DNA from: an uncultured Armatimonadota bacterium
GTDB taxonomy: Bacteria; Armatimonadota; Fimbriimonadia; Fimbriimonadales; Fimbriimonadaceae
Assembly: GCA_903899015.1 (NCBI GenBank)
Contig: CAIUHP010000084.1
Span: forward strand, 1 to 64,000
Reading direction: 5' to 3'
Length of the DNA: 64,000 bases
The notes below the pieces were generated by a model that worked only from the letters and a program-made list of their open reading frames with translations, was not told where the DNA came from and searched no databases. The position numbers and the translations under genes are program-made. Shown piece after piece: positions 1-64,000 of this stretch. Numbering within the stretch: position 1 is the stretch's first letter; every line of letters begins with the position of its first letter.

Positions 1-141
1 CGACTTCCTAGAATTCTACAACAAACGTCGTCCTCACTCGGCACTTGGAGGAATCTCTCCCGCGACTTACAAAGCAAATCTAGTTAAAATGGAGGCAGAG
101 GCACTAACACTCTAGGTGGGTCAACATCCGGGGACCGGTCA
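1..141 (+). mobile_element. Right end of an IS3-family insertion sequence
   Basis: The window opens inside an insertion sequence. It holds the last 37 codons of the transposase and, directly after the stop codon, a 26-bp stretch (116-141) that reads on the opposite strand TGACCGG-TCCCCGG-ATGTTGACCCAC. That has the look of an IS3-group terminal inverted repeat: it starts with TG, then a C-rich part, then TGTTGAC. The left end lies outside the window, so the target-site duplication cannot be checked. The boundary at 141 is inferred from the TCA end. Confidence 0.75.
2..115 (+). CDS. IS3-family transposase, C-terminal fragment (gene enters from left edge)
   Basis: The reading frame from base 2 gives DFLEFYNKRRPHSALGG-ISPATYKANL and stops at 113-115. 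The YN-RRPHSALGG-SP pattern is the typical end of the integrase-core (DDE) domain of IS3-family transposases (OrfB part), just after the catalytic Glu region. The enzyme cuts and joins the ends of its own element. Only the 3' end is present, so it cannot be judged whether the copy is intact. The stop codon lies directly beside the terminal repeat, as is usual in this family. Confidence 0.85.
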   Translation, partial: DFLEFYNKRRPHSALGGISPATYKANLVKMEAEALTL

Positions 142-352
142 CAATCACTTGGCTTATGTTCACTTAGCCGACTTCATTCCTGGCGTAGATCCCTATGACG
201 TCGCGACCCAAGTCGACTTTCTTTCCGAAGACGATGTTGTGAGAATGGTTCTCACGTTCGATGCGATGCACGACGAGACTTGGACTCAGCGTGCAACGAT
301 GGGACACGAGAGCCAACTAGCAAAACTGGATGCGGTGCTTGCCTCCCGTTGA
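142..352 (+). pseudogene. 3' remnant of an unknown gene cut off by the insertion sequence
   Basis: After the insertion-sequence end, a frame stays open to a TGA at 350-352 and codes for about 69 residues (HLAYVHLADFIPGVDPYDVA and on to KLDAVLASR). Its composition is protein-like, with many acidic residues and no low-complexity stretch. The frame runs open through the terminal repeat and is only closed by the transposase stop. A GTG at 116 inside the repeat could in principle start a 78-residue protein. The simplest reading is that this is the C-terminal end of a gene whose 5' part was displaced. I do not recognise the family. Confidence 0.5.
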
Positions 353-355
353 GGC

Positions 356-2071
356 TTAGGATCCGAACTGCGCCCGATGGAGACGCATATAGGGGCCACC
401 GGCCGATACGAGTTCGTCGTGTCGGCCCTGCTCCGCGATGCCGGAGTCGTCAACCACGATGATTCGATCCGCGTTCTGAATAGTGGCAAGTCGGTGCGCA
501 ATCACAAGCGTGGTTCGGCCAACCGACAGCTCACTCAGTGATTCTTGAATCGCACGCTCCGTCTCAGTATCGAGTGCGGAAGTCGCTTCATCCAAGATCA
601 GGATAGGTGGATTCTTAAGGAAGATTCTGGCGATCGCCATGCGTTGCTTCTGTCCTCCGGAAAGCTTGACGCCTCGCTCGCCGACGATGGTATCCAACCC
701 GTCAGGGAGGCCATCAATCATCGAATCGAGACGGGCACGGCGGGCAGCTTCCCATATGTCTTCGTCGGAAGCTCCAAGTCTGCCGTATGCAATGTTCTCG
801 CGTATCGTTCCACCAAAGAGAAAAACATCCTGCTGAACAATGCCAATCTGACGGCGCAACGATTCCAATTTGAGCTTGCGAATATCGTATCCATCGATCG
901 TGATGCTTCCGCTTTCAACTTCATAGAACCGGGGTAACAGGGAACAGATAGTGGTTTTGCCAGCACCGCTTGGGCCCACGAAAGCAACAGTCTCACCGGG
1001 TTGAATGGATAAGCTAACTTGGTTTAGCACCTTTCGGTGGGCTTCGTAGCCAAAAACAACGCTGTTGTATTGAATGTTGCCTTTCAGTAACGGTTCGTCA
1101 ATGGCGTCCGGTGCATCCACAATATCCGGCGCGGTGTCGAGCAATTCGGTATAGCGCTTAAAGCCCGCAATGCCTTTCGGGTAGGTTTCGAGCACAGCAT
1201 TGATCTTCTCAACCGGGCGGAAAAACACATTGACGAGGAGCAAGAATCCTGTGAATCCACCGATCGAAAGCTCGTGGTGAACAACATAGTAAGCACCCGC
1301 GATCATCACGAAAAGCTGGATGATGCGCATGGTCATGTAGCTAAGCGACATGCTCTTTGACATCAGTCGATAGGCATCCAATTTGGTGTCTCGATAGCGA
1401 CCGTTATCCTTTGCGAAGAGTTCGCGCTCGTGATCCTCGTTCGCAAAAGCCTTAACCACCCGGATGCCGCCCACGTTCTCCTCGATCCGAGTGTTAAAAT
1501 CGCCTACTCGGCCGAATAGAGATCGCCATGTTTGGGTCATCGCCGCACCATACCTAGTTGAGATGAATGCCATCGGTGGTACGACTAGTCCAGTGATAAG
1601 GGCTAACCGGGTGTTCAGAGTGAACATCAGGATGAAGGATCCAATGAACGTCATCACCGCAACAAGCGCGTCTTCCGGGCCATGGTGCGCAACTTCGCCG
1701 ACGTCCTCTAAATCTTTCGTAATACGACCAACAAGGTGCCCCGTTTTTTGGTTATCGAAAAATCGGAATGAAAGCTTTTGCAGGTGGTCAAAGATCTTTC
1801 TGCGCATCTCGGTTTCGATGGCAATGCCGAGCACATGCCCCCAGTAGTTCATGAAAAATTGGAGGCCAGTGTTGATTACATAGACGCCAAGAAGTCCCGC
1901 AGTAGCGGTCAAGATCAAAGCCCAATTCTGGCTGGGGAGCAACTTATCGATAAAGGAGTGCACCGCAAGCGGGAATGCTAACTCCAGGAAGCCCGAGACA
2001 ACCGCGCAGAGAATATCCATCGCGAACAGGCGTTTGTGAGGCTTATAGTATTGGAAAAATCGAGCAATCAT
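356..2071 (-). CDS. ABC exporter, fused membrane and ATPase domains (MsbA-like)
   Basis: A 571-aa half-transporter of the lipid/multidrug exporter type. The N-terminal half is an ABC transmembrane domain with about six hydrophobic segments. The C-terminal third carries Walker A (GPSGAGKTT), the signature LSGGQKQRMAIARI, Walker B ILILDEATSALD and the H-loop (VIAHRLAT). Such proteins work as dimers in the inner membrane and flip or export lipids, peptides or drugs using ATP; the substrate cannot be read from sequence. I chose the ATG at 2071 (MIARFFQYYKPHKRLF), where similarity-like sequence begins; a longer frame to 2194 adds 41 residues that do not look like the family. It stands alone, with its 3' end against the insertion-sequence scar. 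Confidence 0.9.
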   Translation of the reverse strand: MIARFFQYYKPHKRLFAMDILCAVVSGFLELAFPLAVHSFIDKLLPSQNWALILTATAGLLGVYVINTGLQFFMNYWGHVLGIAIETEMRRKIFDHLQKLSFRFFDNQKTGHLVGRITKDLEDVGEVAHHGPEDALVAVMTFIGSFILMFTLNTRLALITGLVVPPMAFISTRYGAAMTQTWRSLFGRVGDFNTRIEENVGGIRVVKAFANEDHERELFAKDNGRYRDTKLDAYRLMSKSMSLSYMTMRIIQLFVMIAGAYYVVHHELSIGGFTGFLLLVNVFFRPVEKINAVLETYPKGIAGFKRYTELLDTAPDIVDAPDAIDEPLLKGNIQYNSVVFGYEAHRKVLNQVSLSIQPGETVAFVGPSGAGKTTICSLLPRFYEVESGSITIDGYDIRKLKLESLRRQIGIVQQDVFLFGGTIRENIAYGRLGASDEDIWEAARRARLDSMIDGLPDGLDTIVGERGVKLSGGQKQRMAIARIFLKNPPILILDEATSALDTETERAIQESLSELSVGRTTLVIAHRLATIQNADRIIVVDDSGIAEQGRHDELVSAGGPYMRLHRAQFGS

Positions 2072-2467
2072 GTAAAAGGGGAAAGCGTTCCTCGGATGCA
2101 GGTCGGTTGGGAATCCTGCGCACTCAACGAGAACGTGTCCTAACAGTCTACGTTGACTTGACCCGAAATAGCTCCGTGAATAGTTAGATCTCAATTGCCA
2201 CGGGTGGCTTTTATCGATTTAGACGCCTACTGAATCGATCGAATGAGTGGGCTAGAAAGGCCCGAGACTCCGGCCGCGAGTACGTACATGGAATGAAAGT
2301 CGAACCCAGACAGTGTTAACGACACCCCTTGCTAAAGAAAGGGAAATCGATCTCAAATGGGTATCAACTCGAGTCTCAGTTGAAGAACGGCCTTAAATGC
2401 AGTGCGGGGTGTTGGAAAAATGAGGTTCATTGTTTCCACCGAGCCACCCCCGCACCGCATAGAAGAA
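2072..2467. other. Intergenic region without a recognisable gene
   Basis: About 396 bases between the ABC exporter start and the lipoprotein stop. The leader of the exporter should be here. The only clear structure is the long inverted repeat near 2402-2455, listed separately. I see no gene, tRNA or known regulatory RNA. Confidence 0.6.
2402..2455 (-). terminator. Long nested hairpin, possible terminator of the prepilin-lipoprotein operon
   Basis: An outer repeat GTGCGGGGTG (2402-2411) pairs with CACCCCCGCAC (2445-2455, one bulged C). Inside it TGGAAA-AATGA (2413-2423) pairs with TCATT-G-TTTCCA (2427-2438) around a GGT loop with one bulged G. It starts 13 bases after the lipoprotein stop on the minus strand. 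The sequence after the stem (TGCATTTAAGG) is only weakly T-rich, so this could be a structured 3' end rather than a classical intrinsic terminator. Confidence 0.5.
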
Positions 2468-2692
2468 TTACTTGATTCCGTTCTTGTCCTTAATGGATTT
2501 AATGAGAGCGTCTTTTGCGCTCTGAGGCATGGGTGAATTCTGCGCTCGCTCGATTTGCTGCTCGGGTGTTGCGTTCTTCACGTCGTTGACTGCCTTCTCT
2601 TCTGCCGCGGTGTGGGGTGGGGCCCCATGGTCATCCCCACACCCGGCTGTGAAAAGGCCGATACAGAGCAATAATATCGGCCAAACCTTCAT
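2468..2692 (-). CDS. Small lipoprotein (74 aa), translationally coupled to prepilin
   Basis: A 74-residue protein with a short hydrophobic signal and a lipobox LFTAGC, so Cys18 should be lipidated. The mature part (DDHGAPPHTAAEEK...IKDKNGIK) is hydrophilic and probably helical, with no known domain. I chose the ATG at 2692, which overlaps the TAA of the prepilin gene (TAATG) and gives a proper signal peptide; an upstream frame start inside the prepilin is less likely. A second 74-residue lipoprotein follows the other prepilin of this window (17798-18022). The pairing suggests a joint role at the cell surface or in pilus assembly. The function is unknown. Confidence 0.8.
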   Translation of the reverse strand: MKVWPILLLCIGLFTAGCGDDHGAPPHTAAEEKAVNDVKNATPEQQIERAQNSPMPQSAKDALIKSIKDKNGIK

Positions 2693-3570
2693 TACTGGCG
2701 CCACTCCTTAATCTGTGAGGCCGAATTTGCGATGTTTTGCTGATAGGTTGGCGACGAAGGTGACTGGGCGTTTTGCCAAACATAGTAGTCCCAGTTGTCA
2801 TTTGTAATCGTGCTTACCGCATTCATATTCTTTGAGTGGCCGTCAAAGAAGCCGAAGGTTGCTCCGCGATTCTTCATTCCCTGAATACACGAAGTGTCTT
2901 GGCCACCAGCGGGGATGCCGCCTGGTGTGCATTCGTAGGCAACGGTATCGGCCCAAGCGTCGGTGAAGAAAGTTCGGGTGGGAGCAAGGAGAATGGTGCT
3001 TGCCGGTTTCTCAAGGGTTGTTGCCGAGCCGCCTCCGCCTTGAAGGGTGCCAGTCTGCATCTGACCGATGATAGCTTTACCTTGCTCGTTGAAGCCTGCG
3101 CTGCTGTTAAGCGCGTAAGAGCGTGGGAAGCGAGTGGTTTCATCGCCTGTTCCAGTCATTGGAGGGTATCCCCAGTAAAGCGGCGAAAGGTTGGACCACG
3201 GTGCATCGGCTATGGGCGACTGGAAGATGCCGCCTCCACTTGTTTGATTGAAAGTTTGGCCCGTTCCGTATTGCTGGCCGCCATTCTTAATATATGGAAG
3301 AGTGAGGTCCTTCCAGGATCGCATTCGAGACGTCCACCAGTCAGAACCATTGTCGACTAAACGGCTCAGGGGAAGCATATCATCCACGTCACCTTCGTAA
3401 ATAATGACGCCGAGGGTCAAGTTCTTCACGTTGGAAAGGTCAGAAGTTCGCTTGGCCGCAAATTTGGCTTGTGCAAACACTGGGAACAGGATAGCGGCGA
3501 GGATCGCAATGATTGCGATAACGACGAGTAACTCGATGAGAGTAAATGCTCGAGAATAGATTGCTTTCAT
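2692..3570 (-). CDS. Prepilin-like protein with N-terminal methylation motif (DUF1559-like)
   Basis: A 292-aa protein. The N-terminus [20 protein letters not shown] is a type IV prepilin/type II secretion pseudopilin signal: a short basic leader, cleavage before Phe, Glu at +5, then a hydrophobic helix ending in FPVFAQAK. The C-terminal part holds the motif ATFGFFDGHSKNM, the degenerate H-X9-DG end of the DUF1559 pilin family. Prepilin peptidase would process it, and the helix would pack into a fibre anchored in the inner membrane. It lies 35 bp downstream of a GntR/LacI-type regulator and is coupled to the 74-aa lipoprotein. A paralogue of 293 aa sits in the xylan locus at 16843. The ligand or role of the fibre cannot be read from sequence. 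Confidence 0.85.
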   Translation of the reverse strand: MKAIYSRAFTLIELLVVIAIIAILAAILFPVFAQAKFAAKRTSDLSNVKNLTLGVIIYEGDVDDMLPLSRLVDNGSDWWTSRMRSWKDLTLPYIKNGGQQYGTGQTFNQTSGGGIFQSPIADAPWSNLSPLYWGYPPMTGTGDETTRFPRSYALNSSAGFNEQGKAIIGQMQTGTLQGGGGSATTLEKPASTILLAPTRTFFTDAWADTVAYECTPGGIPAGGQDTSCIQGMKNRGATFGFFDGHSKNMNAVSTITNDNWDYYVWQNAQSPSSPTYQQNIANSASQIKEWRQ

Positions 3571-3605
3571 GTCAGAGAGAAACCTCCATTGGTTTTAACT
3601 GCGAA

Positions 3606-4715
3606 TCACGATTCAGATGTTTGAAAGGGCAGGCCGAGGCCTGCGTCGGCGACGAAAAAGTCAGTGGGCACACGGATGATTCGGGGAGCATCCGCGTTCC
3701 CATGGATTTGGTCAAGCAGCAAACCGGCTGCGACTTTGCCGATTTCATAGCTGCGCTGGACGATTCGATGCGCACACCAAGGAGTGCGCAGCATCATGGC
3801 CGGCCAATCGTTGAAAGTGACGAGTTCCAAGTCTCCGGGCACGGATAGTCCCATCTGGTCGCATGCTTGGAGCGCGGCGGAGGCGAATGAGTCCTGAACG
3901 CAGAAAAGCGCGGTGATCGGTTCTTGCTGCTTCAGAAGGGTAAAAAGCGAATCGTGAACTGCTTGAACGAATCCTTGCGGATTCGTGTCGAGTTCGAGAG
4001 GAAACCAGCGAGTGAGAGAAGATACGTCATTAACTCCCACCGATGCGAGCGCGCTTTGGTAGCCTCGATGGCGCTCGCTAACTGCGGAAACAAACGGTTT
4101 GTTGAATGAGAAAAAGCCAATCCGGCGGTGGCCCCGTTCTTCTAGGGTTTCAATGGCGCAAAGGGTAGCGCCCTGATTATCAGACATCACGGCATGGGTA
4201 TGGATCCCCTCTGGCAAGCGGTCGAGGATCACAAGCGGCGTTCCGTGATCGATGAATTTCTGAATGGCAGGCGATGCCTTCGCGTGGCTCGTGGGATACA
4301 TCAGCAAGCCGTCCGTTTCGACTTCAAACTTCTTGAGTAGTCGGATTTCTAACTCAGGGTCTCCCTTGCATTCCGCAATAACCAGGTTGCGATCCTCACC
4401 CAGTGCGTCTTGAATGCCGCGAACAAGCTCACTCGACGGAAAGTTGAGCTCTTGCGCGAATCGATCGACGAGTAATCCAACTCGACCGGTCTTTACCGCT
4501 GATCGGTCAGCCACAACCGTTCCCCATCGGCGCTGTCGTAAAACAACCCCTTGCCGTTGAAGCTCTTCCAATGCCCGGTGAGCAGTGTTCTTGCTAACGC
4601 CCCAGTGGGCAGCAATATCCTCTCCGCTGGGCACCTTCGCCCCGACTTTGATTTCGCCTCTGTCAATTCGTTGACCGAGGTCGGACGCTATCGTCTTCCA
4701 CGTGACATTTGCCAT
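3606..4715 (-). CDS. Hybrid transcriptional regulator: GntR-type HTH plus LacI-type sugar-binding domain (AraR-like)
   Basis: A 369-aa regulator. Residues 1-75 form a GntR winged helix (WKTIASDLGQRI, DIAAHWGVSKNTAHRALEEL, GVVLRQRRWGTVV). The rest is a periplasmic-binding-like effector domain of the LacI/GalR type (GRVGLLVDRFAQEL, ERGHRRIGFFSF, CVQDSFASAALQACDQMG, PGDLELVTFND). The same build is known from AraR, which answers to arabinose. The effector here is probably a sugar, but that is inferred. I start it at 4715 (MANVTWK) because the divergent paralogue at 5020 starts MANISWK. It is followed closely by the prepilin and lipoprotein genes and may be cotranscribed with them. Confidence 0.88.
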   Translation of the reverse strand: MANVTWKTIASDLGQRIDRGEIKVGAKVPSGEDIAAHWGVSKNTAHRALEELQRQGVVLRQRRWGTVVADRSAVKTGRVGLLVDRFAQELNFPSSELVRGIQDALGEDRNLVIAECKGDPELEIRLLKKFEVETDGLLMYPTSHAKASPAIQKFIDHGTPLVILDRLPEGIHTHAVMSDNQGATLCAIETLEERGHRRIGFFSFNKPFVSAVSERHRGYQSALASVGVNDVSSLTRWFPLELDTNPQGFVQAVHDSLFTLLKQQEPITALFCVQDSFASAALQACDQMGLSVPGDLELVTFNDWPAMMLRTPWCAHRIVQRSYEIGKVAAGLLLDQIHGNADAPRIIRVPTDFFVADAGLGLPFQTSES

Positions 4716-5019
4716 CGCATTTGCGCGCCAGTGCGCATTAATCCTAGGCAATATAACACAGTTCTATTCAAAAAGTATGTTTAATATTCACACATGTTAT
4801 CGAATCTAGTTGTTAGAAGCCTCAAAACGAGACGTACGCAGTGAAACTCTCTTTATTGACCAATCGTAAATCCGGGCAAGGTTAAGCGCTATTCCTTGTT
4901 TCTATGGTTTGGTATGCTTGCTGAGGTTTCCGTAACCAGACAATTGCCAATAATTAAGGGGGCGTTAACTCACTTGATGGTGTGCATGACTTGTTGAGGT
5001 CGGGGCCGCGCTTTGATTA
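4716..5019. other. Divergent intergenic region between two paralogous regulators
   Basis: This 304-base, AT-rich stretch must contain the promoters of both regulators. A loose inverted repeat, ATATAAC-ACA-GTTCTAT (about 4752-4768), lies upstream of the minus-strand gene. It could be an operator for autoregulation, but one arm differs at one base and I see no second copy. No Shine-Dalgarno sequence stands before either start. No gene is visible. Confidence 0.45.
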
Positions 5020-6105
5020 ATGGCCAACATTTCTTGGAAAACCATAGCCTCAGATCTGACGAACCGAATAGAGAACGGTGAGTTGCCCGAAATGACGCGC
5101 ATTCCTGCGAGCGTCGATATTGCGACTCAATGGGGCGTCAGCCGGCAAACCGCTGATCGAGCGGTTCACGAACTCCAGCGTCTCGGATTAGTCGTCCGCC
5201 AGCGTCGATGGGGAACCGTCGTTGCTCCCCGCGAAGCAGTCAAGAGAACGGGGCGGGTCGCGCTTCTTGTCGACCAATTCTCCCAAGAGCTTAACTTTCC
5301 TTCCGGAGATCTCATTCGCGGAATCCAAGACGTGCTAGGCGAAAACATCAACTTGCTTCTCACTGAAAGCAAAGGTGACCCGGATATGGAAGCTCGCCAG
5401 TTGCTACGGCTTCCGGGTGAGGTTGACGGTTTGATTGTTTATCCCACCAGTCGCCCTAAAAACACGCCGGTATTGAAACATCTCATCGAATCGGGAATGC
5501 CAGTGGTGGTGCTTGACCGCATACCAGTAGGAGTGGAAACGGATGCGGTTGTCAGCGATAACGAGGCCGCCACGTTACGCGCGATTCGAGCGCTGGAAGA
5601 ACGCGGGCACCGCCGAATTGGCTTCTTTTCGTTCCATAAACCTGAATTCTCCTCGGTGAAAGAGCGGCATGCGGCCTATCAACTTGCTCTCGCGGAAGTC
5701 GGAATCGAGGATGCCACCGAACTCACCCGGTGGTTTGCCAGAGAACTCGAATCTCAGCCTCAACCTTTCCTGCAGTCGATCCATGACGCGGTTTTCACGC
5801 TTTTGAATCAGCCTGACCCGATCACCGCACTTTTCTGTGTTCAAGATTCGATTGCGGTTGCAGTGCTTGAGGCATGCGATCGGATCGGTATCTCCGTTCC
5901 GGACGACCTTGAAATCGCACTGTTCAACGATTGGCCCCCCGTGATGCTTCGATCCCCTTGGAACCTCCACCGAATTGTTCCTCGTTCCTACCTCATCGGT
6001 CAAACTGCGGCTCGACTCCTGAAGGAGCGCATTGAGGGCGCTCCCCACCCGCTTCAAACGGTCAAAGTCGATGCCGATTTCTTTGTCGCGAATCTTGGTA
6101 AGTGA
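5020..6105 (+). CDS. Hybrid GntR/LacI-type transcriptional regulator, paralogue of the divergent gene
   Basis: A 361-aa protein with the same two-part build as its neighbour: GntR winged helix (DIATQWGVSRQTADRAVHELQ, LVVRQRRWGTVV) and a LacI-type effector domain (GRVALLVDQFSQEL, ERGHRRIGFFSFHKPEF, PDDLEIALFNDWPP). The two proteins align almost end to end, and most of the DNA-binding helix is shared, so they arose by duplication and may recognise related sites. They differ in the turn before the first helix (GELPEMTRIPAS against GEIKVGAKVPSG) and in the effector domain, which suggests different ligands. No structural gene follows directly on the plus strand; the downstream PAP2 gene is convergent. 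Confidence 0.88.
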   Translation: MANISWKTIASDLTNRIENGELPEMTRIPASVDIATQWGVSRQTADRAVHELQRLGLVVRQRRWGTVVAPREAVKRTGRVALLVDQFSQELNFPSGDLIRGIQDVLGENINLLLTESKGDPDMEARQLLRLPGEVDGLIVYPTSRPKNTPVLKHLIESGMPVVVLDRIPVGVETDAVVSDNEAATLRAIRALEERGHRRIGFFSFHKPEFSSVKERHAAYQLALAEVGIEDATELTRWFARELESQPQPFLQSIHDAVFTLLNQPDPITALFCVQDSIAVAVLEACDRIGISVPDDLEIALFNDWPPVMLRSPWNLHRIVPRSYLIGQTAARLLKERIEGAPHPLQTVKVDADFFVANLGK

Positions 6106-6127
6106 GAAGGTAGCGCGACCCTCTCAC
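6102..6127. terminator. Weak hairpin between convergent genes
   Basis: GTGAGAAGG (6102-6110) pairs with CCCTCTCAC (6119-6127) with one mismatch around an 8-base loop. It lies exactly between the stops of the convergent regulator and PAP2 genes and could end transcription from both sides. There is no T tract on either side, so the call is weak. Confidence 0.35.
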
Positions 6128-6128
6128 A

Positions 6129-6605
6129 TTAAGCCGTTGCTTCCGTTCTCGGAGAAAGAGTGAGTCGGTTCACAATCGTGCTTGCGACGATGGACGCCAC
6201 CGATCCGAAGATCGCTCCGCCGAGGATATCGATGGGAGAATGAACTCCCGAAAGAACACGGCAAACTCCCACGATCGCTGCGAGTGAAACAAGCCCCATT
6301 GCGATCGGTTTGGAGAAGCGAAGCACAAGCACCGAAGCTACGAAGCTCAAAGTCGTGTGGTCAGAAGGGAATCCATTGTCCGGCTCGTGGGGAATGAGGG
6401 CGTGAACCCCATGAGTGAAAGGACGAGGATCGAAATAAAGCGCACCCGCCGATTTCGCGAAGACAAACGCAAGTATCGCAGCAAAGATGCTCGTCAAGAC
6501 ATAGCCCTTCCGCTCATCGCGATGCATCACAAACAACGGAACCACCGCTCCAAGCAGAACGAACAAGAACAGATACTTCGCGCCAAAAACAATCAGTGAA
6601 TCCAT
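6129..6605 (-). CDS. PAP2-family membrane phosphatase (undecaprenyl-diphosphatase-like)
   Basis: A 158-aa integral membrane protein with about five hydrophobic segments and the three phosphatase motifs of the PAP2 superfamily: K-SAGALYFD-PRP, PSDHTT (the usual PSGH with Asp for Gly) and RVLSGVHSPID with the catalytic His. Enzymes of this size, such as BcrC, remove a phosphate from undecaprenyl diphosphate on the outer face of the membrane and so recycle the carrier lipid for peptidoglycan; other lipid phosphates are possible. I chose the ATG at 6605 (MDSLIVFGAKYLF), which starts at the first membrane segment; a longer frame to 6683 has no supporting features. It stands between the regulator pair and the xylan locus. 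Confidence 0.85.
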   Translation of the reverse strand: MDSLIVFGAKYLFLFVLLGAVVPLFVMHRDERKGYVLTSIFAAILAFVFAKSAGALYFDPRPFTHGVHALIPHEPDNGFPSDHTTLSFVASVLVLRFSKPIAMGLVSLAAIVGVCRVLSGVHSPIDILGGAIFGSVASIVASTIVNRLTLSPRTEATA

Positions 6606-6698
6606 AAGACGATCTATCAATCGTTTTTGACAACCGGCTGGTTCCTGAGAAGGCTGACTGGAAAAACCATTCGTGCCTCTCAAACCTGGATTCGTGGC

Positions 6699-8828
6699 TT
6701 ACTTAGCGGCAGACGACTCCCACTTGAAGCACTCTCCACCTTTCCGAGCGGGCGAGGGACCGGGGGACGTGGCCGACAGGGGGGCGGTGGAAAATGGGGT
6801 GGCAAACAGATATCGGTGGGTGCGGATGGACATCAACATCGTGTCACCTCTCATCAGATTTACCCATTGAAAGGTCTCGGATTCGGTTGGTTTTGCCTTG
6901 CCTAAGTCAGTGAGGATTACTTTGTCACCCATGGCGGAAACGTAATGACCATTCAGGGTGCGGAGGGCGACTCTTCCCAATCCGAGATCGATGACTTTGA
7001 ATTGAGCGTGCTTGCTTTCAACCTGATCGAGAGGAACGCTCTTCAGGGTTTTTGCTACGGGGTCAGCTACTACCACCGAGGAATCAGCACTGCTGGTGAG
7101 GGTAATGACTTTACCGATCGGAATTTCGCGCTCGATGCCGCGTGCGCGTGGTTCGTTTGTAACGAAATCTTTGAAGTCGGCAAAGCCTCCCGCGACACCC
7201 GACTGATTGAAATTGAACAGCGCAGGACGCACACCTTGGAAGGTTTGCAGTTGGAATGTCATCGTAAACGGATCGCCAAGGTTTGTAAAAGCCTTGCCAT
7301 CTGAGCTCCAACTGAAGACCGCTTGATCGGTGTCGAAATTGCAGTGGACTCGAAGCCAAAGTTGGCTCGGGGGTTGAACCACCGATCCAGAGATGGTCGT
7401 TTTCCATTCTGCCTGAGTCTGCTTTCTGCCCGATCGCCCACCGCTCTTGCCTTGAACGACCTGAAGAGTCGTGCTCTCGGATGTTTTCACCACGCCAATC
7501 CAAGCATAGGGCGAACTGAGGAGTCCTAGTCCGGTAGTGTCGCCCGGAAGTAAGCCTGAGGTATCCAGTTTCACGCTCACCATGCATTCGGGACCGGGCG
7601 GGCGCTGACAAAGAGAATTCCTTGCGTGGTAAAAATCGCTCGCAGGCAAGGAGTGCAATCGCAATACACCCTTGTCCTTGATAAGCGACCATTTCGTGTC
7701 GTCAGGAACATGATTCCACTGCCAGAGCGGACTCAACGCGTCCTTGCTGAACCGGTCGTCATGATCGAAAGTGGGAGTGGGCTTCTGGACAAACCCTGTG
7801 TCAGGCTTGATCCATGTGTTGGGCGCACGGCGCAGGTTGCCTGGCAAACCGATGATAGGGAAGTCGTTGTCCCATGTGATAGGAACCAGGGATACCATCC
7901 GTCCCCCACTGCCATGATCGGACATGATGATGCTCCACCACTGACCGGAGGGAGTGCTGACAATGCCGCCCTGGTGAAGCCAAAGACCGCGATCGTCCGA
8001 CCTGGCTTTGGCGGGAGTCCCAGAAGGAACACCCATTGATTCGCCATCTACCATCTTGGTAACTTTCCAGGGCCCATCGATGGAATCGGCTTTGGCCACC
8101 ATTTGGTTGACGCTCCCGCCTGGAATCGCGGAGACATCGTAATACTTTCCAGCGATCTTGTATAAATGGTGCCCTTCACCCATTTGAGGCCCATCGAGTG
8201 GAACCGTCAGAAAACGGTGGGTGCCGGGGATAAACGACTTGAGATCTGGGGTCAGTTCCTCAATGGGATAAGGACTACTGCCGCCCGAGATCATAAAGAT
8301 TTTGCCGAGTTCATCGTCGAAAAGTACGGACTGATCGTGCCTTCCCGGCAATTGGTGACGCTTCCAGGGCCCCCTAATAGACGGTGAGCTGTAGACCAAC
8401 AACCCTGCTCGGTTGACATTACAAAAGACGTAAAACGTGCCCTTATGATAGCGAAGACAGGGAGCCCAAATTCCTTGACCGTAGATGTTTCCTCCCTCCA
8501 GTCGATACGCAGACCCAAGGTCTAATCGCGGGGAGCAGTAACCCGCCAAACTCCAGTTCACAAGGTCCTTGGAGTGCATCAGGATGACTGCAGGATTCAT
8601 GTGCATCGTGGTGCCGGCAAGGTAGTAATCGGTTCCGACTCGAATCACGTCGGGATCCTCAAATTCCTCGTAAAAGAGAGGATTGGAATAGGTTCCATTT
8701 CCGTTATCTGAGGTCCAATGTTTCTTCACGTTTTGGGATGAGACGTTCCGAGCATGAGAAATGGGTGGTGCCCCCAACAGAATGGAACTAACAAGCATCA
8801 TCGGTAGCAGCTGACTCCATGAGATCAT
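6699..8828 (-). CDS. Secreted glycoside hydrolase family 43 (beta-xylosidase/arabinofuranosidase-type)
   Basis: A 709-aa protein with a signal peptide (cleavage probably after SHA near residue 26). The five-bladed propeller of GH43 begins at YSNPLFYEEFEDPDVIRV, with the base Asp in DPDVIR; the family's acid Glu probably lies in GPQMGEGHHLYKI. Residues from about 350 to 545 resemble the beta-sandwich that many GH43 xylosidases carry at the C-terminus. The last 145 residues (ITLTSSADSS...FKWESS) look like a beta-trefoil/fascin-like module, perhaps for carbohydrate binding. It would cleave xylose or arabinose units from arabinoxylan fragments outside the cytoplasm. The start overlaps the GH51 stop by 4 bp (ATGA), so the two are translated from one message. 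Confidence 0.88.
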   Translation of the reverse strand: MISWSQLLPMMLVSSILLGAPPISHARNVSSQNVKKHWTSDNGNGTYSNPLFYEEFEDPDVIRVGTDYYLAGTTMHMNPAVILMHSKDLVNWSLAGYCSPRLDLGSAYRLEGGNIYGQGIWAPCLRYHKGTFYVFCNVNRAGLLVYSSPSIRGPWKRHQLPGRHDQSVLFDDELGKIFMISGGSSPYPIEELTPDLKSFIPGTHRFLTVPLDGPQMGEGHHLYKIAGKYYDVSAIPGGSVNQMVAKADSIDGPWKVTKMVDGESMGVPSGTPAKARSDDRGLWLHQGGIVSTPSGQWWSIIMSDHGSGGRMVSLVPITWDNDFPIIGLPGNLRRAPNTWIKPDTGFVQKPTPTFDHDDRFSKDALSPLWQWNHVPDDTKWSLIKDKGVLRLHSLPASDFYHARNSLCQRPPGPECMVSVKLDTSGLLPGDTTGLGLLSSPYAWIGVVKTSESTTLQVVQGKSGGRSGRKQTQAEWKTTISGSVVQPPSQLWLRVHCNFDTDQAVFSWSSDGKAFTNLGDPFTMTFQLQTFQGVRPALFNFNQSGVAGGFADFKDFVTNEPRARGIEREIPIGKVITLTSSADSSVVVADPVAKTLKSVPLDQVESKHAQFKVIDLGLGRVALRTLNGHYVSAMGDKVILTDLGKAKPTESETFQWVNLMRGDTMLMSIRTHRYLFATPFSTAPLSATSPGPSPARKGGECFKWESSAAK

Positions 8829-10930
8829 TTCACGGTCATGCGGTACAGGTTGATGCTGTATTTTGCAGGGGTCAATTTGGCGGGCAGAGACTCAAACTTT
8901 TCGGATTGAACCACTACTTCGGGTGCTTGCCCGACCGCCGTCACTGCATTCAGACTTGCAGGTGCCAGCCTCCAGACCATTCCGCTCCCCTTCAGATTTG
9001 CGTTGATAATATTTAAGTCGAGAACCTGCTCAGATTCGGTTGGGTTGATCACCGCGATCGTAAGGGCTTTGCGGTCCTCGCTCCAAGCGGAGGCTATGTC
9101 GAGCGGAAATGTGTCGCTTCCGGCATTGACGGCGGGTTGTTCGCCACCAGGAGGATCCGTTGGTTTTGGCTGGGGAGACCGTCCTCTTACTTCTACAGGC
9201 ACCGAACCAAATTGCTCGCGATAAAGCTTGAACATAAGGCCGGTAGGGTTCAAAACCGCTTCCGACCGATTGGCGCTGAACATGGCGGTGGCGAAAGTAA
9301 AACACGCCATGTTGTAGAGGTCCGAGTGTCGGAACATCTCGTGAAGCGCCCAAGCATACGCGGGAACGACCCGATAGGAATTAGGGGGCCCGCCTGCGTA
9401 AGCCCATTCGTCCAGAGCAATCGGGACCGGCTTTGATACGAGCGCGGGAATAAGCTTTTCGTAGGCCCGGTACTCCTCCACCTTTAGGCGAATGTGATTT
9501 GCTGGGCGGCGCATCCACGTAACAAGGGGTTCGTCAGCATCATTTGGCACTTGCTGGGCTTTCTTCAGATCGTAGTGAGTTCCGCCGTAGTTGTAGAAGT
9601 GCTCGCTAATGAGGTCCATGTTGTCCAGACAATGGGCGAACAGTCCGCCGGTCCAATCAGCGGGTCCTAAGGGTTCGGGGATCAACGAATTGCCAAGTGA
9701 GAGTGACTCTTTGGAGCCCGTCATGGTGTCGGCCATGGCCCCGCTGCCGATCAACGTAATCGTAGGGTCCACGCTTCGCATTGCCTCGGCGAACGAATTG
9801 TGTTTGAACTCAAATTGGCTGAGCTTCATCGCTCCAAATTGGTAACTTGTGCCCCAAGCTTCGTTTCCGATGCCCCAGTATTTGACATGGTAAGGCTCAC
9901 GATGCCCATTCTGAGCTCGTAACCTTCCCATAGCGGTTTTTGTGGAGCCATTGCAGTACTCGACGTATTCTTTGGCGGACCACGCATCTCCGGTACCTGC
10001 GTTTACCGAAATATACGGCTGCACGTCGACGAGCTTGCAGAACTTCATGAACTCGTCGGTGCCTACGTCATTGGGTTGAACAGCATTCCACACCGGATCG
10101 AACTTTGGTGACCTTCGATCAGGATCGCCGATGGCATCTCGCCACTCGTGAGCTGAAACAAAATTTCCTCCCGGGAATCGGTAAACGCCAGAATGAAGTT
10201 GTTTGAGGACGCCAATGACTTCAGAACGAAATCCATCGAGGTTGTCGGCCGGCATCAATGAGGCGGCACCGACTTCAAAGGAGCCGTTGCCGATTCCAAC
10301 GATCTGAAATTTCGCGTTTTCGGTCGAGACCGGCGACTTGAAGTGAAAAGTGACTTTATGAAAAGACACTTGCACATGATCGAGGGGAATGGATTGACAA
10401 TCCGACGGTTTGGAGCCCCAAAGGATCACGACGTTAAATCTGGCTAGCGGCGATCCCGAGAGAACCACTCGGCCCGAGTACGTTTTCCCCGCAACCAAGC
10501 CGATTCCCGCCTGCTCGATGCCACGCTGTTCAGCCGGTGAAAGCGTTATTTGAGGAGAATGCTTGCCAACATAAGTGTGTGAAGAATCCATCGCGAGTGC
10601 GGACCCTGGACCAACGGGAGTCCACGTTCGCAGCCTCGTTCGTGCCGCCCTCGGACCACCGGAATCGCGCGAAGTTTTAGCTGGAATCGGGTTATAGAAC
10701 TTGCGATCATCAAGCATTTCGGACCACAAACCGTTGTTAACGATGTTCCCGATACGCTCCACGAATTGCCCATAAAGATTCTTGGAAATGGGAGCGGAAG
10801 TCTTACTCGCGTCGATGGTGGCTTCCACGGATTGCGCGCATGCCGCTGTTAACTGAATTGCAATCGCGCTTGCAATACATGCCGTTCGTCCTAATCGGCT
10901 TGAAGTTCGCTGAATTTGTTTTTTATCCAT
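8825..10930 (-). CDS. Secreted alpha-L-arabinofuranosidase, glycoside hydrolase family 51
   Basis: A 701-aa enzyme with a signal peptide (TACIASAIAIQLTAACAQS). N-terminal motifs ISKNLYGQFVERIGNIVNNGLW and RFPGGNFVSAHEWRDAIGD are typical of GH51. The acid/base Glu is in YWGIGNEAWG (about residue 357) and the nucleophile in IALDEWAYAGG (about 508). A jelly-roll C-terminal domain follows. It removes arabinose side groups from arabinoxylan or arabinan. I chose the ATG at 10930 (MDKKQIQR), which puts a basic N-region in front of the signal helix; a start at 10969 is possible. It lies upstream of and overlaps the GH43 gene, and downstream of the CE1 esterase. Confidence 0.92.
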   Translation of the reverse strand: MDKKQIQRTSSRLGRTACIASAIAIQLTAACAQSVEATIDASKTSAPISKNLYGQFVERIGNIVNNGLWSEMLDDRKFYNPIPAKTSRDSGGPRAARTRLRTWTPVGPGSALAMDSSHTYVGKHSPQITLSPAEQRGIEQAGIGLVAGKTYSGRVVLSGSPLARFNVVILWGSKPSDCQSIPLDHVQVSFHKVTFHFKSPVSTENAKFQIVGIGNGSFEVGAASLMPADNLDGFRSEVIGVLKQLHSGVYRFPGGNFVSAHEWRDAIGDPDRRSPKFDPVWNAVQPNDVGTDEFMKFCKLVDVQPYISVNAGTGDAWSAKEYVEYCNGSTKTAMGRLRAQNGHREPYHVKYWGIGNEAWGTSYQFGAMKLSQFEFKHNSFAEAMRSVDPTITLIGSGAMADTMTGSKESLSLGNSLIPEPLGPADWTGGLFAHCLDNMDLISEHFYNYGGTHYDLKKAQQVPNDADEPLVTWMRRPANHIRLKVEEYRAYEKLIPALVSKPVPIALDEWAYAGGPPNSYRVVPAYAWALHEMFRHSDLYNMACFTFATAMFSANRSEAVLNPTGLMFKLYREQFGSVPVEVRGRSPQPKPTDPPGGEQPAVNAGSDTFPLDIASAWSEDRKALTIAVINPTESEQVLDLNIINANLKGSGMVWRLAPASLNAVTAVGQAPEVVVQSEKFESLPAKLTPAKYSINLYRMTVK

Positions 10931-11019
10931 GGGTTCAGATGTTCTTGGTGAGCGAGTTGGGCGCTCCATTCACGAAGCCTGCATCACAATGAGTTCGATT
11001 CTTATCTCGCTCGAAAGCG

Positions 11020-12138
<1,119 letters not shown>

Positions 12139-12178
12139 TCAAGGTCCGAAGTTGACGATAACGCTCGATATCAAGCAA

Positions 12179-12194
12179 TATATCACGTTATATA
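12179..12194. promoter_or_regulatory. Operator-like palindrome, site A (CE1/GH10 divergent region)
   Basis: TATATCACGTTATATA is a near-perfect inverted repeat with a central CG, the hallmark of many LacI-family operators; extended by one base on each side it is 18 bp with only one mismatched pair. It lies between the divergent CE1 esterase (start 12090) and GH10 xylanase (start 12313), so it could control both. Two related sites occur at 16485 and 16645. Binding by the LacI-type protein encoded at 13703 is an inference. Confidence 0.6.
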
Positions 12195-12312
12195 TGTAAA
12201 TGGGTCCCACTGGATTCGTTGGATCTTGAGTCTTGAGCGAAAGTCGTTTGTGGCTTGACAGGCACATTTACAAAGGCGGATAACCGTTTCGCGCGATCGA
12301 AGGAGATTGAAC

Positions 12313-13461
12313 ATGTTCAATGAATTGACGATGTTAGGGAAAGTGACGCTGAGCTTGGGACTCATCGGCACGTGTCTATGCGCGTTGGGGCAGCCTGCCC
12401 CGAGGTTGCGGGATTTGGCCAAGGCGCGCAGATTCAATATCGGGTCAGCGATGCCCGTCAGCAACCTTCGACAAAACATTGACGACGGAAAATACGCCGC
12501 TCTTGCGTCTTCGGAATTCAACCTTCTGGAGCTGGAAAATGACCTCAAGCCACCCGCGATTTGGGTTGGGCCCCACGAATATCACTTCACCGATGTGGAT
12601 TTCATCGTGGGAGGACCCGGTCAACGAGGTTGGGCTCAAGAACACGGTATGAAACTGCGAGGGCACGTTCTGGTGTATGCCCGAGACGAGGGCTACACGC
12701 TGCCCCAATGGCTGAAAAGCTCCGGGGCGAGCATGTCGAAAGACGAAGCCAGCGAGTTATTACACGACTACATTCACGCGTTAGTCGGTCGATACCGAGG
12801 AAAGGTTGCGATGTGGGATGTTGCCAATGAAGCGATCGATGATCGGCCCAACCAGAATCCGTTCAATCTGCGTAACAGCTTTTGGTTCCGAAAACTCGGT
12901 CCTGAATTCTTGGTGATGGCTTTCAAGTGGGCTCACGAGGCTGATCCAAAGGCCGAACTATATTACAACGAGTATGGGGTTGAAGGGGGTGGCCCGAAGG
13001 CTCAACACATGCTTGAACTTGCGAAGTGGCTGAAGCAACAAGGAGCCCCGATTACCGGTCTGGGCCTTCAGTATCACATTGACTGGAAGACTTCCATCGC
13101 GCCAGGAGATGGGCATTACCAACTGATTGACGAGATTCATAAGCTCCGCCTGGCCTATATGATCACCGAATTGGATGTTGCTGTTCCGGTTCAAAAACTA
13201 CCGGCCGGAGATCCAAATCGTGGGCTTATCCCTGCCGATCCGGAAGATCTTAATTTGCAAGCCAAAACATACGCAGCTGTCTTCCAAATGGCGCTTACAT
13301 CGAGAAACTGTCACGGCATTAATATTTGGGGACTCACCGATCGACACTCGTGGATTCCTGGTTTTAGCCAAGGGCGTAACGGCTTGGCAACGCTCTTTGA
13401 TAAATCCTACCTACCCAAACCGGCACTCCAAGCGGTGGAGGATGTGCTAAAGCGGAAGTAA
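12313..13461 (+). CDS. Secreted endo-1,4-beta-xylanase, glycoside hydrolase family 10
   Basis: A 382-aa enzyme with a signal peptide (MLGKVTLSLGLIGTCLCALGQ). The GH10 barrel is complete: RGHVLVYARDEG, acid/base Glu in MWDVANEAIDD (about residue 173), YYNEYG, and nucleophile Glu in MITELDVAVP (about 286); WGLTDRHSW is close to the C-terminus. It cuts the xylan backbone inside the chain. The start at ATG 12313 is set by a good ribosome site AGGAGA six bases upstream; a TTG at 12307 lies directly against that site and is less likely. It is the only gene here with so clear a Shine-Dalgarno sequence. It is transcribed away from the CE1-GH51-GH43 group and precedes the LacI regulator. Confidence 0.95.
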   Translation: MFNELTMLGKVTLSLGLIGTCLCALGQPAPRLRDLAKARRFNIGSAMPVSNLRQNIDDGKYAALASSEFNLLELENDLKPPAIWVGPHEYHFTDVDFIVGGPGQRGWAQEHGMKLRGHVLVYARDEGYTLPQWLKSSGASMSKDEASELLHDYIHALVGRYRGKVAMWDVANEAIDDRPNQNPFNLRNSFWFRKLGPEFLVMAFKWAHEADPKAELYYNEYGVEGGGPKAQHMLELAKWLKQQGAPITGLGLQYHIDWKTSIAPGDGHYQLIDEIHKLRLAYMITELDVAVPVQKLPAGDPNRGLIPADPEDLNLQAKTYAAVFQMALTSRNCHGINIWGLTDRHSWIPGFSQGRNGLATLFDKSYLPKPALQAVEDVLKRK

Positions 13462-13702
13462 CTCTTGACGAGCTTCCTTTAGGTAGACGCTAAGGATCTG
13501 GGAGCGATCTTCTCGAAGAACTTGTTGAAGATGCGGCGACTATCTAAGTAGCACTGTGTCTTATATTCAGATGGGGAAAGGCAATGAGTTCACGTCCAGA
13601 AACCGAAGCTTGAATTCGGTCCGATTTCGCGTAAGGTAGCCTGAATTTATTAATGTTTCGGAATGAGAAACCAGTGCCAATGACGCTATTGCATAAAATC
13701 AA

Positions 13703-14746
13703 ATGAGAGCAACCTTGAAAGATGTGGCCGAAGCCGCCGGCGTATCGCCGATGGCGGTCAGCGTGGTTCTCAATGGAACCGGCGGTCAAAAGGTCACGGT
13801 GAGCCCTGACAAGGCGAAGCTCATTCGACAAGCGGCGCTCGAACTTCGCTATCGACCAAACCATTTGGCTCAGTCTCTGCGGAGTCAACGTACAAACCAA
13901 GTCGCAGTCGTCTTTCAGCACTTCTCAGATATTGGCCCGCAAAATCCTTATCACATTCAGTTGTTGGGGGGCGTCACTTCCGCGCTGTTTAAGCGGGGAT
14001 ACGCGATGACCTTGTGTCCGAAGATGATCGTCGACGGCGACTATGCGTCCTTCTCGGACGGCCGTTTTGATGGGATCCTGTGGTGCCGTCCTGACTTTAA
14101 TGATGTCTCACTAGAAGCGATTCGACAGTCGCACATTCCCATCGTGATGATGCACGTGCCGCCTGGCACCGTACCGGGAGTCCCAACGTTTTGCGCGGAT
14201 AACGAGGGCGCGATGCGGCGAGTCGTTGAATATTTAAAATCACTCGGCCACGAGAAAATTGCGTTCGTGATCGATCCGGTGAGTATTCGATCCGTGGAAG
14301 GACAAGCGAGATCTCAAGCCTTCATCTCGTCAATGGCACGGGCGGAGCTTCCGACGCCAGACATTGTGGTCTTCGAACAGGACCATTCGGTGTTGCTCCG
14401 ATATGCGGAACCGAATGCGCCCCATACCGCACTCGTCTGTTTTTCTGACGAACTTGCCGGGTTCGTTCTTAAATCGTGCAAAGCCTACGGAGTGGAAGTT
14501 CCGAAGCATGTTTCGGTAGTTGGATTCGATTCCTCTCCTTTCTGTGATAACACGCAGCCTCCTTTAACCTCCGTTAACCAACCAGTTCGCCAAATCGCCG
14601 AGGCTGCCACGAATCATTTGCTATCCCTCGTTGAACAAACGGATTCAGCCGCTAATCCTTTGCCGCTGATTTCCCTCTATGACTGCTCGCTGGACGTTCG
14701 CGAATCAACTGGCCCCCCTCCCGGATCACAAGATTCCGACGCCTAA
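13703..14746 (+). CDS. LacI-family transcriptional regulator
   Basis: A 347-aa protein. The N-terminal 60 residues are a LacI-type helix-turn-helix and hinge (ATLKDVAEAAGVSPMAVSVVLNG, RPNHLAQSLRSQRT). The rest is the sugar-binding periplasmic-like domain (QVAVVFQHFSD, FDGILWCRPDF, LGHEKIAFVIDPVSI, VSVVGFDSSPFCDNTQPPLTSVNQP). It most likely represses the surrounding xylan genes and is released by a xylan-derived sugar. Three palindromes with a central CG or CA in the intergenic regions of this locus are the natural candidates for its operators. It sits between GH10 and the convergent halogenase-like gene. Confidence 0.92.
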   Translation: MRATLKDVAEAAGVSPMAVSVVLNGTGGQKVTVSPDKAKLIRQAALELRYRPNHLAQSLRSQRTNQVAVVFQHFSDIGPQNPYHIQLLGGVTSALFKRGYAMTLCPKMIVDGDYASFSDGRFDGILWCRPDFNDVSLEAIRQSHIPIVMMHVPPGTVPGVPTFCADNEGAMRRVVEYLKSLGHEKIAFVIDPVSIRSVEGQARSQAFISSMARAELPTPDIVVFEQDHSVLLRYAEPNAPHTALVCFSDELAGFVLKSCKAYGVEVPKHVSVVGFDSSPFCDNTQPPLTSVNQPVRQIAEAATNHLLSLVEQTDSAANPLPLISLYDCSLDVRESTGPPPGSQDSDA

Positions 14747-14767
14747 CTCTCTCGAGAATCGATGGAG

Positions 14768-16459
14768 CTAGGCCTGCTTGGCAAATGTTGTCGCACGCGG
14801 CATGGATGGGTTGTACGAAGGTGTCAGCCAACCCTCCCTCACCAGCGCCTCTGCGGCTTGGGTGTAGTTTGCAAAGTTGCCCATTTCGCTTCCGATGTGC
14901 TTGCCAAAGTGGTAGCAAGCCGCCAGCCATTGATCTACATGAACGGGCTTAACGGCTGCACTCAGTAGCAATTCAAACAGGGCGATCCGCGGCAAGGTCA
15001 CATCGCCTCGAACGTAGCTGGCCGCTTGAATGATCCTACCGTTTTCGTAAATCGCATAAGGAGCTTGGGTCGCGCCTGCGAGATTCGCGGTGACGCAGTT
15101 ACAGCCTTCAAGGGCGGAAAGGACCTCACCGCCCGTGAGATGCTCTGCGACCAACTGAAGTCCAGAAAGAGGAAAACCCACCGCTCCCGCGAACCCTGGC
15201 CGATCGAGGGCAAAGCCTCCTGTGCTGAGCCAAGCAAACGCGTCGTCTGCCTTCAGGTTGAGGCCGACATCGGCGGCAAGAGTGGTGCAGAACTCTTTCA
15301 GGTCCGAAAAGCAGCCATTTCCTGCGTACCAAAAATCCGCAAATCGCATGTGGTGAAGAATTTGGATACGATGCCCCTCGTTGTATTCCTTTTTGATCCA
15401 GTCAGGTGGCAGTTGACCCCGGAAGAGCTCGAGGATCGAATAGGCCACCTTTCGGGCCGAAGTTTGAGCAAGCGTAAGCCCGGCGGAGAGGATCGGGTCG
15501 GCGAACCCACAACTGTCGCCAACGAGGAACCAGTTTTCTCCGCATAGTTGGCGAGAGAGGAAGTTCCAGTCCTTTGTAGTGCTGAAATTCTCCTCGCGGG
15601 TTGCTGATTGGAGTAGGGATGAGATGTGTGGCTCGGACTGAATCGCCTCTAAGTAAAGTTCAAGCGGTCGTTGGCCGGTCTTCTTGTAATATTGGGCGGG
15701 CAGAACCAGGCCAACCGATGTCCGGGTATCGGTAATCGGAATGAACCAAAGCCAACCCCAACCTAGGCTCATGATCTGGATGCGCGTGGCTACTCCGCTG
15801 AACCGTTCGGGCCATTCCGCATGTTGCCAGTAATCCCAAAACGCGATGTTCCTTAACGCAGTCGGTGATTCGATGGGGATTTGTAACGCTCGTCTCAACA
15901 CACCCGCTTCCCCCGATGCGTCGACGGTGTATTTTGCTTTCAATTCAAACTCGTTGCCGCCTTTTTCACGTACAACGAGGTGGTTGATCAAGCCATTCGC
16001 CCCCTTGACATCTCGAACTTCGGATTCCATGCAGACCAAGCATCCTGCCTCACGAGCATGTTCGAGCAGAATCTCGTCGTACTGGCTCCGATCGACTTGG
16101 AAAGCGGTTTTTGTGCGCTGGGACTCAAACTTTCCCGGCCTCTCGGTCTCGGTGAAGTCCGATTCGCCGATGAAGCTTAAGTTCCAATGGTCGTCAGTTG
16201 AGCCCCATCGGTAAGTTGCTCCGAGCTTAATCGGGAAATTGGCCGCCTCTACCTTGTCCCAAACTCCCATTTCCGCAAGGATCGTGGTGACGGCAGGAAG
16301 CAAGCTTTCACCAACGTGGTCTCGAGGGAATTTCTCCTTCTCGATAATCGCAACCTGCAAGTTCGGATCGTATTTCTTGAGAAGGGTTCCGAGAGTGGAT
16401 CCCGATGGACCTCCGCCAACAATGGCCACGTCGACTTGCAAACTTTTCGTCATCTTCAC
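14768..16459 (-). CDS. Flavin-dependent halogenase-like oxidoreductase
   Basis: A 563-aa flavoprotein. It has the FAD-binding motif VDVAIVGGGPSGST, the segment FPRDHVGESLLP typical of the halogenase branch, GWGWLWFIP which fits the W-x-W-x-I-P motif of FADH2-dependent halogenases, and VGDSCGFADPILSAGL, the second FAD motif. Such enzymes use a separate flavin reductase and chlorinate or brominate aromatic rings, but many relatives have no known substrate and some may be plain monooxygenases. The catalytic Lys could not be placed with certainty. The gene is inside a xylan locus with an operator-like palindrome 26 bp upstream of its ATG. Halogenase-like genes are also known from TonB-linked sugar loci of Proteobacteria. 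No flavin reductase is nearby. Confidence 0.78.
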   Translation of the reverse strand: MKMTKSLQVDVAIVGGGPSGSTLGTLLKKYDPNLQVAIIEKEKFPRDHVGESLLPAVTTILAEMGVWDKVEAANFPIKLGATYRWGSTDDHWNLSFIGESDFTETERPGKFESQRTKTAFQVDRSQYDEILLEHAREAGCLVCMESEVRDVKGANGLINHLVVREKGGNEFELKAKYTVDASGEAGVLRRALQIPIESPTALRNIAFWDYWQHAEWPERFSGVATRIQIMSLGWGWLWFIPITDTRTSVGLVLPAQYYKKTGQRPLELYLEAIQSEPHISSLLQSATREENFSTTKDWNFLSRQLCGENWFLVGDSCGFADPILSAGLTLAQTSARKVAYSILELFRGQLPPDWIKKEYNEGHRIQILHHMRFADFWYAGNGCFSDLKEFCTTLAADVGLNLKADDAFAWLSTGGFALDRPGFAGAVGFPLSGLQLVAEHLTGGEVLSALEGCNCVTANLAGATQAPYAIYENGRIIQAASYVRGDVTLPRIALFELLLSAAVKPVHVDQWLAACYHFGKHIGSEMGNFANYTQAAEALVREGWLTPSYNPSMPRATTFAKQA

Positions 16460-16484
16460 TCAACCTCCCGATCCTGATTCAGAC

Positions 16485-16500
16485 TATATAACAATATATG
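16485..16500. promoter_or_regulatory. Operator-like palindrome, site B (halogenase-like gene)
   Basis: TATATAACAATATATG fits the pattern TATAT-NN-CR-NN-ATAT seen at 12179 and 16645. It has CA rather than CG in the centre, so it is the weakest of the three. It lies 26 bp upstream of the halogenase-like start on the minus strand, where a bound repressor would block transcription. Confidence 0.5.
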
Positions 16501-16644
16501 AAATTCCTCGTTCTATACACGTGAGATGCCAGCAGGTTGCTTCTAAAGGGTGCCATTTTCTGAAAATCATCGCTTACAAATCGAAAATTTTGAAAATTTG
16601 AACCTCATTTTTGCAGAAATCGCCTTATAATCGATTCTGGCGCT

Positions 16645-16660
16645 TATATAGCGTTATATC
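16645..16660. promoter_or_regulatory. Operator-like palindrome, site C (second prepilin)
   Basis: TATATAGCGTTATATC is an inverted repeat with a central CG and matches site A at most positions. It lies 183 bp upstream of the prepilin start at 16843 and 186 bp upstream of the halogenase-like start on the other side. With site B it could form a pair 160 bp apart that allows looping. Confidence 0.55.
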
Positions 16661-16842
16661 TATGAAATCGAAGAATCAAGAAACCGATCGACCCTTCGGG
16701 TTACTTCCTCGAAGAGGCAATTCGATAGCGCCGCAATCAAGCTGGATGCTGGTTGACCGGTTTCGTGCGTGGACTCGACCCATTTGAACTCCGAATTCCA
16801 AAGAAGATGGAGATCCATTCCCGCTCACCGAAGAGAGGCATC

Positions 16843-17724
16843 ATGCAACGCAAAGCATTTACACTTATTGAACTACTTGTAGTTATCGCCATCATTGCGA
16901 TCTTGGCTGCGATTCTTTTCCCAGTCTTTGCTCAGGCAAAGGAAGCTGCTAAGAAAACATCGTGTTTATCGAATGAAAAACAGCTCGCCCTTGGAATCGT
17001 GATGTACACGAACGACTCGGACGACACCTATCCTCAGGGAACTGCCGCTTGGAACTTCTTCAGCGGAGTTTCTTCTGGCGACTTCTGGGGCAATTACAAC
17101 TGGGGAGTTGTCACCTTGCCGTATATCAAGAGCGTCGGCATTTTTGATTGTCCCGACGATACGAAGGGTGGCAAAGTGGACCCCAATACTGCTTGGGCAG
17201 GCATCATGATGTCCTACTCAGCCAACGGACTCATCGTGCCTTGGCAGCCATCGCCGAGTGACCAATACTGCAAAGGATTGATGTGCGAAGATGGCGCGGG
17301 TCCGGGAGGATCGGTGGTGAGTGGTAGCACGGTCAATAGCCCCGCTGCGGTTATTTCGTTTACCGAGTCTCATTCCGATCAGCTGGCTGCCGCCGGTGCG
17401 CAGATCAACTACACAGCTGGTTTCGGCGGAATCATGACTGGCTACATGTACTACGAGAACACGCAACTTCCGAACCAATGTGGAACCGCTAACGGCACCA
17501 CGACGTGTGGCAAGTTCCCATTCGGAATCAACGGCGCGGTATCTGTTCACGGTGGCGGCCAAGCAAATTTCGCCTTTGCGGACGGGCATACCAAGTCGAT
17601 GGTTCCGGCGAGAACTGTGCCGAATAACGCTGGTCCGGCAACCGGAGCGCCTTGGTGGCTATGGGGGCAATTTGACACCGGTGCAACCGGCACACCGAGC
17701 ATGTGGGAAGCCGACCACGTCTGA
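16843..17724 (+). CDS. Prepilin-like protein with N-terminal methylation motif (DUF1559-like), xylan-locus copy
   Basis: A 293-aa protein built like the one at 2692: leader [17 protein letters not shown], helix ending in [20 protein letters not shown], and near the C-terminus [19 protein letters not shown], the H-X9-DG-like end of DUF1559 pilins. It would be cleaved by prepilin peptidase and anchored in the inner membrane or built into a fibre. I chose the ATG at 16843, where the short basic leader begins and AGAGAGG precedes at a fitting distance. It is followed 73 bp later by a 74-aa lipoprotein and then by GH52, so a fibre or adhesin linked to xylan use is a fair inference. Confidence 0.87.
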
Positions 17725-17797
17725 GACCTTGTCCAGAAACAAATGAATGTCCTGGTCGAGCCTCATTGCTTGACCAGGTATTCGAATATCCAAACAG

Positions 17798-18022
17798 ATG
17801 AATTACAAGAATAGATTGATCCTCGTCGGCTTCGTGGCTTTGGCGCTGATAGCCGTCGGTTGTTCCAGTGATCCCACCGAACCCAAGACGATTGCTCAGC
17901 AACATGACATGGCAAAGGGCTATGCGCCTACCAAAGAACAGCTTGACACTGCGATGTCGCGATTCAAGGGACCAACCGCAGCTCAGCAGGCCGCTAACGC
18001 AAAGCCGCAAAGTAATAATTGA
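17798..18022 (+). CDS. Small lipoprotein (74 aa) after the second prepilin
   Basis: A 74-residue protein with a signal helix LILVGFVALALIAVGC; Cys22 ends a lipobox (IAVGC). The mature chain is short and polar, rich in Ala, Gln and Lys (SSDPTEPK...QQAANAKPQSNN). No known domain is visible. It has exactly the length of the lipoprotein behind the first prepilin (2468-2692), with similar layout but low sequence identity. Lipidation with Ser after Cys is compatible with outer-membrane sorting in the E. coli rule, which may not hold in this phylum. Confidence 0.8.
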   Translation: MNYKNRLILVGFVALALIAVGCSSDPTEPKTIAQQHDMAKGYAPTKEQLDTAMSRFKGPTAAQQAANAKPQSNN

Positions 18023-18074
18023 AGCGGGTGCGAGATAGCCTGATTTCACATGGCTTAAGCCCACAATAGTGTCC

Positions 18075-20207
18075 ATGACTTCCCCTTTCTTCAATGCTCA
18101 CCACTCTCCCGTCGGAGCATTTGCCACTTTCACTTTTGGAATGAAAGGGGGGCGTGGGGGGCTCGGCCTGGAGCTTGCGGGACCCGCAAATGAAGACCTG
18201 TACGTTGGTGTCGAAGACATCGAGAGTCCCGGTTCTTTTCGAGCCTTGCCGTTTTTTGAAGACCTGCGCACAAAGTCGGAAGATTTCGATGTCGAGCACC
18301 TGTCCGATTTCACCGCGGTATCACGCATCACTCCTTTTTCCGATGAGGAAATTGAGCGATCCATGGGGCCATCGGTTGATGAGTGGCGAGCCCGTGACCT
18401 AACTTTTCGCGTGATCTCCCCGGTGAGATCGATCCCCGAACCAGGTGTTGCCACTCCGAATGAACTTAGAGACGCAATCGCACCCGTCATCTTGGCTGAA
18501 CTAACGATTGATAATCGGTCCGGAAAATCGCCACGGCGGGCATTCTTCGGCTATCGCGGATCGGATCGTTCGGCCGGGATGCGTGTTCTTAAAGGAGCGC
18601 AATTTGTGGGAATTGGGCAGCACACGATGACCGCGATTGCGACCGACGATCCCGACGTCTATGCAGGCATCTCGTTTCAACCCGAGAAAGTTCTTGAACC
18701 TGAATCATCGGAGAACCTCAACTTCCTTGTGGGAGACCTTGGACTCCTTGTAGGTTGGGTGAAGCCGGGAGAAGTTCGAACCTTTCGGTTTGCTCTTGCA
18801 TTCTTTCGGGAAGGTACGGCTACCACGGGCATCTCGACCCGCTACCTCTATCGCCGATTTTTCGACGATATCGAGTCGGTTTTACAGCATGGCCTCGCTC
18901 AATTCGATGCGTCAGTGCAAGAAGCTCATGCGTTTGATCTGAGGCTTACCGAGCAATTGTCCCCTGAACGAAGATGGATGGCATCTCACGCGATTCGGTC
19001 TTACTTGGGCTCCACTCAACTTTTAGAACGCCAAGACGGATCGCCGCTTTGGGTGGTCAACGAAGGTGAGTATCGGATGATGAACACCTTTGATCTCACT
19101 GTGGACCAAGCATTCTTTGAGTTATCGCAGAATCCTTGGACCCTGCGGAACCAACTCGATCTTTACGTGGAAAGGTACTCCTATAACGATCGGGTTCGAC
19201 TACCGGGCTCGATGGACACCTATCCGGGCGGCATCGCATTCACCCATGACATGGGGGTTGCAAATGCTTTCTCTCGTCCCGAATTCTCGGGGTACGAGCA
19301 GTCAGGGCTTCGAGGCTGTTTCTCCTACATGAGCGCCGAGGAGCTATTGAACTGGGTGCTAAGTGCGTGCCTTTACCATTCCATCACCCGTGACTTAGCC
19401 TGGGTTGTTTCTCATCGAGAAACCTTTCTTAACTGTCTGGGTAGCATGGTGAATCGTGACCATCCGGAGCCCTCTTTACGCAACGGAATCATCGGCGCAG
19501 ATGCGGCTAGGTGCAATGGCGGGTCTGAGATCACAACCTACGACAGTCTCGATGTCTCGCTTGGACAAGCTCGAAACAACTTGTACCTTGCGGTGAAAGG
19601 GTGGGCAACTTACGCGTTGCTTCAAAATCTGTTCACTGTCCTTGGCGAGCCTGCAGCCGCCACCGAAGCAGCCGATCAGGCGGCTAAAGCTGTAACATCG
19701 ATTGTGAACGCGGCCGGAGAAGACGGTTTGCTCCCGGCCGTGATTGGGGAAGGGGTCCAATCGCGAATTATTCCCGCCATCGAAGGACTTGTTTACGCTC
19801 ATATCACCAGCGTTCCGATCGATGGGAAACTCTTGAACGTCCTTTCCAATCATCTTCAATCCGTACTTCGTCCGGGAATCTGTAAGTTCGAGGATGGAGG
19901 TTGGAAGCTGTCTTCAACGAGTAGAAATTCTTGGCTCAGCAAGATCTACCTCTGCCAATTCGTTGCTGAAAACGTGTTGGGTTATGCCCAAGACATTGAA
20001 GCTGATCGAGCCCACGTCGGATGGCTGCTTGATTTGGACAACGCCTATTACGCGTGGAGCGACCAGATGCTGGCTGGAAAAGCCGTGGGCTCTCGCTACT
20101 ATCCGCGAGGGGTGACGTGCATCCTTTGGACGGTTCCAAAGTCCAGCAAAAACCCTTTGAGCGATCTTGCCAACCTGCGATCGAAGCAGCGGGTCAAGAC
20201 TGGATAG
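18075..20207 (+). CDS. Beta-xylosidase, glycoside hydrolase family 52 (cytoplasmic)
   Basis: A 710-aa protein that matches the GH52 beta-xylosidases known from Geobacillus over its whole length (those have about 705 aa). Shared stretches include FFNAHHSPVGAFA at the N-terminus, WVVNEGEYRMMNTFDLTVD in the middle (region of the nucleophile Glu), EITTYDSLDVSLGQARNN (region of the acid Asp), and GSRYYPRGVT near the end. It splits xylo-oligosaccharides to xylose. There is no signal peptide, so it acts in the cytoplasm and needs a xylo-oligosaccharide importer, which is not in the window. The ATG at 18075 gives the family's N-terminus; a GTG at 18069 would add two residues. It follows the prepilin-lipoprotein pair by about 50 bp. 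Confidence 0.95.
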   Translation: MTSPFFNAHHSPVGAFATFTFGMKGGRGGLGLELAGPANEDLYVGVEDIESPGSFRALPFFEDLRTKSEDFDVEHLSDFTAVSRITPFSDEEIERSMGPSVDEWRARDLTFRVISPVRSIPEPGVATPNELRDAIAPVILAELTIDNRSGKSPRRAFFGYRGSDRSAGMRVLKGAQFVGIGQHTMTAIATDDPDVYAGISFQPEKVLEPESSENLNFLVGDLGLLVGWVKPGEVRTFRFALAFFREGTATTGISTRYLYRRFFDDIESVLQHGLAQFDASVQEAHAFDLRLTEQLSPERRWMASHAIRSYLGSTQLLERQDGSPLWVVNEGEYRMMNTFDLTVDQAFFELSQNPWTLRNQLDLYVERYSYNDRVRLPGSMDTYPGGIAFTHDMGVANAFSRPEFSGYEQSGLRGCFSYMSAEELLNWVLSACLYHSITRDLAWVVSHRETFLNCLGSMVNRDHPEPSLRNGIIGADAARCNGGSEITTYDSLDVSLGQARNNLYLAVKGWATYALLQNLFTVLGEPAAATEAADQAAKAVTSIVNAAGEDGLLPAVIGEGVQSRIIPAIEGLVYAHITSVPIDGKLLNVLSNHLQSVLRPGICKFEDGGWKLSSTSRNSWLSKIYLCQFVAENVLGYAQDIEADRAHVGWLLDLDNAYYAWSDQMLAGKAVGSRYYPRGVTCILWTVPKSSKNPLSDLANLRSKQRVKTG

Positions 20208-20248
20208 CCCGAATGTGCCCAGCCTCTTCATGAGAAACGAGTATCAAT

Positions 20249-21157
20249 ATGCAACCCATAACTATCTGTATCTGCCGTCAAGTCATTTGCCTATCGATCT
20301 TATTCGGGATGGGCTCAAGTGCGTCGGCCAAGCAAGATACTCCCGATCCTAAGTTTCAGATTTATCTCTGTTTCGGGCAGTCTAACATGGAAGCGGGTGC
20401 TCGTCCAGAATCGCAAGATTTGGCCCCGGTCGACCCGCGGTTTCAGATGCTTGCCGCGGTCGATAATCCTAAGCTGGAACGCAAAAAGGGGAATTGGTAC
20501 GTCGCCACTCCTCCCATCAACCGGCCCGAGAACAACATGGGCCCCGTCGATTTCTTTGGTCGCACGATGGTTGCCAACTTGCCAAAGGACTATAGGGTCG
20601 GCGTGATCAATGTCTCAGTAGCGGGCGCGAAGATCGAACTCTGGCAAAAGAACACCTATGCCACGTACCTCGCCACTGCACCCGATTGGATGAAAGGCAT
20701 GTGCAAACAATATGACGATAACCCGTACAAGCGGCTTGTCGAGATGGCCAAAATTGCTCAAGAGAAGGGCGTGATCAAGGGGATTCTGCTTCACCAAGGC
20801 GAATCTAATTCAACCGACAAAGATTGGCCGAGCAAGGTGAAAGGAATCTATAACGACCTGATCAAGGATTTGGATCTTGATCCTCAAAATGTACCCTTGC
20901 TCGCAGGCGAACTCAAGACCGCCGAAGAGCACGGAGTCTGCGCCGCGTTCAACGTCAATATCCTTCCGCATCTCATAGAAGTCGTACCCAATTCGTACAT
21001 CATCTCCTCCGCCGGATGCAAAGGAACTCCCGATCCCTTCCACTTCAACACCGAAGGCATGCGAGAACTCGGCCACCGCTATGCCCTCCAAATGCTCAAG
21101 ATCTTGGGTCTTGAAAAGTCCGGCACGGGCAAGCGCACCAGCGTCAGTCGAGATTAA
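20249..21157 (+). CDS. Secreted carbohydrate esterase, SASA/CE6 type (acetyl xylan esterase-like)
   Basis: A 302-aa protein with a signal peptide (ICRQVICLSILFGMGSSASA). The SGNH-like esterase motifs are CFGQSNMEAG (nucleophile Ser near 45), LLHQGESN and DPFHFN with the catalytic His. Such enzymes of the sialate-O-acetylesterase/CE6 family remove acetyl groups from xylan and so open the chain to xylanases. It is the last gene of the xylan group, 41 bp after GH52. The next frame, only 8 bp downstream, belongs to an unrelated RHS remnant, so the right border of the locus lies here. Confidence 0.87.
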   Translation: MQPITICICRQVICLSILFGMGSSASAKQDTPDPKFQIYLCFGQSNMEAGARPESQDLAPVDPRFQMLAAVDNPKLERKKGNWYVATPPINRPENNMGPVDFFGRTMVANLPKDYRVGVINVSVAGAKIELWQKNTYATYLATAPDWMKGMCKQYDDNPYKRLVEMAKIAQEKGVIKGILLHQGESNSTDKDWPSKVKGIYNDLIKDLDLDPQNVPLLAGELKTAEEHGVCAAFNVNILPHLIEVVPNSYIISSAGCKGTPDPFHFNTEGMRELGHRYALQMLKILGLEKSGTGKRTSVSRD

Positions 21158-21165
21158 GAGATGCC

Positions 21166-22437
21166 TTGGTGCTCTCTCGAAGTGCTACCTTTATCCATCT
21201 GATTTACACAGACGATCCGGATGGCAATGTCAACTTCGTAAGTCGAACTGCCGGAAGTCCGACTCCATTGGTTGTGTCTTACACCTATGGGTCTAGCGGA
21301 ATAAAAAATGGTGTCCCTACTCAGGTTGTGGATGGTCTAACCAACGTGACGCAAAACATAGACTATCAGACGAATCCGGCGTTGCCTGGCTATGGTCAGG
21401 TTGCAAGCGTGAATCAATTTGGTGGGCTAAGCCCGAGTTACAACGTCTACTACGGATACACGGCATCTGGAGACCGGTCGACAGCTAATTACGTAACTGC
21501 AAACGGCTCGATCACTTGGAAGTATTCCGATTACGCACCCGTTGGCTCGTTCGAGCAAAACAAGCGAGCGTTCCAAACATTGAATAAGCTCGATTCAAGC
21601 GGGAATTCAACTGCTGAGGAGATGCATTATCAATTCGACACTGCGGGAAGGTTGCGTGAGTCTGCTTTTGCTCAGTCTCCTCAAACGGGTTCGGGAGCTC
21701 CAAGTGCTGCTCCTTACTACACCGCGAGTTACCCTGCTGCCAGTCGTGTGATTAGCTTCAACGACTTCGATGGTGGGGGAAGGCAAGTGGATCTTCAGAA
21801 CGGCTATCAGGTCTGGGGTGGCAGTAGCTACAACGCGACTCAGTGCCTCGTGAGGAATTCGTGTGCTTACGATCTGACGAAGAACCTGAAGACATCTTCG
21901 AGCTTCTACGGTCCTGCATCTGGAGCGCCAACAACTTGGACCACCTCCCCGAGAGTGGAAACCTATGGCTACGATTCAGCGCTCGACTTCTTGACGTCGG
22001 CAAACTATAACGACGGCCTAGCGAATGCGAGTCCAACTTGGAGCTACGACGCCGCCGCGAACCGTACGGACTCGGTTTGTGACAACTTGAACCGAACAAC
22101 GTCTATCGGCGGAGTAACAACGATGACCGATACTCTAGGCAATCGTCTCACTCTCGGTTCTTCGACTAGCTACAGTTGGGACGCCCTCAACCGAATGACA
22201 AGCCTTACGAAGTCAGGAACGACTACAAACTACGAGTACCGAGCAGACGGAATGAGGACTCACAAGCTTGTCGGCTCAGTGGCAACTGAGTATGTCCACG
22301 ACGGCCAGATGCCGGTGGAAGACTCAGTTATCAACGGCTCGACACTTACTGTAACTCGCTACGGCCTTCTTCGTGCTGTGGTGTTGAACTTGCGACCGTC
22401 TGGGCGATTGAGGGGGGGGCCGTCGCAGCCATGTTAG
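21166..22437 (+). pseudogene. RHS/YD-repeat protein remnant, both ends lost
   Basis: The frame (423 codons) has many YD-type repeats (VYYGYTASGDRS, WSYDAAANRTDS, YSWDALNRMTSLTKSGTTTNYEYRADGMR, VATEYVHDG), the pattern of RHS shell proteins. It lacks a signal peptide and the N-terminal part. The family core normally continues after TRYGL with GARG; here it breaks off at about 22367 into an unrelated tail (LRAVVLNLRPSG). The start at 21166 has no ribosome site and sits 8 bp after the CE6 stop. I read it as a fragment left by recombination. A run of eight G (22412-22419) lies near its end. One more G would join it to a hydrophobic frame that ends at 22547. Confidence 0.65.
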
Positions 22438-22547
22438 TTTTTATGGATGCAGGAATGAAAACGATTGCAAATTCTAGCGTTGCATTGATTTTTTCTTACA
22501 CGATCCAAGTAATGGGCGCATTAGTTGCGGAAGAGTGTGGAAATTGA
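22431..22547 (+). other. Possible 38-aa hydrophobic peptide frame or displaced protein tail
   Basis: In the frame shifted by one from the RHS remnant, an ATG at 22431 opens 38 residues (MLVFMDAGMKTIANSS... VMGALVAEECGN), mostly a membrane-like segment. The same frame is open upstream to about 22370 (CCGVELATVWAIEGGAVAAM), so it may be the end of a longer protein that recombined here. It overlaps the RHS end and the next gene. No family is recognised. Confidence 0.3.
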
Positions 22548-22807
22548 ATACCGACTTGGCAAGATTCATCGCCTTGGTAGTCGTTTTGGCCTCCTTCATT
22601 TGTTGTGCACTCTTACGCCAGAAAAAGGAACCAATTGCAATCATTAAGCCTGGTTTCTTGCTTCTAGGTGTTATGCTAATGTTATTGCCCTTAGTTGGAA
22701 ATGAAGCAAACCCGTCCTCTCAACACATATCGCCAAATTTCTATCTCGGGCTCGTTTGTTTTGCCAGCGTTTGCTCGATAACCTGGTCTGCCAGATATCG
22801 AGCCTAA
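22535..22807 (+). CDS. Small membrane protein of unknown function (90 aa)
   Basis: A 90-aa protein with three hydrophobic segments (FIALVVVLASFICCALL, IIKPGFLLLGVMLMLLPLVG, FYLGLVCFASVCSITW). The start is a GTG that overlaps the end of the frame before it by 13 bp. The region is clearly richer in A and T than its surroundings. Small polytopic proteins often follow RHS toxins as immunity proteins; here no toxin domain is left, so that is only a guess. The gene is short and lacks a clear ribosome site. Confidence 0.5.
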   Translation: MWKLNTDLARFIALVVVLASFICCALLRQKKEPIAIIKPGFLLLGVMLMLLPLVGNEANPSSQHISPNFYLGLVCFASVCSITWSARYRA

Positions 22808-23042
22808 CCGACCACGAGAGTTTCGAGACCAGATTAAAACGAGCCGAGTGTAAAAGGATTATTCAGGTTAATGGAATAGGGAACTTGATTTCCGCTAAAA
22901 ATGGGCACCGGTGTCGGAATGATGATTCACTCGAGCCAAGCCAACTAGCCAAGAAATGCACAGTTCAGAGTCTTTTGACATTAACGAGTCTGTGGGATGT
23001 GACTCGAAAGAGCAAATTGGAACGCAAGGTGGCGAGTAAGGC

Positions 23043-23372
23043 GTGAATATCTCAGTCGTAGTCGGATGCGTTTTTGCGATCGTCGGAATCGCATTGTTTG
23101 CGGATAAGACCAGATCCATTGGGAAAACTCGAAACGTGTTTCGAACAAGCTTAGGCACTTTCTTTTTGCTCCTCGGGTTCATACAAATTCTCAGTGGAGA
23201 GGGTCTTGCTTCTCGAGGGTTTGCCGTAACCTTAACGGCAATTGTTACCTGTATCTTGACGATGCAACTGTTGTCGATAAAAGCCAAATCGAGTAACGAT
23301 CCGGCAATGGCCTTGGAATGGGAGACGACCAAAGAGAAAATGCGCTTGCGAGTCAAGCAAAGAGGAAAATAG
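23043..23372 (+). CDS. Small membrane protein of unknown function (109 aa)
   Basis: A 109-aa protein with three hydrophobic segments (ISVVVGCVFAIVGIALFA, SLGTFFLLLGFIQILSG, GFAVTLTAIVTCILTMQLL) and a basic, hydrophilic C-terminal tail (ETTKEKMRLRVKQRGK). It starts at GTG 23043, with AGGTGG about 10 bases upstream. Like the 90-aa protein before it, it lies in AT-richer DNA behind the RHS remnant and may be an orphan immunity or other accessory protein. No family is recognised. Confidence 0.6.
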   Translation: MNISVVVGCVFAIVGIALFADKTRSIGKTRNVFRTSLGTFFLLLGFIQILSGEGLASRGFAVTLTAIVTCILTMQLLSIKAKSSNDPAMALEWETTKEKMRLRVKQRGK

Positions 23373-23812
23373 AGATCGTGTCATCAACCATCTGCCTAAA
23401 TAGGATCTTTGACCCTAAGATAATTCGTCAGAGCTCTCATCAATTATTTGCGTGCGTAACATCGCATTCCGCGCTTGGCTTTTAGTACGGAATCCTTCTC
23501 CGTATGATGATTCCGGATCAGGCAGATTCACAAAATTGAACGATCATCCGCTGGTCCTTTGGACCGGGGAGAGATCCCCAAACAGCTCTAGGAGCTTTCA
23601 TCATCGGTCGAATTGTTTGCGATACAGGTGACCCAAATTCGATCTGGCCTCCCAACAGTGTCAAGCCCGAGGACAGGAATGACCCTCTCAGGCAGATCAG
23701 CCTTGCATCTTGCAGCTTGGTTCCTGACCTCGTATGGGCGAGTAGCCAGACAAACCCGCCCAAAGCATCCGAATATTAAGGCAGCATTCCAATCATGGAG
23801 CCCATTACGATT
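23373..23812. other. Region without a convincing gene
   Basis: This 440-base stretch closes the accessory segment. Short open frames exist on both strands (for example 23518-23763 minus and one in plus ending at about 23781), but none has a ribosome site, a recognisable motif or a believable start. The part after 23620 has somewhat coding-like triplets in more than one frame and could be the decayed remnant of a gene. Confidence 0.5.
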
Positions 23813-25387
23813 TTAGCGGCCTCCGTTTCCGTCAGCGTCCAGCATTCTGAAATTCATGCCTTCCGCTTTGAGCCGTTGCAGGTCATTTCGGAGGCGGATA
23901 ATGAACTGACCCCAGTTGCGAGTTTCTTTGGGTGACCAAGCCAACTCTGCCAGTGCGCATCCTCTTGGCCATGCCATGTATTCCATGTGGGATGGCTTTG
24001 CGATGTACTCGCACCAGATGTTTCCTTGAACTCCAAGAATGTGCTTTGCCTCGTTTTCGTTTAGTGCACTTGGGACGGGTTCATAGGCGTAGACCTTGTC
24101 AAGTGGAACGAATCCTCCAATGGCTCGAGGCTCTCCGGATGCGCGGCTCTGATAGTAGTCAAAGTACATGTGACTTGTCGGACTCATCACCGCATCATGT
24201 CCAGCCTTCGCCGCTGCGATTCCACCCTCAATTCCTCGCCAAGACATGACGGTAGCGCCTTGAGCGAGTCCACCTTCCAGAATTTCATCCCAGCCAATAA
24301 GTCTTCGGCCATGTGCTGTGAGGTAGCCGTCGATTTGGCGGATGAACCAACTCTGAAGCTCATCTTCATTCTTCAGGCCGCGTTGTTTGATAAGCTCCTG
24401 AATTCTTCTGTTTTCTTTCCAAGGCCTTTTATCAACCTCGTCTCCGCCAACGTGGATCCAGGTGCTGGGGAACAGTTTCATCACCTCATCCAGAACATTT
24501 TCGTAAAACTTGATCGTGGATTCTTCGCCGTTTAGGTTTGAGGATTCCACCGCCCAAGGATTGGTTTTGCGATCCTTGCTCCATACTCCAAGGTCTGGAT
24601 AAGAGGCGATCGCTGCAACTGAGTGCCCGGGCATTTCAATCTCAGGAACAACGGTGATGTGTAGCTTCTTCGCATAGGAGACAACATCCCGGATCTCTGT
24701 CTGGGTGTAGAAGCCTCCGTGATTCTGGCCGTCGATCGGCTTCGAGAAGGTGTCGTAATTCTGCAGAGATCCCAGCTTGGTCAAATTTGGATAGCGCCTG
24801 ATTTCGATACGCCATCCGGGCTCGTCGGTCAGGTGCCAATGAAAGACGTTGAGCTTATGCTCTGCCATCGTATCAAGCATCTTCTTGACCTCTTCTGTAG
24901 TGTAGAAGTGGCGGCTGACATCCAGCATCATGCCTCGCCAACTAAAGCGAGGTTGATCGCTGATCGTGACAGCAGGAACTTGGTAGCTCGATCCAGGATT
25001 TGGGGCGGTGCTGTAGGTTGCTGCCGGTAATAGTTGGCGGAGGGTCTGGACGCCGTAGAACAATCCAGCCGACGTCGAAGCTTCGAGATCGACTTCAGAG
25101 TTGCCGACAGTAAGGCGATATCCTTCCTTGCCGATAGACGCATCCGGCTTGACGATGCGAAGAACAATCGAGTTTTCGCCAGGCTTGCCTACATTCTTGA
25201 GAGTTAGCTTTGTCGCTTGGCGCAGAAAGTCCGCATTCTCCTTTGCTTCTCGTCCCTTTGCGACGATAGTTGTCGAATCGTCGAGTTTGAAACTCCCTAC
25301 TCTCGCCTCAACCTGAGACGGCCACGGAAGAAGAGGCAGATCATGAATATCTTTGTGGTGTAACGAGAGAGCAGCCAGCAGAATCAT
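23813..25387 (-). CDS. Beta-N-acetylhexosaminidase, glycoside hydrolase family 20
   Basis: A 524-aa enzyme. Residues 1-140 match the GH20b domain (LPLLPWPSQVEAR, GLFYGVQTLRQLLP). The barrel follows with RFSWRGMMLDVSRHF, HWHLTDEPGWRIEI, VPEIEMPGHS and the catalytic Asp-Glu pair in IHVGGDEVDK (316-317). Trp residues expected in the active site are present (SWRGIEGG). It releases N-acetylhexosamines, from chitin fragments, glycoconjugates or recycled cell wall. The N-terminus MILLAALSLHHKD is only weakly signal-like, so the location is uncertain. The gene stands alone on the minus strand; the tRNA-Arg gene lies upstream. Confidence 0.93.
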   Translation of the reverse strand: MILLAALSLHHKDIHDLPLLPWPSQVEARVGSFKLDDSTTIVAKGREAKENADFLRQATKLTLKNVGKPGENSIVLRIVKPDASIGKEGYRLTVGNSEVDLEASTSAGLFYGVQTLRQLLPAATYSTAPNPGSSYQVPAVTISDQPRFSWRGMMLDVSRHFYTTEEVKKMLDTMAEHKLNVFHWHLTDEPGWRIEIRRYPNLTKLGSLQNYDTFSKPIDGQNHGGFYTQTEIRDVVSYAKKLHITVVPEIEMPGHSVAAIASYPDLGVWSKDRKTNPWAVESSNLNGEESTIKFYENVLDEVMKLFPSTWIHVGGDEVDKRPWKENRRIQELIKQRGLKNEDELQSWFIRQIDGYLTAHGRRLIGWDEILEGGLAQGATVMSWRGIEGGIAAAKAGHDAVMSPTSHMYFDYYQSRASGEPRAIGGFVPLDKVYAYEPVPSALNENEAKHILGVQGNIWCEYIAKPSHMEYMAWPRGCALAELAWSPKETRNWGQFIIRLRNDLQRLKAEGMNFRMLDADGNGGR

Positions 25388-25582
25388 GCTGCAATCTTAT
25401 CATTCTCGGGCCGATTAGATTCATGTCGTTTTAGCTTGGTATTGGAGCTAAACAAATTCGAGAAAGGCCTCAAGTTGTTCGATTCTCTTAGCAACAAATC
25501 CGCGAACAGTCACCGACCTCCGTTGAATTCAGTGGGGTGGAATTGGCTTGATCAGCTAGGAACAGGTCCGAGGCAAACGGAA

Positions 25583-25658
<76 letters not shown>

Positions 25659-25686
25659 GTATTTTTCTATTTTAGCTCATCTAGCG

Positions 25687-26358
25687 CTAACTCTGTCCGT
25701 ATCGATTGTGATATCGGTCGTACCACTTCTCAGCTTCTTCGGGTGGAATGGCTTTGGGTTGGCCGATTTGCATCGCGATCCAGACAGTCTTGGCGACGTC
25801 TTCGGTCATAACGGCTGCTTTCAAAGCCGATTTTGGTGAATCGCCCCACGCGAAAACCCCGTGGTTACCCATGAGAATGGCGGGAGCACGATTACGATAT
25901 TTAAGAATCGCTTCGCCAATATGTTCGCCTTCGTTATCGACGTAAGGTGCACAGGGGATTTCCGCTCCGAATTCGTCGGCTATCGCGGTCAACACCAATG
26001 GCACCGGCTTCAGAACAGCCGCAAATGCGGTTGCGTAGTTGCTGTGGGTATGAATGATTCCACGCAAGCCTTCGATGTGACGATACAAGAATAAATGGTG
26101 GGGAAGGTCAACACTCGGTCGGAGGTTGGAACCAATAATCTCACCAGTAGGAACGTGGACTTGAACCAGCGATTCCGGTGTAATTCGGTCGTAATCCATT
26201 CCGCTCGGCTTAATCACGAGCATTTCTGATTCCGGGTCATATCCACTGGCATTCCCAGAATGCATCGTCACCAGTCCGGTTTCAGGGAGGAGTTTGTTAG
26301 CCTTGGAGACTTCCTTGCGAAGTTCCATGAGTTTCATTTCTTGTTCAATTCCCGCCAC
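25687..26358 (-). CDS. araD: L-ribulose-5-phosphate 4-epimerase (class II aldolase family)
   Basis: A 223-aa protein of the class II aldolase/AraD family. The zinc ligands are the two His of GIIHTHSNYA and the His of MGNHGVFAWG. The phosphate-binding region is SGNASGYDPES...VIKPSG, and the C-terminus EKWYDRYHNRYGQ fits AraD (Tyr near the end, GQ). It turns L-ribulose 5-phosphate into D-xylulose 5-phosphate, the last step of arabinose use. That fits the arabinofuranosidase of the xylan locus 15 kb away, although araA and araB are not seen. Related fuculose-phosphate aldolases cannot be fully excluded. The 5' end lies head to head with a methyltransferase gene. Confidence 0.85.
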   Translation of the reverse strand: MAGIEQEMKLMELRKEVSKANKLLPETGLVTMHSGNASGYDPESEMLVIKPSGMDYDRITPESLVQVHVPTGEIIGSNLRPSVDLPHHLFLYRHIEGLRGIIHTHSNYATAFAAVLKPVPLVLTAIADEFGAEIPCAPYVDNEGEHIGEAILKYRNRAPAILMGNHGVFAWGDSPKSALKAAVMTEDVAKTVWIAMQIGQPKAIPPEEAEKWYDRYHNRYGQS

Positions 26359-26442
26359 GCTAAAAGTCTACACCCCGCATCGCTAGAATGCTTTGCTTCC
26401 CCAAGAGGTATATGCAAAGTTGGCTATTTACTTGCAAGGTGG

Positions 26443-27231
26443 GTGTACGCTGAATCCGTGCTCGAAAAGGCAAAGTGGTTAGATCCTCGCGACAAAGTCA
26501 GTCAACCAATCTTCGATTCGGTAAATATTCCTTTCGCTGATTTGCCCCATCGGGTTTTCGAACTACCTTCCCGAAAAGAATCGATCCTTGTCGCAAACGC
26601 AGGCCCCGAAGCTCAAGCAACCCTCGATTGGCTTATCGAGAACGGATACGGGGCCGCAGTCGGTCGCGACTTTGAGATGGGGGGTGACCGTCTCAAGCGG
26701 CTCTGGTCTCCGAATCCATTTCTGGAATCGATTTTGCCCGAGATTTCCCGAGGATCGGCCTTAGATGTTGCGTGCGGTTCAGGACGAGATGCGGTTTTCA
26801 TGGCGTCTGCCGGATTCCAAGTGACGGGGATCGATCATCTCCCCGACGCGATCGCATTCGCTCAGACCCTTTCAACCCGATATCTGCCGCCGACTGAATC
26901 CATCCGCTTGATCGCTGCCGATCTCGATGAAACTCAATTCGTGGAAAGGTATGACCTCGTGACCTGCTTCTTCTATCTCAATCGGACCTTTCTAAGACGC
27001 CTGAAAGACCTCATCAATCCGGGAGGATCGTTTGTGATGGAGACTTTCACTTCCGTCAACCGGGAGACTCACGGCAAGCCAAGGTCGGAGAAGTTTGTCC
27101 TCCAACCCAACGAGCTACCTGGTCTCTTGGACGGCTTCGAAGTTCTCCTCTACGAAGAAGATTGGCACGCCGACCGTCACACCGCTCAGATTTGGGCGCT
27201 ACGCTCGGGCCAAGACCACCGTGATTGCTAG
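26443..27231 (+). CDS. Rhodanese-like domain fused to a SAM-dependent methyltransferase
   Basis: A protein of about 262 aa. Residues 1-75 resemble a rhodanese domain (WLDPRDKVSQPIFDSVNIPFADLPHRVFELP, then ILVANAGPEAQATLDWLIENGY), but the catalytic loop lacks Cys, so it should be inactive or used for binding. From about residue 100 follows a class I methyltransferase: ALDVACGSGRDAVFMAS, VTGIDHLPDAI, LIAADLDE, YDLVTCFFYL. It resembles tellurite-resistance or thiopurine-type methyltransferases; the substrate is unknown. The start is uncertain: GTG at 26443 or GTG at 26458 fit, and longer frames run antisense into araD. The 3' end overlaps the convergent DUF6868-like gene by 33 bp. Confidence 0.75.
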   Translation: MYAESVLEKAKWLDPRDKVSQPIFDSVNIPFADLPHRVFELPSRKESILVANAGPEAQATLDWLIENGYGAAVGRDFEMGGDRLKRLWSPNPFLESILPEISRGSALDVACGSGRDAVFMASAGFQVTGIDHLPDAIAFAQTLSTRYLPPTESIRLIAADLDETQFVERYDLVTCFFYLNRTFLRRLKDLINPGGSFVMETFTSVNRETHGKPRSEKFVLQPNELPGLLDGFEVLLYEEDWHADRHTAQIWALRSGQDHRDC

Positions 27232-27450
27232 GAAGGGAACAAGGAACAACAAGATGATCGCCATCTTGTAAAGAACAAGAGCGGCAAAATTAACCGTTTT
27301 CACTTTCTCCAGTGCAATTCCGAACCATTTGGCGCTCATCTCGTACGGCCAGTCCCAATGCAGGATTACGGTGAGCCACCAAATGATGAGCAAGGCGTAA
27401 TTCCCGATGAGACACCCCAAAAGGAAATCTCGAATGTTTTGCATCGTCAT
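27199..27450 (-). CDS. Small membrane protein, DUF6868-like (83 aa)
   Basis: An 83-aa protein with two membrane segments (LLGCLIGNYALLIIWWLTVIL and FAALVLYKMAIILLFLVPFLAITVVLA) and the conserved starts MQNIRDFLL and WPYEMSAKWFGI. It matches my memory of the DUF6868 family, which has no known function. The start is ATG 27450 or 27444. It is convergent with the methyltransferase and overlaps its last 33 bp, and lies 34 bp downstream of cinA. Confidence 0.7.
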   Translation of the reverse strand: MTMQNIRDFLLGCLIGNYALLIIWWLTVILHWDWPYEMSAKWFGIALEKVKTVNFAALVLYKMAIILLFLVPFLAITVVLARA

Positions 27451-27484
27451 CGTAACTGTTTGACGATGTTCGGCTAAGAATGTC

Positions 27485-28714
27485 TCAGAGTAGCTTCCAC
27501 CGGAGCTGAGCCAAAGCGGTCTGGGTCGCGCGTCGTTGGATGTCTTCTCGCAATCCTCGGTATTGAGCCTGCTCGACGGTCGTTCCATTGGGGCCGGCAA
27601 CCCCAATATAGGTAAGACCGACTGGTTTGCCATCGACGTCGGCCGTCGGTCCCGCATTGCCGGTGATCGAAACGCCATAGGTTGCACCGAGTCGATCTCG
27701 AACGGCTTCCGCCATTGCCTTCGCCACTTCTTCGGAGACGGGACCGTGGGCTGCAATAATTTCGCTCGGAACCCCGAGAACCGATTCCTTAGCGGAAACA
27801 GTGTAGGCAATCACTCCACCTTTGAACGCCTTCGAAGATCCCGGGACGGAGGTGATGCGGGCGCCGAGGGCACCGCCGGTCATGCTCTCGGCAACTGCAA
27901 CGGTCTCACCCTTGGCAACCAGCAGATCCAAGGTTGCGGCTTCGATGGTGGTCTCGTTGAACCCATACAGATGGTTTCCTAGCCGAGATCGAATCTCGTC
28001 GACAACCGGGTCAATTAACAGGTCAGCTGCTTCACGGTTTTCGGCTCGGGCGGTGACGCGAAGATGGCACTCGGCAGTTTGAGCATAGGGAGCAACGGTC
28101 GGATTCTCGCCGTCCATTAGGTCTCGAACCCGTTCTTCCACGTGGCTTTCGCCCATGCCAATGATCCGTAGGACACGAGAGTGGATGACTTGTCCGCCTT
28201 GAAGTTGCTCAAGGAATTGACGTACCGGTCCTTGGGCCATCGGGTCGAATTCTCCCTTAGGGCCTGGGAGCGCAATCACGACTTTGCCATTCTTTTGGCA
28301 GATCAGTCCGGGAGCGGTTCCGTTCGGGTTGTCAACCAGGGTTGCCGAGGTGGGCTTTTGAGCTTGTCGTAAAGTCGATTCAGCCATCCGAATGTTTCGT
28401 GAGGCAAAAAACTGTCGCAGCTTCTCGGCCACTTCAGGGACCTCTTCCATTTCATCGCCAAGAGCCATTGCAATTCCGTCCCGCGTGAGGTCATCCAGGG
28501 TCGGGCCAAGTCCGCCGATGGTCACAACCACATCAGCGCGTTCAATCGCGCCTTTCAACGTGCCAACAAGGCGGTCCATGTTGTCGCCGATCGTTGCACG
28601 TCGGGTACAGCCGATTCCGCATTCGGCAAGGATACGTGCCATCAGGGGAGCATGGGTGTCCGTAATCTGTCCCAGAAGCAATTCGGTGCCAACGGAAACG
28701 ATCTCAGCAGTCAT
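27485..28714 (-). CDS. cinA: CinA: competence/damage-inducible protein with nicotinamide-nucleotide amidase domain
   Basis: A 409-aa protein with two domains. Residues 1-170 form the MoaB-like COG1058 domain (AEIVSVGTELLLGQITDTHAPLMARIL, TIGGLGPTLDDLTRDGIA), with ADP-ribose pyrophosphatase activity in some members. Residues from about 255 form the PncC domain (VAVAESMTGGALGARITSVPGSS, GVIAYTVSAKESVLGV, YGVSITGNAGP), which deamidates nicotinamide mononucleotide. Together they recycle pyridine nucleotides; the link to competence is known only from some Gram-positives. The start ATG at 28714 gives the usual family N-terminus. It is divergent from the Ig-like membrane protein. Confidence 0.93.
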   Translation of the reverse strand: MTAEIVSVGTELLLGQITDTHAPLMARILAECGIGCTRRATIGDNMDRLVGTLKGAIERADVVVTIGGLGPTLDDLTRDGIAMALGDEMEEVPEVAEKLRQFFASRNIRMAESTLRQAQKPTSATLVDNPNGTAPGLICQKNGKVVIALPGPKGEFDPMAQGPVRQFLEQLQGGQVIHSRVLRIIGMGESHVEERVRDLMDGENPTVAPYAQTAECHLRVTARAENREAADLLIDPVVDEIRSRLGNHLYGFNETTIEAATLDLLVAKGETVAVAESMTGGALGARITSVPGSSKAFKGGVIAYTVSAKESVLGVPSEIIAAHGPVSEEVAKAMAEAVRDRLGATYGVSITGNAGPTADVDGKPVGLTYIGVAGPNGTTVEQAQYRGLREDIQRRATQTALAQLRWKLL

Positions 28715-28933
28715 ATCTGATAATGACGGGTTTCACCCAGATCGTGAAAAGTAGACATAAGAAAATCAGGGAACATCGAACAAGAACCTTAAAATCGTTT
28801 GGAACCTCGCGGATCGATCTCCTGTCTTCTTAGCAAATAACCGCTGAAATGTTGCGGATTAGAGCCAACCTTTGCACATTCCTGAGCATGCCCCCATCTG
28901 TATTAGGCCGTCCGGTCTGCTACACTTTGACCG

Positions 28934-30556
28934 ATGAGTTTCTCCGTCCAACTCACCCCGGACTTCATTCCGGTCGAGCCGGGGGCTACCACTCCCGTGT
29001 CGGTCGTCGTGGCAAATAAATCCGATGAGTTAGACCGCTTCGAGCTAGAGATCGAAGGAGTTGATCCCGAATGGACCGCCGTACCGGTTCCAACATTTGT
29101 GGTCGAAGCACTCGAAGTTCATTCCGAGAAGATCTTTTTCAAGCCGAGTCGCACAAGCGAGAGCCTTGCCGGTAACTACCCGTTTGTTGTTCGGGTGCGC
29201 TCACTTGTCACGGGTGAGTCCAAGACCGTTCAAGCCATTCTCCAGGTGAAGCCGTTCAATCACATCACGATGGAGATCAACCCCAAGAAGGGGCACTACT
29301 CTGTTTGGCGAAAGAAGAACGACTTCTCGGTGATCGTGGTGAACCTCGGAAATACCGAGCACAAGCTCCAGCTTATTGGAAACGACCCGGAAGACACGTG
29401 CGCCTATGAATTTGAATCTGAGCAAGTTACCGTCGGGCCAGGACACCAAAAGGAGATTGAATTTGTTGCCAATCCCGCCAGCAAGTCACTTCTCACTTCG
29501 GGGCGATTAATTGGATTCTCGATTACGGGGCGAAGCATTGACCACCCTTCGGTCGTTTCAACCGCTCAGGCACAGCTTGAGCAACGTCCGTTCGTAACGG
29601 CAACGAGTCTTATCGCGACAACTCTGGTGGCAGTTGTCATCGGCCTATGGCTTTTGATGATGCCCAAGCCGCTGCAAATCAAGAATTTCAGCGTCTCACC
29701 CCAACAGGTGCAGCGAGGTCAGACCATTAGCATTAGCTGGGTGACCTCTCAGGCGGATTTGGTCAAGGTTTACGCCGGTTCAGAGTCTTTATACGAAGGT
29801 CCACTGAACTCAAATGTAGTGACCTACACTCCCACTGCCGATGGCGACGTGAATTTTAGAATCATTGCCTCAAAAGAGGGGCATGAAAAGCGCGACGACG
29901 TTCATGTGAACGTGAAGGAACCTCCGTCTTCACCCGATCCAGAAATCTTAGCCCTAAGCGCCAAACCTGAAAGAGTGAAACTCGGATCCTCTTTTGAACT
30001 TGATTTTGCGTTGAATGACGCGGTTACCAAGGCAGTCTTAGAGCCAATCAGCCAGACCCTCGATCCTGCTTTGAGTCGCATTGAAATCACTCCTACTCGT
30101 CCTGGTGAGATTCAATACACGGTTTCCGCAACGAATAAAGACGGAAAGACGGTCAAGCGCAGCATCTCGGTAACGGTCTATGAAGAGAGTGATGCAACGA
30201 TCATCGCCTTCACGCCCAGTAATGTGAATGTCCCGCTCAGCATCGGCAAGGTCTCGATGAGTTGGCAGGTAAACGACGCCGTCCGAGTCGAACTTTCCTC
30301 AGACGCGGGCGTCACCCAAACCGTCGATCCCTCAGGTAGCCAAGACGTTCCTGTGACTGCGAAGACAATCTTTACGCTAACCGCATATGACGCAAAGGGC
30401 CGAAAAACCAGTCAGAGCAGAACGGTAAACGTCATCAAGGACGTTCCTCCACCTGTAACGACCGGTCCCGGTGGCCCGCCAAATGGTGATACAGGTGGCA
30501 CCGGTACAACGGGCGGCACAACGACTTCTACCACCGCAGGCACAACCGGAAGATGA
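28934..30556 (+). CDS. Membrane-anchored protein with Ig-like repeats, unknown function
   Basis: A 540-aa protein. Residues 1-215 hold two immunoglobulin-like sandwiches of the kind found in bacterial COG1470/FixG-type proteins (FIPVEPGATTPVSVVVANKSDELDRFELEIEG...). One membrane segment follows (VTATSLIATTLVAVVIGLWLLMMP, about 217-240). Behind it are three more Ig-like units (IKNFSVSPQQVQRGQTISISW; LALSAKPERVKLGSSFELDF; IIAFTPSNVNVPLSIGKVSMSW) and a tail rich in Gly, Thr and Pro. There is no signal peptide, so the first part should face the cytoplasm. Similar proteins occur beside FHA or kinase genes in Planctomycetes and Chloroflexi, but here the gene overlaps purH by 4 bp. No function can be assigned. 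Confidence 0.8.
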   Translation: MSFSVQLTPDFIPVEPGATTPVSVVVANKSDELDRFELEIEGVDPEWTAVPVPTFVVEALEVHSEKIFFKPSRTSESLAGNYPFVVRVRSLVTGESKTVQAILQVKPFNHITMEINPKKGHYSVWRKKNDFSVIVVNLGNTEHKLQLIGNDPEDTCAYEFESEQVTVGPGHQKEIEFVANPASKSLLTSGRLIGFSITGRSIDHPSVVSTAQAQLEQRPFVTATSLIATTLVAVVIGLWLLMMPKPLQIKNFSVSPQQVQRGQTISISWVTSQADLVKVYAGSESLYEGPLNSNVVTYTPTADGDVNFRIIASKEGHEKRDDVHVNVKEPPSSPDPEILALSAKPERVKLGSSFELDFALNDAVTKAVLEPISQTLDPALSRIEITPTRPGEIQYTVSATNKDGKTVKRSISVTVYEESDATIIAFTPSNVNVPLSIGKVSMSWQVNDAVRVELSSDAGVTQTVDPSGSQDVPVTAKTIFTLTAYDAKGRKTSQSRTVNVIKDVPPPVTTGPGGPPNGDTGGTGTTGGTTTSTTAGTTGR

Positions 30557-32088
30557 AACAAAGAGCACTCCTATCAGTCACCGATAAAACGGGCATCGTC
30601 GATTTCGCAAAAGGTCTCAACGACCTTGGATTTGAATTAATTAGCACCGGCGGAACGGCCAAGGCCATTCGAGATGCCGGGCTGCCTGTCAAGGATGTTT
30701 CGGAAGTCACGGGCTTTCCTGAGATGCTCGATGGGCGAGTAAAGACGCTCCACCCGATGGTTCATGGTGGACTTTTGGGAGACACCCGACTCGATTCCCA
30801 CGTGCTGGCGATGGCCGAAGCTGGAATCGAACCGATCACCGTTCTTGCCGTTAACCTTTATGCTTTCGAGCAGACGGTCAGTCGGCCTCACTGTGTCGAC
30901 GAAGCGACAGAGTCGATTGATATTGGCGGCCCGGCGATGATTCGTGCCGCATCAAAGAACTGGGCAAACGTAACCGTCGTCGTGGACCCTGCGGACTACG
31001 ACGCTGTTCTGAAATCCCTCGCGGACGGAACTGCTCAGGCTGGTCGACTGGCTCTGAGCGCAAAGGCTTTTCGACACACCGCGTTTTATGATTCGATGAT
31101 CTCGCGCTACTTGACAAGAGTGGCCGGTGAATCTCCTTACTCAGAAACCATGACGGTTGGGTATCGAAAAGCAGTACCATTCCGATACGGGGAGAATCCG
31201 CACCAATCGGGCGCTCTGTATCACGATCCACTTGGTTCGCACGGCTTGGCTCAAGCCGAACAGATGTGGGGACTGGAGCTTGGATACAACAATTTGAACG
31301 ATGCCGACGGGGCGTGGGAACTGGTCGCCGACCTTCCGGTGCCAGCATGTGCCATCACCAAACACGGTAATCCATGTGGAGCATCGGTCGCGAAGAGCTA
31401 TGGCGAAGCATTCCGCCAGGCAAGAGATTCCGATCCGATTTCCGCATTTGGTGGGGTGGTCGCAATCAACGGCATTCTCGACGAAGAAGCGGCCGAGGCG
31501 ATGATCGAGAAAGGGAACAAACTCGACGTTGTCATCGCGACGGGATACACCGAGACTGCGCTCGAAATGTTTAAGACTCGAAAGGGATGGGGGCAAGAAG
31601 TTCGACTTCTAACCGCACCGTTGCCGCCAGCCGAGTCAGGCGTGGCCATCCGAACGATTCGAGGTGGGGCGCTCATTCAGGACACCGATGAAGATCCTGG
31701 CTATGAGTGGAAAGTAGTTACTCAAAAGCAGCCAACGGAAGAGCAGATGGCGGCGATGAAGTTCCTCTGGAAGATCATTCCCCACGTAAAGTCTAATGCG
31801 ATCGTGGTTGGAAATGGCACGCGATTATTAGGTGTCGGTGCGGGCCAGATGAACCGAGTTCAGTCCGTTCGACTGGCACTGGAACAGGCAGGAGAAGCTT
31901 CGAAAGGAGCCGCTTTGGCGAGCGATGCATTCTTCCCATTCTCAGACAGCGTGGAAACGGCAGCCTCAGCAGGCATTGCGTGCTTGGTTCAGCCGGGTGG
32001 CAGTAAGAAGGACGGGGACGTCATTGCAAAGGCCGATGAACTCGGACTTGTGATGTGTTTCACCGGAGTTCGACACTTTAGACACTAA
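30553..32088 (+). CDS. purH: Bifunctional AICAR formyltransferase/IMP cyclohydrolase
   Basis: A 511-aa enzyme for the last two steps of purine synthesis. The N-terminal MGS-like IMP cyclohydrolase domain has RALLSVTDKTGIVDFAKGL, ELISTGGTAKAIRDAGL, GFPEMLDGRVKTLHP and the K/H-rich active-site region. The formyltransferase domain carries RYGENPHQSGALY, ITKHGNPCGA, DSDPISAFGGVVA and SDAFFPFSDSVE. The length is that of the family. The ATG overlaps the TGA of the upstream Ig-like gene (ATGA), so purH is probably translated by coupling. A small hairpin, TGACATC-TCGCCTT-GATGTCA, at 32117-32137 follows the stop. Confidence 0.97.
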   Translation: MKQRALLSVTDKTGIVDFAKGLNDLGFELISTGGTAKAIRDAGLPVKDVSEVTGFPEMLDGRVKTLHPMVHGGLLGDTRLDSHVLAMAEAGIEPITVLAVNLYAFEQTVSRPHCVDEATESIDIGGPAMIRAASKNWANVTVVVDPADYDAVLKSLADGTAQAGRLALSAKAFRHTAFYDSMISRYLTRVAGESPYSETMTVGYRKAVPFRYGENPHQSGALYHDPLGSHGLAQAEQMWGLELGYNNLNDADGAWELVADLPVPACAITKHGNPCGASVAKSYGEAFRQARDSDPISAFGGVVAINGILDEEAAEAMIEKGNKLDVVIATGYTETALEMFKTRKGWGQEVRLLTAPLPPAESGVAIRTIRGGALIQDTDEDPGYEWKVVTQKQPTEEQMAAMKFLWKIIPHVKSNAIVVGNGTRLLGVGAGQMNRVQSVRLALEQAGEASKGAALASDAFFPFSDSVETAASAGIACLVQPGGSKKDGDVIAKADELGLVMCFTGVRHFRH

Positions 32089-32165
32089 ACGGTTGTACAA
32101 TCTTTCTCACGATCTGTGACATCTCGCCTTGATGTCAACGTCTGATATACGCAGGACAGTTATCC

Positions 32166-32546
32166 ATGAAGAACCAGAACGACTTGATTGTCATAGGGGT
32201 TTGCGGCGTGCTCGCATTAGCCGCCGCTTTGATTATGTTTTTCACTAAGCGTGAACCCGTTGCGCCGTCTCCGGCAACTCCGGTGGCGACCACAAAATTG
32301 ACGTATCCTTCCGGCGGAGAGCCTGCTTGGGGAACCTCGCTTCCTTCAGCAAGCGCAACTGGCGCGGCTGGCGGCGGATTTGGTGGCCCTGGTGGTGGCA
32401 TGGGACCTGGCGGAATTGGACCAGGTGGCATGGGATCAGGTAAGGCTGCATTCATGGCTTCCGGTGGCGCAGCAGGTATGGGCGGCGGTGCTGGTAAGGG
32501 CACGCCTAAGCTTGGTAGCGGCGGCGGCGGCAAAGTCGGCGGTTAA
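32166..32546 (+). CDS. Membrane-anchored Gly-rich protein, unknown function (126 aa)
   Basis: A 126-aa protein. One membrane helix near the N-terminus (LIVIGVCGVLALAAALIMFF) is followed by a Pro/Ala-rich linker and a tail from about residue 65 to the end built of Gly, Met, Ala and Ser (GGPGGGMGPGGIGPGGMG and similar). The start ATG has a Lys-Asn-rich N-terminus, so the tail should be outside the cytoplasm. Nothing in it points to an enzyme. The open frame, hydrophobic anchor and regular codon use support a real gene. It lies between purH and remA, with an 82-bp gap to remA. Confidence 0.7.
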   Translation: MKNQNDLIVIGVCGVLALAAALIMFFTKREPVAPSPATPVATTKLTYPSGGEPAWGTSLPSASATGAAGGGFGGPGGGMGPGGIGPGGMGSGKAAFMASGGAAGMGGGAGKGTPKLGSGGGGKVGG

Positions 32547-32628
32547 TCTCTCTCTTTAGTTGACTGGAATTCAGCTTGGACTTGCATCACGGGTGTAAAC
32601 TCCTCTCCACTCAAGGAGTTGATCGTTT

Positions 32629-32895
32629 ATGCCCGTACCCGCCGTTCTAAACGTGGGTTTCTACAATTATGTGATGACCGAAAAGATCGTTGCCCTCGTG
32701 AGCAGCGAATCGGCTCCCATGCGCCGCCTCGTACAGACTATGCGCAAGGAAGGCAGCGTCATCGACGCTACTCAAGGACGCCGAACCAAATCGGTCATTT
32801 TTACGACGGGAGCAACCGTCGTACTTTCTGCGATCTCCCAGGAGACTCTCGCAAAGAGGCTAAACACAGGGGAGATAGTGGGCGATGAGGAGTAA
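32629..32895 (+). CDS. remA: RemA-like DNA-binding regulator (DUF370)
   Basis: An 88-aa protein. The core [37 protein letters not shown], then [35 protein letters not shown], matches the DUF370/RemA family over its whole length. In Bacillus, RemA binds DNA as a ring-like oligomer and switches on biofilm-matrix genes. The basic patch GRRTKS is the likely DNA contact. A TCAAGGAG site lies just upstream of the ATG at 32629. Its last 11 bp overlap the start of mreB, so its making is tied to the cell-shape operon. What it controls here is unknown. Confidence 0.9.
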
Positions 32896-33949
32896 CGGAA
32901 GGCACGGATGGCTTCATTCGTTCAGTAACAAATTTGGCCGAGATATCGGCATCGACCTAGGCACCGCCAACACGCTTGTTCATGTCGGTGGACGAGGCGT
33001 TATCCTTCGCGAGCCTAGCGTCGTCGCCATCAACAAAGACAATGGCGAGGTCATGGCAGTTGGCGAGGAAGCCAAGCGCATGCTCGGTAGAACTCCGTCT
33101 CACATCGTCGCAACTCGTCCGCTGAAAGACGGCGTCATTGCCGATTTTGAGCAGACCGAGCGAATGCTCCAGTACTTCATTTCGAAGGTTTCAAACCGAT
33201 TTTTGCTTCGCAGAACGGTTGTGGTAGGCATTCCGAGCGGCGTTACCGAAGTCGAGAGACGTGCGGTTATTGAAGCTTCGCGCAATGCGGGAGCGACCCA
33301 AGCATACGTTATCGAAGAACCGATGGCGGCTGCATTCGGTGCTGGCTTGCCGGTTGATGAACCTAGTGGTTCGATGATCGTGGATATCGGCGGTGGAACC
33401 ACCGAGGTTGCGGTTATCTCACTTGGCGGCATCGTCCATTCACGATCGATTCGAATTGCAGGTGACGAACTGGACGAAGCGATTTCGTCGTACGTTCGCA
33501 GGGCCTACAACCTATACATTGGCGACCGAACCGCTGAAATGACGAAGATTGAAATTGGAAGCGCCTATGCTCTCGAGCAAGAGCTTCAAATTACGATCAA
33601 GGGCCGTGACCTCGTGACAGGCCTCCCCCGTAGCGCTGTAATTACGAGTGAAGAGGTGCGAATGGCCATTCAAGAGCCTCTCAACGCGATCGTCGAAGCG
33701 GTTAAGCTCACACTTGAGGCTACGCCTCCTGAACTCGCTGCAGACGCTATGGATCATGGCATCGTTCTAGCTGGTGGCGGTGCACTCCTGCGCGGTCTGG
33801 ACCGCTTAATTTCCGAAGAGACTATGATGCCGGTCATCATCGCAAAGGACCCTCTCAGTTGCGTCGTTATTGGTACGGGAATGGTTGTTGAAGCCATGCA
33901 CGAAAACCCAATGATTCGAAAGATGCTGGAGAAGGCGTCACGCCCCTGA
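32885..33949 (+). CDS. mreB: Rod-shape protein MreB (bacterial actin)
   Basis: A 354-aa actin-like protein. The phosphate loops are [14 protein letters not shown] and [18 protein letters not shown]; the adenosine motif is [15 protein letters not shown]. The N-terminal stretch [15 protein letters not shown] can form an amphipathic helix for membrane binding. MreB polymers guide the elongation machinery along the cell wall. The ATG lies inside the end of remA; I keep it because the frame has no better start before IGIDLGT. The gene opens the mreB-mreC-mreD run. Confidence 0.96.
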
Positions 33950-33981
33950 AGCGCCGACAAAAGGACGGTCCCATCGATGCG

Positions 33982-34791
33982 ATGGTTCTTGTCGGGCTTT
34001 CTATTCTCGGAGTCGTGCTCGGAGCCGTTCAGAACGGTTCCCGGAGCCAAGAGCATGTCGATCGCGTCACCTCAACGGTACGGTCGGTCATCATGCCCGT
34101 TGGACTCGTTTTAAACAGCATCAGCCGATCGACGAATTCGTTTGTCACCGGGACACTTTCTGCAACCAAGCTTGTCGAGGAGAATCGGAGATTGAAAGCA
34201 ATGGAACAGGTTTACGCAACCTATTCCGAACGCATTGAACTCCTTAAGTCCGAAAACGACACCCTCCGAACCATGCAAGGTTTCGGCCCCGTTAAGGGAA
34301 AGAAGCGAATTCCCGCCGTCGTCTATGGATTCTCGATCAATGAGAATCGATTGACGATTAATGTCGGGAGTAACCAGGGCATTAAAGCTGGTTGCGCCGT
34401 AGAGAGCGCGGAAGGTCTTGTTGGAACCGTCGAAGACGTCGAACCGAATCGAAGCCAGGTTCTCATGTTAACGAGTGCTGGTCTTCAGCCAAACGCAAAG
34501 GGAAAAGCGGTCCTTATTGGAGCGTTTGACGTCAACCGAAACCCGCCGCCCGCTGGATTGCTACGAGGCGAAAACTCGAGCACACTGACATTGACGTTTA
34601 TGGATCCCAAAGCTCCTGTTCAAATCGGGGATCTTATTGTCACATCGGGATATTCAGAGAAAATTCCCCAGGGGCTGATTATCGGGCGGGTCATTCAGTT
34701 GGACCCCAGTGAAGAATTCGGAACCCTGAAGGCTCGCGTCTATCCCGCATTTTCTTTGGGGCGGCTAGAAGTCGTTTATGTGCTGATATGA
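33982..34791 (+). CDS. mreC: Rod-shape protein MreC
   Basis: A 269-aa bitopic protein: a membrane helix at the N-terminus (VLVGLSILGVVLGAV), a coiled-coil (LVEENRRLKAMEQVYATYSERIELLKSENDTLRTMQ, about residues 62-97), and the two-barrel MreC domain (AVVYGFSINENRLTINVGSNQGIKAGCAV, GLVGTVEDV, QIGDLIVTSGYSEKIPQGLIIGRV). It links MreB to the elongation complex in the periplasm. The annotated ATG leaves almost no cytoplasmic N-terminus. A CTG at 33946, overlapping the mreB stop (CTGA), would add [12 protein letters not shown], the basic stretch usual in front of this helix. So the true start may be there. Confidence 0.92.
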   Translation: MVLVGLSILGVVLGAVQNGSRSQEHVDRVTSTVRSVIMPVGLVLNSISRSTNSFVTGTLSATKLVEENRRLKAMEQVYATYSERIELLKSENDTLRTMQGFGPVKGKKRIPAVVYGFSINENRLTINVGSNQGIKAGCAVESAEGLVGTVEDVEPNRSQVLMLTSAGLQPNAKGKAVLIGAFDVNRNPPPAGLLRGENSSTLTLTFMDPKAPVQIGDLIVTSGYSEKIPQGLIIGRVIQLDPSEEFGTLKARVYPAFSLGRLEVVYVLI

Positions 34792-35270
34792 AGGGAGCAA
34801 AACTCGGCTTCATAGCTTTCTTCCTCCTATGGTTTGGGGGAGGGTGTCAGCAGTCAGTCGCCAGCCAGTTTTCCATTGCTGGTGCAGCACCCGATTACCT
34901 TTTAGTTGTCATCGTGACACTCGCGCTCGTCGTCAACCGACGTACCGGCTCCATTATCGGATTCTTTGGGGGAGTGATTCAAGGTGCCGTCGCCGGCGGA
35001 CATATGGCCACGTACGTTATTACACGTACCATTCTTGGGTTCCTGATTGGGTGGCTGACAGGTCTTGAATTCGAAGGAAATATCGCGGTTGCCTTCGTCG
35101 TTGCCGCTGGTTCCACCTGTATTGCACAGCTAACGTTCCTACTGATGAGCCCACGGGGTGCCATCCTGCCGTTCTTGTTGGCTACAATAGGATCAGCGAT
35201 GTACAACGGTGTCCTCGCAATGCCTTTATACGCGCTCCTTAAAAGGGTTTCCGACTCTCCCCGCCGTTAG
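34788..35270 (+). CDS. mreD: Rod-shape protein MreD
   Basis: A 160-aa polytopic membrane protein with about five hydrophobic segments (IAFFLLWFGG; YLLVVIVTLALVV; GSIIGFFGGVIQGAVAGG; AVAFVVAAGSTCIAQLTFLL; AILPFLLATIGSAMYNGVLAMPLYALL). Size, topology and position fit MreD, which joins MreC in the elongation complex. The start overlaps the mreC stop (ATGA). Sequence conservation in this family is low, so the call leans on the operon. Confidence 0.88.
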   Translation: MKGAKLGFIAFFLLWFGGGCQQSVASQFSIAGAAPDYLLVVIVTLALVVNRRTGSIIGFFGGVIQGAVAGGHMATYVITRTILGFLIGWLTGLEFEGNIAVAFVVAAGSTCIAQLTFLLMSPRGAILPFLLATIGSAMYNGVLAMPLYALLKRVSDSPRR

Positions 35271-35290
35271 GGTGAGTCACCTGGTGCCAA

Positions 35291-36544
35291 ATGAGCCAAC
35301 ACATTAACGTTCTGGATATGGCGCGAGAACAACTCGCGGTCGCCGCTAACATCTTGGATCTCGACAAGGGACTCCATGATGTTCTCTCTAAGCCCATGAG
35401 GCAACTTATCGTCCACTTCCCGGTGGTCCTCGATAATGGTGAGGTTCAAGTGTTTGAGGGCTATCGAGTCCAACACAACGCCGCACGAGGGCCCACGAAA
35501 GGCGGTATTCGATACCACCCGGATGTAGACGTCGAAGAAACAACTGCGTTAGCAATGTGGATGACGTGGAAGTGCGCGGTCGCAAACATTCCCTATGGCG
35601 GAGCGAAGGGCTCGGTCAAAGTGGATATTAAGCAGCTTTCCAAGCGAGAACTTGAGAAGCTCACCCGCCGCTTCGTTACCGAAATCGGTTCGATGATCGG
35701 TGAAAGAAGCGACATTCCTGCTCCCGATATTGGAACCAATGCCCAAGTCATGGCTTGGATCATGGACACGCTTTCGATGCAGAAGGGTTACACCGTTCCG
35801 GGTGTAGTTACGGGCAAGCCGATCGAACTCGGCGGCTCGGAAGGCCGAACTGAGGCTACTGGTCGAGGTGTCGTTGTAGTCATGGAAGAGGCAGCCAAGG
35901 TCATGAATATCGATCTGGGAAATGCCAAGGTCGTCGTTCAAGGATTTGGAAATGTCGGTGCTACGGCCGCAAAGCTTGCAGAAGAAGCAGGAGCTACCGT
36001 CGTGGGTATCAGCGATGCGGTGGGCGGAATTTACAATCCGAAAGGCCTTCCTGTTCACGATCTATTTAATCGATACTCCGGTCGAGATGGCGGTATTCGA
36101 GAGTACAAGGACGCGGAACAAGTTACAAACGCCCAACTGCTTGAGCTGCCTTGTGACATTCTGATCCCTGCAGCCGTTGCGGCTCAGATCACGAAAGACA
36201 ATGCTGACAAGATCAAGGCTCGCCTGATTGTCGAAGGCGGTAACGGTCCTTGTACGCCTGATGCGGACCATATTCTCTCTGACAAGAGCGTCTTGGTCGT
36301 TCCTGACATCCTTGCGAATGCAGGTGGTGTCATCGTTAGCTACTTCGAGTGGGTCCAAGACCTTCAAAACTTCTTCTGGGAAGAGAATGAGGTCAATCAT
36401 AAGCTCACGAAGATCATGCGTCACTCGTTTGCTTCCGTTGAAGCTTCGATGATGGCCCATAAGACGGATATGAGAACGGCGGCTCTGATTATCGGAGTCA
36501 AACGGGTTGCGGATGCCACGATACGAAGAGGCATCTTCCCCTGA
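35291..36544 (+). CDS. gdhA: Glutamate dehydrogenase (Glu/Leu/Phe/Val dehydrogenase family)
   Basis: A 417-aa enzyme with the family's substrate region (FEGYRVQHNAARGPTKGGIRYHPDV), catalytic Lys in IPYGGAKGSVKVD, the Asp in DIPAPDIGTNAQVMAW, and a Rossmann fold for the cofactor (VVVQGFGNVGATAAKLAEEAGATVVGISDA). It interconverts glutamate and 2-oxoglutarate plus ammonia. The acidic and neutral residues after the Rossmann motif favour NAD over NADP, but this is uncertain. It stands 20 bp behind mreD and ends in a strong terminator. Confidence 0.94.
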   Translation: MSQHINVLDMAREQLAVAANILDLDKGLHDVLSKPMRQLIVHFPVVLDNGEVQVFEGYRVQHNAARGPTKGGIRYHPDVDVEETTALAMWMTWKCAVANIPYGGAKGSVKVDIKQLSKRELEKLTRRFVTEIGSMIGERSDIPAPDIGTNAQVMAWIMDTLSMQKGYTVPGVVTGKPIELGGSEGRTEATGRGVVVVMEEAAKVMNIDLGNAKVVVQGFGNVGATAAKLAEEAGATVVGISDAVGGIYNPKGLPVHDLFNRYSGRDGGIREYKDAEQVTNAQLLELPCDILIPAAVAAQITKDNADKIKARLIVEGGNGPCTPDADHILSDKSVLVVPDILANAGGVIVSYFEWVQDLQNFFWEENEVNHKLTKIMRHSFASVEASMMAHKTDMRTAALIIGVKRVADATIRRGIFP

Positions 36545-36548
36545 TAAG

Positions 36549-36587
36549 ATTTGCCCTGGGAACAGGGCAAATTCTTCCCTTGTTTTT
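36549..36587 (+). terminator. Strong intrinsic terminator after gdhA
   Basis: ATTTGCCCTG (36549-36558) pairs perfectly with CAGGGCAAAT (36563-36572) around a GGAA tetraloop, followed by TCTTCCCTTGTTTTT. This is a classical Rho-independent terminator five bases after the gdhA stop. Confidence 0.92.
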
Positions 36588-36671
36588 ACGTTTCCCCAAC
36601 TGAACTCCCGGTTCTAAATTGTTGGGGCTTTACATTCGCAGTGAGTTGAGTCGAAGCGATTTAACTCAAAA

Positions 36672-37151
36672 ATGGTAATCTGCAGTATGCGAGACGTCGC
36701 CGGGGCTGGCTGTTTGTTTAATATCGAAGAGATTTTTGAAGTTCTTCCGCATCGATTTCCGATGTTGCTTGTGGATCGTATCCTGAGTGTAAGCGAGGAT
36801 GGAAAGTCCTGCAAGGGGCTCAAGAACGTCACGATCAATGAACCGTTTTTTCAAGGACACTATCCCGGTAAGCCAATCATGCCCGGCGTGCTCATCATGG
36901 AATCGATGGCCCAAGTTGGAGCCGCGCTCTTTTTATCGAAGCCTGAATATGCGGGCAAGATCCCTCTCATCGGTGGCATTGACAACGCGAAATTCAAACG
37001 GATGGTCGTTCCCGGGGATCAACTGATTCTCGATGTCGAAATTATCTGGGTTCGAGGCGTCATCGGAAAAATGAAAGGCTTAGCAAGTGTCGATGGTGAC
37101 CTTGCAGCTTCAATGGAAATGACTTTTAAATTGGCACCTAAGGAAAGCTAG
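36672..37151 (+). CDS. fabZ: 3-hydroxyacyl-[acyl-carrier-protein] dehydratase FabZ
   Basis: A 159-aa hotdog-fold dehydratase. The active-site motif is FFQGHYPGKPIMPGVLIMESMAQ with the catalytic His, and EEIFEVLPHRFPMLLVDRIL is the usual N-terminus. It dehydrates 3-hydroxyacyl-ACP in fatty acid synthesis. Start at ATG 36672 or, giving a more usual length, ATG 36687. It leads a fabZ-lpxA-lpxB run, so it balances fatty acid supply against lipid A synthesis, which uses the same 3-hydroxyacyl-ACP. Confidence 0.94.
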   Translation: MVICSMRDVAGAGCLFNIEEIFEVLPHRFPMLLVDRILSVSEDGKSCKGLKNVTINEPFFQGHYPGKPIMPGVLIMESMAQVGAALFLSKPEYAGKIPLIGGIDNAKFKRMVVPGDQLILDVEIIWVRGVIGKMKGLASVDGDLAASMEMTFKLAPKES

Positions 37152-37152
37152 T

Positions 37153-37941
37153 TTGGCGAAAATCCATCCGCTATCGAGTGTAGACCCAGGTGCCGAGCTT
37201 GCCGACGACGTTGAGATAGGCCCGTTTTGTAACGTGGAAGCTGGCACCGTTATTGGTGCAGGCTGTCGCCTTGATTCTCACGTCACGATCAAGCGTGGTA
37301 CGAGTCTTGGGGCCAACAACTACATGGCGCAAGGAGTCGTCTTAGGCGGCGATCCTCAAGACCGAAAATACAAAGGCGAGCCAACATTCCTGAAGATAGG
37401 GAACGACAATGTCTTTCGAGAGTACGTTACCGTTCACCGAGCAACAGGTGAAGGTTGCTACACCACGATGGGGGACGACAACTTCCTCATGGCCAACGTG
37501 CATCTTGGTCACAACGTCACGATGCATAGCCACATAACGATCGCCAACAACAGTGGTGTCTCAGGCCACGTTACGATCGAAGATCTCGTGACCATTGGCG
37601 GCATGGTTGGTGTTCACCAATTTGTGCGTATCGGACAGGTGGCAATGGTTGGTGGATTCATGCGGGTTGTCCGAGACATTCCACCGTACATGCTTGCTGG
37701 AGGGTTAGACGAGGAGATTCGAGACATCAATGCAATTGGTCTCCGTCGCCTCGGCATCACCCCTCAATCTCGATTAGCGCTTCACAAAGCCTGCAAACTC
37801 CTTTTCAAGTCTCAACTTGGCTTAACGAACGCCATGGAAATTGTCCGCAGAGAAGTACCAATGACAAAGGAAGTCGAAACGCTCCTGGACTTTGAAGAGC
37901 GGCGAAAGAACGGAAAGAACGGTCGTCAAGATCAGCGATGA
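37153..37941 (+). CDS. lpxA: Acyl-ACP--UDP-N-acetylglucosamine O-acyltransferase LpxA
   Basis: A 262-aa protein made of hexapeptide repeats (left-handed beta helix; for example VEAGTVIGAGCRLDSHVTI), followed by a helical C-terminus. The catalytic His lies in NVHLGHNVTMHSHITIANN, and GVHQFVRIGQVAMVGG is the conserved acyl-chain site. It adds the first 3-hydroxyacyl chain to UDP-GlcNAc, the first step of lipid A. The start is a TTG one base after the fabZ stop. Its presence argues for an outer membrane with lipid A. Confidence 0.95.
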   Translation: MAKIHPLSSVDPGAELADDVEIGPFCNVEAGTVIGAGCRLDSHVTIKRGTSLGANNYMAQGVVLGGDPQDRKYKGEPTFLKIGNDNVFREYVTVHRATGEGCYTTMGDDNFLMANVHLGHNVTMHSHITIANNSGVSGHVTIEDLVTIGGMVGVHQFVRIGQVAMVGGFMRVVRDIPPYMLAGGLDEEIRDINAIGLRRLGITPQSRLALHKACKLLFKSQLGLTNAMEIVRREVPMTKEVETLLDFEERRKNGKNGRQDQR

Positions 37942-39056
37942 ACGTTTTCTTTTCCGCTGGCGAAGCGTCTGGAGACGCATACGCAGCCGCGATGGCAACC
38001 GCGATTGGATCGGCTGCTAAAGCTGACCCTGACCTCAGCGTAACCCTCGCTGGAATAGGCGGTAAGCGTTTTCGAGAAACCGGCGCTAAGTTGATTGCAG
38101 ACTCGTCAACGTGGGGGGCAATCAGTATTACCGAGGCGTTAAAAGTCTATCCCCGAGTGGTTCGAAGCTATTATCGAATCAAAAGCTACCTGCGAACCGA
38201 ATCGCCGGGCCTGTTTATTCCGATTGACTTCGGTTATGTCAACATTCGATTGGCGCGGTATGCCAAGGCGCAGGGCTGGAAAGTTCTCTACTTTGTGCCT
38301 CCCGGTTCTTGGAGGCGAGATCGTCAGGGAAAAGATCTTGCTGCGATCACAGATGCGATCTCGACTCCTTTTTCATGGAGCGCCGAACTTCTGCAAGCCA
38401 AAGGATGCAAGGCAACATGGTTTGGGCATCCCATCAAACAACTTTTGGTTGACCGTAAGGTTGGGCGGTCTCCTGAGGCGTCGGAGCGAATCGCGGTATT
38501 GCCGGGCAGTCGATCCCATGAGATTGACCAAAACCTTCCCCTGCTTGCTCAATGCGACCTTGAACCGGTCGAGTTCGGCTTAGCTCCTTCGACGGATGTC
38601 GCAAGGTTTGAAGCGGAATGGAAACGGCTTGCCCCTGGCCGCACCAATGATCGATTTACTCAAGCCGACGTCTACGGTGTCTTGACTCGTTCTCGAGCCG
38701 CCATTGTCTGTAGTGGAACAGCTACCTTAGAGGCTGCCTTATGCCGATGCCCGATGGTTGTGATTTACAAATTTCCGAAGATCGCGGAAATTGAGGCCAA
38801 GCTCGTTGGATTTAAGCGACCTAAGTTTGTTGCCCTTCCGAATATTTTGCTTGACCGCTCGGTGGTTCCCGAGCTGATCCAAGAAGCCGCGACACCTGAA
38901 GCCTTGAAGAGTGAGGTTCACAAACTATTGTCAGATCCCGAACAACGTCGAGCTCAAATTGCCGCTTTCGACGAACTAGACGAACTCCTGGGACCATCGG
39001 ACGCGATATCAAAAACCTCGGAATTGGCAATTCAGATGATCAAAGAAGGCCTCTAA
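37938..39056 (+). CDS. lpxB: Lipid-A-disaccharide synthase LpxB (divergent)
   Basis: A 372-aa GT19-type glycosyltransferase. FSAGEASGDAYAAAM at the N-terminus, GIGGKRFRETGAKLI, FGHPIKQL, IAVLPGSRSHEID and VCSGTATLEAALCRCPMVVIYK are all expected. It joins two acylated glucosamines to make the lipid A disaccharide. The usual SVWAW segment is altered to FVPPGSWRRDRQ, and the C-terminus is shortened. The ATG overlaps the lpxA stop (ATGA). The 3' end overlaps the convergent HAD gene by 17 bp. Confidence 0.9.
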   Translation: MNVFFSAGEASGDAYAAAMATAIGSAAKADPDLSVTLAGIGGKRFRETGAKLIADSSTWGAISITEALKVYPRVVRSYYRIKSYLRTESPGLFIPIDFGYVNIRLARYAKAQGWKVLYFVPPGSWRRDRQGKDLAAITDAISTPFSWSAELLQAKGCKATWFGHPIKQLLVDRKVGRSPEASERIAVLPGSRSHEIDQNLPLLAQCDLEPVEFGLAPSTDVARFEAEWKRLAPGRTNDRFTQADVYGVLTRSRAAIVCSGTATLEAALCRCPMVVIYKFPKIAEIEAKLVGFKRPKFVALPNILLDRSVVPELIQEAATPEALKSEVHKLLSDPEQRRAQIAAFDELDELLGPSDAISKTSELAIQMIKEGL

Positions 39057-39816
39057 GGTCTTCGCTGAAAGCTTGCCCTACTGGCGCATGATGCGTCACC
39101 CCAGTCAGTACCAAGTGGGTTGGACATCCAGCTCGGCGACCGCTTTCAATATCGGTATCGAGTCGATCTCCTACTACAAGCGCTTCACTCGCCACACATC
39201 CAAATTCCTGCAGCATGAGATCGATGAGGAAAGGGTTGGGCTTACCAACGACATAGGGTTCGGTCTCACTGCACGCTTGGATTCCGGCGAGAACACTGCC
39301 TGCTCCCGGTACGAGCCGTCCTTGCTCCATTGGGTAGGTAGTGTCGGGGTTCGTAGCCACGAACGCTTGTCCAGAACGAATCCGCTGCATGGCGCCATTC
39401 ATGATGTCGTAAGTGAACTGGCGGCAAATACCCACAACGACCGCTTCGGACGGGCCTCCGTCCGGCATCACTCTTCCATCCTCACCCGCATTAACGACTT
39501 CAAGTCCGTGGTCGCGCAGTCCCGCAACAAGACCCGGTTCGCCGACAACGAAAACCGATCGTAATTCGGAAGCGATTAAGTACGATGCGCACCCAACGCC
39601 CGACGTGTAAATTTCATTGAGCTCAGCAGGGAAGCCCATGCGCCGAAGCTTGGCCAAAAAGAACTCGCGAGTTTGCCCCGAGTTATTGGTGAGATAGCCG
39701 ATCTGTGCGCCCTGAGCTTTGAGGGTGCAGATGGTCTCCGCGGCGTAAGGTATGGGTTCATCGCCTCGATAGACCGTTCCATCGAGGTCGAAGATGTAAA
39801 GCGAGTATCGCGGCAT
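39040..39816 (-). CDS. HAD-superfamily (IIA, NagD-like) phosphatase
   Basis: A 258-aa hydrolase with the HAD motifs: YIFDLDGTVYRGDEPIPYA (nucleophile Asp), YLTNNSGQTREFF (second motif), VGKPNPFLIDLM (Lys) and VVGDRLDTDIESGRRAG (Mg-binding Asp). The C2a cap between motifs II and III places it in the NagD/4-nitrophenylphosphatase/phosphoglycolate phosphatase branch. The substrate is uncertain. The start codon overlaps the stop of the prenyl synthase upstream by one base. Confidence 0.9.
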   Translation of the reverse strand: MPRYSLYIFDLDGTVYRGDEPIPYAAETICTLKAQGAQIGYLTNNSGQTREFFLAKLRRMGFPAELNEIYTSGVGCASYLIASELRSVFVVGEPGLVAGLRDHGLEVVNAGEDGRVMPDGGPSEAVVVGICRQFTYDIMNGAMQRIRSGQAFVATNPDTTYPMEQGRLVPGAGSVLAGIQACSETEPYVVGKPNPFLIDLMLQEFGCVASEALVVGDRLDTDIESGRRAGCPTHLVLTGVTHHAPVGQAFSEDLRGLL

Positions 39817-40829
39817 TACGACTGGCGGCGAATAATGTGATAGGCAACCGTCTCGAGAAGAGCCTTCGATGGAGAATCGGGAAGCTTGTCTAGGGTGAGA
39901 ATTGCCTGGGTGATGTGAGCTTTTGCGGCTTGCTCTGCGAGGTCAAAAGCGCCCCGGGTGTCCATCCAGTCTGAAATCATTCTGATTTCATCCTCATTCA
40001 CGCCGTTTCCAAACTTACGTCGAGCCATCGTCGACTCCGCTTCTGAAAGACAATCTCGAAGGAAGATAAGGGGAAGTGTGGCTTGGCCCTCTCGGAAGTC
40101 GGTGGCAATTGGCTTGCCGGTTTTGCTTTGGTCACCCCGATAGTCGAGGATGTCATCCACGATTTGGAACGCCATGCCAACGTGGTATCCAAAAGCCTTC
40201 AACGCTCGCTGAATTTCCTCGGGAGCCCCGGCAACAATCGCTCCTACTTCACAGCAACATTCAATGAACGACGCTGTTTTGAGCCCGAGAACATCCAAGT
40301 GAGTCGCCTCATCGAGATCGAAAATTCCGCGAACGCCGAGTTCGCGAACTTCACCCTCTGCGATATCGACTGCTGCCTCCGAGACGCTTCGAATGATGTC
40401 GAGGTCTCCGTCACGAGAGAGGAGCACCATTGCTTTTGAAAGCAAAACGTCTCCAGAAAGAATAGCTGCCGTATTGCCAAATTCTGCACTCGCCGTCGAT
40501 CGTCCTCGTCGCGTTACCGCATTATCGATTACGTCGTCGTGAATGAGGGTAGCCATATGGATCATTTCCATACAGGCACCCAACTTTCGAGTTCTCTCAA
40601 TACTGAATTCGAGGTTTGTCGCTTGCGCGGCCAGCGTCACAAAAGCCGGTCGCAATCGCTTGCCTCCCGCTTCAAGGGTATGCCGCCCAACCTTTTCTAC
40701 GAGGTCAACTTGCGAGCGAACCTGGAGGAGAAGTTCCTCTTCAACGATTGCCACTTCATCAGAAATGCGGGCAAGAAGTTCGGGGTCAACGCGGCCTTGG
40801 GACATTGCGGAGAATGCTGTTGCTGTCAT
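39816..40829 (-). CDS. Long-chain polyprenyl diphosphate synthase
   Basis: A 337-aa trans-prenyltransferase. The aspartate-rich motifs are LIHDDVIDNAVTRRG and QIVDDILDYRGD; GGKRLRPAF near residue 57 binds the isopentenyl diphosphate. It makes the side chain of a quinone (heptaprenyl to nonaprenyl); chain length cannot be read. Overlapping menG/ubiE upstream by 4 bp, it most likely serves menaquinone synthesis. Confidence 0.92.
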   Translation of the reverse strand: MTATAFSAMSQGRVDPELLARISDEVAIVEEELLLQVRSQVDLVEKVGRHTLEAGGKRLRPAFVTLAAQATNLEFSIERTRKLGACMEMIHMATLIHDDVIDNAVTRRGRSTASAEFGNTAAILSGDVLLSKAMVLLSRDGDLDIIRSVSEAAVDIAEGEVRELGVRGIFDLDEATHLDVLGLKTASFIECCCEVGAIVAGAPEEIQRALKAFGYHVGMAFQIVDDILDYRGDQSKTGKPIATDFREGQATLPLIFLRDCLSEAESTMARRKFGNGVNEDEIRMISDWMDTRGAFDLAEQAAKAHITQAILTLDKLPDSPSKALLETVAYHIIRRQS

Positions 40830-41569
40830 GATAGTCGCCCTCCTGGTTTTTGGGCGTAATGAATACAGATGTTCCCCAACAAGAGATCCTTGTGACGAAC
40901 ATTTTCGAACCCAGCACTCTCCATCGAGGCCGATAGTTGTTCTCGGGTCAGAAACCTAAGTGTACTTTTTGGGAGATAGGTGTAGGCCGTAGCTTTACCA
41001 AAAAGTGCGCCAAGTTTAGGGACGAGTTTCAAGCAGATGAGTTCCGAGCAAAACCTGAGAATCGTGTTTCTGGGGCGAGCCATATCCAAGGAAGCAAACC
41101 TGCCTCCTGGCTTGAGAACACGATAAGCTTCGCGATGGGCTTGGTCGATATCGGGAACATTTCGGATGCCCCAACCCACGCTGACGGCATCAAACTGATT
41201 GGAACCAATTGGCAAGCTACAAGCATCACCTAAAGAAATCGATTCTTGATTCTTCGTTTGAGCTACTTGAAGCATTGGCAAGCAGAAATCGACCCCAAAC
41301 ACATGGCCGCTTTTGCCAACTGCCATTCGAAGGGGAATCATAAAATCGCCTGTTCCACAGCAAACGTCGAGGGCAGACATACCTTCTGAAAGTTGAAGCG
41401 TGGAAACCGCAAATCGGCGCCAGCGGTGATGGAGTGAGAGGCTGATCAGGGAATTGATACGGTCGTACGAGGGAGCAATTTCAGCAAACATCCCCTGGAC
41501 GGCTTGACGTTTCTTCGTCCCTTCCGCTGTCCAGATTGCTTCTTCAGTACCTGAAATTTCCGCCTGCAC
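40826..41569 (-). CDS. menG: Demethylmenaquinone/ubiquinone methyltransferase (MenG/UbiE)
   Basis: A 247-aa SAM methyltransferase of the UbiE/COQ5 family: MFAEIAPSYDRINSLISLSLHHRWRRF at the N-terminus, ALDVCCGTGDFMIPL for SAM binding, DAVSVGWGIRNVPDIDQAHREAYRVLKPGG and FLTREQLSASMESAGFENVRHKDLLLGN. It adds the ring methyl group in the last step of menaquinone synthesis (or the UbiE step for ubiquinone; I expect menaquinone in this lineage). It forms an operon with the prenyl synthase. Confidence 0.93.
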   Translation of the reverse strand: MQAEISGTEEAIWTAEGTKKRQAVQGMFAEIAPSYDRINSLISLSLHHRWRRFAVSTLQLSEGMSALDVCCGTGDFMIPLRMAVGKSGHVFGVDFCLPMLQVAQTKNQESISLGDACSLPIGSNQFDAVSVGWGIRNVPDIDQAHREAYRVLKPGGRFASLDMARPRNTILRFCSELICLKLVPKLGALFGKATAYTYLPKSTLRFLTREQLSASMESAGFENVRHKDLLLGNICIHYAQKPGGRLS

Positions 41570-41729
41570 ACTCTCTTATACCACCCCTTTGAGGGGTTAG
41601 TTACAGAACTTTCAAGAAAATGTGAAAACTGACGGCGAAATGTCAGATTGTCCTTATTCCGTGGATTATCTATCCGGAAAAACCGATTAAGTGGGACCTG
41701 GATCAAAACGGGTAAGGTCCGCCAAAGTT

Positions 41730-43988
41730 ATGATTGATGCCTCCAAAACTCGATGGCTGGATATGATGGGGATGGCGGTTTCCGACCCCGATCATCAAGA
41801 TGTTCATGAGGCATTCCGGGGCGCATTCCGTTCTACCGCTGGCACACGAGCGAGAATCGATGTTTTTTCTACTTGTCCATTCCTGATTTATTTGGATGGA
41901 GCGTTAATCGGCGAGGGGCCCATGCGCTGGGCGGACACGCAGCCAGAATATCAGAGCTTTGAAGTTAAGCTTAAAACTGGCGATCACGTTGTCGCTATTC
42001 ACGCTCATTACGAGGGAGTCGAGACACGGCTACTCCGAATTCAGCCGGGATTTTTGGCATGCAGGGTTGAGCAAAGCGAATCCTTCCAAACCATTGAGTG
42101 GAAATCCACTCCACTGAGAGGTTACTCTTCAAAAGTAAAGCGAATCAATCCAGAGCTTGGCTGGATGGAATGGTGCGATACAAGGCAACACCCTTCCGAT
42201 TGGATATCGGTAAAGAGTGGAGGTTCCGATTGGGCACCTGTTAAAGCTCAGGCATGGGTAGGAATCGCTCCACGCCAAAGCGAGATTAAGCTCGCTGTAT
42301 CTCTTCCTTTCGAAGCCAAAATTCTGGCCAAGGGCGAATTCACTGAGGTCTTTGGTTACGACAACGATGAGCCGAATGCTCAGTTCTTCCTTCGGGATTT
42401 GGCCGCTTATCATGGACCGCCTCAAGGTGTTTGGAGACGTTTCGACTTAGGCAAAGTGCGCTTAATGCGCCCAAAGTTCACCATTGAAGCTCCTGCGGGA
42501 GCAATCGTGACCTTTGCCTATTCAGAGAATTTGGTGCATGGACGGGTCTCTCCGTGGATCACGCTTTCTGCGGGGCCGTCATCCAATCTCGATCGCTACG
42601 TCGTAAGGGGAGGCGTCCAAGAATTTCACCCAATGACTCCCAAAGGCGGTCGGTACGTGGAAGTTCATGTTACCGCCGACCCTAAAAAGGTGCGATTTGT
42701 GGAAGAGAAGTTCGTCGATCGGACTTACCACGGCTCGCCTCAAGGGGCCTTTCACTCAAGCGATGCAAGGCTCAATGAGATTTTTGCCACCGGAATCCAT
42801 ACCTATGCGAGTTGTAGCGAGGATTCGGTCATCGATAATCCGACGCGAGAAAGAGGGGAATGGATTGGAGACACGCTTTCTATCGGTCTCGAAAATGCGG
42901 GGGCTGTTTTTAGTGATTTGAAGCTCTTTCGCAACGCCCTCCGGCACGCTGCCTACTGCTCCAGGAGTGACGGGTTGGTCGCTGGCTTATGTCCAGGCAC
43001 AGTAGGCTATCTTTCGACCTATGCCTGCCACTGGATGAACGCGGCAGTGCGGTTGTGGGAAATGACCGGAGATCGCGATTCCCTGAGAGAACTGTTCCCA
43101 TTCGCCCGAAAGAACATGGTCGCTTTCTCGACTCACCTAACAGATGCAGGTCTTGAAGGAGATTTGGGCTGGGCGTTCATTGATTGGGGATATGTCGGTA
43201 ACGAAGGTTCGAGCGACATGGGACTGAATCTCATTTACCTTTCGGCCCTTCGCAGCATGATCCGGTGGTGCAGCGCTCTTGGCGAACCCACCTCGGAGTA
43301 TGAAGCTGCGGAAAGTCGCCTCAAACACGCGATTCTCACCTACTTCTCGACGAATGCTCACAGGCCCGAGAAAGTTGGACTGCAACGAGTTGTGCTAGCC
43401 CTTCGCTCTGGGCTGGTACCAACTGTGCACCAGCCGAATTGGGTTCAGTTCGTCAAGAAGCATTACCTTTCTTGTTTTCCGAACGATCAATTTGCCCCAC
43501 ATCTCGCTGACCCAGGAACAGCGCAACCGCGATTGATAACTCCCTTTTTTAGTCACTTCGCGTTGTCAGTTCTGTGGGAGCATGGTGAAGGTGAGTTCGT
43601 TCTCAATCAATATCGGACGTGTTGGGGATGGGCGCTCGATCAAGGCTTAACAACCTGGCCGGAAGTATTCGACCTTCGGTGGTCTCATTGTCATCAGTGG
43701 TCGGGCTGCCCGACTTGGCAGATGTCTCGATATGTCTTAGGACTGTCTCCGCGGCGGGATCTGGAAGCCAATACATTCGAATTTCGCCCTCATGTCACTT
43801 CGCTAGAAAAGGTGCAAGGAAAGATTCCAATCGCCGGAAGCACCTACGTCATTCACGTGGACGTCCATCGCACTTCCATGCAATCGCACTGGCACATTCA
43901 ATCCGAAATTCCAATTCGCCTTCTCTTCGATGGCAAATTAAGCGAGCCCCTTACCAAGTTTGAGCATTCGGTGACGCTTAAAGATTAG
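41730..43988 (+). CDS. Alpha-L-rhamnosidase-like glycoside hydrolase (GH78 type)
   Basis: A 752-aa protein. Two N-terminal beta domains (DVFSTCPFLIYLDGALIGEGP, GDHVVAIHAHYEG; then VWRRFDLGKVRLMRP, GAIVTFAYSENLVHGRV) come before an (alpha/alpha)6 barrel. The barrel has SCSEDSVIDNPTRERGEWIGDT, FIDWGYVGNEG, TTWPEVFDLRWSHCHQWSGCPTWQMSRYVLGL, matching the GH78 layout, with the acid Glu probably in TRERGEW and the base Glu in WPEVF. There is no signal peptide, so it should be cytoplasmic. The ATG at 41730 (MIDASKTRWLD) is chosen; a start at 41691 adds 13 residues. The exact substrate is not certain. It is divergent from menG. Confidence 0.82.
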   Translation: MIDASKTRWLDMMGMAVSDPDHQDVHEAFRGAFRSTAGTRARIDVFSTCPFLIYLDGALIGEGPMRWADTQPEYQSFEVKLKTGDHVVAIHAHYEGVETRLLRIQPGFLACRVEQSESFQTIEWKSTPLRGYSSKVKRINPELGWMEWCDTRQHPSDWISVKSGGSDWAPVKAQAWVGIAPRQSEIKLAVSLPFEAKILAKGEFTEVFGYDNDEPNAQFFLRDLAAYHGPPQGVWRRFDLGKVRLMRPKFTIEAPAGAIVTFAYSENLVHGRVSPWITLSAGPSSNLDRYVVRGGVQEFHPMTPKGGRYVEVHVTADPKKVRFVEEKFVDRTYHGSPQGAFHSSDARLNEIFATGIHTYASCSEDSVIDNPTRERGEWIGDTLSIGLENAGAVFSDLKLFRNALRHAAYCSRSDGLVAGLCPGTVGYLSTYACHWMNAAVRLWEMTGDRDSLRELFPFARKNMVAFSTHLTDAGLEGDLGWAFIDWGYVGNEGSSDMGLNLIYLSALRSMIRWCSALGEPTSEYEAAESRLKHAILTYFSTNAHRPEKVGLQRVVLALRSGLVPTVHQPNWVQFVKKHYLSCFPNDQFAPHLADPGTAQPRLITPFFSHFALSVLWEHGEGEFVLNQYRTCWGWALDQGLTTWPEVFDLRWSHCHQWSGCPTWQMSRYVLGLSPRRDLEANTFEFRPHVTSLEKVQGKIPIAGSTYVIHVDVHRTSMQSHWHIQSEIPIRLLFDGKLSEPLTKFEHSVTLKD

Positions 43989-44036
43989 AGACTTCTTTCT
44001 TGGAATTTTCGGGTTTCGTGTATCGTTTAAGCAATC

Positions 44037-44687
44037 ATGCTCCTCATCGCAACTCTCGTTTTGGGTGTCCAACGTCCTCCTGCCGATGAGGTGATGAAGT
44101 CGATGCTGGCTCACTATCAGAGACTAAAGAGCTATTCCGCGAAAATCATCCACCACGGTGACTTTCTATCTGAATCAAAGGAGTCGACCGACACGCTGTC
44201 TTGGCTCGCACCGAAACGATTTGAAATCGTTTCGAATAAGGATTCTTCTCCGAAAATATCCTCCAACGGCAAACGGGTTGCGACCTTCGTGCTCCAAGGG
44301 GTTCCAATTTTGGAAGATTTAACTCAGGGCCAGCATATTCCTGCATGGGAGCCACGGGGCGGCATCGTACTTTCACTGCTCATGCGTGGCCAGTTGGCAG
44401 ACCAGTTATTGCACCCCGAAAAGCCACTCAAAGTGAGTTACTCTTATGGCAAGGACCTCAAGTGGCATGATGTTCCGGTGAGCCAGATAGAAGGGAAGTT
44501 AACGGCTCCCGGATTTACCGAGACGATCAATTACTACCTGAGCCCAGACTGTAAGCAGATCGTTGGGCTGGAAGTAATCACCGGTGATCGATCTGTTTGG
44601 ACTCAGTACACCGAAGTCCAAGAGAATCCGTTGTTGCCAAAATGGCTGGGAGACCTCCCGAAAACTTCAGGCGAGTCTCCCAATTAA
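44037..44687 (+). CDS. LolA-like secreted protein of unknown function
   Basis: A 216-aa protein with a short signal-like N-terminus (MLLIATLVLGVQ). The body ADEVMKSMLAHYQRLKSYSAKIIHHGD, WLAPKRFEIVS, SSNGKRVATFV, and INYYLSPDCKQIVGLEVI follows the LolA/LppX half-barrel pattern, which binds lipid chains of lipoproteins. Many such relatives in this type of bacteria (DUF2092-like) have no proven role. It follows the GH78 gene by 48 bp and converges with the S9 peptidase. Confidence 0.65.
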   Translation: MLLIATLVLGVQRPPADEVMKSMLAHYQRLKSYSAKIIHHGDFLSESKESTDTLSWLAPKRFEIVSNKDSSPKISSNGKRVATFVLQGVPILEDLTQGQHIPAWEPRGGIVLSLLMRGQLADQLLHPEKPLKVSYSYGKDLKWHDVPVSQIEGKLTAPGFTETINYYLSPDCKQIVGLEVITGDRSVWTQYTEVQENPLLPKWLGDLPKTSGESPN

Positions 44688-44698
44688 GTTTGGAATCG

Positions 44699-47233
44699 CT
44701 ATTTGCCGTTCTTAACGTATTTATCAAGCCAGGCTACAAAGCGAGCCCATTGGTCAAGAATGGTCTCCTGCGCGACCTGACCATGATCCTCATACGGATA
44801 TTTATAGAGAGCGGCGGTCTTACCCAGCGCTTCCATCGCATCGAACATGCGCTCCGAGTTGATGGGATCCGTTCCGACATTCTGGTCTTCCATCCCGTGG
44901 TACATGAGCAAAGCACCGGTCATCCGCTCCGCGAAGAGGAACGGCGACATTTCGAGATAGAAGCTGCGTCCGTCCCACAGCTGACGGTCATCAGTTTGAA
45001 AGCCGAATGGAGTCAAAGTGCGGTTGAAGTTTCCGTCTCCCGCGATTCCCGCTTTGAAGAATGGAGTGTTGACCATGGCGTTTGCAGTGCTGAATGCGCC
45101 ATAGCTGTGGCCGCCGATTCCCAGACGGCTTCGGTCAATCCATCCTCGTCGGTCCAGTTCATCAATCGTCGCCGCAAGGTTATTTCGAAGCTGAGGGACA
45201 TACTCGTCATTCTTGCGTTCTGCTGGACCTACGATTGGACAATCAGGCTCCACAACGGTGTATCCCAAGCGCGTGAGGATCGCTTTGTTCGCTCCCCCGA
45301 CCTGCGCGAACAGATTCTTATTGAAGGCACGCTTGCTTTTGTTGTAAGCATCTTGAGTGGCGAATTCTGATGGGTAGAACCAGAAGAATGCAGGAGGGTG
45401 AGAGCCAAGCGTGAAGTACTTGGGAAGCGTCACTTTAACTTCAAATTTGAAGCCATCTTGTCGGGTAACAGTAATCGTTTCTCTTCGAGCTTGCGTGAGA
45501 TCGGGAGCGAAATCTGAATTGTTAGTGAGCTTCGTTTCTTGACCACCAGTCACCAAGAAGCTGTTCGGCACCATTGTTGGCGATTGGCGAACAACTAACA
45601 GCGACTTCGCGTCATCGTCAAAAAGGGATGGCTGTTCAAAGACGTCAGCCTTGCTTTCAAAAACCGATTCTCGCTTACCGGTTCCTAAATCGACTCGTTC
45701 AATAAATGGCCGAGGAGCCTCTTTTTGAGGATCTTTGGAAATTTTCGTCCCTGTGAGATAAGCGTATTTGCCGTCCGTTGAAGTTCGAGCGACAGTTCCT
45801 GTTATCGGGCCTGGTTTCGTCGCGAGCAAAACCGGATCCTCATCCGCTCCCGTTTCAACAAGAGTCTTTGGATGCGTGGGATCATCCAATTTGACAACGG
45901 AAATTCGGGATTTCGTTGCGAACGTTTGCTCCAGGAACAGCGACTTCATATCGCTGGAATACGTAAGCGAGTTGATGTGTGCGGGAGCCGTGAAGATAAC
46001 TTTGGCATCCTTGGTTCCGAACGGCGGTAGCCATTGCATCACTTGGTCCGGTCGCTGAGGGCCCTGGGCCGCCCCGGCTGCGCCACGTGCTCCAAAACCA
46101 CCCGCACCGCGACGTCCTTGCTCGTCCGTATTCTCATTTTCATCTATCGAAGGGGCTTCAGGTGCTGGTTGGACTTGAATGAAACTTAGACCGTTACCAT
46201 CTGGGCGCCAAGCAAGGTTCCGACGAGCAGCGCCTAATCCGCGACCTCCCGCACCCGAGCCAGGACCGTCTCCGCCTTGCATCCCACGCTTGTTTAGGGA
46301 AACTGTCTCGGTTCCAAGATCATCCCAAATCGATTCGTGCTGGGGAAAATTTGAGACGGGGAAGATATAGGAGAATGGTTTCTCCATAACTGTGACGTGG
46401 AAGAATTTCCCATCTGGAGCTGGGTCGACAGAACGAATCATGGCAGGCTTGCCGATCGGAGTGACCTTGCCCTTTAGAGTATCCACAACGGCAAGTTGAC
46501 CAGTGGTGTAGTACTCCAGCTGTTCTTGTTCAAAAGGATTTTGTAACAAGCTGGGATAGGTTCGAATCGCGGTTGGCTTGCCATCTGTGACCTTGACCTT
46601 AGGGGTCGTTGCCACAGGTGGTTTTGTAGGCAAGTGAGCTCGGTTTTTGGGGACGAGTACCGTTACAAGGTCGTTCTGCCCAATCCAAGTCAGCGTCGTT
46701 ACAAATGTGGCGAGCACGGGCCAGTTTGTGACTGCGTGGCACTTTCCATCGGATGCGTTCGCAACCCAAATTTCGGTTCGGTCAAGAAAATGGGCGAGGA
46801 AGGCGATCTGCTTGCTATCGTGTGACCATACGGGATCAGAAACACGAGCATCAGGTCGTAACGGGATACTAACCGAGTGACCACCTTCGATTTGTACAAT
46901 TCGCAATCCCTTGGCGCTTCGAGTGGTGAGGTCACGGGCTCTATTCGCGGCCACGTCGACCTGAACTCCTCCGAGATTGACGTGTTCTTTTCCGAGGGCG
47001 GCCAGACTTGGCATTCCGTCACGTTCGGTCACTACGTAAAGGCGATGATCGGGGCTAATGTTTGTGACGGAGGCGTTTTTGTACCAAGGGGCAAGTGCCG
47101 CATCGGCAATCTCTTTGGGTGGTTGAATGTAGCCTTCAAGAGTGAGAGGGCTCGATTTAGCAGGTGTTTGGCCGACTGCTACTGCAAAGCAGATCAAGCT
47201 GAAGGCGGCAACGGAAGCGCGCACGCAAAACAT
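44699..47233 (-). CDS. Secreted S9-family peptidase (prolyl-oligopeptidase type) with Gly-rich insertion
   Basis: An 844-aa protein with a signal peptide (VRASVAAFSLICFAVAVGQT). An N-terminal propeller is followed by an alpha/beta-hydrolase domain from about residue 590 with the triad Ser710 (GIGGHSYGAFST), Asp783 (GMEDQN) and His817 (YPYEDHGQ). It resembles the glutamyl-endopeptidase-like S9 group. Two Gly-rich stretches (about 317-337 and 373-392, GGDGPGSGAGGRG and GAGGFGARGAAGAAQG) are inserted in the propeller and probably form a flexible loop. A perfect 14-bp inverted repeat spans the start codon (see separate entry), and there is no Shine-Dalgarno sequence. It lies 56 bp downstream of the acyl-CoA synthetase on the same strand. 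Confidence 0.88.
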   Translation of the reverse strand: MFCVRASVAAFSLICFAVAVGQTPAKSSPLTLEGYIQPPKEIADAALAPWYKNASVTNISPDHRLYVVTERDGMPSLAALGKEHVNLGGVQVDVAANRARDLTTRSAKGLRIVQIEGGHSVSIPLRPDARVSDPVWSHDSKQIAFLAHFLDRTEIWVANASDGKCHAVTNWPVLATFVTTLTWIGQNDLVTVLVPKNRAHLPTKPPVATTPKVKVTDGKPTAIRTYPSLLQNPFEQEQLEYYTTGQLAVVDTLKGKVTPIGKPAMIRSVDPAPDGKFFHVTVMEKPFSYIFPVSNFPQHESIWDDLGTETVSLNKRGMQGGDGPGSGAGGRGLGAARRNLAWRPDGNGLSFIQVQPAPEAPSIDENENTDEQGRRGAGGFGARGAAGAAQGPQRPDQVMQWLPPFGTKDAKVIFTAPAHINSLTYSSDMKSLFLEQTFATKSRISVVKLDDPTHPKTLVETGADEDPVLLATKPGPITGTVARTSTDGKYAYLTGTKISKDPQKEAPRPFIERVDLGTGKRESVFESKADVFEQPSLFDDDAKSLLVVRQSPTMVPNSFLVTGGQETKLTNNSDFAPDLTQARRETITVTRQDGFKFEVKVTLPKYFTLGSHPPAFFWFYPSEFATQDAYNKSKRAFNKNLFAQVGGANKAILTRLGYTVVEPDCPIVGPAERKNDEYVPQLRNNLAATIDELDRRGWIDRSRLGIGGHSYGAFSTANAMVNTPFFKAGIAGDGNFNRTLTPFGFQTDDRQLWDGRSFYLEMSPFLFAERMTGALLMYHGMEDQNVGTDPINSERMFDAMEALGKTAALYKYPYEDHGQVAQETILDQWARFVAWLDKYVKNGK

Positions 47234-47266
47234 GGTTAAGAGATTCTTACTGGTTTTGCGTGCGCG
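47218..47266 (-). promoter_or_regulatory. Perfect 14-bp inverted repeat that covers the start codon of the S9 peptidase
   Basis: On the minus strand CGCGCACGCAAAAC (47266-47253) is repeated inversely as GTTTTGCGTGCGCG (47231-47218), with a 21-base loop. The second arm begins at the G of the ATG (47233-47231) and covers codons 2 to 5. Folding of the message would hide the start region. There is no T tract after it, so it is not a classical terminator of the upstream gene. Confidence 0.6.
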
Positions 47267-47289
47267 TTGACTAAGAAGTTATTTACTTA

Positions 47290-48990
47290 TCAGCGACGCA
47301 TCTCGGAAATGATGGATGCGTACTTCTCCTTAACGACCTTTCGCTTCACCTTCAACGTGGGTGTTAATTCACCCCCGTCGATGGTAAATGGGGCGCTTAG
47401 GATCGCATGCTTCTTGATGATCTCGAAGTTCGCGAGAGTCTTGTTTGTCTTGTCGATCTCTCGCTTGATTAGCGATTTGACATCGGGATTGGAAGCGTAA
47501 TCCGTTCCTTCCGCCAAGCCTAGAGATGCTCGTACGGCTTCAAAGTTGGGGATGATGAGAGCGACGCAATATTCCATTCCGTCTCCCAAAACAACCGCCT
47601 CTGAAATGAACGGCGAGGCGGTGAGCTTGTTTTCGATTGGCTGAGGTGCGACGTTCTTGCCATTACCGAGAACGATTAGATCTTTCTTGCGGTCGGTGAT
47701 CTTTAAGTTGGTTCCTTCAAACTCTCCAATGTCGCCGGTATGGAACCAGCCTGCGGGATCGATTGCACGAGCGGTCTCATCGGGCAAGTTAAAATAGCCT
47801 GTCATGAGGCCCGGGCCCTTTACCAGGATTTCGCCATCTTCCGCGATTTTGATCTCCATGCCAAGGCTCTCGCCGACTGTCCAATATTGGTTTCGGTCGG
47901 GATGGTTGATGCAGGTTCCGCCGCAAGTCTCGGTCAAGCCGTATCCTTGGAGAACCGTAAGCCCTGCCCCCATGTAGAACTCTGCGACATGAGTCGGAAG
48001 AGCGGCTCCACCGGAAATGAAGAAACGCATTCTGCCGCCAAGCCTATCGCGAACCTTGCCCATTACCAACTTATCCAGAATGCCCGCAAATGGAGCAAAT
48101 TGCCCCCGAGTTTTGGCAATTCCTTGATTCATTGCCATGTGGAATAGCTTCTGTCTCAGAGGAGGCATCTTCGAAACGCCGTCGGTAACCTTGTCACGGA
48201 AGGACTCCAAAAAACGAGGAACGCACAGCAAAATCGTAGGTCGAACTTTTATGAATTCGGTCGCTAGTGAAGCCAGGCTCTTCGAAAAAGCGATCGTAGC
48301 TCCCATGTAAATTGGAAGGCACTGTCCGGCGACTCGCTCATAGACATGAGACATCGGCAAGAATGTCAGGAACATGTCGTTCTCGTTCAGGGGGAGCTGA
48401 CGTTGCGCACATTCGCAGACATGGAGAAAGGTACGATTCGCGAGCATGGCTCCCTTCGGCAAACCCGTGGTACCGCTCGTGTAAATGATCGTCGCGATAT
48501 CTTCTCGGTCGATCTGGTCGATTTCGTGATTCCAAGCCTCAAGCGAAAGAAGGTCTTTGCCGGAATTGGCCAGACTATCCAAGCTGTCTTCTCCCTTCAA
48601 AAGAATGGATCGGATGCCGTTGAGGAGAATGACCTTGGCCATCTGGTCAGGAGAGCCTGCAATAACCAACTTTGCCTGGCTATCTCGAACGAGATATCCA
48701 ACTTGATCCGCTGGAAGGGTGGGATACACCGGAACAACGGTAATTCCAAGGGTCTGACATCCCCAATCGGCAAACGCCCACTCGACGCAATTTTCACTTA
48801 CGATGACGACTTTGTCTCCTCGACGGAGACCCATGCCATAAAGAGTGCTTGCGTAAGTTCGCGCTTTTTCGAGTAGATCCCGGTATCGAATCTCGTCGAA
48901 GCCATTTTTATTCGGCGCGAGCATCGCTACCTTATCGGGCACCCGATTGGCAGTTCGGCGTAACATATCCCCTAGCGACTTTGCTTCCAT
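47290..48990 (-). CDS. Long-chain acyl-CoA synthetase (AMP-forming)
   Basis: A 566-aa ANL-superfamily enzyme. Motifs: ATIIYTSGTTGLPKGAML (P-loop), YGLTETCGG (adenine), WFHTGDIGEFEGTNLKITDRKKDLIVLGNGKNVAPQPIE (hinge and catalytic region). It turns fatty acids into acyl-CoA via acyl-adenylate, probably at the inner membrane face. The KLT-SPFISEAVVLGDG part and the PTLKVKRKVV end fit the FadD15-like bacterial long-chain branch. The stop lies 56 bp before the S9 peptidase start, with the start-codon hairpin in the gap. Confidence 0.92.
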   Translation of the reverse strand: MEAKSLGDMLRRTANRVPDKVAMLAPNKNGFDEIRYRDLLEKARTYASTLYGMGLRRGDKVVIVSENCVEWAFADWGCQTLGITVVPVYPTLPADQVGYLVRDSQAKLVIAGSPDQMAKVILLNGIRSILLKGEDSLDSLANSGKDLLSLEAWNHEIDQIDREDIATIIYTSGTTGLPKGAMLANRTFLHVCECAQRQLPLNENDMFLTFLPMSHVYERVAGQCLPIYMGATIAFSKSLASLATEFIKVRPTILLCVPRFLESFRDKVTDGVSKMPPLRQKLFHMAMNQGIAKTRGQFAPFAGILDKLVMGKVRDRLGGRMRFFISGGAALPTHVAEFYMGAGLTVLQGYGLTETCGGTCINHPDRNQYWTVGESLGMEIKIAEDGEILVKGPGLMTGYFNLPDETARAIDPAGWFHTGDIGEFEGTNLKITDRKKDLIVLGNGKNVAPQPIENKLTASPFISEAVVLGDGMEYCVALIIPNFEAVRASLGLAEGTDYASNPDVKSLIKREIDKTNKTLANFEIIKKHAILSAPFTIDGGELTPTLKVKRKVVKEKYASIISEMRR

Positions 48991-49098
48991 GTGTGTGGGT
49001 GGTAGTTTCCCCTAAAAACACACATTCGTAAAGGCTGAATTATTTGGGACTCGCTGAGTGAGCCGCAATTTCCCAAATTAGCGTTCGAAATCAGTCCA

Positions 49099-49581
49099 TT
49101 AGAACGAGTCTTTAATGAATTCGTGGTGCCCTTGAAGATTACCGACGGTGATTTCTAAACCATGTAAAGCTTTTTTGTTGGCGGCTTCAGTCAATATCAA
49201 CGGCTGACCGTACGCAGCGCGAACGTCCTCGGCGGCGATATATTTCTTATTTGGATCTCTGAGGTCTGCGCCTCCCTTATCGTCGATCACGAGGTGCTTG
49301 GGTGTAAGGGTAATCCGCTTGTCCGATATCGTCCAATTCCCTTCAATATTGATCGTCTCTTGCTCCCCTTCCAACTCCATTTTGTAGGTTCGGTGGGTGG
49401 CATAGACTTGAACAAACCCCTTGAGCTCTTCTCGGGTTCGATCTTTATCCGAACCTCCGTTTTTTAGAGTTGTAACGACGAATTTGCCGGACCATTTTCC
49501 AAGAAACGGCATGAGTTCGGTATGCATGTTGCACCCCATCAACATGGTTCCGATCAGAATTGTGAGTGCCGTTTTTTTCAT
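49099..49581 (-). CDS. Lipoprotein of unknown function (160 aa)
   Basis: A 160-aa protein with a signal KKTALTILIGTMLMGC (lipobox LMGC, Cys17). The mature part (FLGKWSGKFVV, YKMELEGEQETINIEGNWTISDKRITLTPKHL) looks like a small beta-barrel or lipocalin-like sheet domain of the kind that begins with a GxW motif. No function is known. The ATG at 49581 sits two bases after the queE stop, so the three genes queC-queE-lipoprotein form an operon, though no link to deazaguanine synthesis is evident. Confidence 0.75.
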   Translation of the reverse strand: MKKTALTILIGTMLMGCNMHTELMPFLGKWSGKFVVTTLKNGGSDKDRTREELKGFVQVYATHRTYKMELEGEQETINIEGNWTISDKRITLTPKHLVIDDKGGADLRDPNKKYIAAEDVRAAYGQPLILTEAANKKALHGLEITVGNLQGHHEFIKDSF

Positions 49582-49583
49582 TG

Positions 49584-50288
49584 CTAGGTTCCTTTTGTAT
49601 TTCCAAAGAGGTCGATGTGAAGGCGTTGAGTCAGTCGCCAATTTCGTTTGATCACTTCGTCTACAAGCATTCTGGAGCGTCGATGAAGCGTTTCGCTGTC
49701 GGTTCCTTCTGGCATGAGTAGCACACGACTCGATTCGATATTGTGCAACTGGCCAAGGAGAGTTTCAATTTCGGTGAGGTCATTTCCGGTTTCTGGGTTA
49801 ACGACAAATTTAAGTTGATACGGGTAGCTGTCCACCAGGCTTTGAAGTACCGGAACCGCTAATCTTGCAGCTTCATGTCGCTGTTGCCAACCTGATTCTT
49901 TGCCGGGAGTTGAATGAGCCAATTTGGGGCTTATCGACATTAAGTCGCAGGGAAGTTGCCGGTTGATCGTGCCTGCTGTTTCAATCGTAATCGTGTGATT
50001 TCGGTTTTTGAGTTCAATCGCGAGATTCTCGATGGGATCAAAAAGCATCGGCTCACCACCCGTTAGGACCACATGGTTGATCCCATACTTTTCGATGGCT
50101 TCTACGATTTCGCCAACCGACATGGTTGGACCCTCAGGCTTCCAGCTTGCGTAAGGGGTGTCACACCAAACGCAACGTAAGTTACATCCGCTAACTCGAA
50201 CAAACACGGAAGGGATACCTACCCAAACGCCTTCGCCTTGTACGCTTCCAAAAATCTCTGCAATCCGTAACTTGTCGTTTGACGGCAC
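49584..50288 (-). CDS. queE: 7-carboxy-7-deazaguanine synthase QueE
   Basis: A 234-aa radical-SAM enzyme. The cluster motif CNLRCVWC (C-X3-C-X2-C) is near residue 35, after AEIFGSVQGEGVWVGIPSVFVRVSG. HVVLTGGEPML binds SAM. It contracts the ring of 6-carboxytetrahydropterin to make the deazaguanine core. Together with queC, 36 bp upstream, it makes preQ0 for queuosine or archaeosine-like modifications. QueD and the later steps are not in the window. Confidence 0.94.
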   Translation of the reverse strand: MPSNDKLRIAEIFGSVQGEGVWVGIPSVFVRVSGCNLRCVWCDTPYASWKPEGPTMSVGEIVEAIEKYGINHVVLTGGEPMLFDPIENLAIELKNRNHTITIETAGTINRQLPCDLMSISPKLAHSTPGKESGWQQRHEAARLAVPVLQSLVDSYPYQLKFVVNPETGNDLTEIETLLGQLHNIESSRVLLMPEGTDSETLHRRSRMLVDEVIKRNWRLTQRLHIDLFGNTKGT

Positions 50289-50324
50289 GGAACTATTGTG
50301 AACCGTCAGGCTGGCTTTAGGTGT

Positions 50325-51083
50325 TCAAACCATGTGGTTCAGAGCCGGGTCCTTCATTCCAAGGCTATCAAAAGCTGCTTTACGAATCAGGCAGGAGTCG
50401 CATGCACCACATGCTCGGCCATCTTGATCCGGGTCGTAGCAGGAGTGCGTGAGGCTGTAATCAACGCCAAGTTTGAGCCCAATCTGAATAATTTCGGGCT
50501 TCGTCAGGCTAATTAGGGGAGCGTGAATTCGCAACGGACTCCCCTCAACACTCGCTTTCGTTGCGAGCTGAGCCATCTTTTCGAAAGCTTGAATGTATTC
50601 GGGGCGGCAATCAGGATAACCACTGTAATCCACCGCGTTCACACCCACAAAGATATCGTTGGCACCTAATACCTCTGCCATCCCGAGAGCAATCGACAGC
50701 ATGACGGTATTCCGAGCAGGCACATACGTGACCGGAATTTCCGCACTCATGTCTGATTCGTCTCGATTCTTTGGGACATCAATGTCTGCGGTAAGGGCCG
50801 AGCCACCTATTTGGTTCAGGTCGACCGACACAAACCGATGGTCTTGGACGCCCGCAGCCTTCACAACCTTTTTTGCCGCTTCAAGCTCGACATGGTGACG
50901 CTGGCCATAGATAACCGTAAGTGCCGAAGCGTCAAACCCGAGGTCCTGAGCCATGGCAAGGCACGTTGCCGAATCCAATCCACCACTTAGGAGGACGACG
51001 CATTTATCTTTCGGTTGTGTAGGCACCTTTTGATTATGGACTTTGGTGAGCAAGAGTCCGACTGCCCTGAAATCGTAATTCAA
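50325..51083 (-). CDS. queC: 7-cyano-7-deazaguanine synthase QueC
   Basis: A 252-aa ATP-dependent amidase/nitrile synthase. The PP-loop is [19 protein letters not shown]; the zinc site has the Cys cluster [17 protein letters not shown] near the C-terminus. It turns 7-carboxy-7-deazaguanine with ammonia and ATP into preQ0. The first 25 residues ([18 protein letters not shown]) exceed the usual start; a later start is possible, but none with a better ribosome site is obvious. It is divergent from the rhomboid gene. Confidence 0.94.
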
Positions 51084-51178
51084 TGAAGACTGGTTGCCTG
51101 CAACCGTGATATTCGATGGGTGAGTCCCTTTGATCGAAGTCTATGCTCATGTTCCAGACTCGGTAGACTTGCGCCGGA

Positions 51179-51874
51179 ATGATCCCGCTGCGCGATAACC
51201 AAAAGAGGGACACGATAGCCGTGGTGACCTATACCTTGGTGGCCCTGAACGTGATCATCTATCTATGGGATCGTCAAGGTCACCTGATAGGCCCAAGCGT
51301 CGTCTTCGCCGACTTGGCGATGCGGCCAAACGAAGTGGTAGGAGCGCTAAGGACATCGTATCATCACGAAGTAAGCGGATACCTATTCCCAATAGTGACC
51401 CTCTTCACTTCGCTCTTTCTCCACGGGGGAATCAGTCACCTCGTTGGAAACATGATCTTCCTCATCGTGTTCGGAGCGGGAGTTGAAGAGGCTATCGGTC
51501 CTGTGCGGTATGCGCTTTATTACCTGGCGTGGGGATTTGCCGCCGGATTTTCTCAGGTATATATCGATCCGAGTTCGCCGGTCCCAACTTTAGGTGCCTC
51601 TGGGGCCATCGGAGGCGTCTTAGGAGCCTACTTCCTACTCTTCCCGAGCAACAAGATCCAGGTATATGTTCCTATGTTCCTGTTCTTGTCCTTTGAGATA
51701 AGCGCGTGGGTATTACTTGGCCTATGGTTCTTTTGGCAAATTCTGATCCCGCAGAATGGAGTAGCCAATTGGGCCCATGCGGGTGGATTCCTTGCGGGCA
51801 TGTTGACCGTCTTGGTAATGGGTGGCCGATCCGCCATTCTAAAAGGGCGTAATACCGGGTACGACTTTACGTAG
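51179..51874 (+). CDS. Rhomboid-family intramembrane serine protease
   Basis: A 231-aa polytopic protein with about six membrane helices. The catalytic Ser is in LGASGAIGGVLGAYF, the His in NWAHAGGFLAGM, and FLHGGISHLVGNMIFLIVFG is the conserved loop with HxxxN. It cleaves membrane proteins within the bilayer; the target is unknown. It is followed 37 bp later by the DUF5693-csaB pair. Confidence 0.92.
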   Translation: MIPLRDNQKRDTIAVVTYTLVALNVIIYLWDRQGHLIGPSVVFADLAMRPNEVVGALRTSYHHEVSGYLFPIVTLFTSLFLHGGISHLVGNMIFLIVFGAGVEEAIGPVRYALYYLAWGFAAGFSQVYIDPSSPVPTLGASGAIGGVLGAYFLLFPSNKIQVYVPMFLFLSFEISAWVLLGLWFFWQILIPQNGVANWAHAGGFLAGMLTVLVMGGRSAILKGRNTGYDFT

Positions 51875-51911
51875 CATCGGGTGCAAATCCCGAAGTTAAA
51901 CAAATCGATTT

Positions 51912-53846
51912 ATGAGACAACCCAAACTGCCCGTGTGGCTAATCGCCGCCATCGCTTTGTCAACTGTCATCTCGCTGTTTTCTGTTTATCGAAGGTGGCA
52001 AGTCGAAACCCAAAATCGTGCAGTTTCCATCGCAGTTGAATTTGATACCGTTGAAGGACTGACTGCGTCTCAGGGCATCACGATCGATCAGGGCCTCGTT
52101 GACCTAAAGGCTCAAGGCGTGAATGCTCTCGTATTGTCAGAAGGAACTATCGGAGAGCTATTGGCAAAGGGGCAGGCTACGCTCCAAACGAGCACTTGGC
52201 CGGTGAACCAAGGATCGACTACCGTCATGACTCCAATGTCGACGCTTAAATTTAGCGACGTTACGGTTATGTCTCGAGCCGAACGTGGCCTTCGAATTCG
52301 ATTTCAAAACTTAGCGAGTCGCTTGAAAGGCAGAAGTGTCGACACATTAGATCTACCGAACGTATCGCCAATGGTCGTCAGAACGACGCCAATCGGATTG
52401 GACCCTCGCCAAGTTGAAGTTGCCAAGAAAATGGGCTTCAATATTGTTGCCCGCTGCGCAAACCCTCCGGGTGTGAGTGCGAAGGGAGTGGTTCAAACCC
52501 TAGAGTGGGTTCATGAGAACGGTGCAACCGTATTTCTCCCCGAGGGCGACCAAGTACTTGGTCGCCGAGAATCGCTTGACACGACCATCGAAACGCTGAG
52601 AAATCTTAAAATGCTCTATGCAACTCCTGAGTTTGCAAAGATCGGCGGAGATATTAATGTCGTTGAAAAGGCCCCCGAACTAGTCGTTCGTTTGCACTCG
52701 GCGCAGGCGGCAGAACTTGATAAGTTGACACTTGGCGATGCGGTTGAACGTTATTCTAAGGCCGCTCGCGAACGCAATATGCGAATGTTGATGATTCGGC
52801 CGTTTAGTTTTGGTGCCGAGCAGCCCAACAGATCATTTGCCAGCTTTATTAAGAAGATTGACGATCAAATCATCGGCCAAGGCTTAGCTATGGGAACGGC
52901 AAAGCCCTACCAAGAGCCAGCTATTCCCAAAGTGCTTCATCTTCTCCTTGGATTGGCACTTGCCCCGGTCATTTGGTATTCCATCGCAGTCTTTGTTCAA
53001 GATCGAAGGGTTCGATTAGCGGGAGCTGGACTCATTTCACTGCTAGCGCTCTTGGCCTACGTGAAGTCGGGCCAACACGCAATGGCTTTCTTGGCTTCGA
53101 TGGCGTTTCCTTTCTTAGGTTTCGTCATTGCCGATAAGATTTCTCTGCCTAATTTGCCTAAAGCTCTGCAGCCTCTTCCAGCGTTTTTGCTGATCTGTTT
53201 GTTCAGTCTCGTGGGGGGATTGTGTGTGGCGGGCATGCTCAACGGTCTTCCGTTCTACATCAAGGCGGACGAGTTTAAAGGCATCAAGATTTCGGTCTTT
53301 GTTCCGATTATCGGGGTCGGTGTTTTCTACCTATCCAAGATCGGCAATCTGAAGAAGATCATGTCTGGACCGATCAATTGGAGTTCGGTGATTCTCGGTT
53401 TTGGAATTCTCGCCATGCTTGGATTCATGATCGCTAGAACCGGTAATGACAACGGCGTTGGCGCAAGCGATGGTGAGGTGGCCTTTCGAGGTGTCCTCGA
53501 CAAGATCCTATTCGTTCGACCGAGAACAAAGGAATTTTTAATCGGTCATCCTTTACTTTTCTTGGGTATCGGTCTCCTCACATTCATCCGGTCGCGACAA
53601 CCGGTTCTGGAGAGCGAAACCGGGCCATCCGAAGATCAATCCACTCCGGCTTTGGCGGGATGGGCTGCCCTCGCAATGATGGTTGGATCGATGGGTCAGA
53701 CGGACATTGTTAACACCTTGTGCCATTTACACATTCCAGTGATGTTAAGCGTTGCTAGAATCTGCCTTGGGGTTGTAATCGGGAGTATTATCGGATTGGC
53801 AGTTTGGATCGTTGCACTTAGGTTCCTTCCAAAGGCCGAGGCTTAA
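51912..53846 (+). CDS. DUF5693 membrane protein (csaB partner)
   Basis: A 644-aa protein. One N-terminal helix (VWLIAAIALSTVISLFSVY) is followed by a large extracytoplasmic domain (about residues 35-325, VSIAVEFDTVEGLTASQGI, NALVLSEGTIGELLAKGQ) and about ten C-terminal membrane helices. This build and the place directly before csaB match DUF5693, known as its neighbour in Firmicutes and Cyanobacteria. It may take part in moving or modifying pyruvylated wall polymers; that is an inference. Only 3 bp separate it from csaB. Confidence 0.85.
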   Translation: MRQPKLPVWLIAAIALSTVISLFSVYRRWQVETQNRAVSIAVEFDTVEGLTASQGITIDQGLVDLKAQGVNALVLSEGTIGELLAKGQATLQTSTWPVNQGSTTVMTPMSTLKFSDVTVMSRAERGLRIRFQNLASRLKGRSVDTLDLPNVSPMVVRTTPIGLDPRQVEVAKKMGFNIVARCANPPGVSAKGVVQTLEWVHENGATVFLPEGDQVLGRRESLDTTIETLRNLKMLYATPEFAKIGGDINVVEKAPELVVRLHSAQAAELDKLTLGDAVERYSKAARERNMRMLMIRPFSFGAEQPNRSFASFIKKIDDQIIGQGLAMGTAKPYQEPAIPKVLHLLLGLALAPVIWYSIAVFVQDRRVRLAGAGLISLLALLAYVKSGQHAMAFLASMAFPFLGFVIADKISLPNLPKALQPLPAFLLICLFSLVGGLCVAGMLNGLPFYIKADEFKGIKISVFVPIIGVGVFYLSKIGNLKKIMSGPINWSSVILGFGILAMLGFMIARTGNDNGVGASDGEVAFRGVLDKILFVRPRTKEFLIGHPLLFLGIGLLTFIRSRQPVLESETGPSEDQSTPALAGWAALAMMVGSMGQTDIVNTLCHLHIPVMLSVARICLGVVIGSIIGLAVWIVALRFLPKAEA

Positions 53847-53849
53847 TTT

Positions 53850-54920
53850 TTGGCAGCACACTTATTATTTGCAGGATATATCGGTTGTGGAAACATCGGC
53901 GACGATGCGATCACCCTTGGACTCGTTCATGGTCTCGGTAATGCAGGCTATGAGATCACGGTCATGGCGGGACGTCCGGAAGAGACGAATCGTCTCTACG
54001 GCTTTTCATCCGTGGATCGCCGCGACTTCAAGGCGATTGAACTTGCGATGTCGCAATGCGACGCTTTGGTCTTTCCTGGTGGGAGCATCTTCCAAGATGT
54101 AACAAGCGTTAAGAGCGTCGCCTATTATTCCAAGCTCATCTCGATGGCCAAGAAAGCAAAGAAGAAGGTTCTGCTCCTAGGCCAAGGGGTAGGGCCCCTT
54201 GAGTCTTTCTTCGGCAAGCGAATGGCAGCTGCTGCGTTCAATGACGCCGATGTCATTTCGGTCCGGGATTCTGAATCGGTTCAGACCCTGAAGGATATCG
54301 GGGTTCGCAAAGCTCCTCGGTTGACCGCCGATAATGCGTTTTTATTGCCGAATGTTGAAGCTGCTGACGAGAACCAAGGCTTTACGGTTGGGGGCATGAA
54401 AACGGTTGGCATTTCAGTTCGCCCGCTTGACAAGAAGACCGATGTCGCAACGATCTTCGGTGACTTCTGTCGACTGCTCTACCAGGGTGGATCGATGCCA
54501 GTATTGATCGAGATGGATAAGGAAGAGGATGGTCCTCTGATTGCAGAAATCGCAAAAAGACAGGGCGGCAAGATTCCGGACCTTCGCAAGATGGCTACGC
54601 CCATGCAGCTTCAACAGCGACTCTCACGTATGGATAGCATTGTTGCGATGCGGCTTCATGCTGGAATCCTGGCGTCAACGGTTGGAATTCCTCCCCTAAT
54701 GGTCAATTACGATCCGAAAGTTGCAGCGTTTTCGAAAATGATGGAACTGGGTACGCCACTAGCAGTCCAAGGGTTAACGGCTCAGCGGCTGTTTGACACC
54801 TTTACCAGCTTCCAAAAAGACCGAGAGAGAAACGGTCGTGTTGTAGAGCGCAAACGAGATGAGATGCGCAAGCTGGCCGAACTCAATGTGGAACTCGTTC
54901 GCGACAACGTCCGAATCTAG
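53850..54920 (+). CDS. csaB: Polysaccharide pyruvyl transferase CsaB
   Basis: A 356-aa protein of the PS_pyruv_trans family: GYIGCGNIGDDAITLGLVHGL at the N-terminus, LVFPGGSIFQDVTS, LLLGQGVGPLESFFGKRMAA, VISVRDSESVQTLKDIG, and SRMDSIVAMRLHAGILASTVGIPPLMVNYDPKV. CsaB adds ketal pyruvate to wall polysaccharides, which S-layer (SLH) proteins then bind. The start is a TTG at 53850. The pair with DUF5693 suggests an S-layer anchored on a pyruvylated polymer in this diderm. Confidence 0.93.
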   Translation: MAAHLLFAGYIGCGNIGDDAITLGLVHGLGNAGYEITVMAGRPEETNRLYGFSSVDRRDFKAIELAMSQCDALVFPGGSIFQDVTSVKSVAYYSKLISMAKKAKKKVLLLGQGVGPLESFFGKRMAAAAFNDADVISVRDSESVQTLKDIGVRKAPRLTADNAFLLPNVEAADENQGFTVGGMKTVGISVRPLDKKTDVATIFGDFCRLLYQGGSMPVLIEMDKEEDGPLIAEIAKRQGGKIPDLRKMATPMQLQQRLSRMDSIVAMRLHAGILASTVGIPPLMVNYDPKVAAFSKMMELGTPLAVQGLTAQRLFDTFTSFQKDRERNGRVVERKRDEMRKLAELNVELVRDNVRI

Positions 54921-54982
54921 ATTCAACCATCGGACTTAAGGGTTTTTCAGGAACGTTGAGCCTAGTGAAACGTAGGTTCATC

Positions 54983-56320
54983 ATGAGATCACATATTGCA
55001 ATGTTTGTTGCCGGAGCGATTGTTCTGGCAGGTTGTGGCGGAGGCGGAGATAATGGCAATTCGTTTGGCCATGCCGACGTCACAGGTGTCGTTTACGATC
55101 AAAACGGAGGCATCGTTCGGGATGCGCAAGTTTTCTATAACGATCTAGGTGCAGGTTCTGCGCGCCAGACGGTAACTAACAGTAATGGCGCTTATGTGTT
55201 GAAAGGCGTCCCGGCCCTCGATGACCTTATTCAGTGTCAATTGACAAGTAACGGGGTTCAATACTTTGGGCAGAATCTTGCGCGGCTTTATGACGGCCAG
55301 CGGACGATGACGGTGAATATCGGTCTCTATCCCGAGTCAAAGCTCGCTTCGATTCATGGAACGGTGTCCGATAATCACGGCAACCTTCTCATCGGAGCAA
55401 AGATTTTCGCGATACCCGATAACGGAACTACTCTATCGAGTTCCTACGGAATTACCGATAATCGGGGTAACTATTTTGTCGGAGGCTTACTGTCTGGAAT
55501 CAAATACGACATACAGGTTAATGGTCTGGGATATAGCAGTGCCCTCGATACAGAGACCTTGAATGCGGGCCAAGACAAGCCTGTGAACTATACATTAACC
55601 GCGGCATCTACCACGACACTCGCACCACCCAGTAACGTTCGAGCCATCGCATACACGACACCCGCCCAAGCAACCACACAAATTAAATATCGAAACGCTT
55701 TCTCAGCCATTCGCTCAATCACGAACCCAGGCAAGGTATTTCACCCGACGATGAAGAAGTTCGTTTCAGGTGGATCAAATGCAATCGAAGTCGATGTCAT
55801 GTGGTCGCCCATTACAGACACTTCCTTACTCGGCTTTGGGATTTATCGCGGAGCCAACGGCCGACCACTCTCCAATGTGGATTTCCTTCGCGATCCCTTG
55901 TCTGAAGTTTACGAAGATATGGATGGCGGACTCACCAGCGGGACTTCATATACCTACGCAGTCACGACAGTCAGCACGAGCGCAAGCAACGGTCAAGGTG
56001 AAAGCAATCTAAGTGCCAGTGCGACGGTTACGCCGCTTGGCCCACTTGCTTTAAACGGAGTTGCGGCGTCAACCCACCCCACGTTCTCCTGGTCGCCAGC
56101 AAACGGAGCAGTCAAGTATTCGGTGTTGCTGTTTGATCAGTACCCAGACATTGGCGTGCTTGACATCTTTGACACTCTTCAATCGCCAACCCAAGGTACT
56201 TCGTATCAATACAACGGCAATTTACTCTCCCGTGGAATCACCTACTACTATGTAGTAATCGGATACTCATCAACCGGAGACCAGAGCGTAAGCCAAGTCG
56301 GTCAGTTCACAGTTCCCTAA
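54983..56320 (+). CDS. Secreted lipoprotein with carboxypeptidase-regulatory-like and Fn3-like domains
   Basis: A 445-aa protein with a signal HIAMFVAGAIVLAGC and a Gly-rich start after the lipobox Cys (GGGGDNGN). Two carboxypeptidase regulatory-like units follow (VTGVVYDQNGGIVRDAQVFYND...YVLKGVPALDDL; IHGTVSDNHGNLLIGAKIFAIPDNG...YFVGGLLSG). Then come Fn3-like sandwiches (GTSYTYAVTTVSTSASNGQGESNLS, PTFSWSPANGAVKYSVLLFD). No enzyme motif is seen. I start at ATG 54983, where the signal begins. It should be anchored at the cell surface. A terminator follows at 56340. Confidence 0.82.
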   Translation: MRSHIAMFVAGAIVLAGCGGGGDNGNSFGHADVTGVVYDQNGGIVRDAQVFYNDLGAGSARQTVTNSNGAYVLKGVPALDDLIQCQLTSNGVQYFGQNLARLYDGQRTMTVNIGLYPESKLASIHGTVSDNHGNLLIGAKIFAIPDNGTTLSSSYGITDNRGNYFVGGLLSGIKYDIQVNGLGYSSALDTETLNAGQDKPVNYTLTAASTTTLAPPSNVRAIAYTTPAQATTQIKYRNAFSAIRSITNPGKVFHPTMKKFVSGGSNAIEVDVMWSPITDTSLLGFGIYRGANGRPLSNVDFLRDPLSEVYEDMDGGLTSGTSYTYAVTTVSTSASNGQGESNLSASATVTPLGPLALNGVAASTHPTFSWSPANGAVKYSVLLFDQYPDIGVLDIFDTLQSPTQGTSYQYNGNLLSRGITYYYVVIGYSSTGDQSVSQVGQFTVP

Positions 56321-56339
56321 AGGAACCATTGTCCAAAGA

Positions 56340-56379
56340 GCCCGAGCATCGGAATTGTTGATGCTTGGGCACTTTCAAA
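56340..56379 (+). terminator. Intrinsic terminator after the Fn3-like lipoprotein
   Basis: GCCCGAGCATC (56340-56350) pairs with GATGCTTGGGC (56360-56370), one G-T pair, around a 9-base loop, followed by ACTTTCAAA. The T tract is short, but the stem is 11 bp and sits 20 bases after the stop. Confidence 0.75.
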
Positions 56380-56417
56380 CCAAGTAACCTGTTAGTTGAA
56401 TCAACGGATAGGATTCG

Positions 56418-57893
56418 ATGGAAACGGATTTACTTATTAAGAAACGCAGGCGACAGTTCTTCCTGAATTTGACGCTGACTCTAGTTGGCATTGGCACGAT
56501 CCCTGCTGCCTACCGTTATTTTAAGGACTATCTGTCTGGCGACCCGTTTAGCTCCGTTTTTGCGAAGACTTCCAACGAGATTGATGATTCCATTGGAATC
56601 CGAATGGACGGAGTCGAGTTGCGCGACTATTCCGGTGCCAAGCTGATTTCGAGTGCATACGCCAATAGGGTCGACGTTCGAAGAGATCGCCAATCCGTTA
56701 CCCTCTACGGAGTTTCTCGGGGCGAATATTCGAGTGAAAAAGGGAAAGTAACCTACTCGGCTACTCAAGCGATTTGGAGCTTCCAAACCAAGCAGGTTGA
56801 CGTAACCAAGAGTGTCGACGTTCAAGGAAAAGACTTCGATTTACACTCCAATCGATTTAATTACGACGATCGCTTGGGGCTCGTGAAGATTACTGGAGCC
56901 GTCACGGGAAAGCTCTTTAACGGATCTGTCTCAGCAGATACGATCAGCTATAACCTGAACACAAAAGCTGCGGATGTCGGTCCGTTTTCTTGGACGGGCG
57001 AAGTCAACCTAAGCGATCAGGTGGACAATAAAGTAACTCCTCGAAAGTGGACTATTCGCGGTGCCCACATGCATGCGTTGGGTGCAGGCTCAGATAAATA
57101 TGTGTACCAGAAAGCCACCGCGACTGACGGTGAGCTGATCATTAATGCTCCGGAAATTGAGCAAGATCGAAAAACCGACGTGCTAACTGCAACCGGTGGT
57201 ATCGAGTACTACTCGGCGAAGTCAGACATTCTCGCGGACAAATGTGTAATTTATCGAAAGGAAAAGAGAGCCGTGCTGAGCGGGCATGTTGTCATGTACG
57301 TCAAGCCAAAAAGTCAGGAAAACGATCCACCTAAAGAGGAAAAACTGCCAGAGTTTAAACCAGTTGCGCCTGATAAAGTTGTGACTAAACACGCTTCCGA
57401 GCCCGTCGACAAAGACACTCAAAAGTCGATGGAAGATGAAATTCGATCTAGTAAGAACCTACGAGAATTTCCAATGGTCGTGGTTTCAGACAAGATCGAG
57501 TATTGGTATGCAAAAGGGAGCCGGCACGCGATTATTACTGGGGAGCCACAGGGTAGGCAAACTCTTAAAGGAGACGAATGGCGTCACCTTTGGACGCATG
57601 AAGCGTTTTACAACGGCGAAACCGATAAGCTGAAGCTTGTTAGCACTCCAAAGACGAAAAACACGCTCATGAAGAATTCAATTGGTGATATTTTGCACGT
57701 CATCGATATGGAAGTCTCGACCAAGGAAGGAGACGACCAGATGGATTGCACAGAGCCCGATGGCCAAATTACGACGGTCGATGATGAGATTCCGCGTGAT
57801 GACAAGAAGAAGGGAGACGACAGAGGGGGAATTCCTCCACCCACGAAAGGCAAGGGTGGAGGATCTTCGACAAAGCCTTATTCGGCGGTTTGA
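56418..57893 (+). CDS. LptC/OstA-like protein, probably in lipopolysaccharide export
   Basis: A 491-aa protein. A single N-terminal membrane helix ([19 protein letters not shown]) follows a basic start (IKKRRRQ). Then come long beta-rich repeats of the LptC/OstA type ([102 protein letters not shown]). The first part resembles LptC and the second LptA/OstA, joined in one chain with a Pro/Lys-rich linker (about 295-350). The C-terminal tail is rich in Asp, Lys and Gly. It fits the lipid A genes of the window. The stop overlaps the convergent HD gene by 16 bp. Confidence 0.72.
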
Positions 57894-58444
57894 CCCGCTA
57901 ATCCCAAAGCTTCGGCATTGGCCTTAAGGGCGGTAATAATATTCGCGATGTGATCTTCAAGCGGTACACCGATTTCTTCTGCACCTAGATAGACGTCCTC
58001 ACGATTCACCCCCGCAGCAAACGCGGCGGTCTTCAGTTTCTTGAGCACGCTCTTCACCTCAACTTCGTGAATACTACGACTAGGGCGCACGTAGGTGACC
58101 GCGGTGACAAATCCGCTTATTTCGTCGCAAGCAAAGAGATACTTCGAGAGCATGGACTTACGAGGATGTTCTTCTAAATCCGCGTGACCACCAATCGCAT
58201 CGATCAACTCATCGGGCCAATTCGATTGTTTGAGAAGCGCCATGCCCCATTGCGGGTGTTGGTCCGGATGAGCTTCGTAGTCAAAATCGTGGAGCAAACC
58301 TGTGATGCCCCATAGCTCAGTGTCCTGATGCAGAGCCTCTGCATACCATCGCATGCAGGTCTCAACACCTAAACAATGGCGTCTTAAGGAGTCACTTTGA
58401 GTGTTTTGGATGAGGAGCCTCCACGCCTCCGTGCGGTCAAACAT
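57878..58444 (-). CDS. HD-domain protein (putative metal-dependent phosphohydrolase)
   Basis: A 188-aa protein with the HD signature: [41 protein letters not shown] (His-Asp), [13 protein letters not shown]. It resembles stand-alone YqeK/hydrolase-like HD proteins in many bacteria that act on nucleotides. The substrate is unknown. ATG at 58444 ([11 protein letters not shown]) is chosen; a start at 58501 would add 19 residues that do not fit. It converges with the LptC/OstA-like gene and is divergent from the M42 peptidase. Confidence 0.85.
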
Positions 58445-58535
58445 TATATAATTGTGCCACTCGGAATAGGTAAAAGGTGCAGTCCAAAGGTCGGAAGTCA
58501 AAATGTTGATTCCTTAACCTGCTATCCTTGCTCCT

Positions 58536-59615
58536 ATGCGTCTTGAATCTTTGTCTTTTTTGAAGGAGATCGTTAACACGCCAAGTCCCTCCGGTTATGA
58601 AGAGCGTGCGGCTGAGGTCTATCGCAAATACACGCGAAACTATGCCGATCAGGTCACGACGGACGTTCATGGCAACGTTGCCGCTATTCTGAACCCTCAA
58701 GCCGAGATGAAAATCATGCTTGCAGGACATATGGATGAAATCGGATTCATCGTTCACTACATCAGTGAAGATGGCCTAATCTATTTCTCCGGGATCGGTG
58801 GGCACGATAGCGTTATGCCCGTTGGTCAGCGCGTGTGGGTGCACGGCAAAGAGCGAGTTCCAGGCGTCATCGGTCGAAAAGCCATTCACCTTTTGGAAGA
58901 CGAAGAGCGAAAGAAGAAGCCGGAAATTAAGGATATGTGGATCGATATCGGCGCAACTTCGCGAGCGGAAGTAGAAGCCCTTATCAGCCTGGGTGATGTC
59001 GCAACGTACCAAGTCGAGTTCCAAAGTCTTTTAGGTGATCGAGCAACTGCTCGCGGTTTTGACAACAAGATGGGAAGCTTTATCGTTGCTGAAACGATCC
59101 GGCTCCTCAAGGAAGATGGTGGACTTGATCCAAACGTTGGAGTGTATGCCGTGGCTACCGTTCAAGAAGAAATCGGTCTTCGAGGAGCTCGAACGTCAAG
59201 CTTTAGTATTGCGGCCCAGTCCGGGCTAGCAGTGGACGTTAACCATGCGATCGACTACCCGGGCGTTAGCAAAACTCGGCACGGTGCACTTGACATCGGA
59301 AAGGGTCCGTCGGTGATGCGCGGAGCAAACTCAAATCCCGTAGTGTTTAAGATGGTGTCGGATGGAGCAAGGGAAGACGGCATTCCCTTCCAAGTAGATG
59401 TCACTGCTGGGGGGACCGGTACCGATGGTAACGCCATGCAACTCAATCGAGGCGGTATGGCTGTTGGGATCCTTGGTGTTGCGCTTCGCTATATGCACTC
59501 ACCGGTGGAATTATTGTCACTTACCGACGTTGAGAACTGTGCTCGTTTGATGGCAGCCTATTGCCGTCGCGTAACTCCTACAACGGACTTTACGCCCCGA
59601 CTTGGTGCTTACTAA
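58536..59615 (+). CDS. M42-family aminopeptidase (glutamyl aminopeptidase/endoglucanase M-like)
   Basis: A 359-aa peptidase. The two-metal site is built from AGHMDEIGFI (His, Asp), GFDNKMGS (Asp), TVQEEIGLRGA (catalytic Glu-Glu), AVDVNHAID (Asp), and the His in LRYMHSPVEL. Such enzymes form large tetrahedral dodecamers that trim peptides in the cytoplasm. It is followed by a strong terminator. Members were once named as cellulases; that activity is doubtful. Confidence 0.94.
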   Translation: MRLESLSFLKEIVNTPSPSGYEERAAEVYRKYTRNYADQVTTDVHGNVAAILNPQAEMKIMLAGHMDEIGFIVHYISEDGLIYFSGIGGHDSVMPVGQRVWVHGKERVPGVIGRKAIHLLEDEERKKKPEIKDMWIDIGATSRAEVEALISLGDVATYQVEFQSLLGDRATARGFDNKMGSFIVAETIRLLKEDGGLDPNVGVYAVATVQEEIGLRGARTSSFSIAAQSGLAVDVNHAIDYPGVSKTRHGALDIGKGPSVMRGANSNPVVFKMVSDGAREDGIPFQVDVTAGGTGTDGNAMQLNRGGMAVGILGVALRYMHSPVELLSLTDVENCARLMAAYCRRVTPTTDFTPRLGAY

Positions 59616-59920
59616 CAACGACTTCGGACAACGAGACATTCGAAATCGCATCTTCTGTGCATTCAGAAGGTGCGATTTTCTTTTATCTTAAAGCGTTCTG
59701 GTACGAATTCCAGAATTGCCAGCGGGAAACGGTTCAAACTATTGCAACCGATCTCGGAACAGAAAAAGGTGACTTTTCACCGTAATGAGAAGGCGGAGAT
59801 TAATCTAAGTTGGACCAGCTTTGCCTGACGAATGGAAGCTGGTTGTGGGTCTAAAAGCGGCCGGGTATTGGAACGTCCAATTTGCTCGACTCGTCAACAA
59901 ACCAAAATTCCACACCAAAC
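59616..59920. other. Intergenic region before the zinc-ribbon pair
   Basis: About 305 bases. It holds the terminator of the M42 gene at 59643 and, at 59763-59775, a 13-base sequence AAAAAGGTGACTT that recurs at 60505-60517, in both cases 120-150 bases before a zinc-ribbon gene. No gene is seen. Confidence 0.5.
59643..59689 (+). terminator. Strong intrinsic terminator after the M42 peptidase
   Basis: AAATCGCATCTTCTG (59643-59657) pairs with CAGAAGGTGCGATTT (59664-59678) through 15 pairs (one G-T) around a 6-base loop, followed by TCTTTTATCTT. It starts 27 bases after the stop. Confidence 0.9.
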
Positions 59921-60433
59921 ATGTCAAAGTGTCGATCGAAAAAATGTAAACAGGAGGTCAAAGCGGCATGGAGCTTTTGCCCTCGCTGTGGCAGAGACAA
60001 TCGACCGAAAGAATTCAGGCCGACGATCATCAATTGCGGCCATAAGTATCCGACTCCTAAGCGATATTGTGTGATTTGCGGGGTGGCGTATGGTGGTTCG
60101 AATACTGCCTTGTCCTCCGAAATGAATATTCGGTTCGGCAAACTTCTGCTCACTTTTGGAGGCGGTTTTGCGTTGATCTGCTTCTACATGAATCACCTCA
60201 TGGGCGATGGTAGTGGCATCGGTTATCAGACCGTCAAGTCCTTTTATGAGAAACCATTTCCCATTCCGGGAGTTGCAACCGTGAGCGGCGGACAAATTGC
60301 GACGTATGGATTCTACGTAGGGTTATTTTTCGCCCTCATAGGATTCCTCGGTGGAATGGCTGCGAGGGCAAACAAGCCAAAGGGGAAACGTGGTCCCAAA
60401 GTGGACGCTAATGCCCGTGGATTTCCTGAATAG
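59921..60433 (+). CDS. Zinc-ribbon membrane protein, first of a tandem pair
   Basis: A 170-aa protein. The first 60 residues hold two zinc-knuckle units: CRSKKCKQEVKAAWSFCPRCGRDNRP and CGHKYPTPKRYCVICG. Two membrane helices follow (LLLTFGGGFALICFYMNHL and ATYGFYVGLFFALIGFLGGMAA), with a short segment between them (GIGYQTVKSFYEKPFPIPG) and a basic tail. The ribbon should be in the cytoplasm and the link outside. A paralogue lies 209 bp downstream. I chose the ATG at 59921; an upstream TTG at 59882 is less likely. No family is recognised and no function can be given. Confidence 0.72.
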   Translation: MSKCRSKKCKQEVKAAWSFCPRCGRDNRPKEFRPTIINCGHKYPTPKRYCVICGVAYGGSNTALSSEMNIRFGKLLLTFGGGFALICFYMNHLMGDGSGIGYQTVKSFYEKPFPIPGVATVSGGQIATYGFYVGLFFALIGFLGGMAARANKPKGKRGPKVDANARGFPE

Positions 60434-60642
60434 AGCAGTAATCGAAGCTTTCAGGTTCTTAGGTCGCGATCAGCTCTGCACCTATACGCCATTTCAGCTC
60501 ACGTAAAAAGGTGACTTAAAGTGGAATCTGTAAAGTGAGAGACTTTCCATAAGCAAGATCTTGTGCAGGTGGGAGAGGAACCCGACCGTCCATCCAAGAG
60601 GGACCGACGAGTTACTGCACGAAGACAGAATGCGGGAATGCC

Positions 60643-61149
60643 ATGGAAGAATGTATCTCAAAAAAATGTGACGCGAAAATTGATTTCAGTTGGAGCTTCT
60701 GCCCGACATGCGGCAAAGACAATCGACCCAGTTCGTTTCGATACTCCGTTGTTGGCTGCCACCATCAATTCGAGAGTCCTAAGAATTTCTGCACGATCTG
60801 CGGTGAAAATCGGCGGCAGATGATTGGAAGAAAAGTGCGGATTGGAGTTGGAAGCGGGCTCATGGTACTTGGTGCCGCCATGCTAACTTCCGCCGTTGCC
60901 ATTCGAGAGATCGCATTTTCTGGCGGCGGGCTAGGTTATCACTGGGTGAACCAGTGGTACGAAAAGGCAACCACACTCCCTGAAAACATCTACGTACGTG
61001 GGTCAGATGTTCCTCCCATGCTGATGGTTTACGGAGCCGCCTCTGTTCTCTTTGGAATGATGATGACGGTGAGTGCGCGACAGAGCCGCCTTCATCGAAA
61101 ACAGGAGCCCCTTTCAAGTGCACTCATTCCAATGGATTACAACCTGTAA
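60643..61149 (+). CDS. Zinc-ribbon membrane protein, second of a tandem pair
   Basis: A 168-aa paralogue of the gene before it. Shared parts: CISKKCDAKIDFSWSFCPTCGKDNRP, then a Cys-His knuckle (GCHHQFESPKNFCTICG), a membrane helix (GSGLMVLGAAMLTSAVA), the external GLGYHWVNQWYEKATTLP, and a second helix (MLMVYGAASVLFGMMMTV). The Cys/His spacing and the G-GY--V---YEK signature are kept, while the membrane parts differ. So selection seems to hold the ribbon and the outer loop. A clear terminator follows. Confidence 0.75.
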   Translation: MEECISKKCDAKIDFSWSFCPTCGKDNRPSSFRYSVVGCHHQFESPKNFCTICGENRRQMIGRKVRIGVGSGLMVLGAAMLTSAVAIREIAFSGGGLGYHWVNQWYEKATTLPENIYVRGSDVPPMLMVYGAASVLFGMMMTVSARQSRLHRKQEPLSSALIPMDYNL

Positions 61150-61172
61150 TACCTTTCCCGATCTGAATTCCA

Positions 61173-61210
61173 AGGCGAGCCTATGTGCTCGCCTCTTTCA
61201 CTTTTGACTG
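61173..61210 (+). terminator. Intrinsic terminator after the second zinc-ribbon gene
   Basis: AGGCGAGC (61173-61180) pairs perfectly with GCTCGCCT (61187-61194) around CTATGT, followed by CTTTCACTTTTG. It lies 24 bases after the stop and also faces the end of the convergent serine dehydratase. Confidence 0.85.
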
Positions 61211-61215
61211 ACTTA

Positions 61216-62633
61216 CTAACACTCGCTGACGCTGACCGGAATGTACAGGGCTAATCCACCTTCAGCGGTTTCTTTGTATTTTGAATTCATGTCGAGTGCC
61301 GTTTCCCACATGGATTTGATAACCCCATCTAGGGAAACCTTCGCATCTTTAGGGTCGCTATCGAGAGCGATATTGGCAGCTGTTATCGCCTTGATGGCCC
61401 CCATCGTGTTTCGTTCGATGCAGGGGATCTGAACCAGGCCACCGATCGGATCGCAAGTTAGGCCGAGATGATGTTCCATCGCAATTTCGGCTGCCATAAG
61501 AACCTGGTCGATCGATCCTCCGAGACATTGGGTCAACCCGGCAGCGGCCATCGCAGAGGAAACACCGATCTCGGCCTGACATCCGCCCATCGCAGCTGAA
61601 ATGGTTGCGCCCTTCTTAAAAAGGCTGCCAATTTCACCTGCGGTCAAGATGAAATCCTCGATACTCCGTTCGTTTGTCTCACAGAAGCAATGCATGTAGA
61701 GCATCACGGCCGGTATCACTCCTGCCGCGCCGTTCGTCGGGGCTGTCACGACACGACCAAAGGAAGCATTTTCTTCATTGACCGCGAGCGCAAAGCAACT
61801 GACCCAACGGGAAATTTCTTGAAAGTGACGCCCTCGAGTTTGAATAGCAGCCAGCCAGCTATGGATCGAGTCGTACTCGATTCCTGCGAGTAAGGTGCGA
61901 TTTATCTGGGCCGCACGACGCTTTACACCTAGTCCTCCGGGCAGAATGCCCTCGGTGTGACAACCCCGGTAAACACAGTCGATGAATGTTTCCCAAAGTT
62001 TGCGGATGCCTGATTGGATTTCATTTGCTGATCGCCACGTAAGCTCGTTTTTCCAGACGATACGGGGAATCGTTTCACCTTGCTCGTTGCAAAAGTTCGA
62101 CAGCTGGTCTGCGCGTTCAAAGGGAAAGGTAACTTGGTGATTTCAGGACGGTCAGTGTCTTGGAGCTCTTGGACGACGAAACCGCCTCCGACGGAATAAT
62201 AGGTCTGAGCATAAGTTTCACCAGAATCTAAAGTCGCGCTGAATGAAATGCCGTTGGGATGAAAGGGCAGGCTTTCGTCGAAGTGAAACACGATGTCCCG
62301 ATGGCGGTCAAATGGCACGGAAAGTGTCGCGTTTAAATTCAACTGTTGTTGAGATTCAATCGAAGCGATTTGATCGGAAATATGGGTGGTGTCGCAGGAT
62401 ACTGGGTCTTCACCTTTGAGCCCGAGAATCACCGCAATATCCGTTCCGTGTCCTTTACCAGTCTTCGCCAGTGAGCCGTATAAGTCGACTCGAACCCCTT
62501 TTATTCGGTGAAAGTAACCCTGAATTTCGATCCATTGAAGGAACTGCTGGGCCGCGCGCCAGGGACCCATGGTGTGAGAGCTTGACGGACCGACACCGAT
62601 CTTGAATATGTCAAAAATGCTGATTGCTTCCAT
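61216..62633 (-). pseudogene. sdaA: L-serine ammonia-lyase (SdaA type) with one frameshift
   Basis: Joined over one frameshift, this is a full iron-sulfur L-serine dehydratase of about 470 aa that makes pyruvate and ammonia. The first frame (62633 to about 62120) has ISIFDIFKIGVGPSSSHTMGP, YGSLAKTGKGHGTD, TYYSVGGGFVVQE. The second frame runs from about 62120 ([16 protein letters not shown], then [39 protein letters not shown]) to 61216 and has the cluster Cys of [16 protein letters not shown] and PCIERN. The break is at a run of three A on the plus strand (62119-62121): one base is missing there. It may be a true mutation, a sequencing error or programmed slippage. Both halves look unharmed otherwise. 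Confidence 0.85.
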
Positions 62634-62642
62634 GTACGTTTC

Positions 62643-63284
62643 TCATTCGGACTGAGCAAAGTTGAAAACTTGCTTAAACGAGGCTACGACATGCGGCTTT
62701 GCATCTGCGATTGAAATGTCTGTCCCAAGTTCCAGACTAAGGGAGGTCACTCCATGGCCTTGGATGCCACAGGGAATTATCATATGAAAAGGTGTCATGT
62801 CTGGATTGCAGTTGAGAGCAATTCCGTGCATCGAGACCCAGCGTCGAACCTTAATACCGATCGCGGCAATTTTGTTGTTCCCGACCCAAACGCCCGTATT
62901 GACGGAGAGGCGTTGTCCGTCAATATCATAATTCTTGAGTGTTTGGATAATTGTTTCCTCCAAACTCCGTAGCCATTTGTGAAGGTCCTTCCCCAAATTG
63001 GCGACGTTGAAAACGGGGTAAATCACGAGCTGTCCTGGCCCATGATAAGTTACATCTCCACCTCGATCGGTCCGAAAAATCTGAATCCCGTTTGCCTCGT
63101 ATTCAGACAGCGGTAAAAGGAGATTCCGATCATGGAAATCCGAGCCGAGGGTGAGAACCGGAGGATGCTCAACTAAGAAAAGCGTATCAGGTTCGGTTCC
63201 ATCTGCCACCTTCTCGAGGTGACCGCGCTGTAGTTCGACACACGCTTCGTAATCCATCCGCCCCAGATCAACAATCTTCAACAT
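62643..63284 (-). CDS. lipB: Lipoyl(octanoyl) transferase LipB
   Basis: A 213-aa enzyme that moves octanoate from acyl carrier protein to lipoyl domains. The conserved parts are LFLVEHPPVLTLGS, RGGDVTYHGPGQLVIYP, VGNNKIAAIGIKVRRWVSMHGIALN (Lys) and IIPCGIQGHGVTSL (catalytic Cys). Start at ATG 63284. It precedes the serine dehydratase by 9 bp on the same strand, so they are probably cotranscribed. It is divergent from the RNase P RNA gene. Confidence 0.95.
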   Translation of the reverse strand: MLKIVDLGRMDYEACVELQRGHLEKVADGTEPDTLFLVEHPPVLTLGSDFHDRNLLLPLSEYEANGIQIFRTDRGGDVTYHGPGQLVIYPVFNVANLGKDLHKWLRSLEETIIQTLKNYDIDGQRLSVNTGVWVGNNKIAAIGIKVRRWVSMHGIALNCNPDMTPFHMIIPCGIQGHGVTSLSLELGTDISIADAKPHVVASFKQVFNFAQSE

Positions 63285-63379
63285 CTTGGGACTCGCACCT
63301 GGTGAGTTTACTCGGCTTCAAGCAGGCTCAACTGGCTCGCTTCGAGTGCCTCTATCTCAACTTCGGCCATACTATCTGC

Positions 63380-63695
63380 GGAGTTGGCCGGACGGCGGCC
63401 CTTAGGGGAGGAAAGTCCGGACTTCAAAGAGCAAGGTGCCCAGTGAGGCTTGTCCAAGCTGGGGCGGGGTGACCCGACGGAAAGTGCAACAGAAACAAAC
63501 CGCCGAAGCGCAAGCTGGTAAGGGTGAAATGGTGAGGTAAGAGCTCACCGGCGACGCGGGTAACCGTTCGGCCGTGCAAACCCCGCCTGAAGCAAGACCA
63601 AATAGGGGGAGGATGACGCTGCTCGCCGACTCCCCGGGTTGGTCGCGTAGATAAATCGCCGTACAAATACAGAATCCGGCTTACAGGCCGACTCC
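63380..63695 (+). ncRNA. rnpB: RNase P RNA (bacterial type A)
   Basis: The stretch has the conserved elements of the catalytic RNA that trims tRNA 5' ends. GAGGAAAGTCCGG stands near the start, ACAGAAA in the middle, GGTAAGGGTGAAATGGTG and GGTAA further on, and AGAATCCGGCTTACAGG at the end. The ends pair (GGAGTTGGCC with GGCCGACTCC) as helix P1. At about 316 bases it is on the short side for type A. TACTAT at 63370 may be its -10 box. Confidence 0.95.
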
Positions 63696-63713
63696 ATTAT
63701 CTCGCCAGTGTAG

Positions 63714-64000
63714 CTAGAGGTCAGTCAAGATCTTGGCGTAAACAGCAGGATCGACGTTGCCGCCACTCACTACGCAACAAACGGGACGTCCCGTCATAAA
63801 CAGCTCTTGATTGTTGAGCACCGCCGCCACTGCCAAAGCACCGGTGGGCTCCACCTTCAGATTTAGCTTGAGGAAAAGTGTGCGGACGGTCTCAATAATT
63901 TGAGAGTCGGGTACCTCGATGACGCTGTTTAGCCCATCGTGGCCATGCAAAACATCCCAGTTGAGTTTGCCAAGACTTCGAGTGCGCGCACCATCCGCAA
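63714..64000 (-). CDS. Threonine ammonia-lyase, C-terminal part (runs off the right edge)
   Basis: The frame enters at the right edge and gives ADGARTRSLGKLNWDV, then VEPTGALAVAAVL and VCCVVSGGNVDP, and stops at 63714. This is the C-terminal end of the catalytic domain of a PLP-dependent threonine/serine dehydratase (TdcB/IlvA type); VEP-GA and VSGGN are family marks. It ends directly after the catalytic domain, without the ACT regulatory domain of IlvA, so it resembles the short, catabolic or archaeal-like form. The PLP Lys lies outside the window. Confidence 0.88.
   Translation of the reverse strand, partial: ADGARTRSLGKLNWDVLHGHDGLNSVIEVPDSQIIETVRTLFLKLNLKVEPTGALAVAAVLNNQELFMTGRPVCCVVSGGNVDPAVYAKILTDL

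Follow-up and report, generated by a model that had tools for sequence, protein, structure and literature searches.

Candidate LacI operators in a xylan locus of an uncultured Armatimonadota bacterium and their links to prepilin and halogenase-like genes

Local sugar regulons of LacI-family regulators have been surveyed across seven phyla, among which Armatimonadota is not named in the parts of the survey drawn on here (Ravcheev et al., 2014; PMC4052901). According to these parts, 1173 of 1303 LacI regulators recognize an even palindrome with central CG, and 72% of the studied regulators are autoregulated. In the available part of a second account, the LacI-family regulator XynR of Anaerocellum bescii has validated sites before xylanase, esterase and beta-xylosidase genes (PMC12285236). 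The locus described here resembles the surveyed regulons, as far as they are presented in the parts used, in that a lacI gene lies beside its presumed targets, the candidate sites are short intergenic palindromes and the genes serve sugar degradation (PMC4052901).

The locus lies in a stretch of 64,000 nucleotides (the window) from an uncultured Armatimonadota bacterium. With a probability of roughly 0.86, judged from sequence comparison, three palindromes in this locus act as operators for a LacI-family protein, the product of the gene at 13703 (LacI 13703), which would block four transcription units until a xylan-derived sugar releases the repressor.

Three palindromes and the genes that they face

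Pfam searches reveal the gene order GH43, arabinofuranosidase domain, CE1-type esterase, GH10, LacI, halogenase, DUF1559/N_methyl prepilin, GH52 and SASA esterase (Table 1). A first-pass annotation had proposed a xylan regulon, which is borne out by the GH43, arabinofuranosidase, esterase, GH10, GH52 and SASA esterase domains; the GH52 and SASA esterase genes behind the prepilin, which it had not mentioned, make the xylan reading stronger. The sites face CE1-GH51-GH43, GH10, the halogenase-like gene and prepilin-GH52-SASA esterase. Separately, a perfect palindrome, ATTGAACATGTTCAAT (12306-12321; 14 bp at 12307), spans the GH10 start codon and may be due to chance, as an estimated 1.5 or so perfect 14-bp palindromes are expected in 25 kb. 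A 423-aa open reading frame behind the xylan operon (21166-22437, plus strand) has no Pfam match and by eye resembles an RHS/YD-repeat fragment.

Table 1. Features of the xylan locus and its surroundings (window positions).
Feature	Position	Strand	Remarks
AraR-like hybrid regulators	3606-4751, 5020-6105		divergent; 6 kb from the sites, at the edge of the xylan locus
GH43 with GH43_C2	6699-8828	-	Pfam
Arabinofuranosidase-like (GH51 type)	8825-10969	-	profile search
CE1-type esterase	11020-12132	-	PF00756; likely start ATG 12090
Weak auxiliary site	12168-12181		ATATCAAGCAATAT; 12 bp from site 1, overlapping; 5.8 bits
Site 1	12179-12193		TATATCACGTTATAT; palindrome register 12180-12193, ATATCACGTTATAT; between divergent CE1 and GH10
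GH10 xylanase	12307-13461	+	PF00331; likely start ATG 12313
Degenerate self-site	13686-13699		CTATTGCATAAAAT; -17 of the window lacI; -2.2 bits
LacI-family regulator	13703-14746	+	PF00356, 43.7 bits (cut-off 27); PF13377, 91 bits
CmlS/PltA-like flavin halogenase-like protein	14768-16459	-	PF04820, 119.5 bits
Site 2	16485-16499		TATATAACAATATAT; palindrome register 16486-16499, ATATAACAATATAT; before halogenase-like gene; centre CA
TATAAT, -10-like	16626-16631	+	14 bp before site 3
Site 3	16645-16659		TATATAGCGTTATAT; palindrome register 16646-16659, ATATAGCGTTATAT; upstream of prepilin
Prepilin-type protein with DUF1559 domain	16843-17724	+	Pfam
GH52 (beta-xylosidase family)	18069-20207	+	PF03512, 554 bits
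SASA-family carbohydrate esterase	20249-21157	+	PF03629

In palindrome register, the three sites are imperfect copies of ATATAACGTTATAT. Their positions and intergenic location agree with the first-pass annotation, whereas its description of them as palindromes needs qualification: read as 7+7 palindromes, sites 1, 2 and 3 match in 6/7, 5/7 and 6/7 positions of their arms upon inspection of the sequence, and a palindrome search found no perfect 7+7 palindrome at any of them. The central CG that it had also described is present in sites 1 and 3, replaced by CA in site 2 and often lacking from the mixed sites of relatives, and is true of only part of the sites of this LacI subfamily. LacI operators are usually intergenic and mostly located 30-140 bp before a start codon. 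Site 1 lies 89 bp from the CE1 start (ATG 12090) and 119 bp from that of GH10, site 2 lies 26-32 bp from the start of the halogenase-like gene, whose start codon is GTG, and site 3 lies 183 bp from the prepilin start, beyond the usual range.

The sites are rare in the genome, of which 4,944,471 bases in 119 contigs (4.94 Mb) were scanned. With up to two mismatches, ATATAACGTTATAT occurs genome-wide only at the three window sites, all inside 4.5 kb, while three mismatches yield 38 places as opposed to 34 for a reversed-pattern control, which amounts to background. The pattern TATATNNCRNNATAT has four strand-wise matches at three places in the window, where 0.01 are expected from 100 dinucleotide shuffles, and a single place in the rest of the genome (C45:115378); both counts are circular, since the pattern was chosen after the sites had been seen. 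Less circular is the count for ATAT-N6-ATAT: of its 33 places genome-wide, four fall within these 4.5 kb, where the remaining 29 would predict about 0.026; the fourth local place is the weak auxiliary site. The looser form ATWT-N6-AWAT is near chance in the window (six matches, 3.4 expected), so that the signal rests on the strict form. Such palindromes are thus not spread through intergenic DNA, and the earlier reading survives the genome scan.

Link to one LacI subfamily and a proposed switch

LacI 13703 combines the recognition helix VSPMAVSV with a periplasmic-binding-protein-like sensor domain (PF13377; PDB matches to PurR, CcpA and LacI). Homologues at E 1e-30 are found in 64 of 113 genomes of the order, own genome counted, and the own genome holds 11 LacI genes. 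From at least about 150 matches, 40 loci were taken, six of which hold own-genome paralogues; 47 LacI genes including that of the window were examined, and one partial gene (L096, 7114-7569) was dropped as its N-terminus is missing. Among genes with a methionine-type helix (VSxMAVS; Met-helix genes), 25 of 37 carry ATWT-N6-AWAT no more than 60 bp from the start and the remaining 12 do not show it in this range, whereas paralogues with other recognition helices show it in 0 of 10; close-kin loci among those counted (L078/L079, L103/L107 and L086/L087/L090) mean that the counts are not independent. The background is 68 matches in 735,860 bp or about 0.006 per 65 bp, an overestimate since the sites themselves are counted in. 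Other paralogues have palindromes that differ from it (GCTCAAACGTTTGAGC, CTGAATACGTATTCAG, ACTGAACCGTTTCAGT), as expected if every LacI has its own operator. The assignment of the sites to LacI 13703 in the first-pass annotation is supported by this contrast.

The same assignment gains from a matrix built outside the window, from 26 sites at the starts of homologous lacI genes, one from an own-genome paralogue (C66, L097) and 25 from other genomes. As these were gathered with the loose ATWT-N6-AWAT pattern, which was fixed after inspection of relatives, the test is independent of the window sites and dependent on that pattern. The matrix recovers exactly the three sites, which rank first to third in the window (site 3, 19.1 bits; site 2, 16.2 bits; site 1, 15.9 bits) ahead of a next-best position at 8.7 bits, and none of 614,608 background positions from 60 other loci reaches 15.9 bits. 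The earlier remark that no further site of this form was noticed in the window is correct for TATATNNCRNNATAT, which occurs there at three places only, but overlooked the weaker overlapping site at 12168-12181. The score of the latter is equalled or exceeded at 59 of the 614,608 background positions, and its AAGCAATATATCAC is kept exactly in locus L080 in an alignment of the GH10-CE1 gap.

In the tree, LacI 13703 groups with the proteins of L075 and L076 (three-row clade, 100/97) inside a seven-gene clade (100/100). These nearest orthologues (67 and 65% identity, respectively) have the CG-centred sites ATATATCGCTAAAT and ATATATCGATAAAT, and within the seven-gene clade L075-L079 carry a site 12-21 bp before lacI. 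No site was found just before lacI in the upstream region of L080; its divergent GH10-CE1 gap, flanked by genes whose products are 81% (GH10) and 83% (CE1) identical, holds ATATACGGATATAT. A site also lies before CE1 in L075, and in L088 and L091 one is located just upstream of GH10. Footprinting at GH10 is limited by the rarity of its relatives, which occur in 2 of 61 genomes, own included, at E 1e-60.

Autoregulation of the window lacI via a full site was considered and rejected, as only the degenerate CTATTGCATAAAAT was found. It sits where the orthologue in L075 has a full site and is one mismatch off the loose pattern, as 2.8% of shuffles are, and by its sequence it is probably not functional and a relic at most. 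The missing autoregulatory site counts against the operator reading, although autoregulation is usual rather than obligatory.

Another LacI paralogue could control the sites as well, in a shared regulon. The paralogue at C66:38483, which is 46% identical to LacI 13703 and has the similar helix VSAMAVSK, carries ATATACGGATATAT at -38 of its own gene; however, this site is not CG-centred, unlike those of the nearest orthologues of LacI 13703, and the three window sites cluster around gene 13703, which leaves joint control unlikely, if still worth some weight. It is quite improbable that the sites belong to the two AraR-like hybrids, which join a GntR helix-turn-helix to a LacI-type sensor. Both carry sugar-sensor domains, and AraR of Bacillus binds an AT-rich palindrome with central CG; but the divergent promoter region of the hybrids (4752-5019) contains neither ATWT-N6-AWAT nor a 7+7 palindrome, and an AraR-like gene is mostly absent from palindrome-bearing LacI loci (weak match in 2 of 40). 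The hybrids were therefore rejected as owners and are possibly arabinose sensors for the arabinofuranosidase genes. That AT-rich promoter DNA is palindromic here by mere chance, as the AT-richness of intergenic DNA and the near-chance count of the loose pattern might suggest, is very unlikely to the point of being negligible, given the genome-wide concentration of the strict forms in the xylan locus, the exact recovery of the three sites by an outside matrix and the contrast between helix types at lacI starts.

Control by LacI 13703 is also consistent with the promoter layout. The 14-bp spacing between TATAAT and site 3 is that of the lacI-prepilin promoter of L076, a locus in which the prepilin gene follows lacI immediately. 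Up to 24 bp upstream of 14 of 25 lacI-start sites there is a TATAAT-like box (at least 5/6), as opposed to 9.6% of shuffles, and across L075-L092 such a box precedes the site in 12 of 13 cases. Most simply read, this layout places a repressor at the start site. The same check found no recognizable -10 box at sites 1 and 2, and a promoter scan of the three intergenic regions found no full sigma-70 consensus promoter.

We infer binding by LacI 13703, repression rather than activation, the effector and the operon extents as follows. When xylan-derived sugar is absent, a LacI 13703 dimer would occupy the three operators and block transcription of four units, two of them running leftward (CE1-GH51-GH43 and the halogenase-like gene) and two rightward (GH10, perhaps followed by lacI, and prepilin-GH52-SASA esterase). 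At the prepilin promoter, where operator 3 would lie about at the transcription start, RNA polymerase would be blocked by the repressor. A product of xylan breakdown would then release LacI 13703 from its operators.

Prepilin and halogenase-like genes beside LacI regulators

Prepilin genes frequently follow LacI genes in these bacteria. For 18 of 37 Met-helix genes and 5 of 8 other-helix genes (two of the ten were left out for too little downstream DNA), a prepilin starts between -60 and +250 bp from the LacI stop, and several prepilin genes overlap the preceding LacI gene by 4 bases. In the own genome, which holds 80 N_methyl genes, a prepilin lies directly behind 7 of 11 LacI genes as opposed to about 1% by chance. 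For comparison of numbers, 79 pseudopilin genes are given for Fimbriimonas ginsengisoli in the part of its report used here (PMC4072686). In a phylum-wide sample of 30 loci, eight of which were excluded because they could not be framed, a prepilin motif lies within 400 bp in 6 of 22 readable LacI loci. One LacI gene from another family of the phylum (L295; helix VSRMTVSA) is preceded by ATTTACCGATAAAT and followed, 82 bp on, by a prepilin motif, and both the operator type and the link to prepilins may extend across the phylum. In the window, the first prepilin (2692-4751 region, minus strand) lies directly behind a GntR/LacI-hybrid (AraR-like) regulator, and regulator-prepilin pairing may extend beyond LacI proteins.

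Flavin-dependent halogenases are marked by a WxWxIP motif and a catalytic lysine. The protein encoded at 14768-16459 has the profile and motifs of this family, and its activity is predicted: its best PDB sequence match is PltA (5dbj, E 9.8e-55), with WLWFIP opposite WVWQIP and the lysine of FPIKLGA opposite FPKKFGA in the alignment. It is not a CmlS equivalog, as it scores 176.5 bits against the CmlS model (cut-off 900). Halogenase-like copies number 11 in the own genome (G000) and up to 18 (G026). Among 75 such genes, including that of the window (60 regions for 110 matches, neighbours partly merged), 39 lie no farther than 1.5 kb from a prepilin, 24 of which are also within 3 kb of a LacI gene, and an arrangement of LacI, prepilin and halogenase in this order on one strand is seen repeatedly. 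In L246-L255, halogenase-like genes form tandem and divergent pairs.

The inclusion of prepilin and halogenase in the regulon, as proposed in the first-pass annotation, fits this recurrent cassette and the LacI-prepilin pairs of the own genome. In the window, the prepilin lies apart from lacI yet has the top-scoring candidate operator, and the halogenase-like gene has one of its own; the arrangement resembles a sensor-prepilin-halogenase cassette that has been rearranged, its members carrying separate candidate operators. An operator before halogenase-like genes as a general rule was rejected, since outside the window the palindrome rarely lies just upstream of the 75 genes (L099 has one 115 bp upstream); in most genomes they are probably under other regulators. 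It might be proposed, tentatively and with the odds somewhat against it, that each glycan-sensing LacI in these bacteria has its own prepilin, and often its own halogenase-like enzyme, made only with that glycan as a substrate-specific, pilus-like surface part that aids grip or secretion; the xylan locus would then be a broken-up cassette whose pieces each kept or gained the operator of the sensor.

Comparison with known systems

A search of the open-licence literature found no paper on a LacI-prepilin link in these bacteria. For a LacI subfamily from a phylum that the consulted parts of the regulon survey do not name (PMC4052901), the analysis provides a concrete candidate operator and regulon. 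Furthermore, it connects the prepilins of these bacteria, which are abundant and unexplained, with specific sugar sensors, which makes their role testable, as one glycan should induce each, and it gives a family of halogenase-like enzymes a sugar context.

Compared with the regulons in the portions of the survey used, the xylan locus differs in its half-site ATWTA, in a central CG that is often off-centre or missing, and in its prepilin and halogenase-like targets, while the 12-bp distance of the overlapping tandem sites is close to the peak of 13 bp reported there (PMC4052901). XynR is likewise a LacI-family protein with xylan-enzyme targets, but operators such as aatcgaaatcgcttacaatt differ from ATATAACGTTATAT, those of LacI 13703 are predicted, and the targets described in the available part of the XynR account include no prepilin or halogenase (PMC12285236). 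In contrast to the halogenases PltA and CmlS, the window protein is encoded in a carbohydrate locus and belongs to a family with many paralogues per genome.
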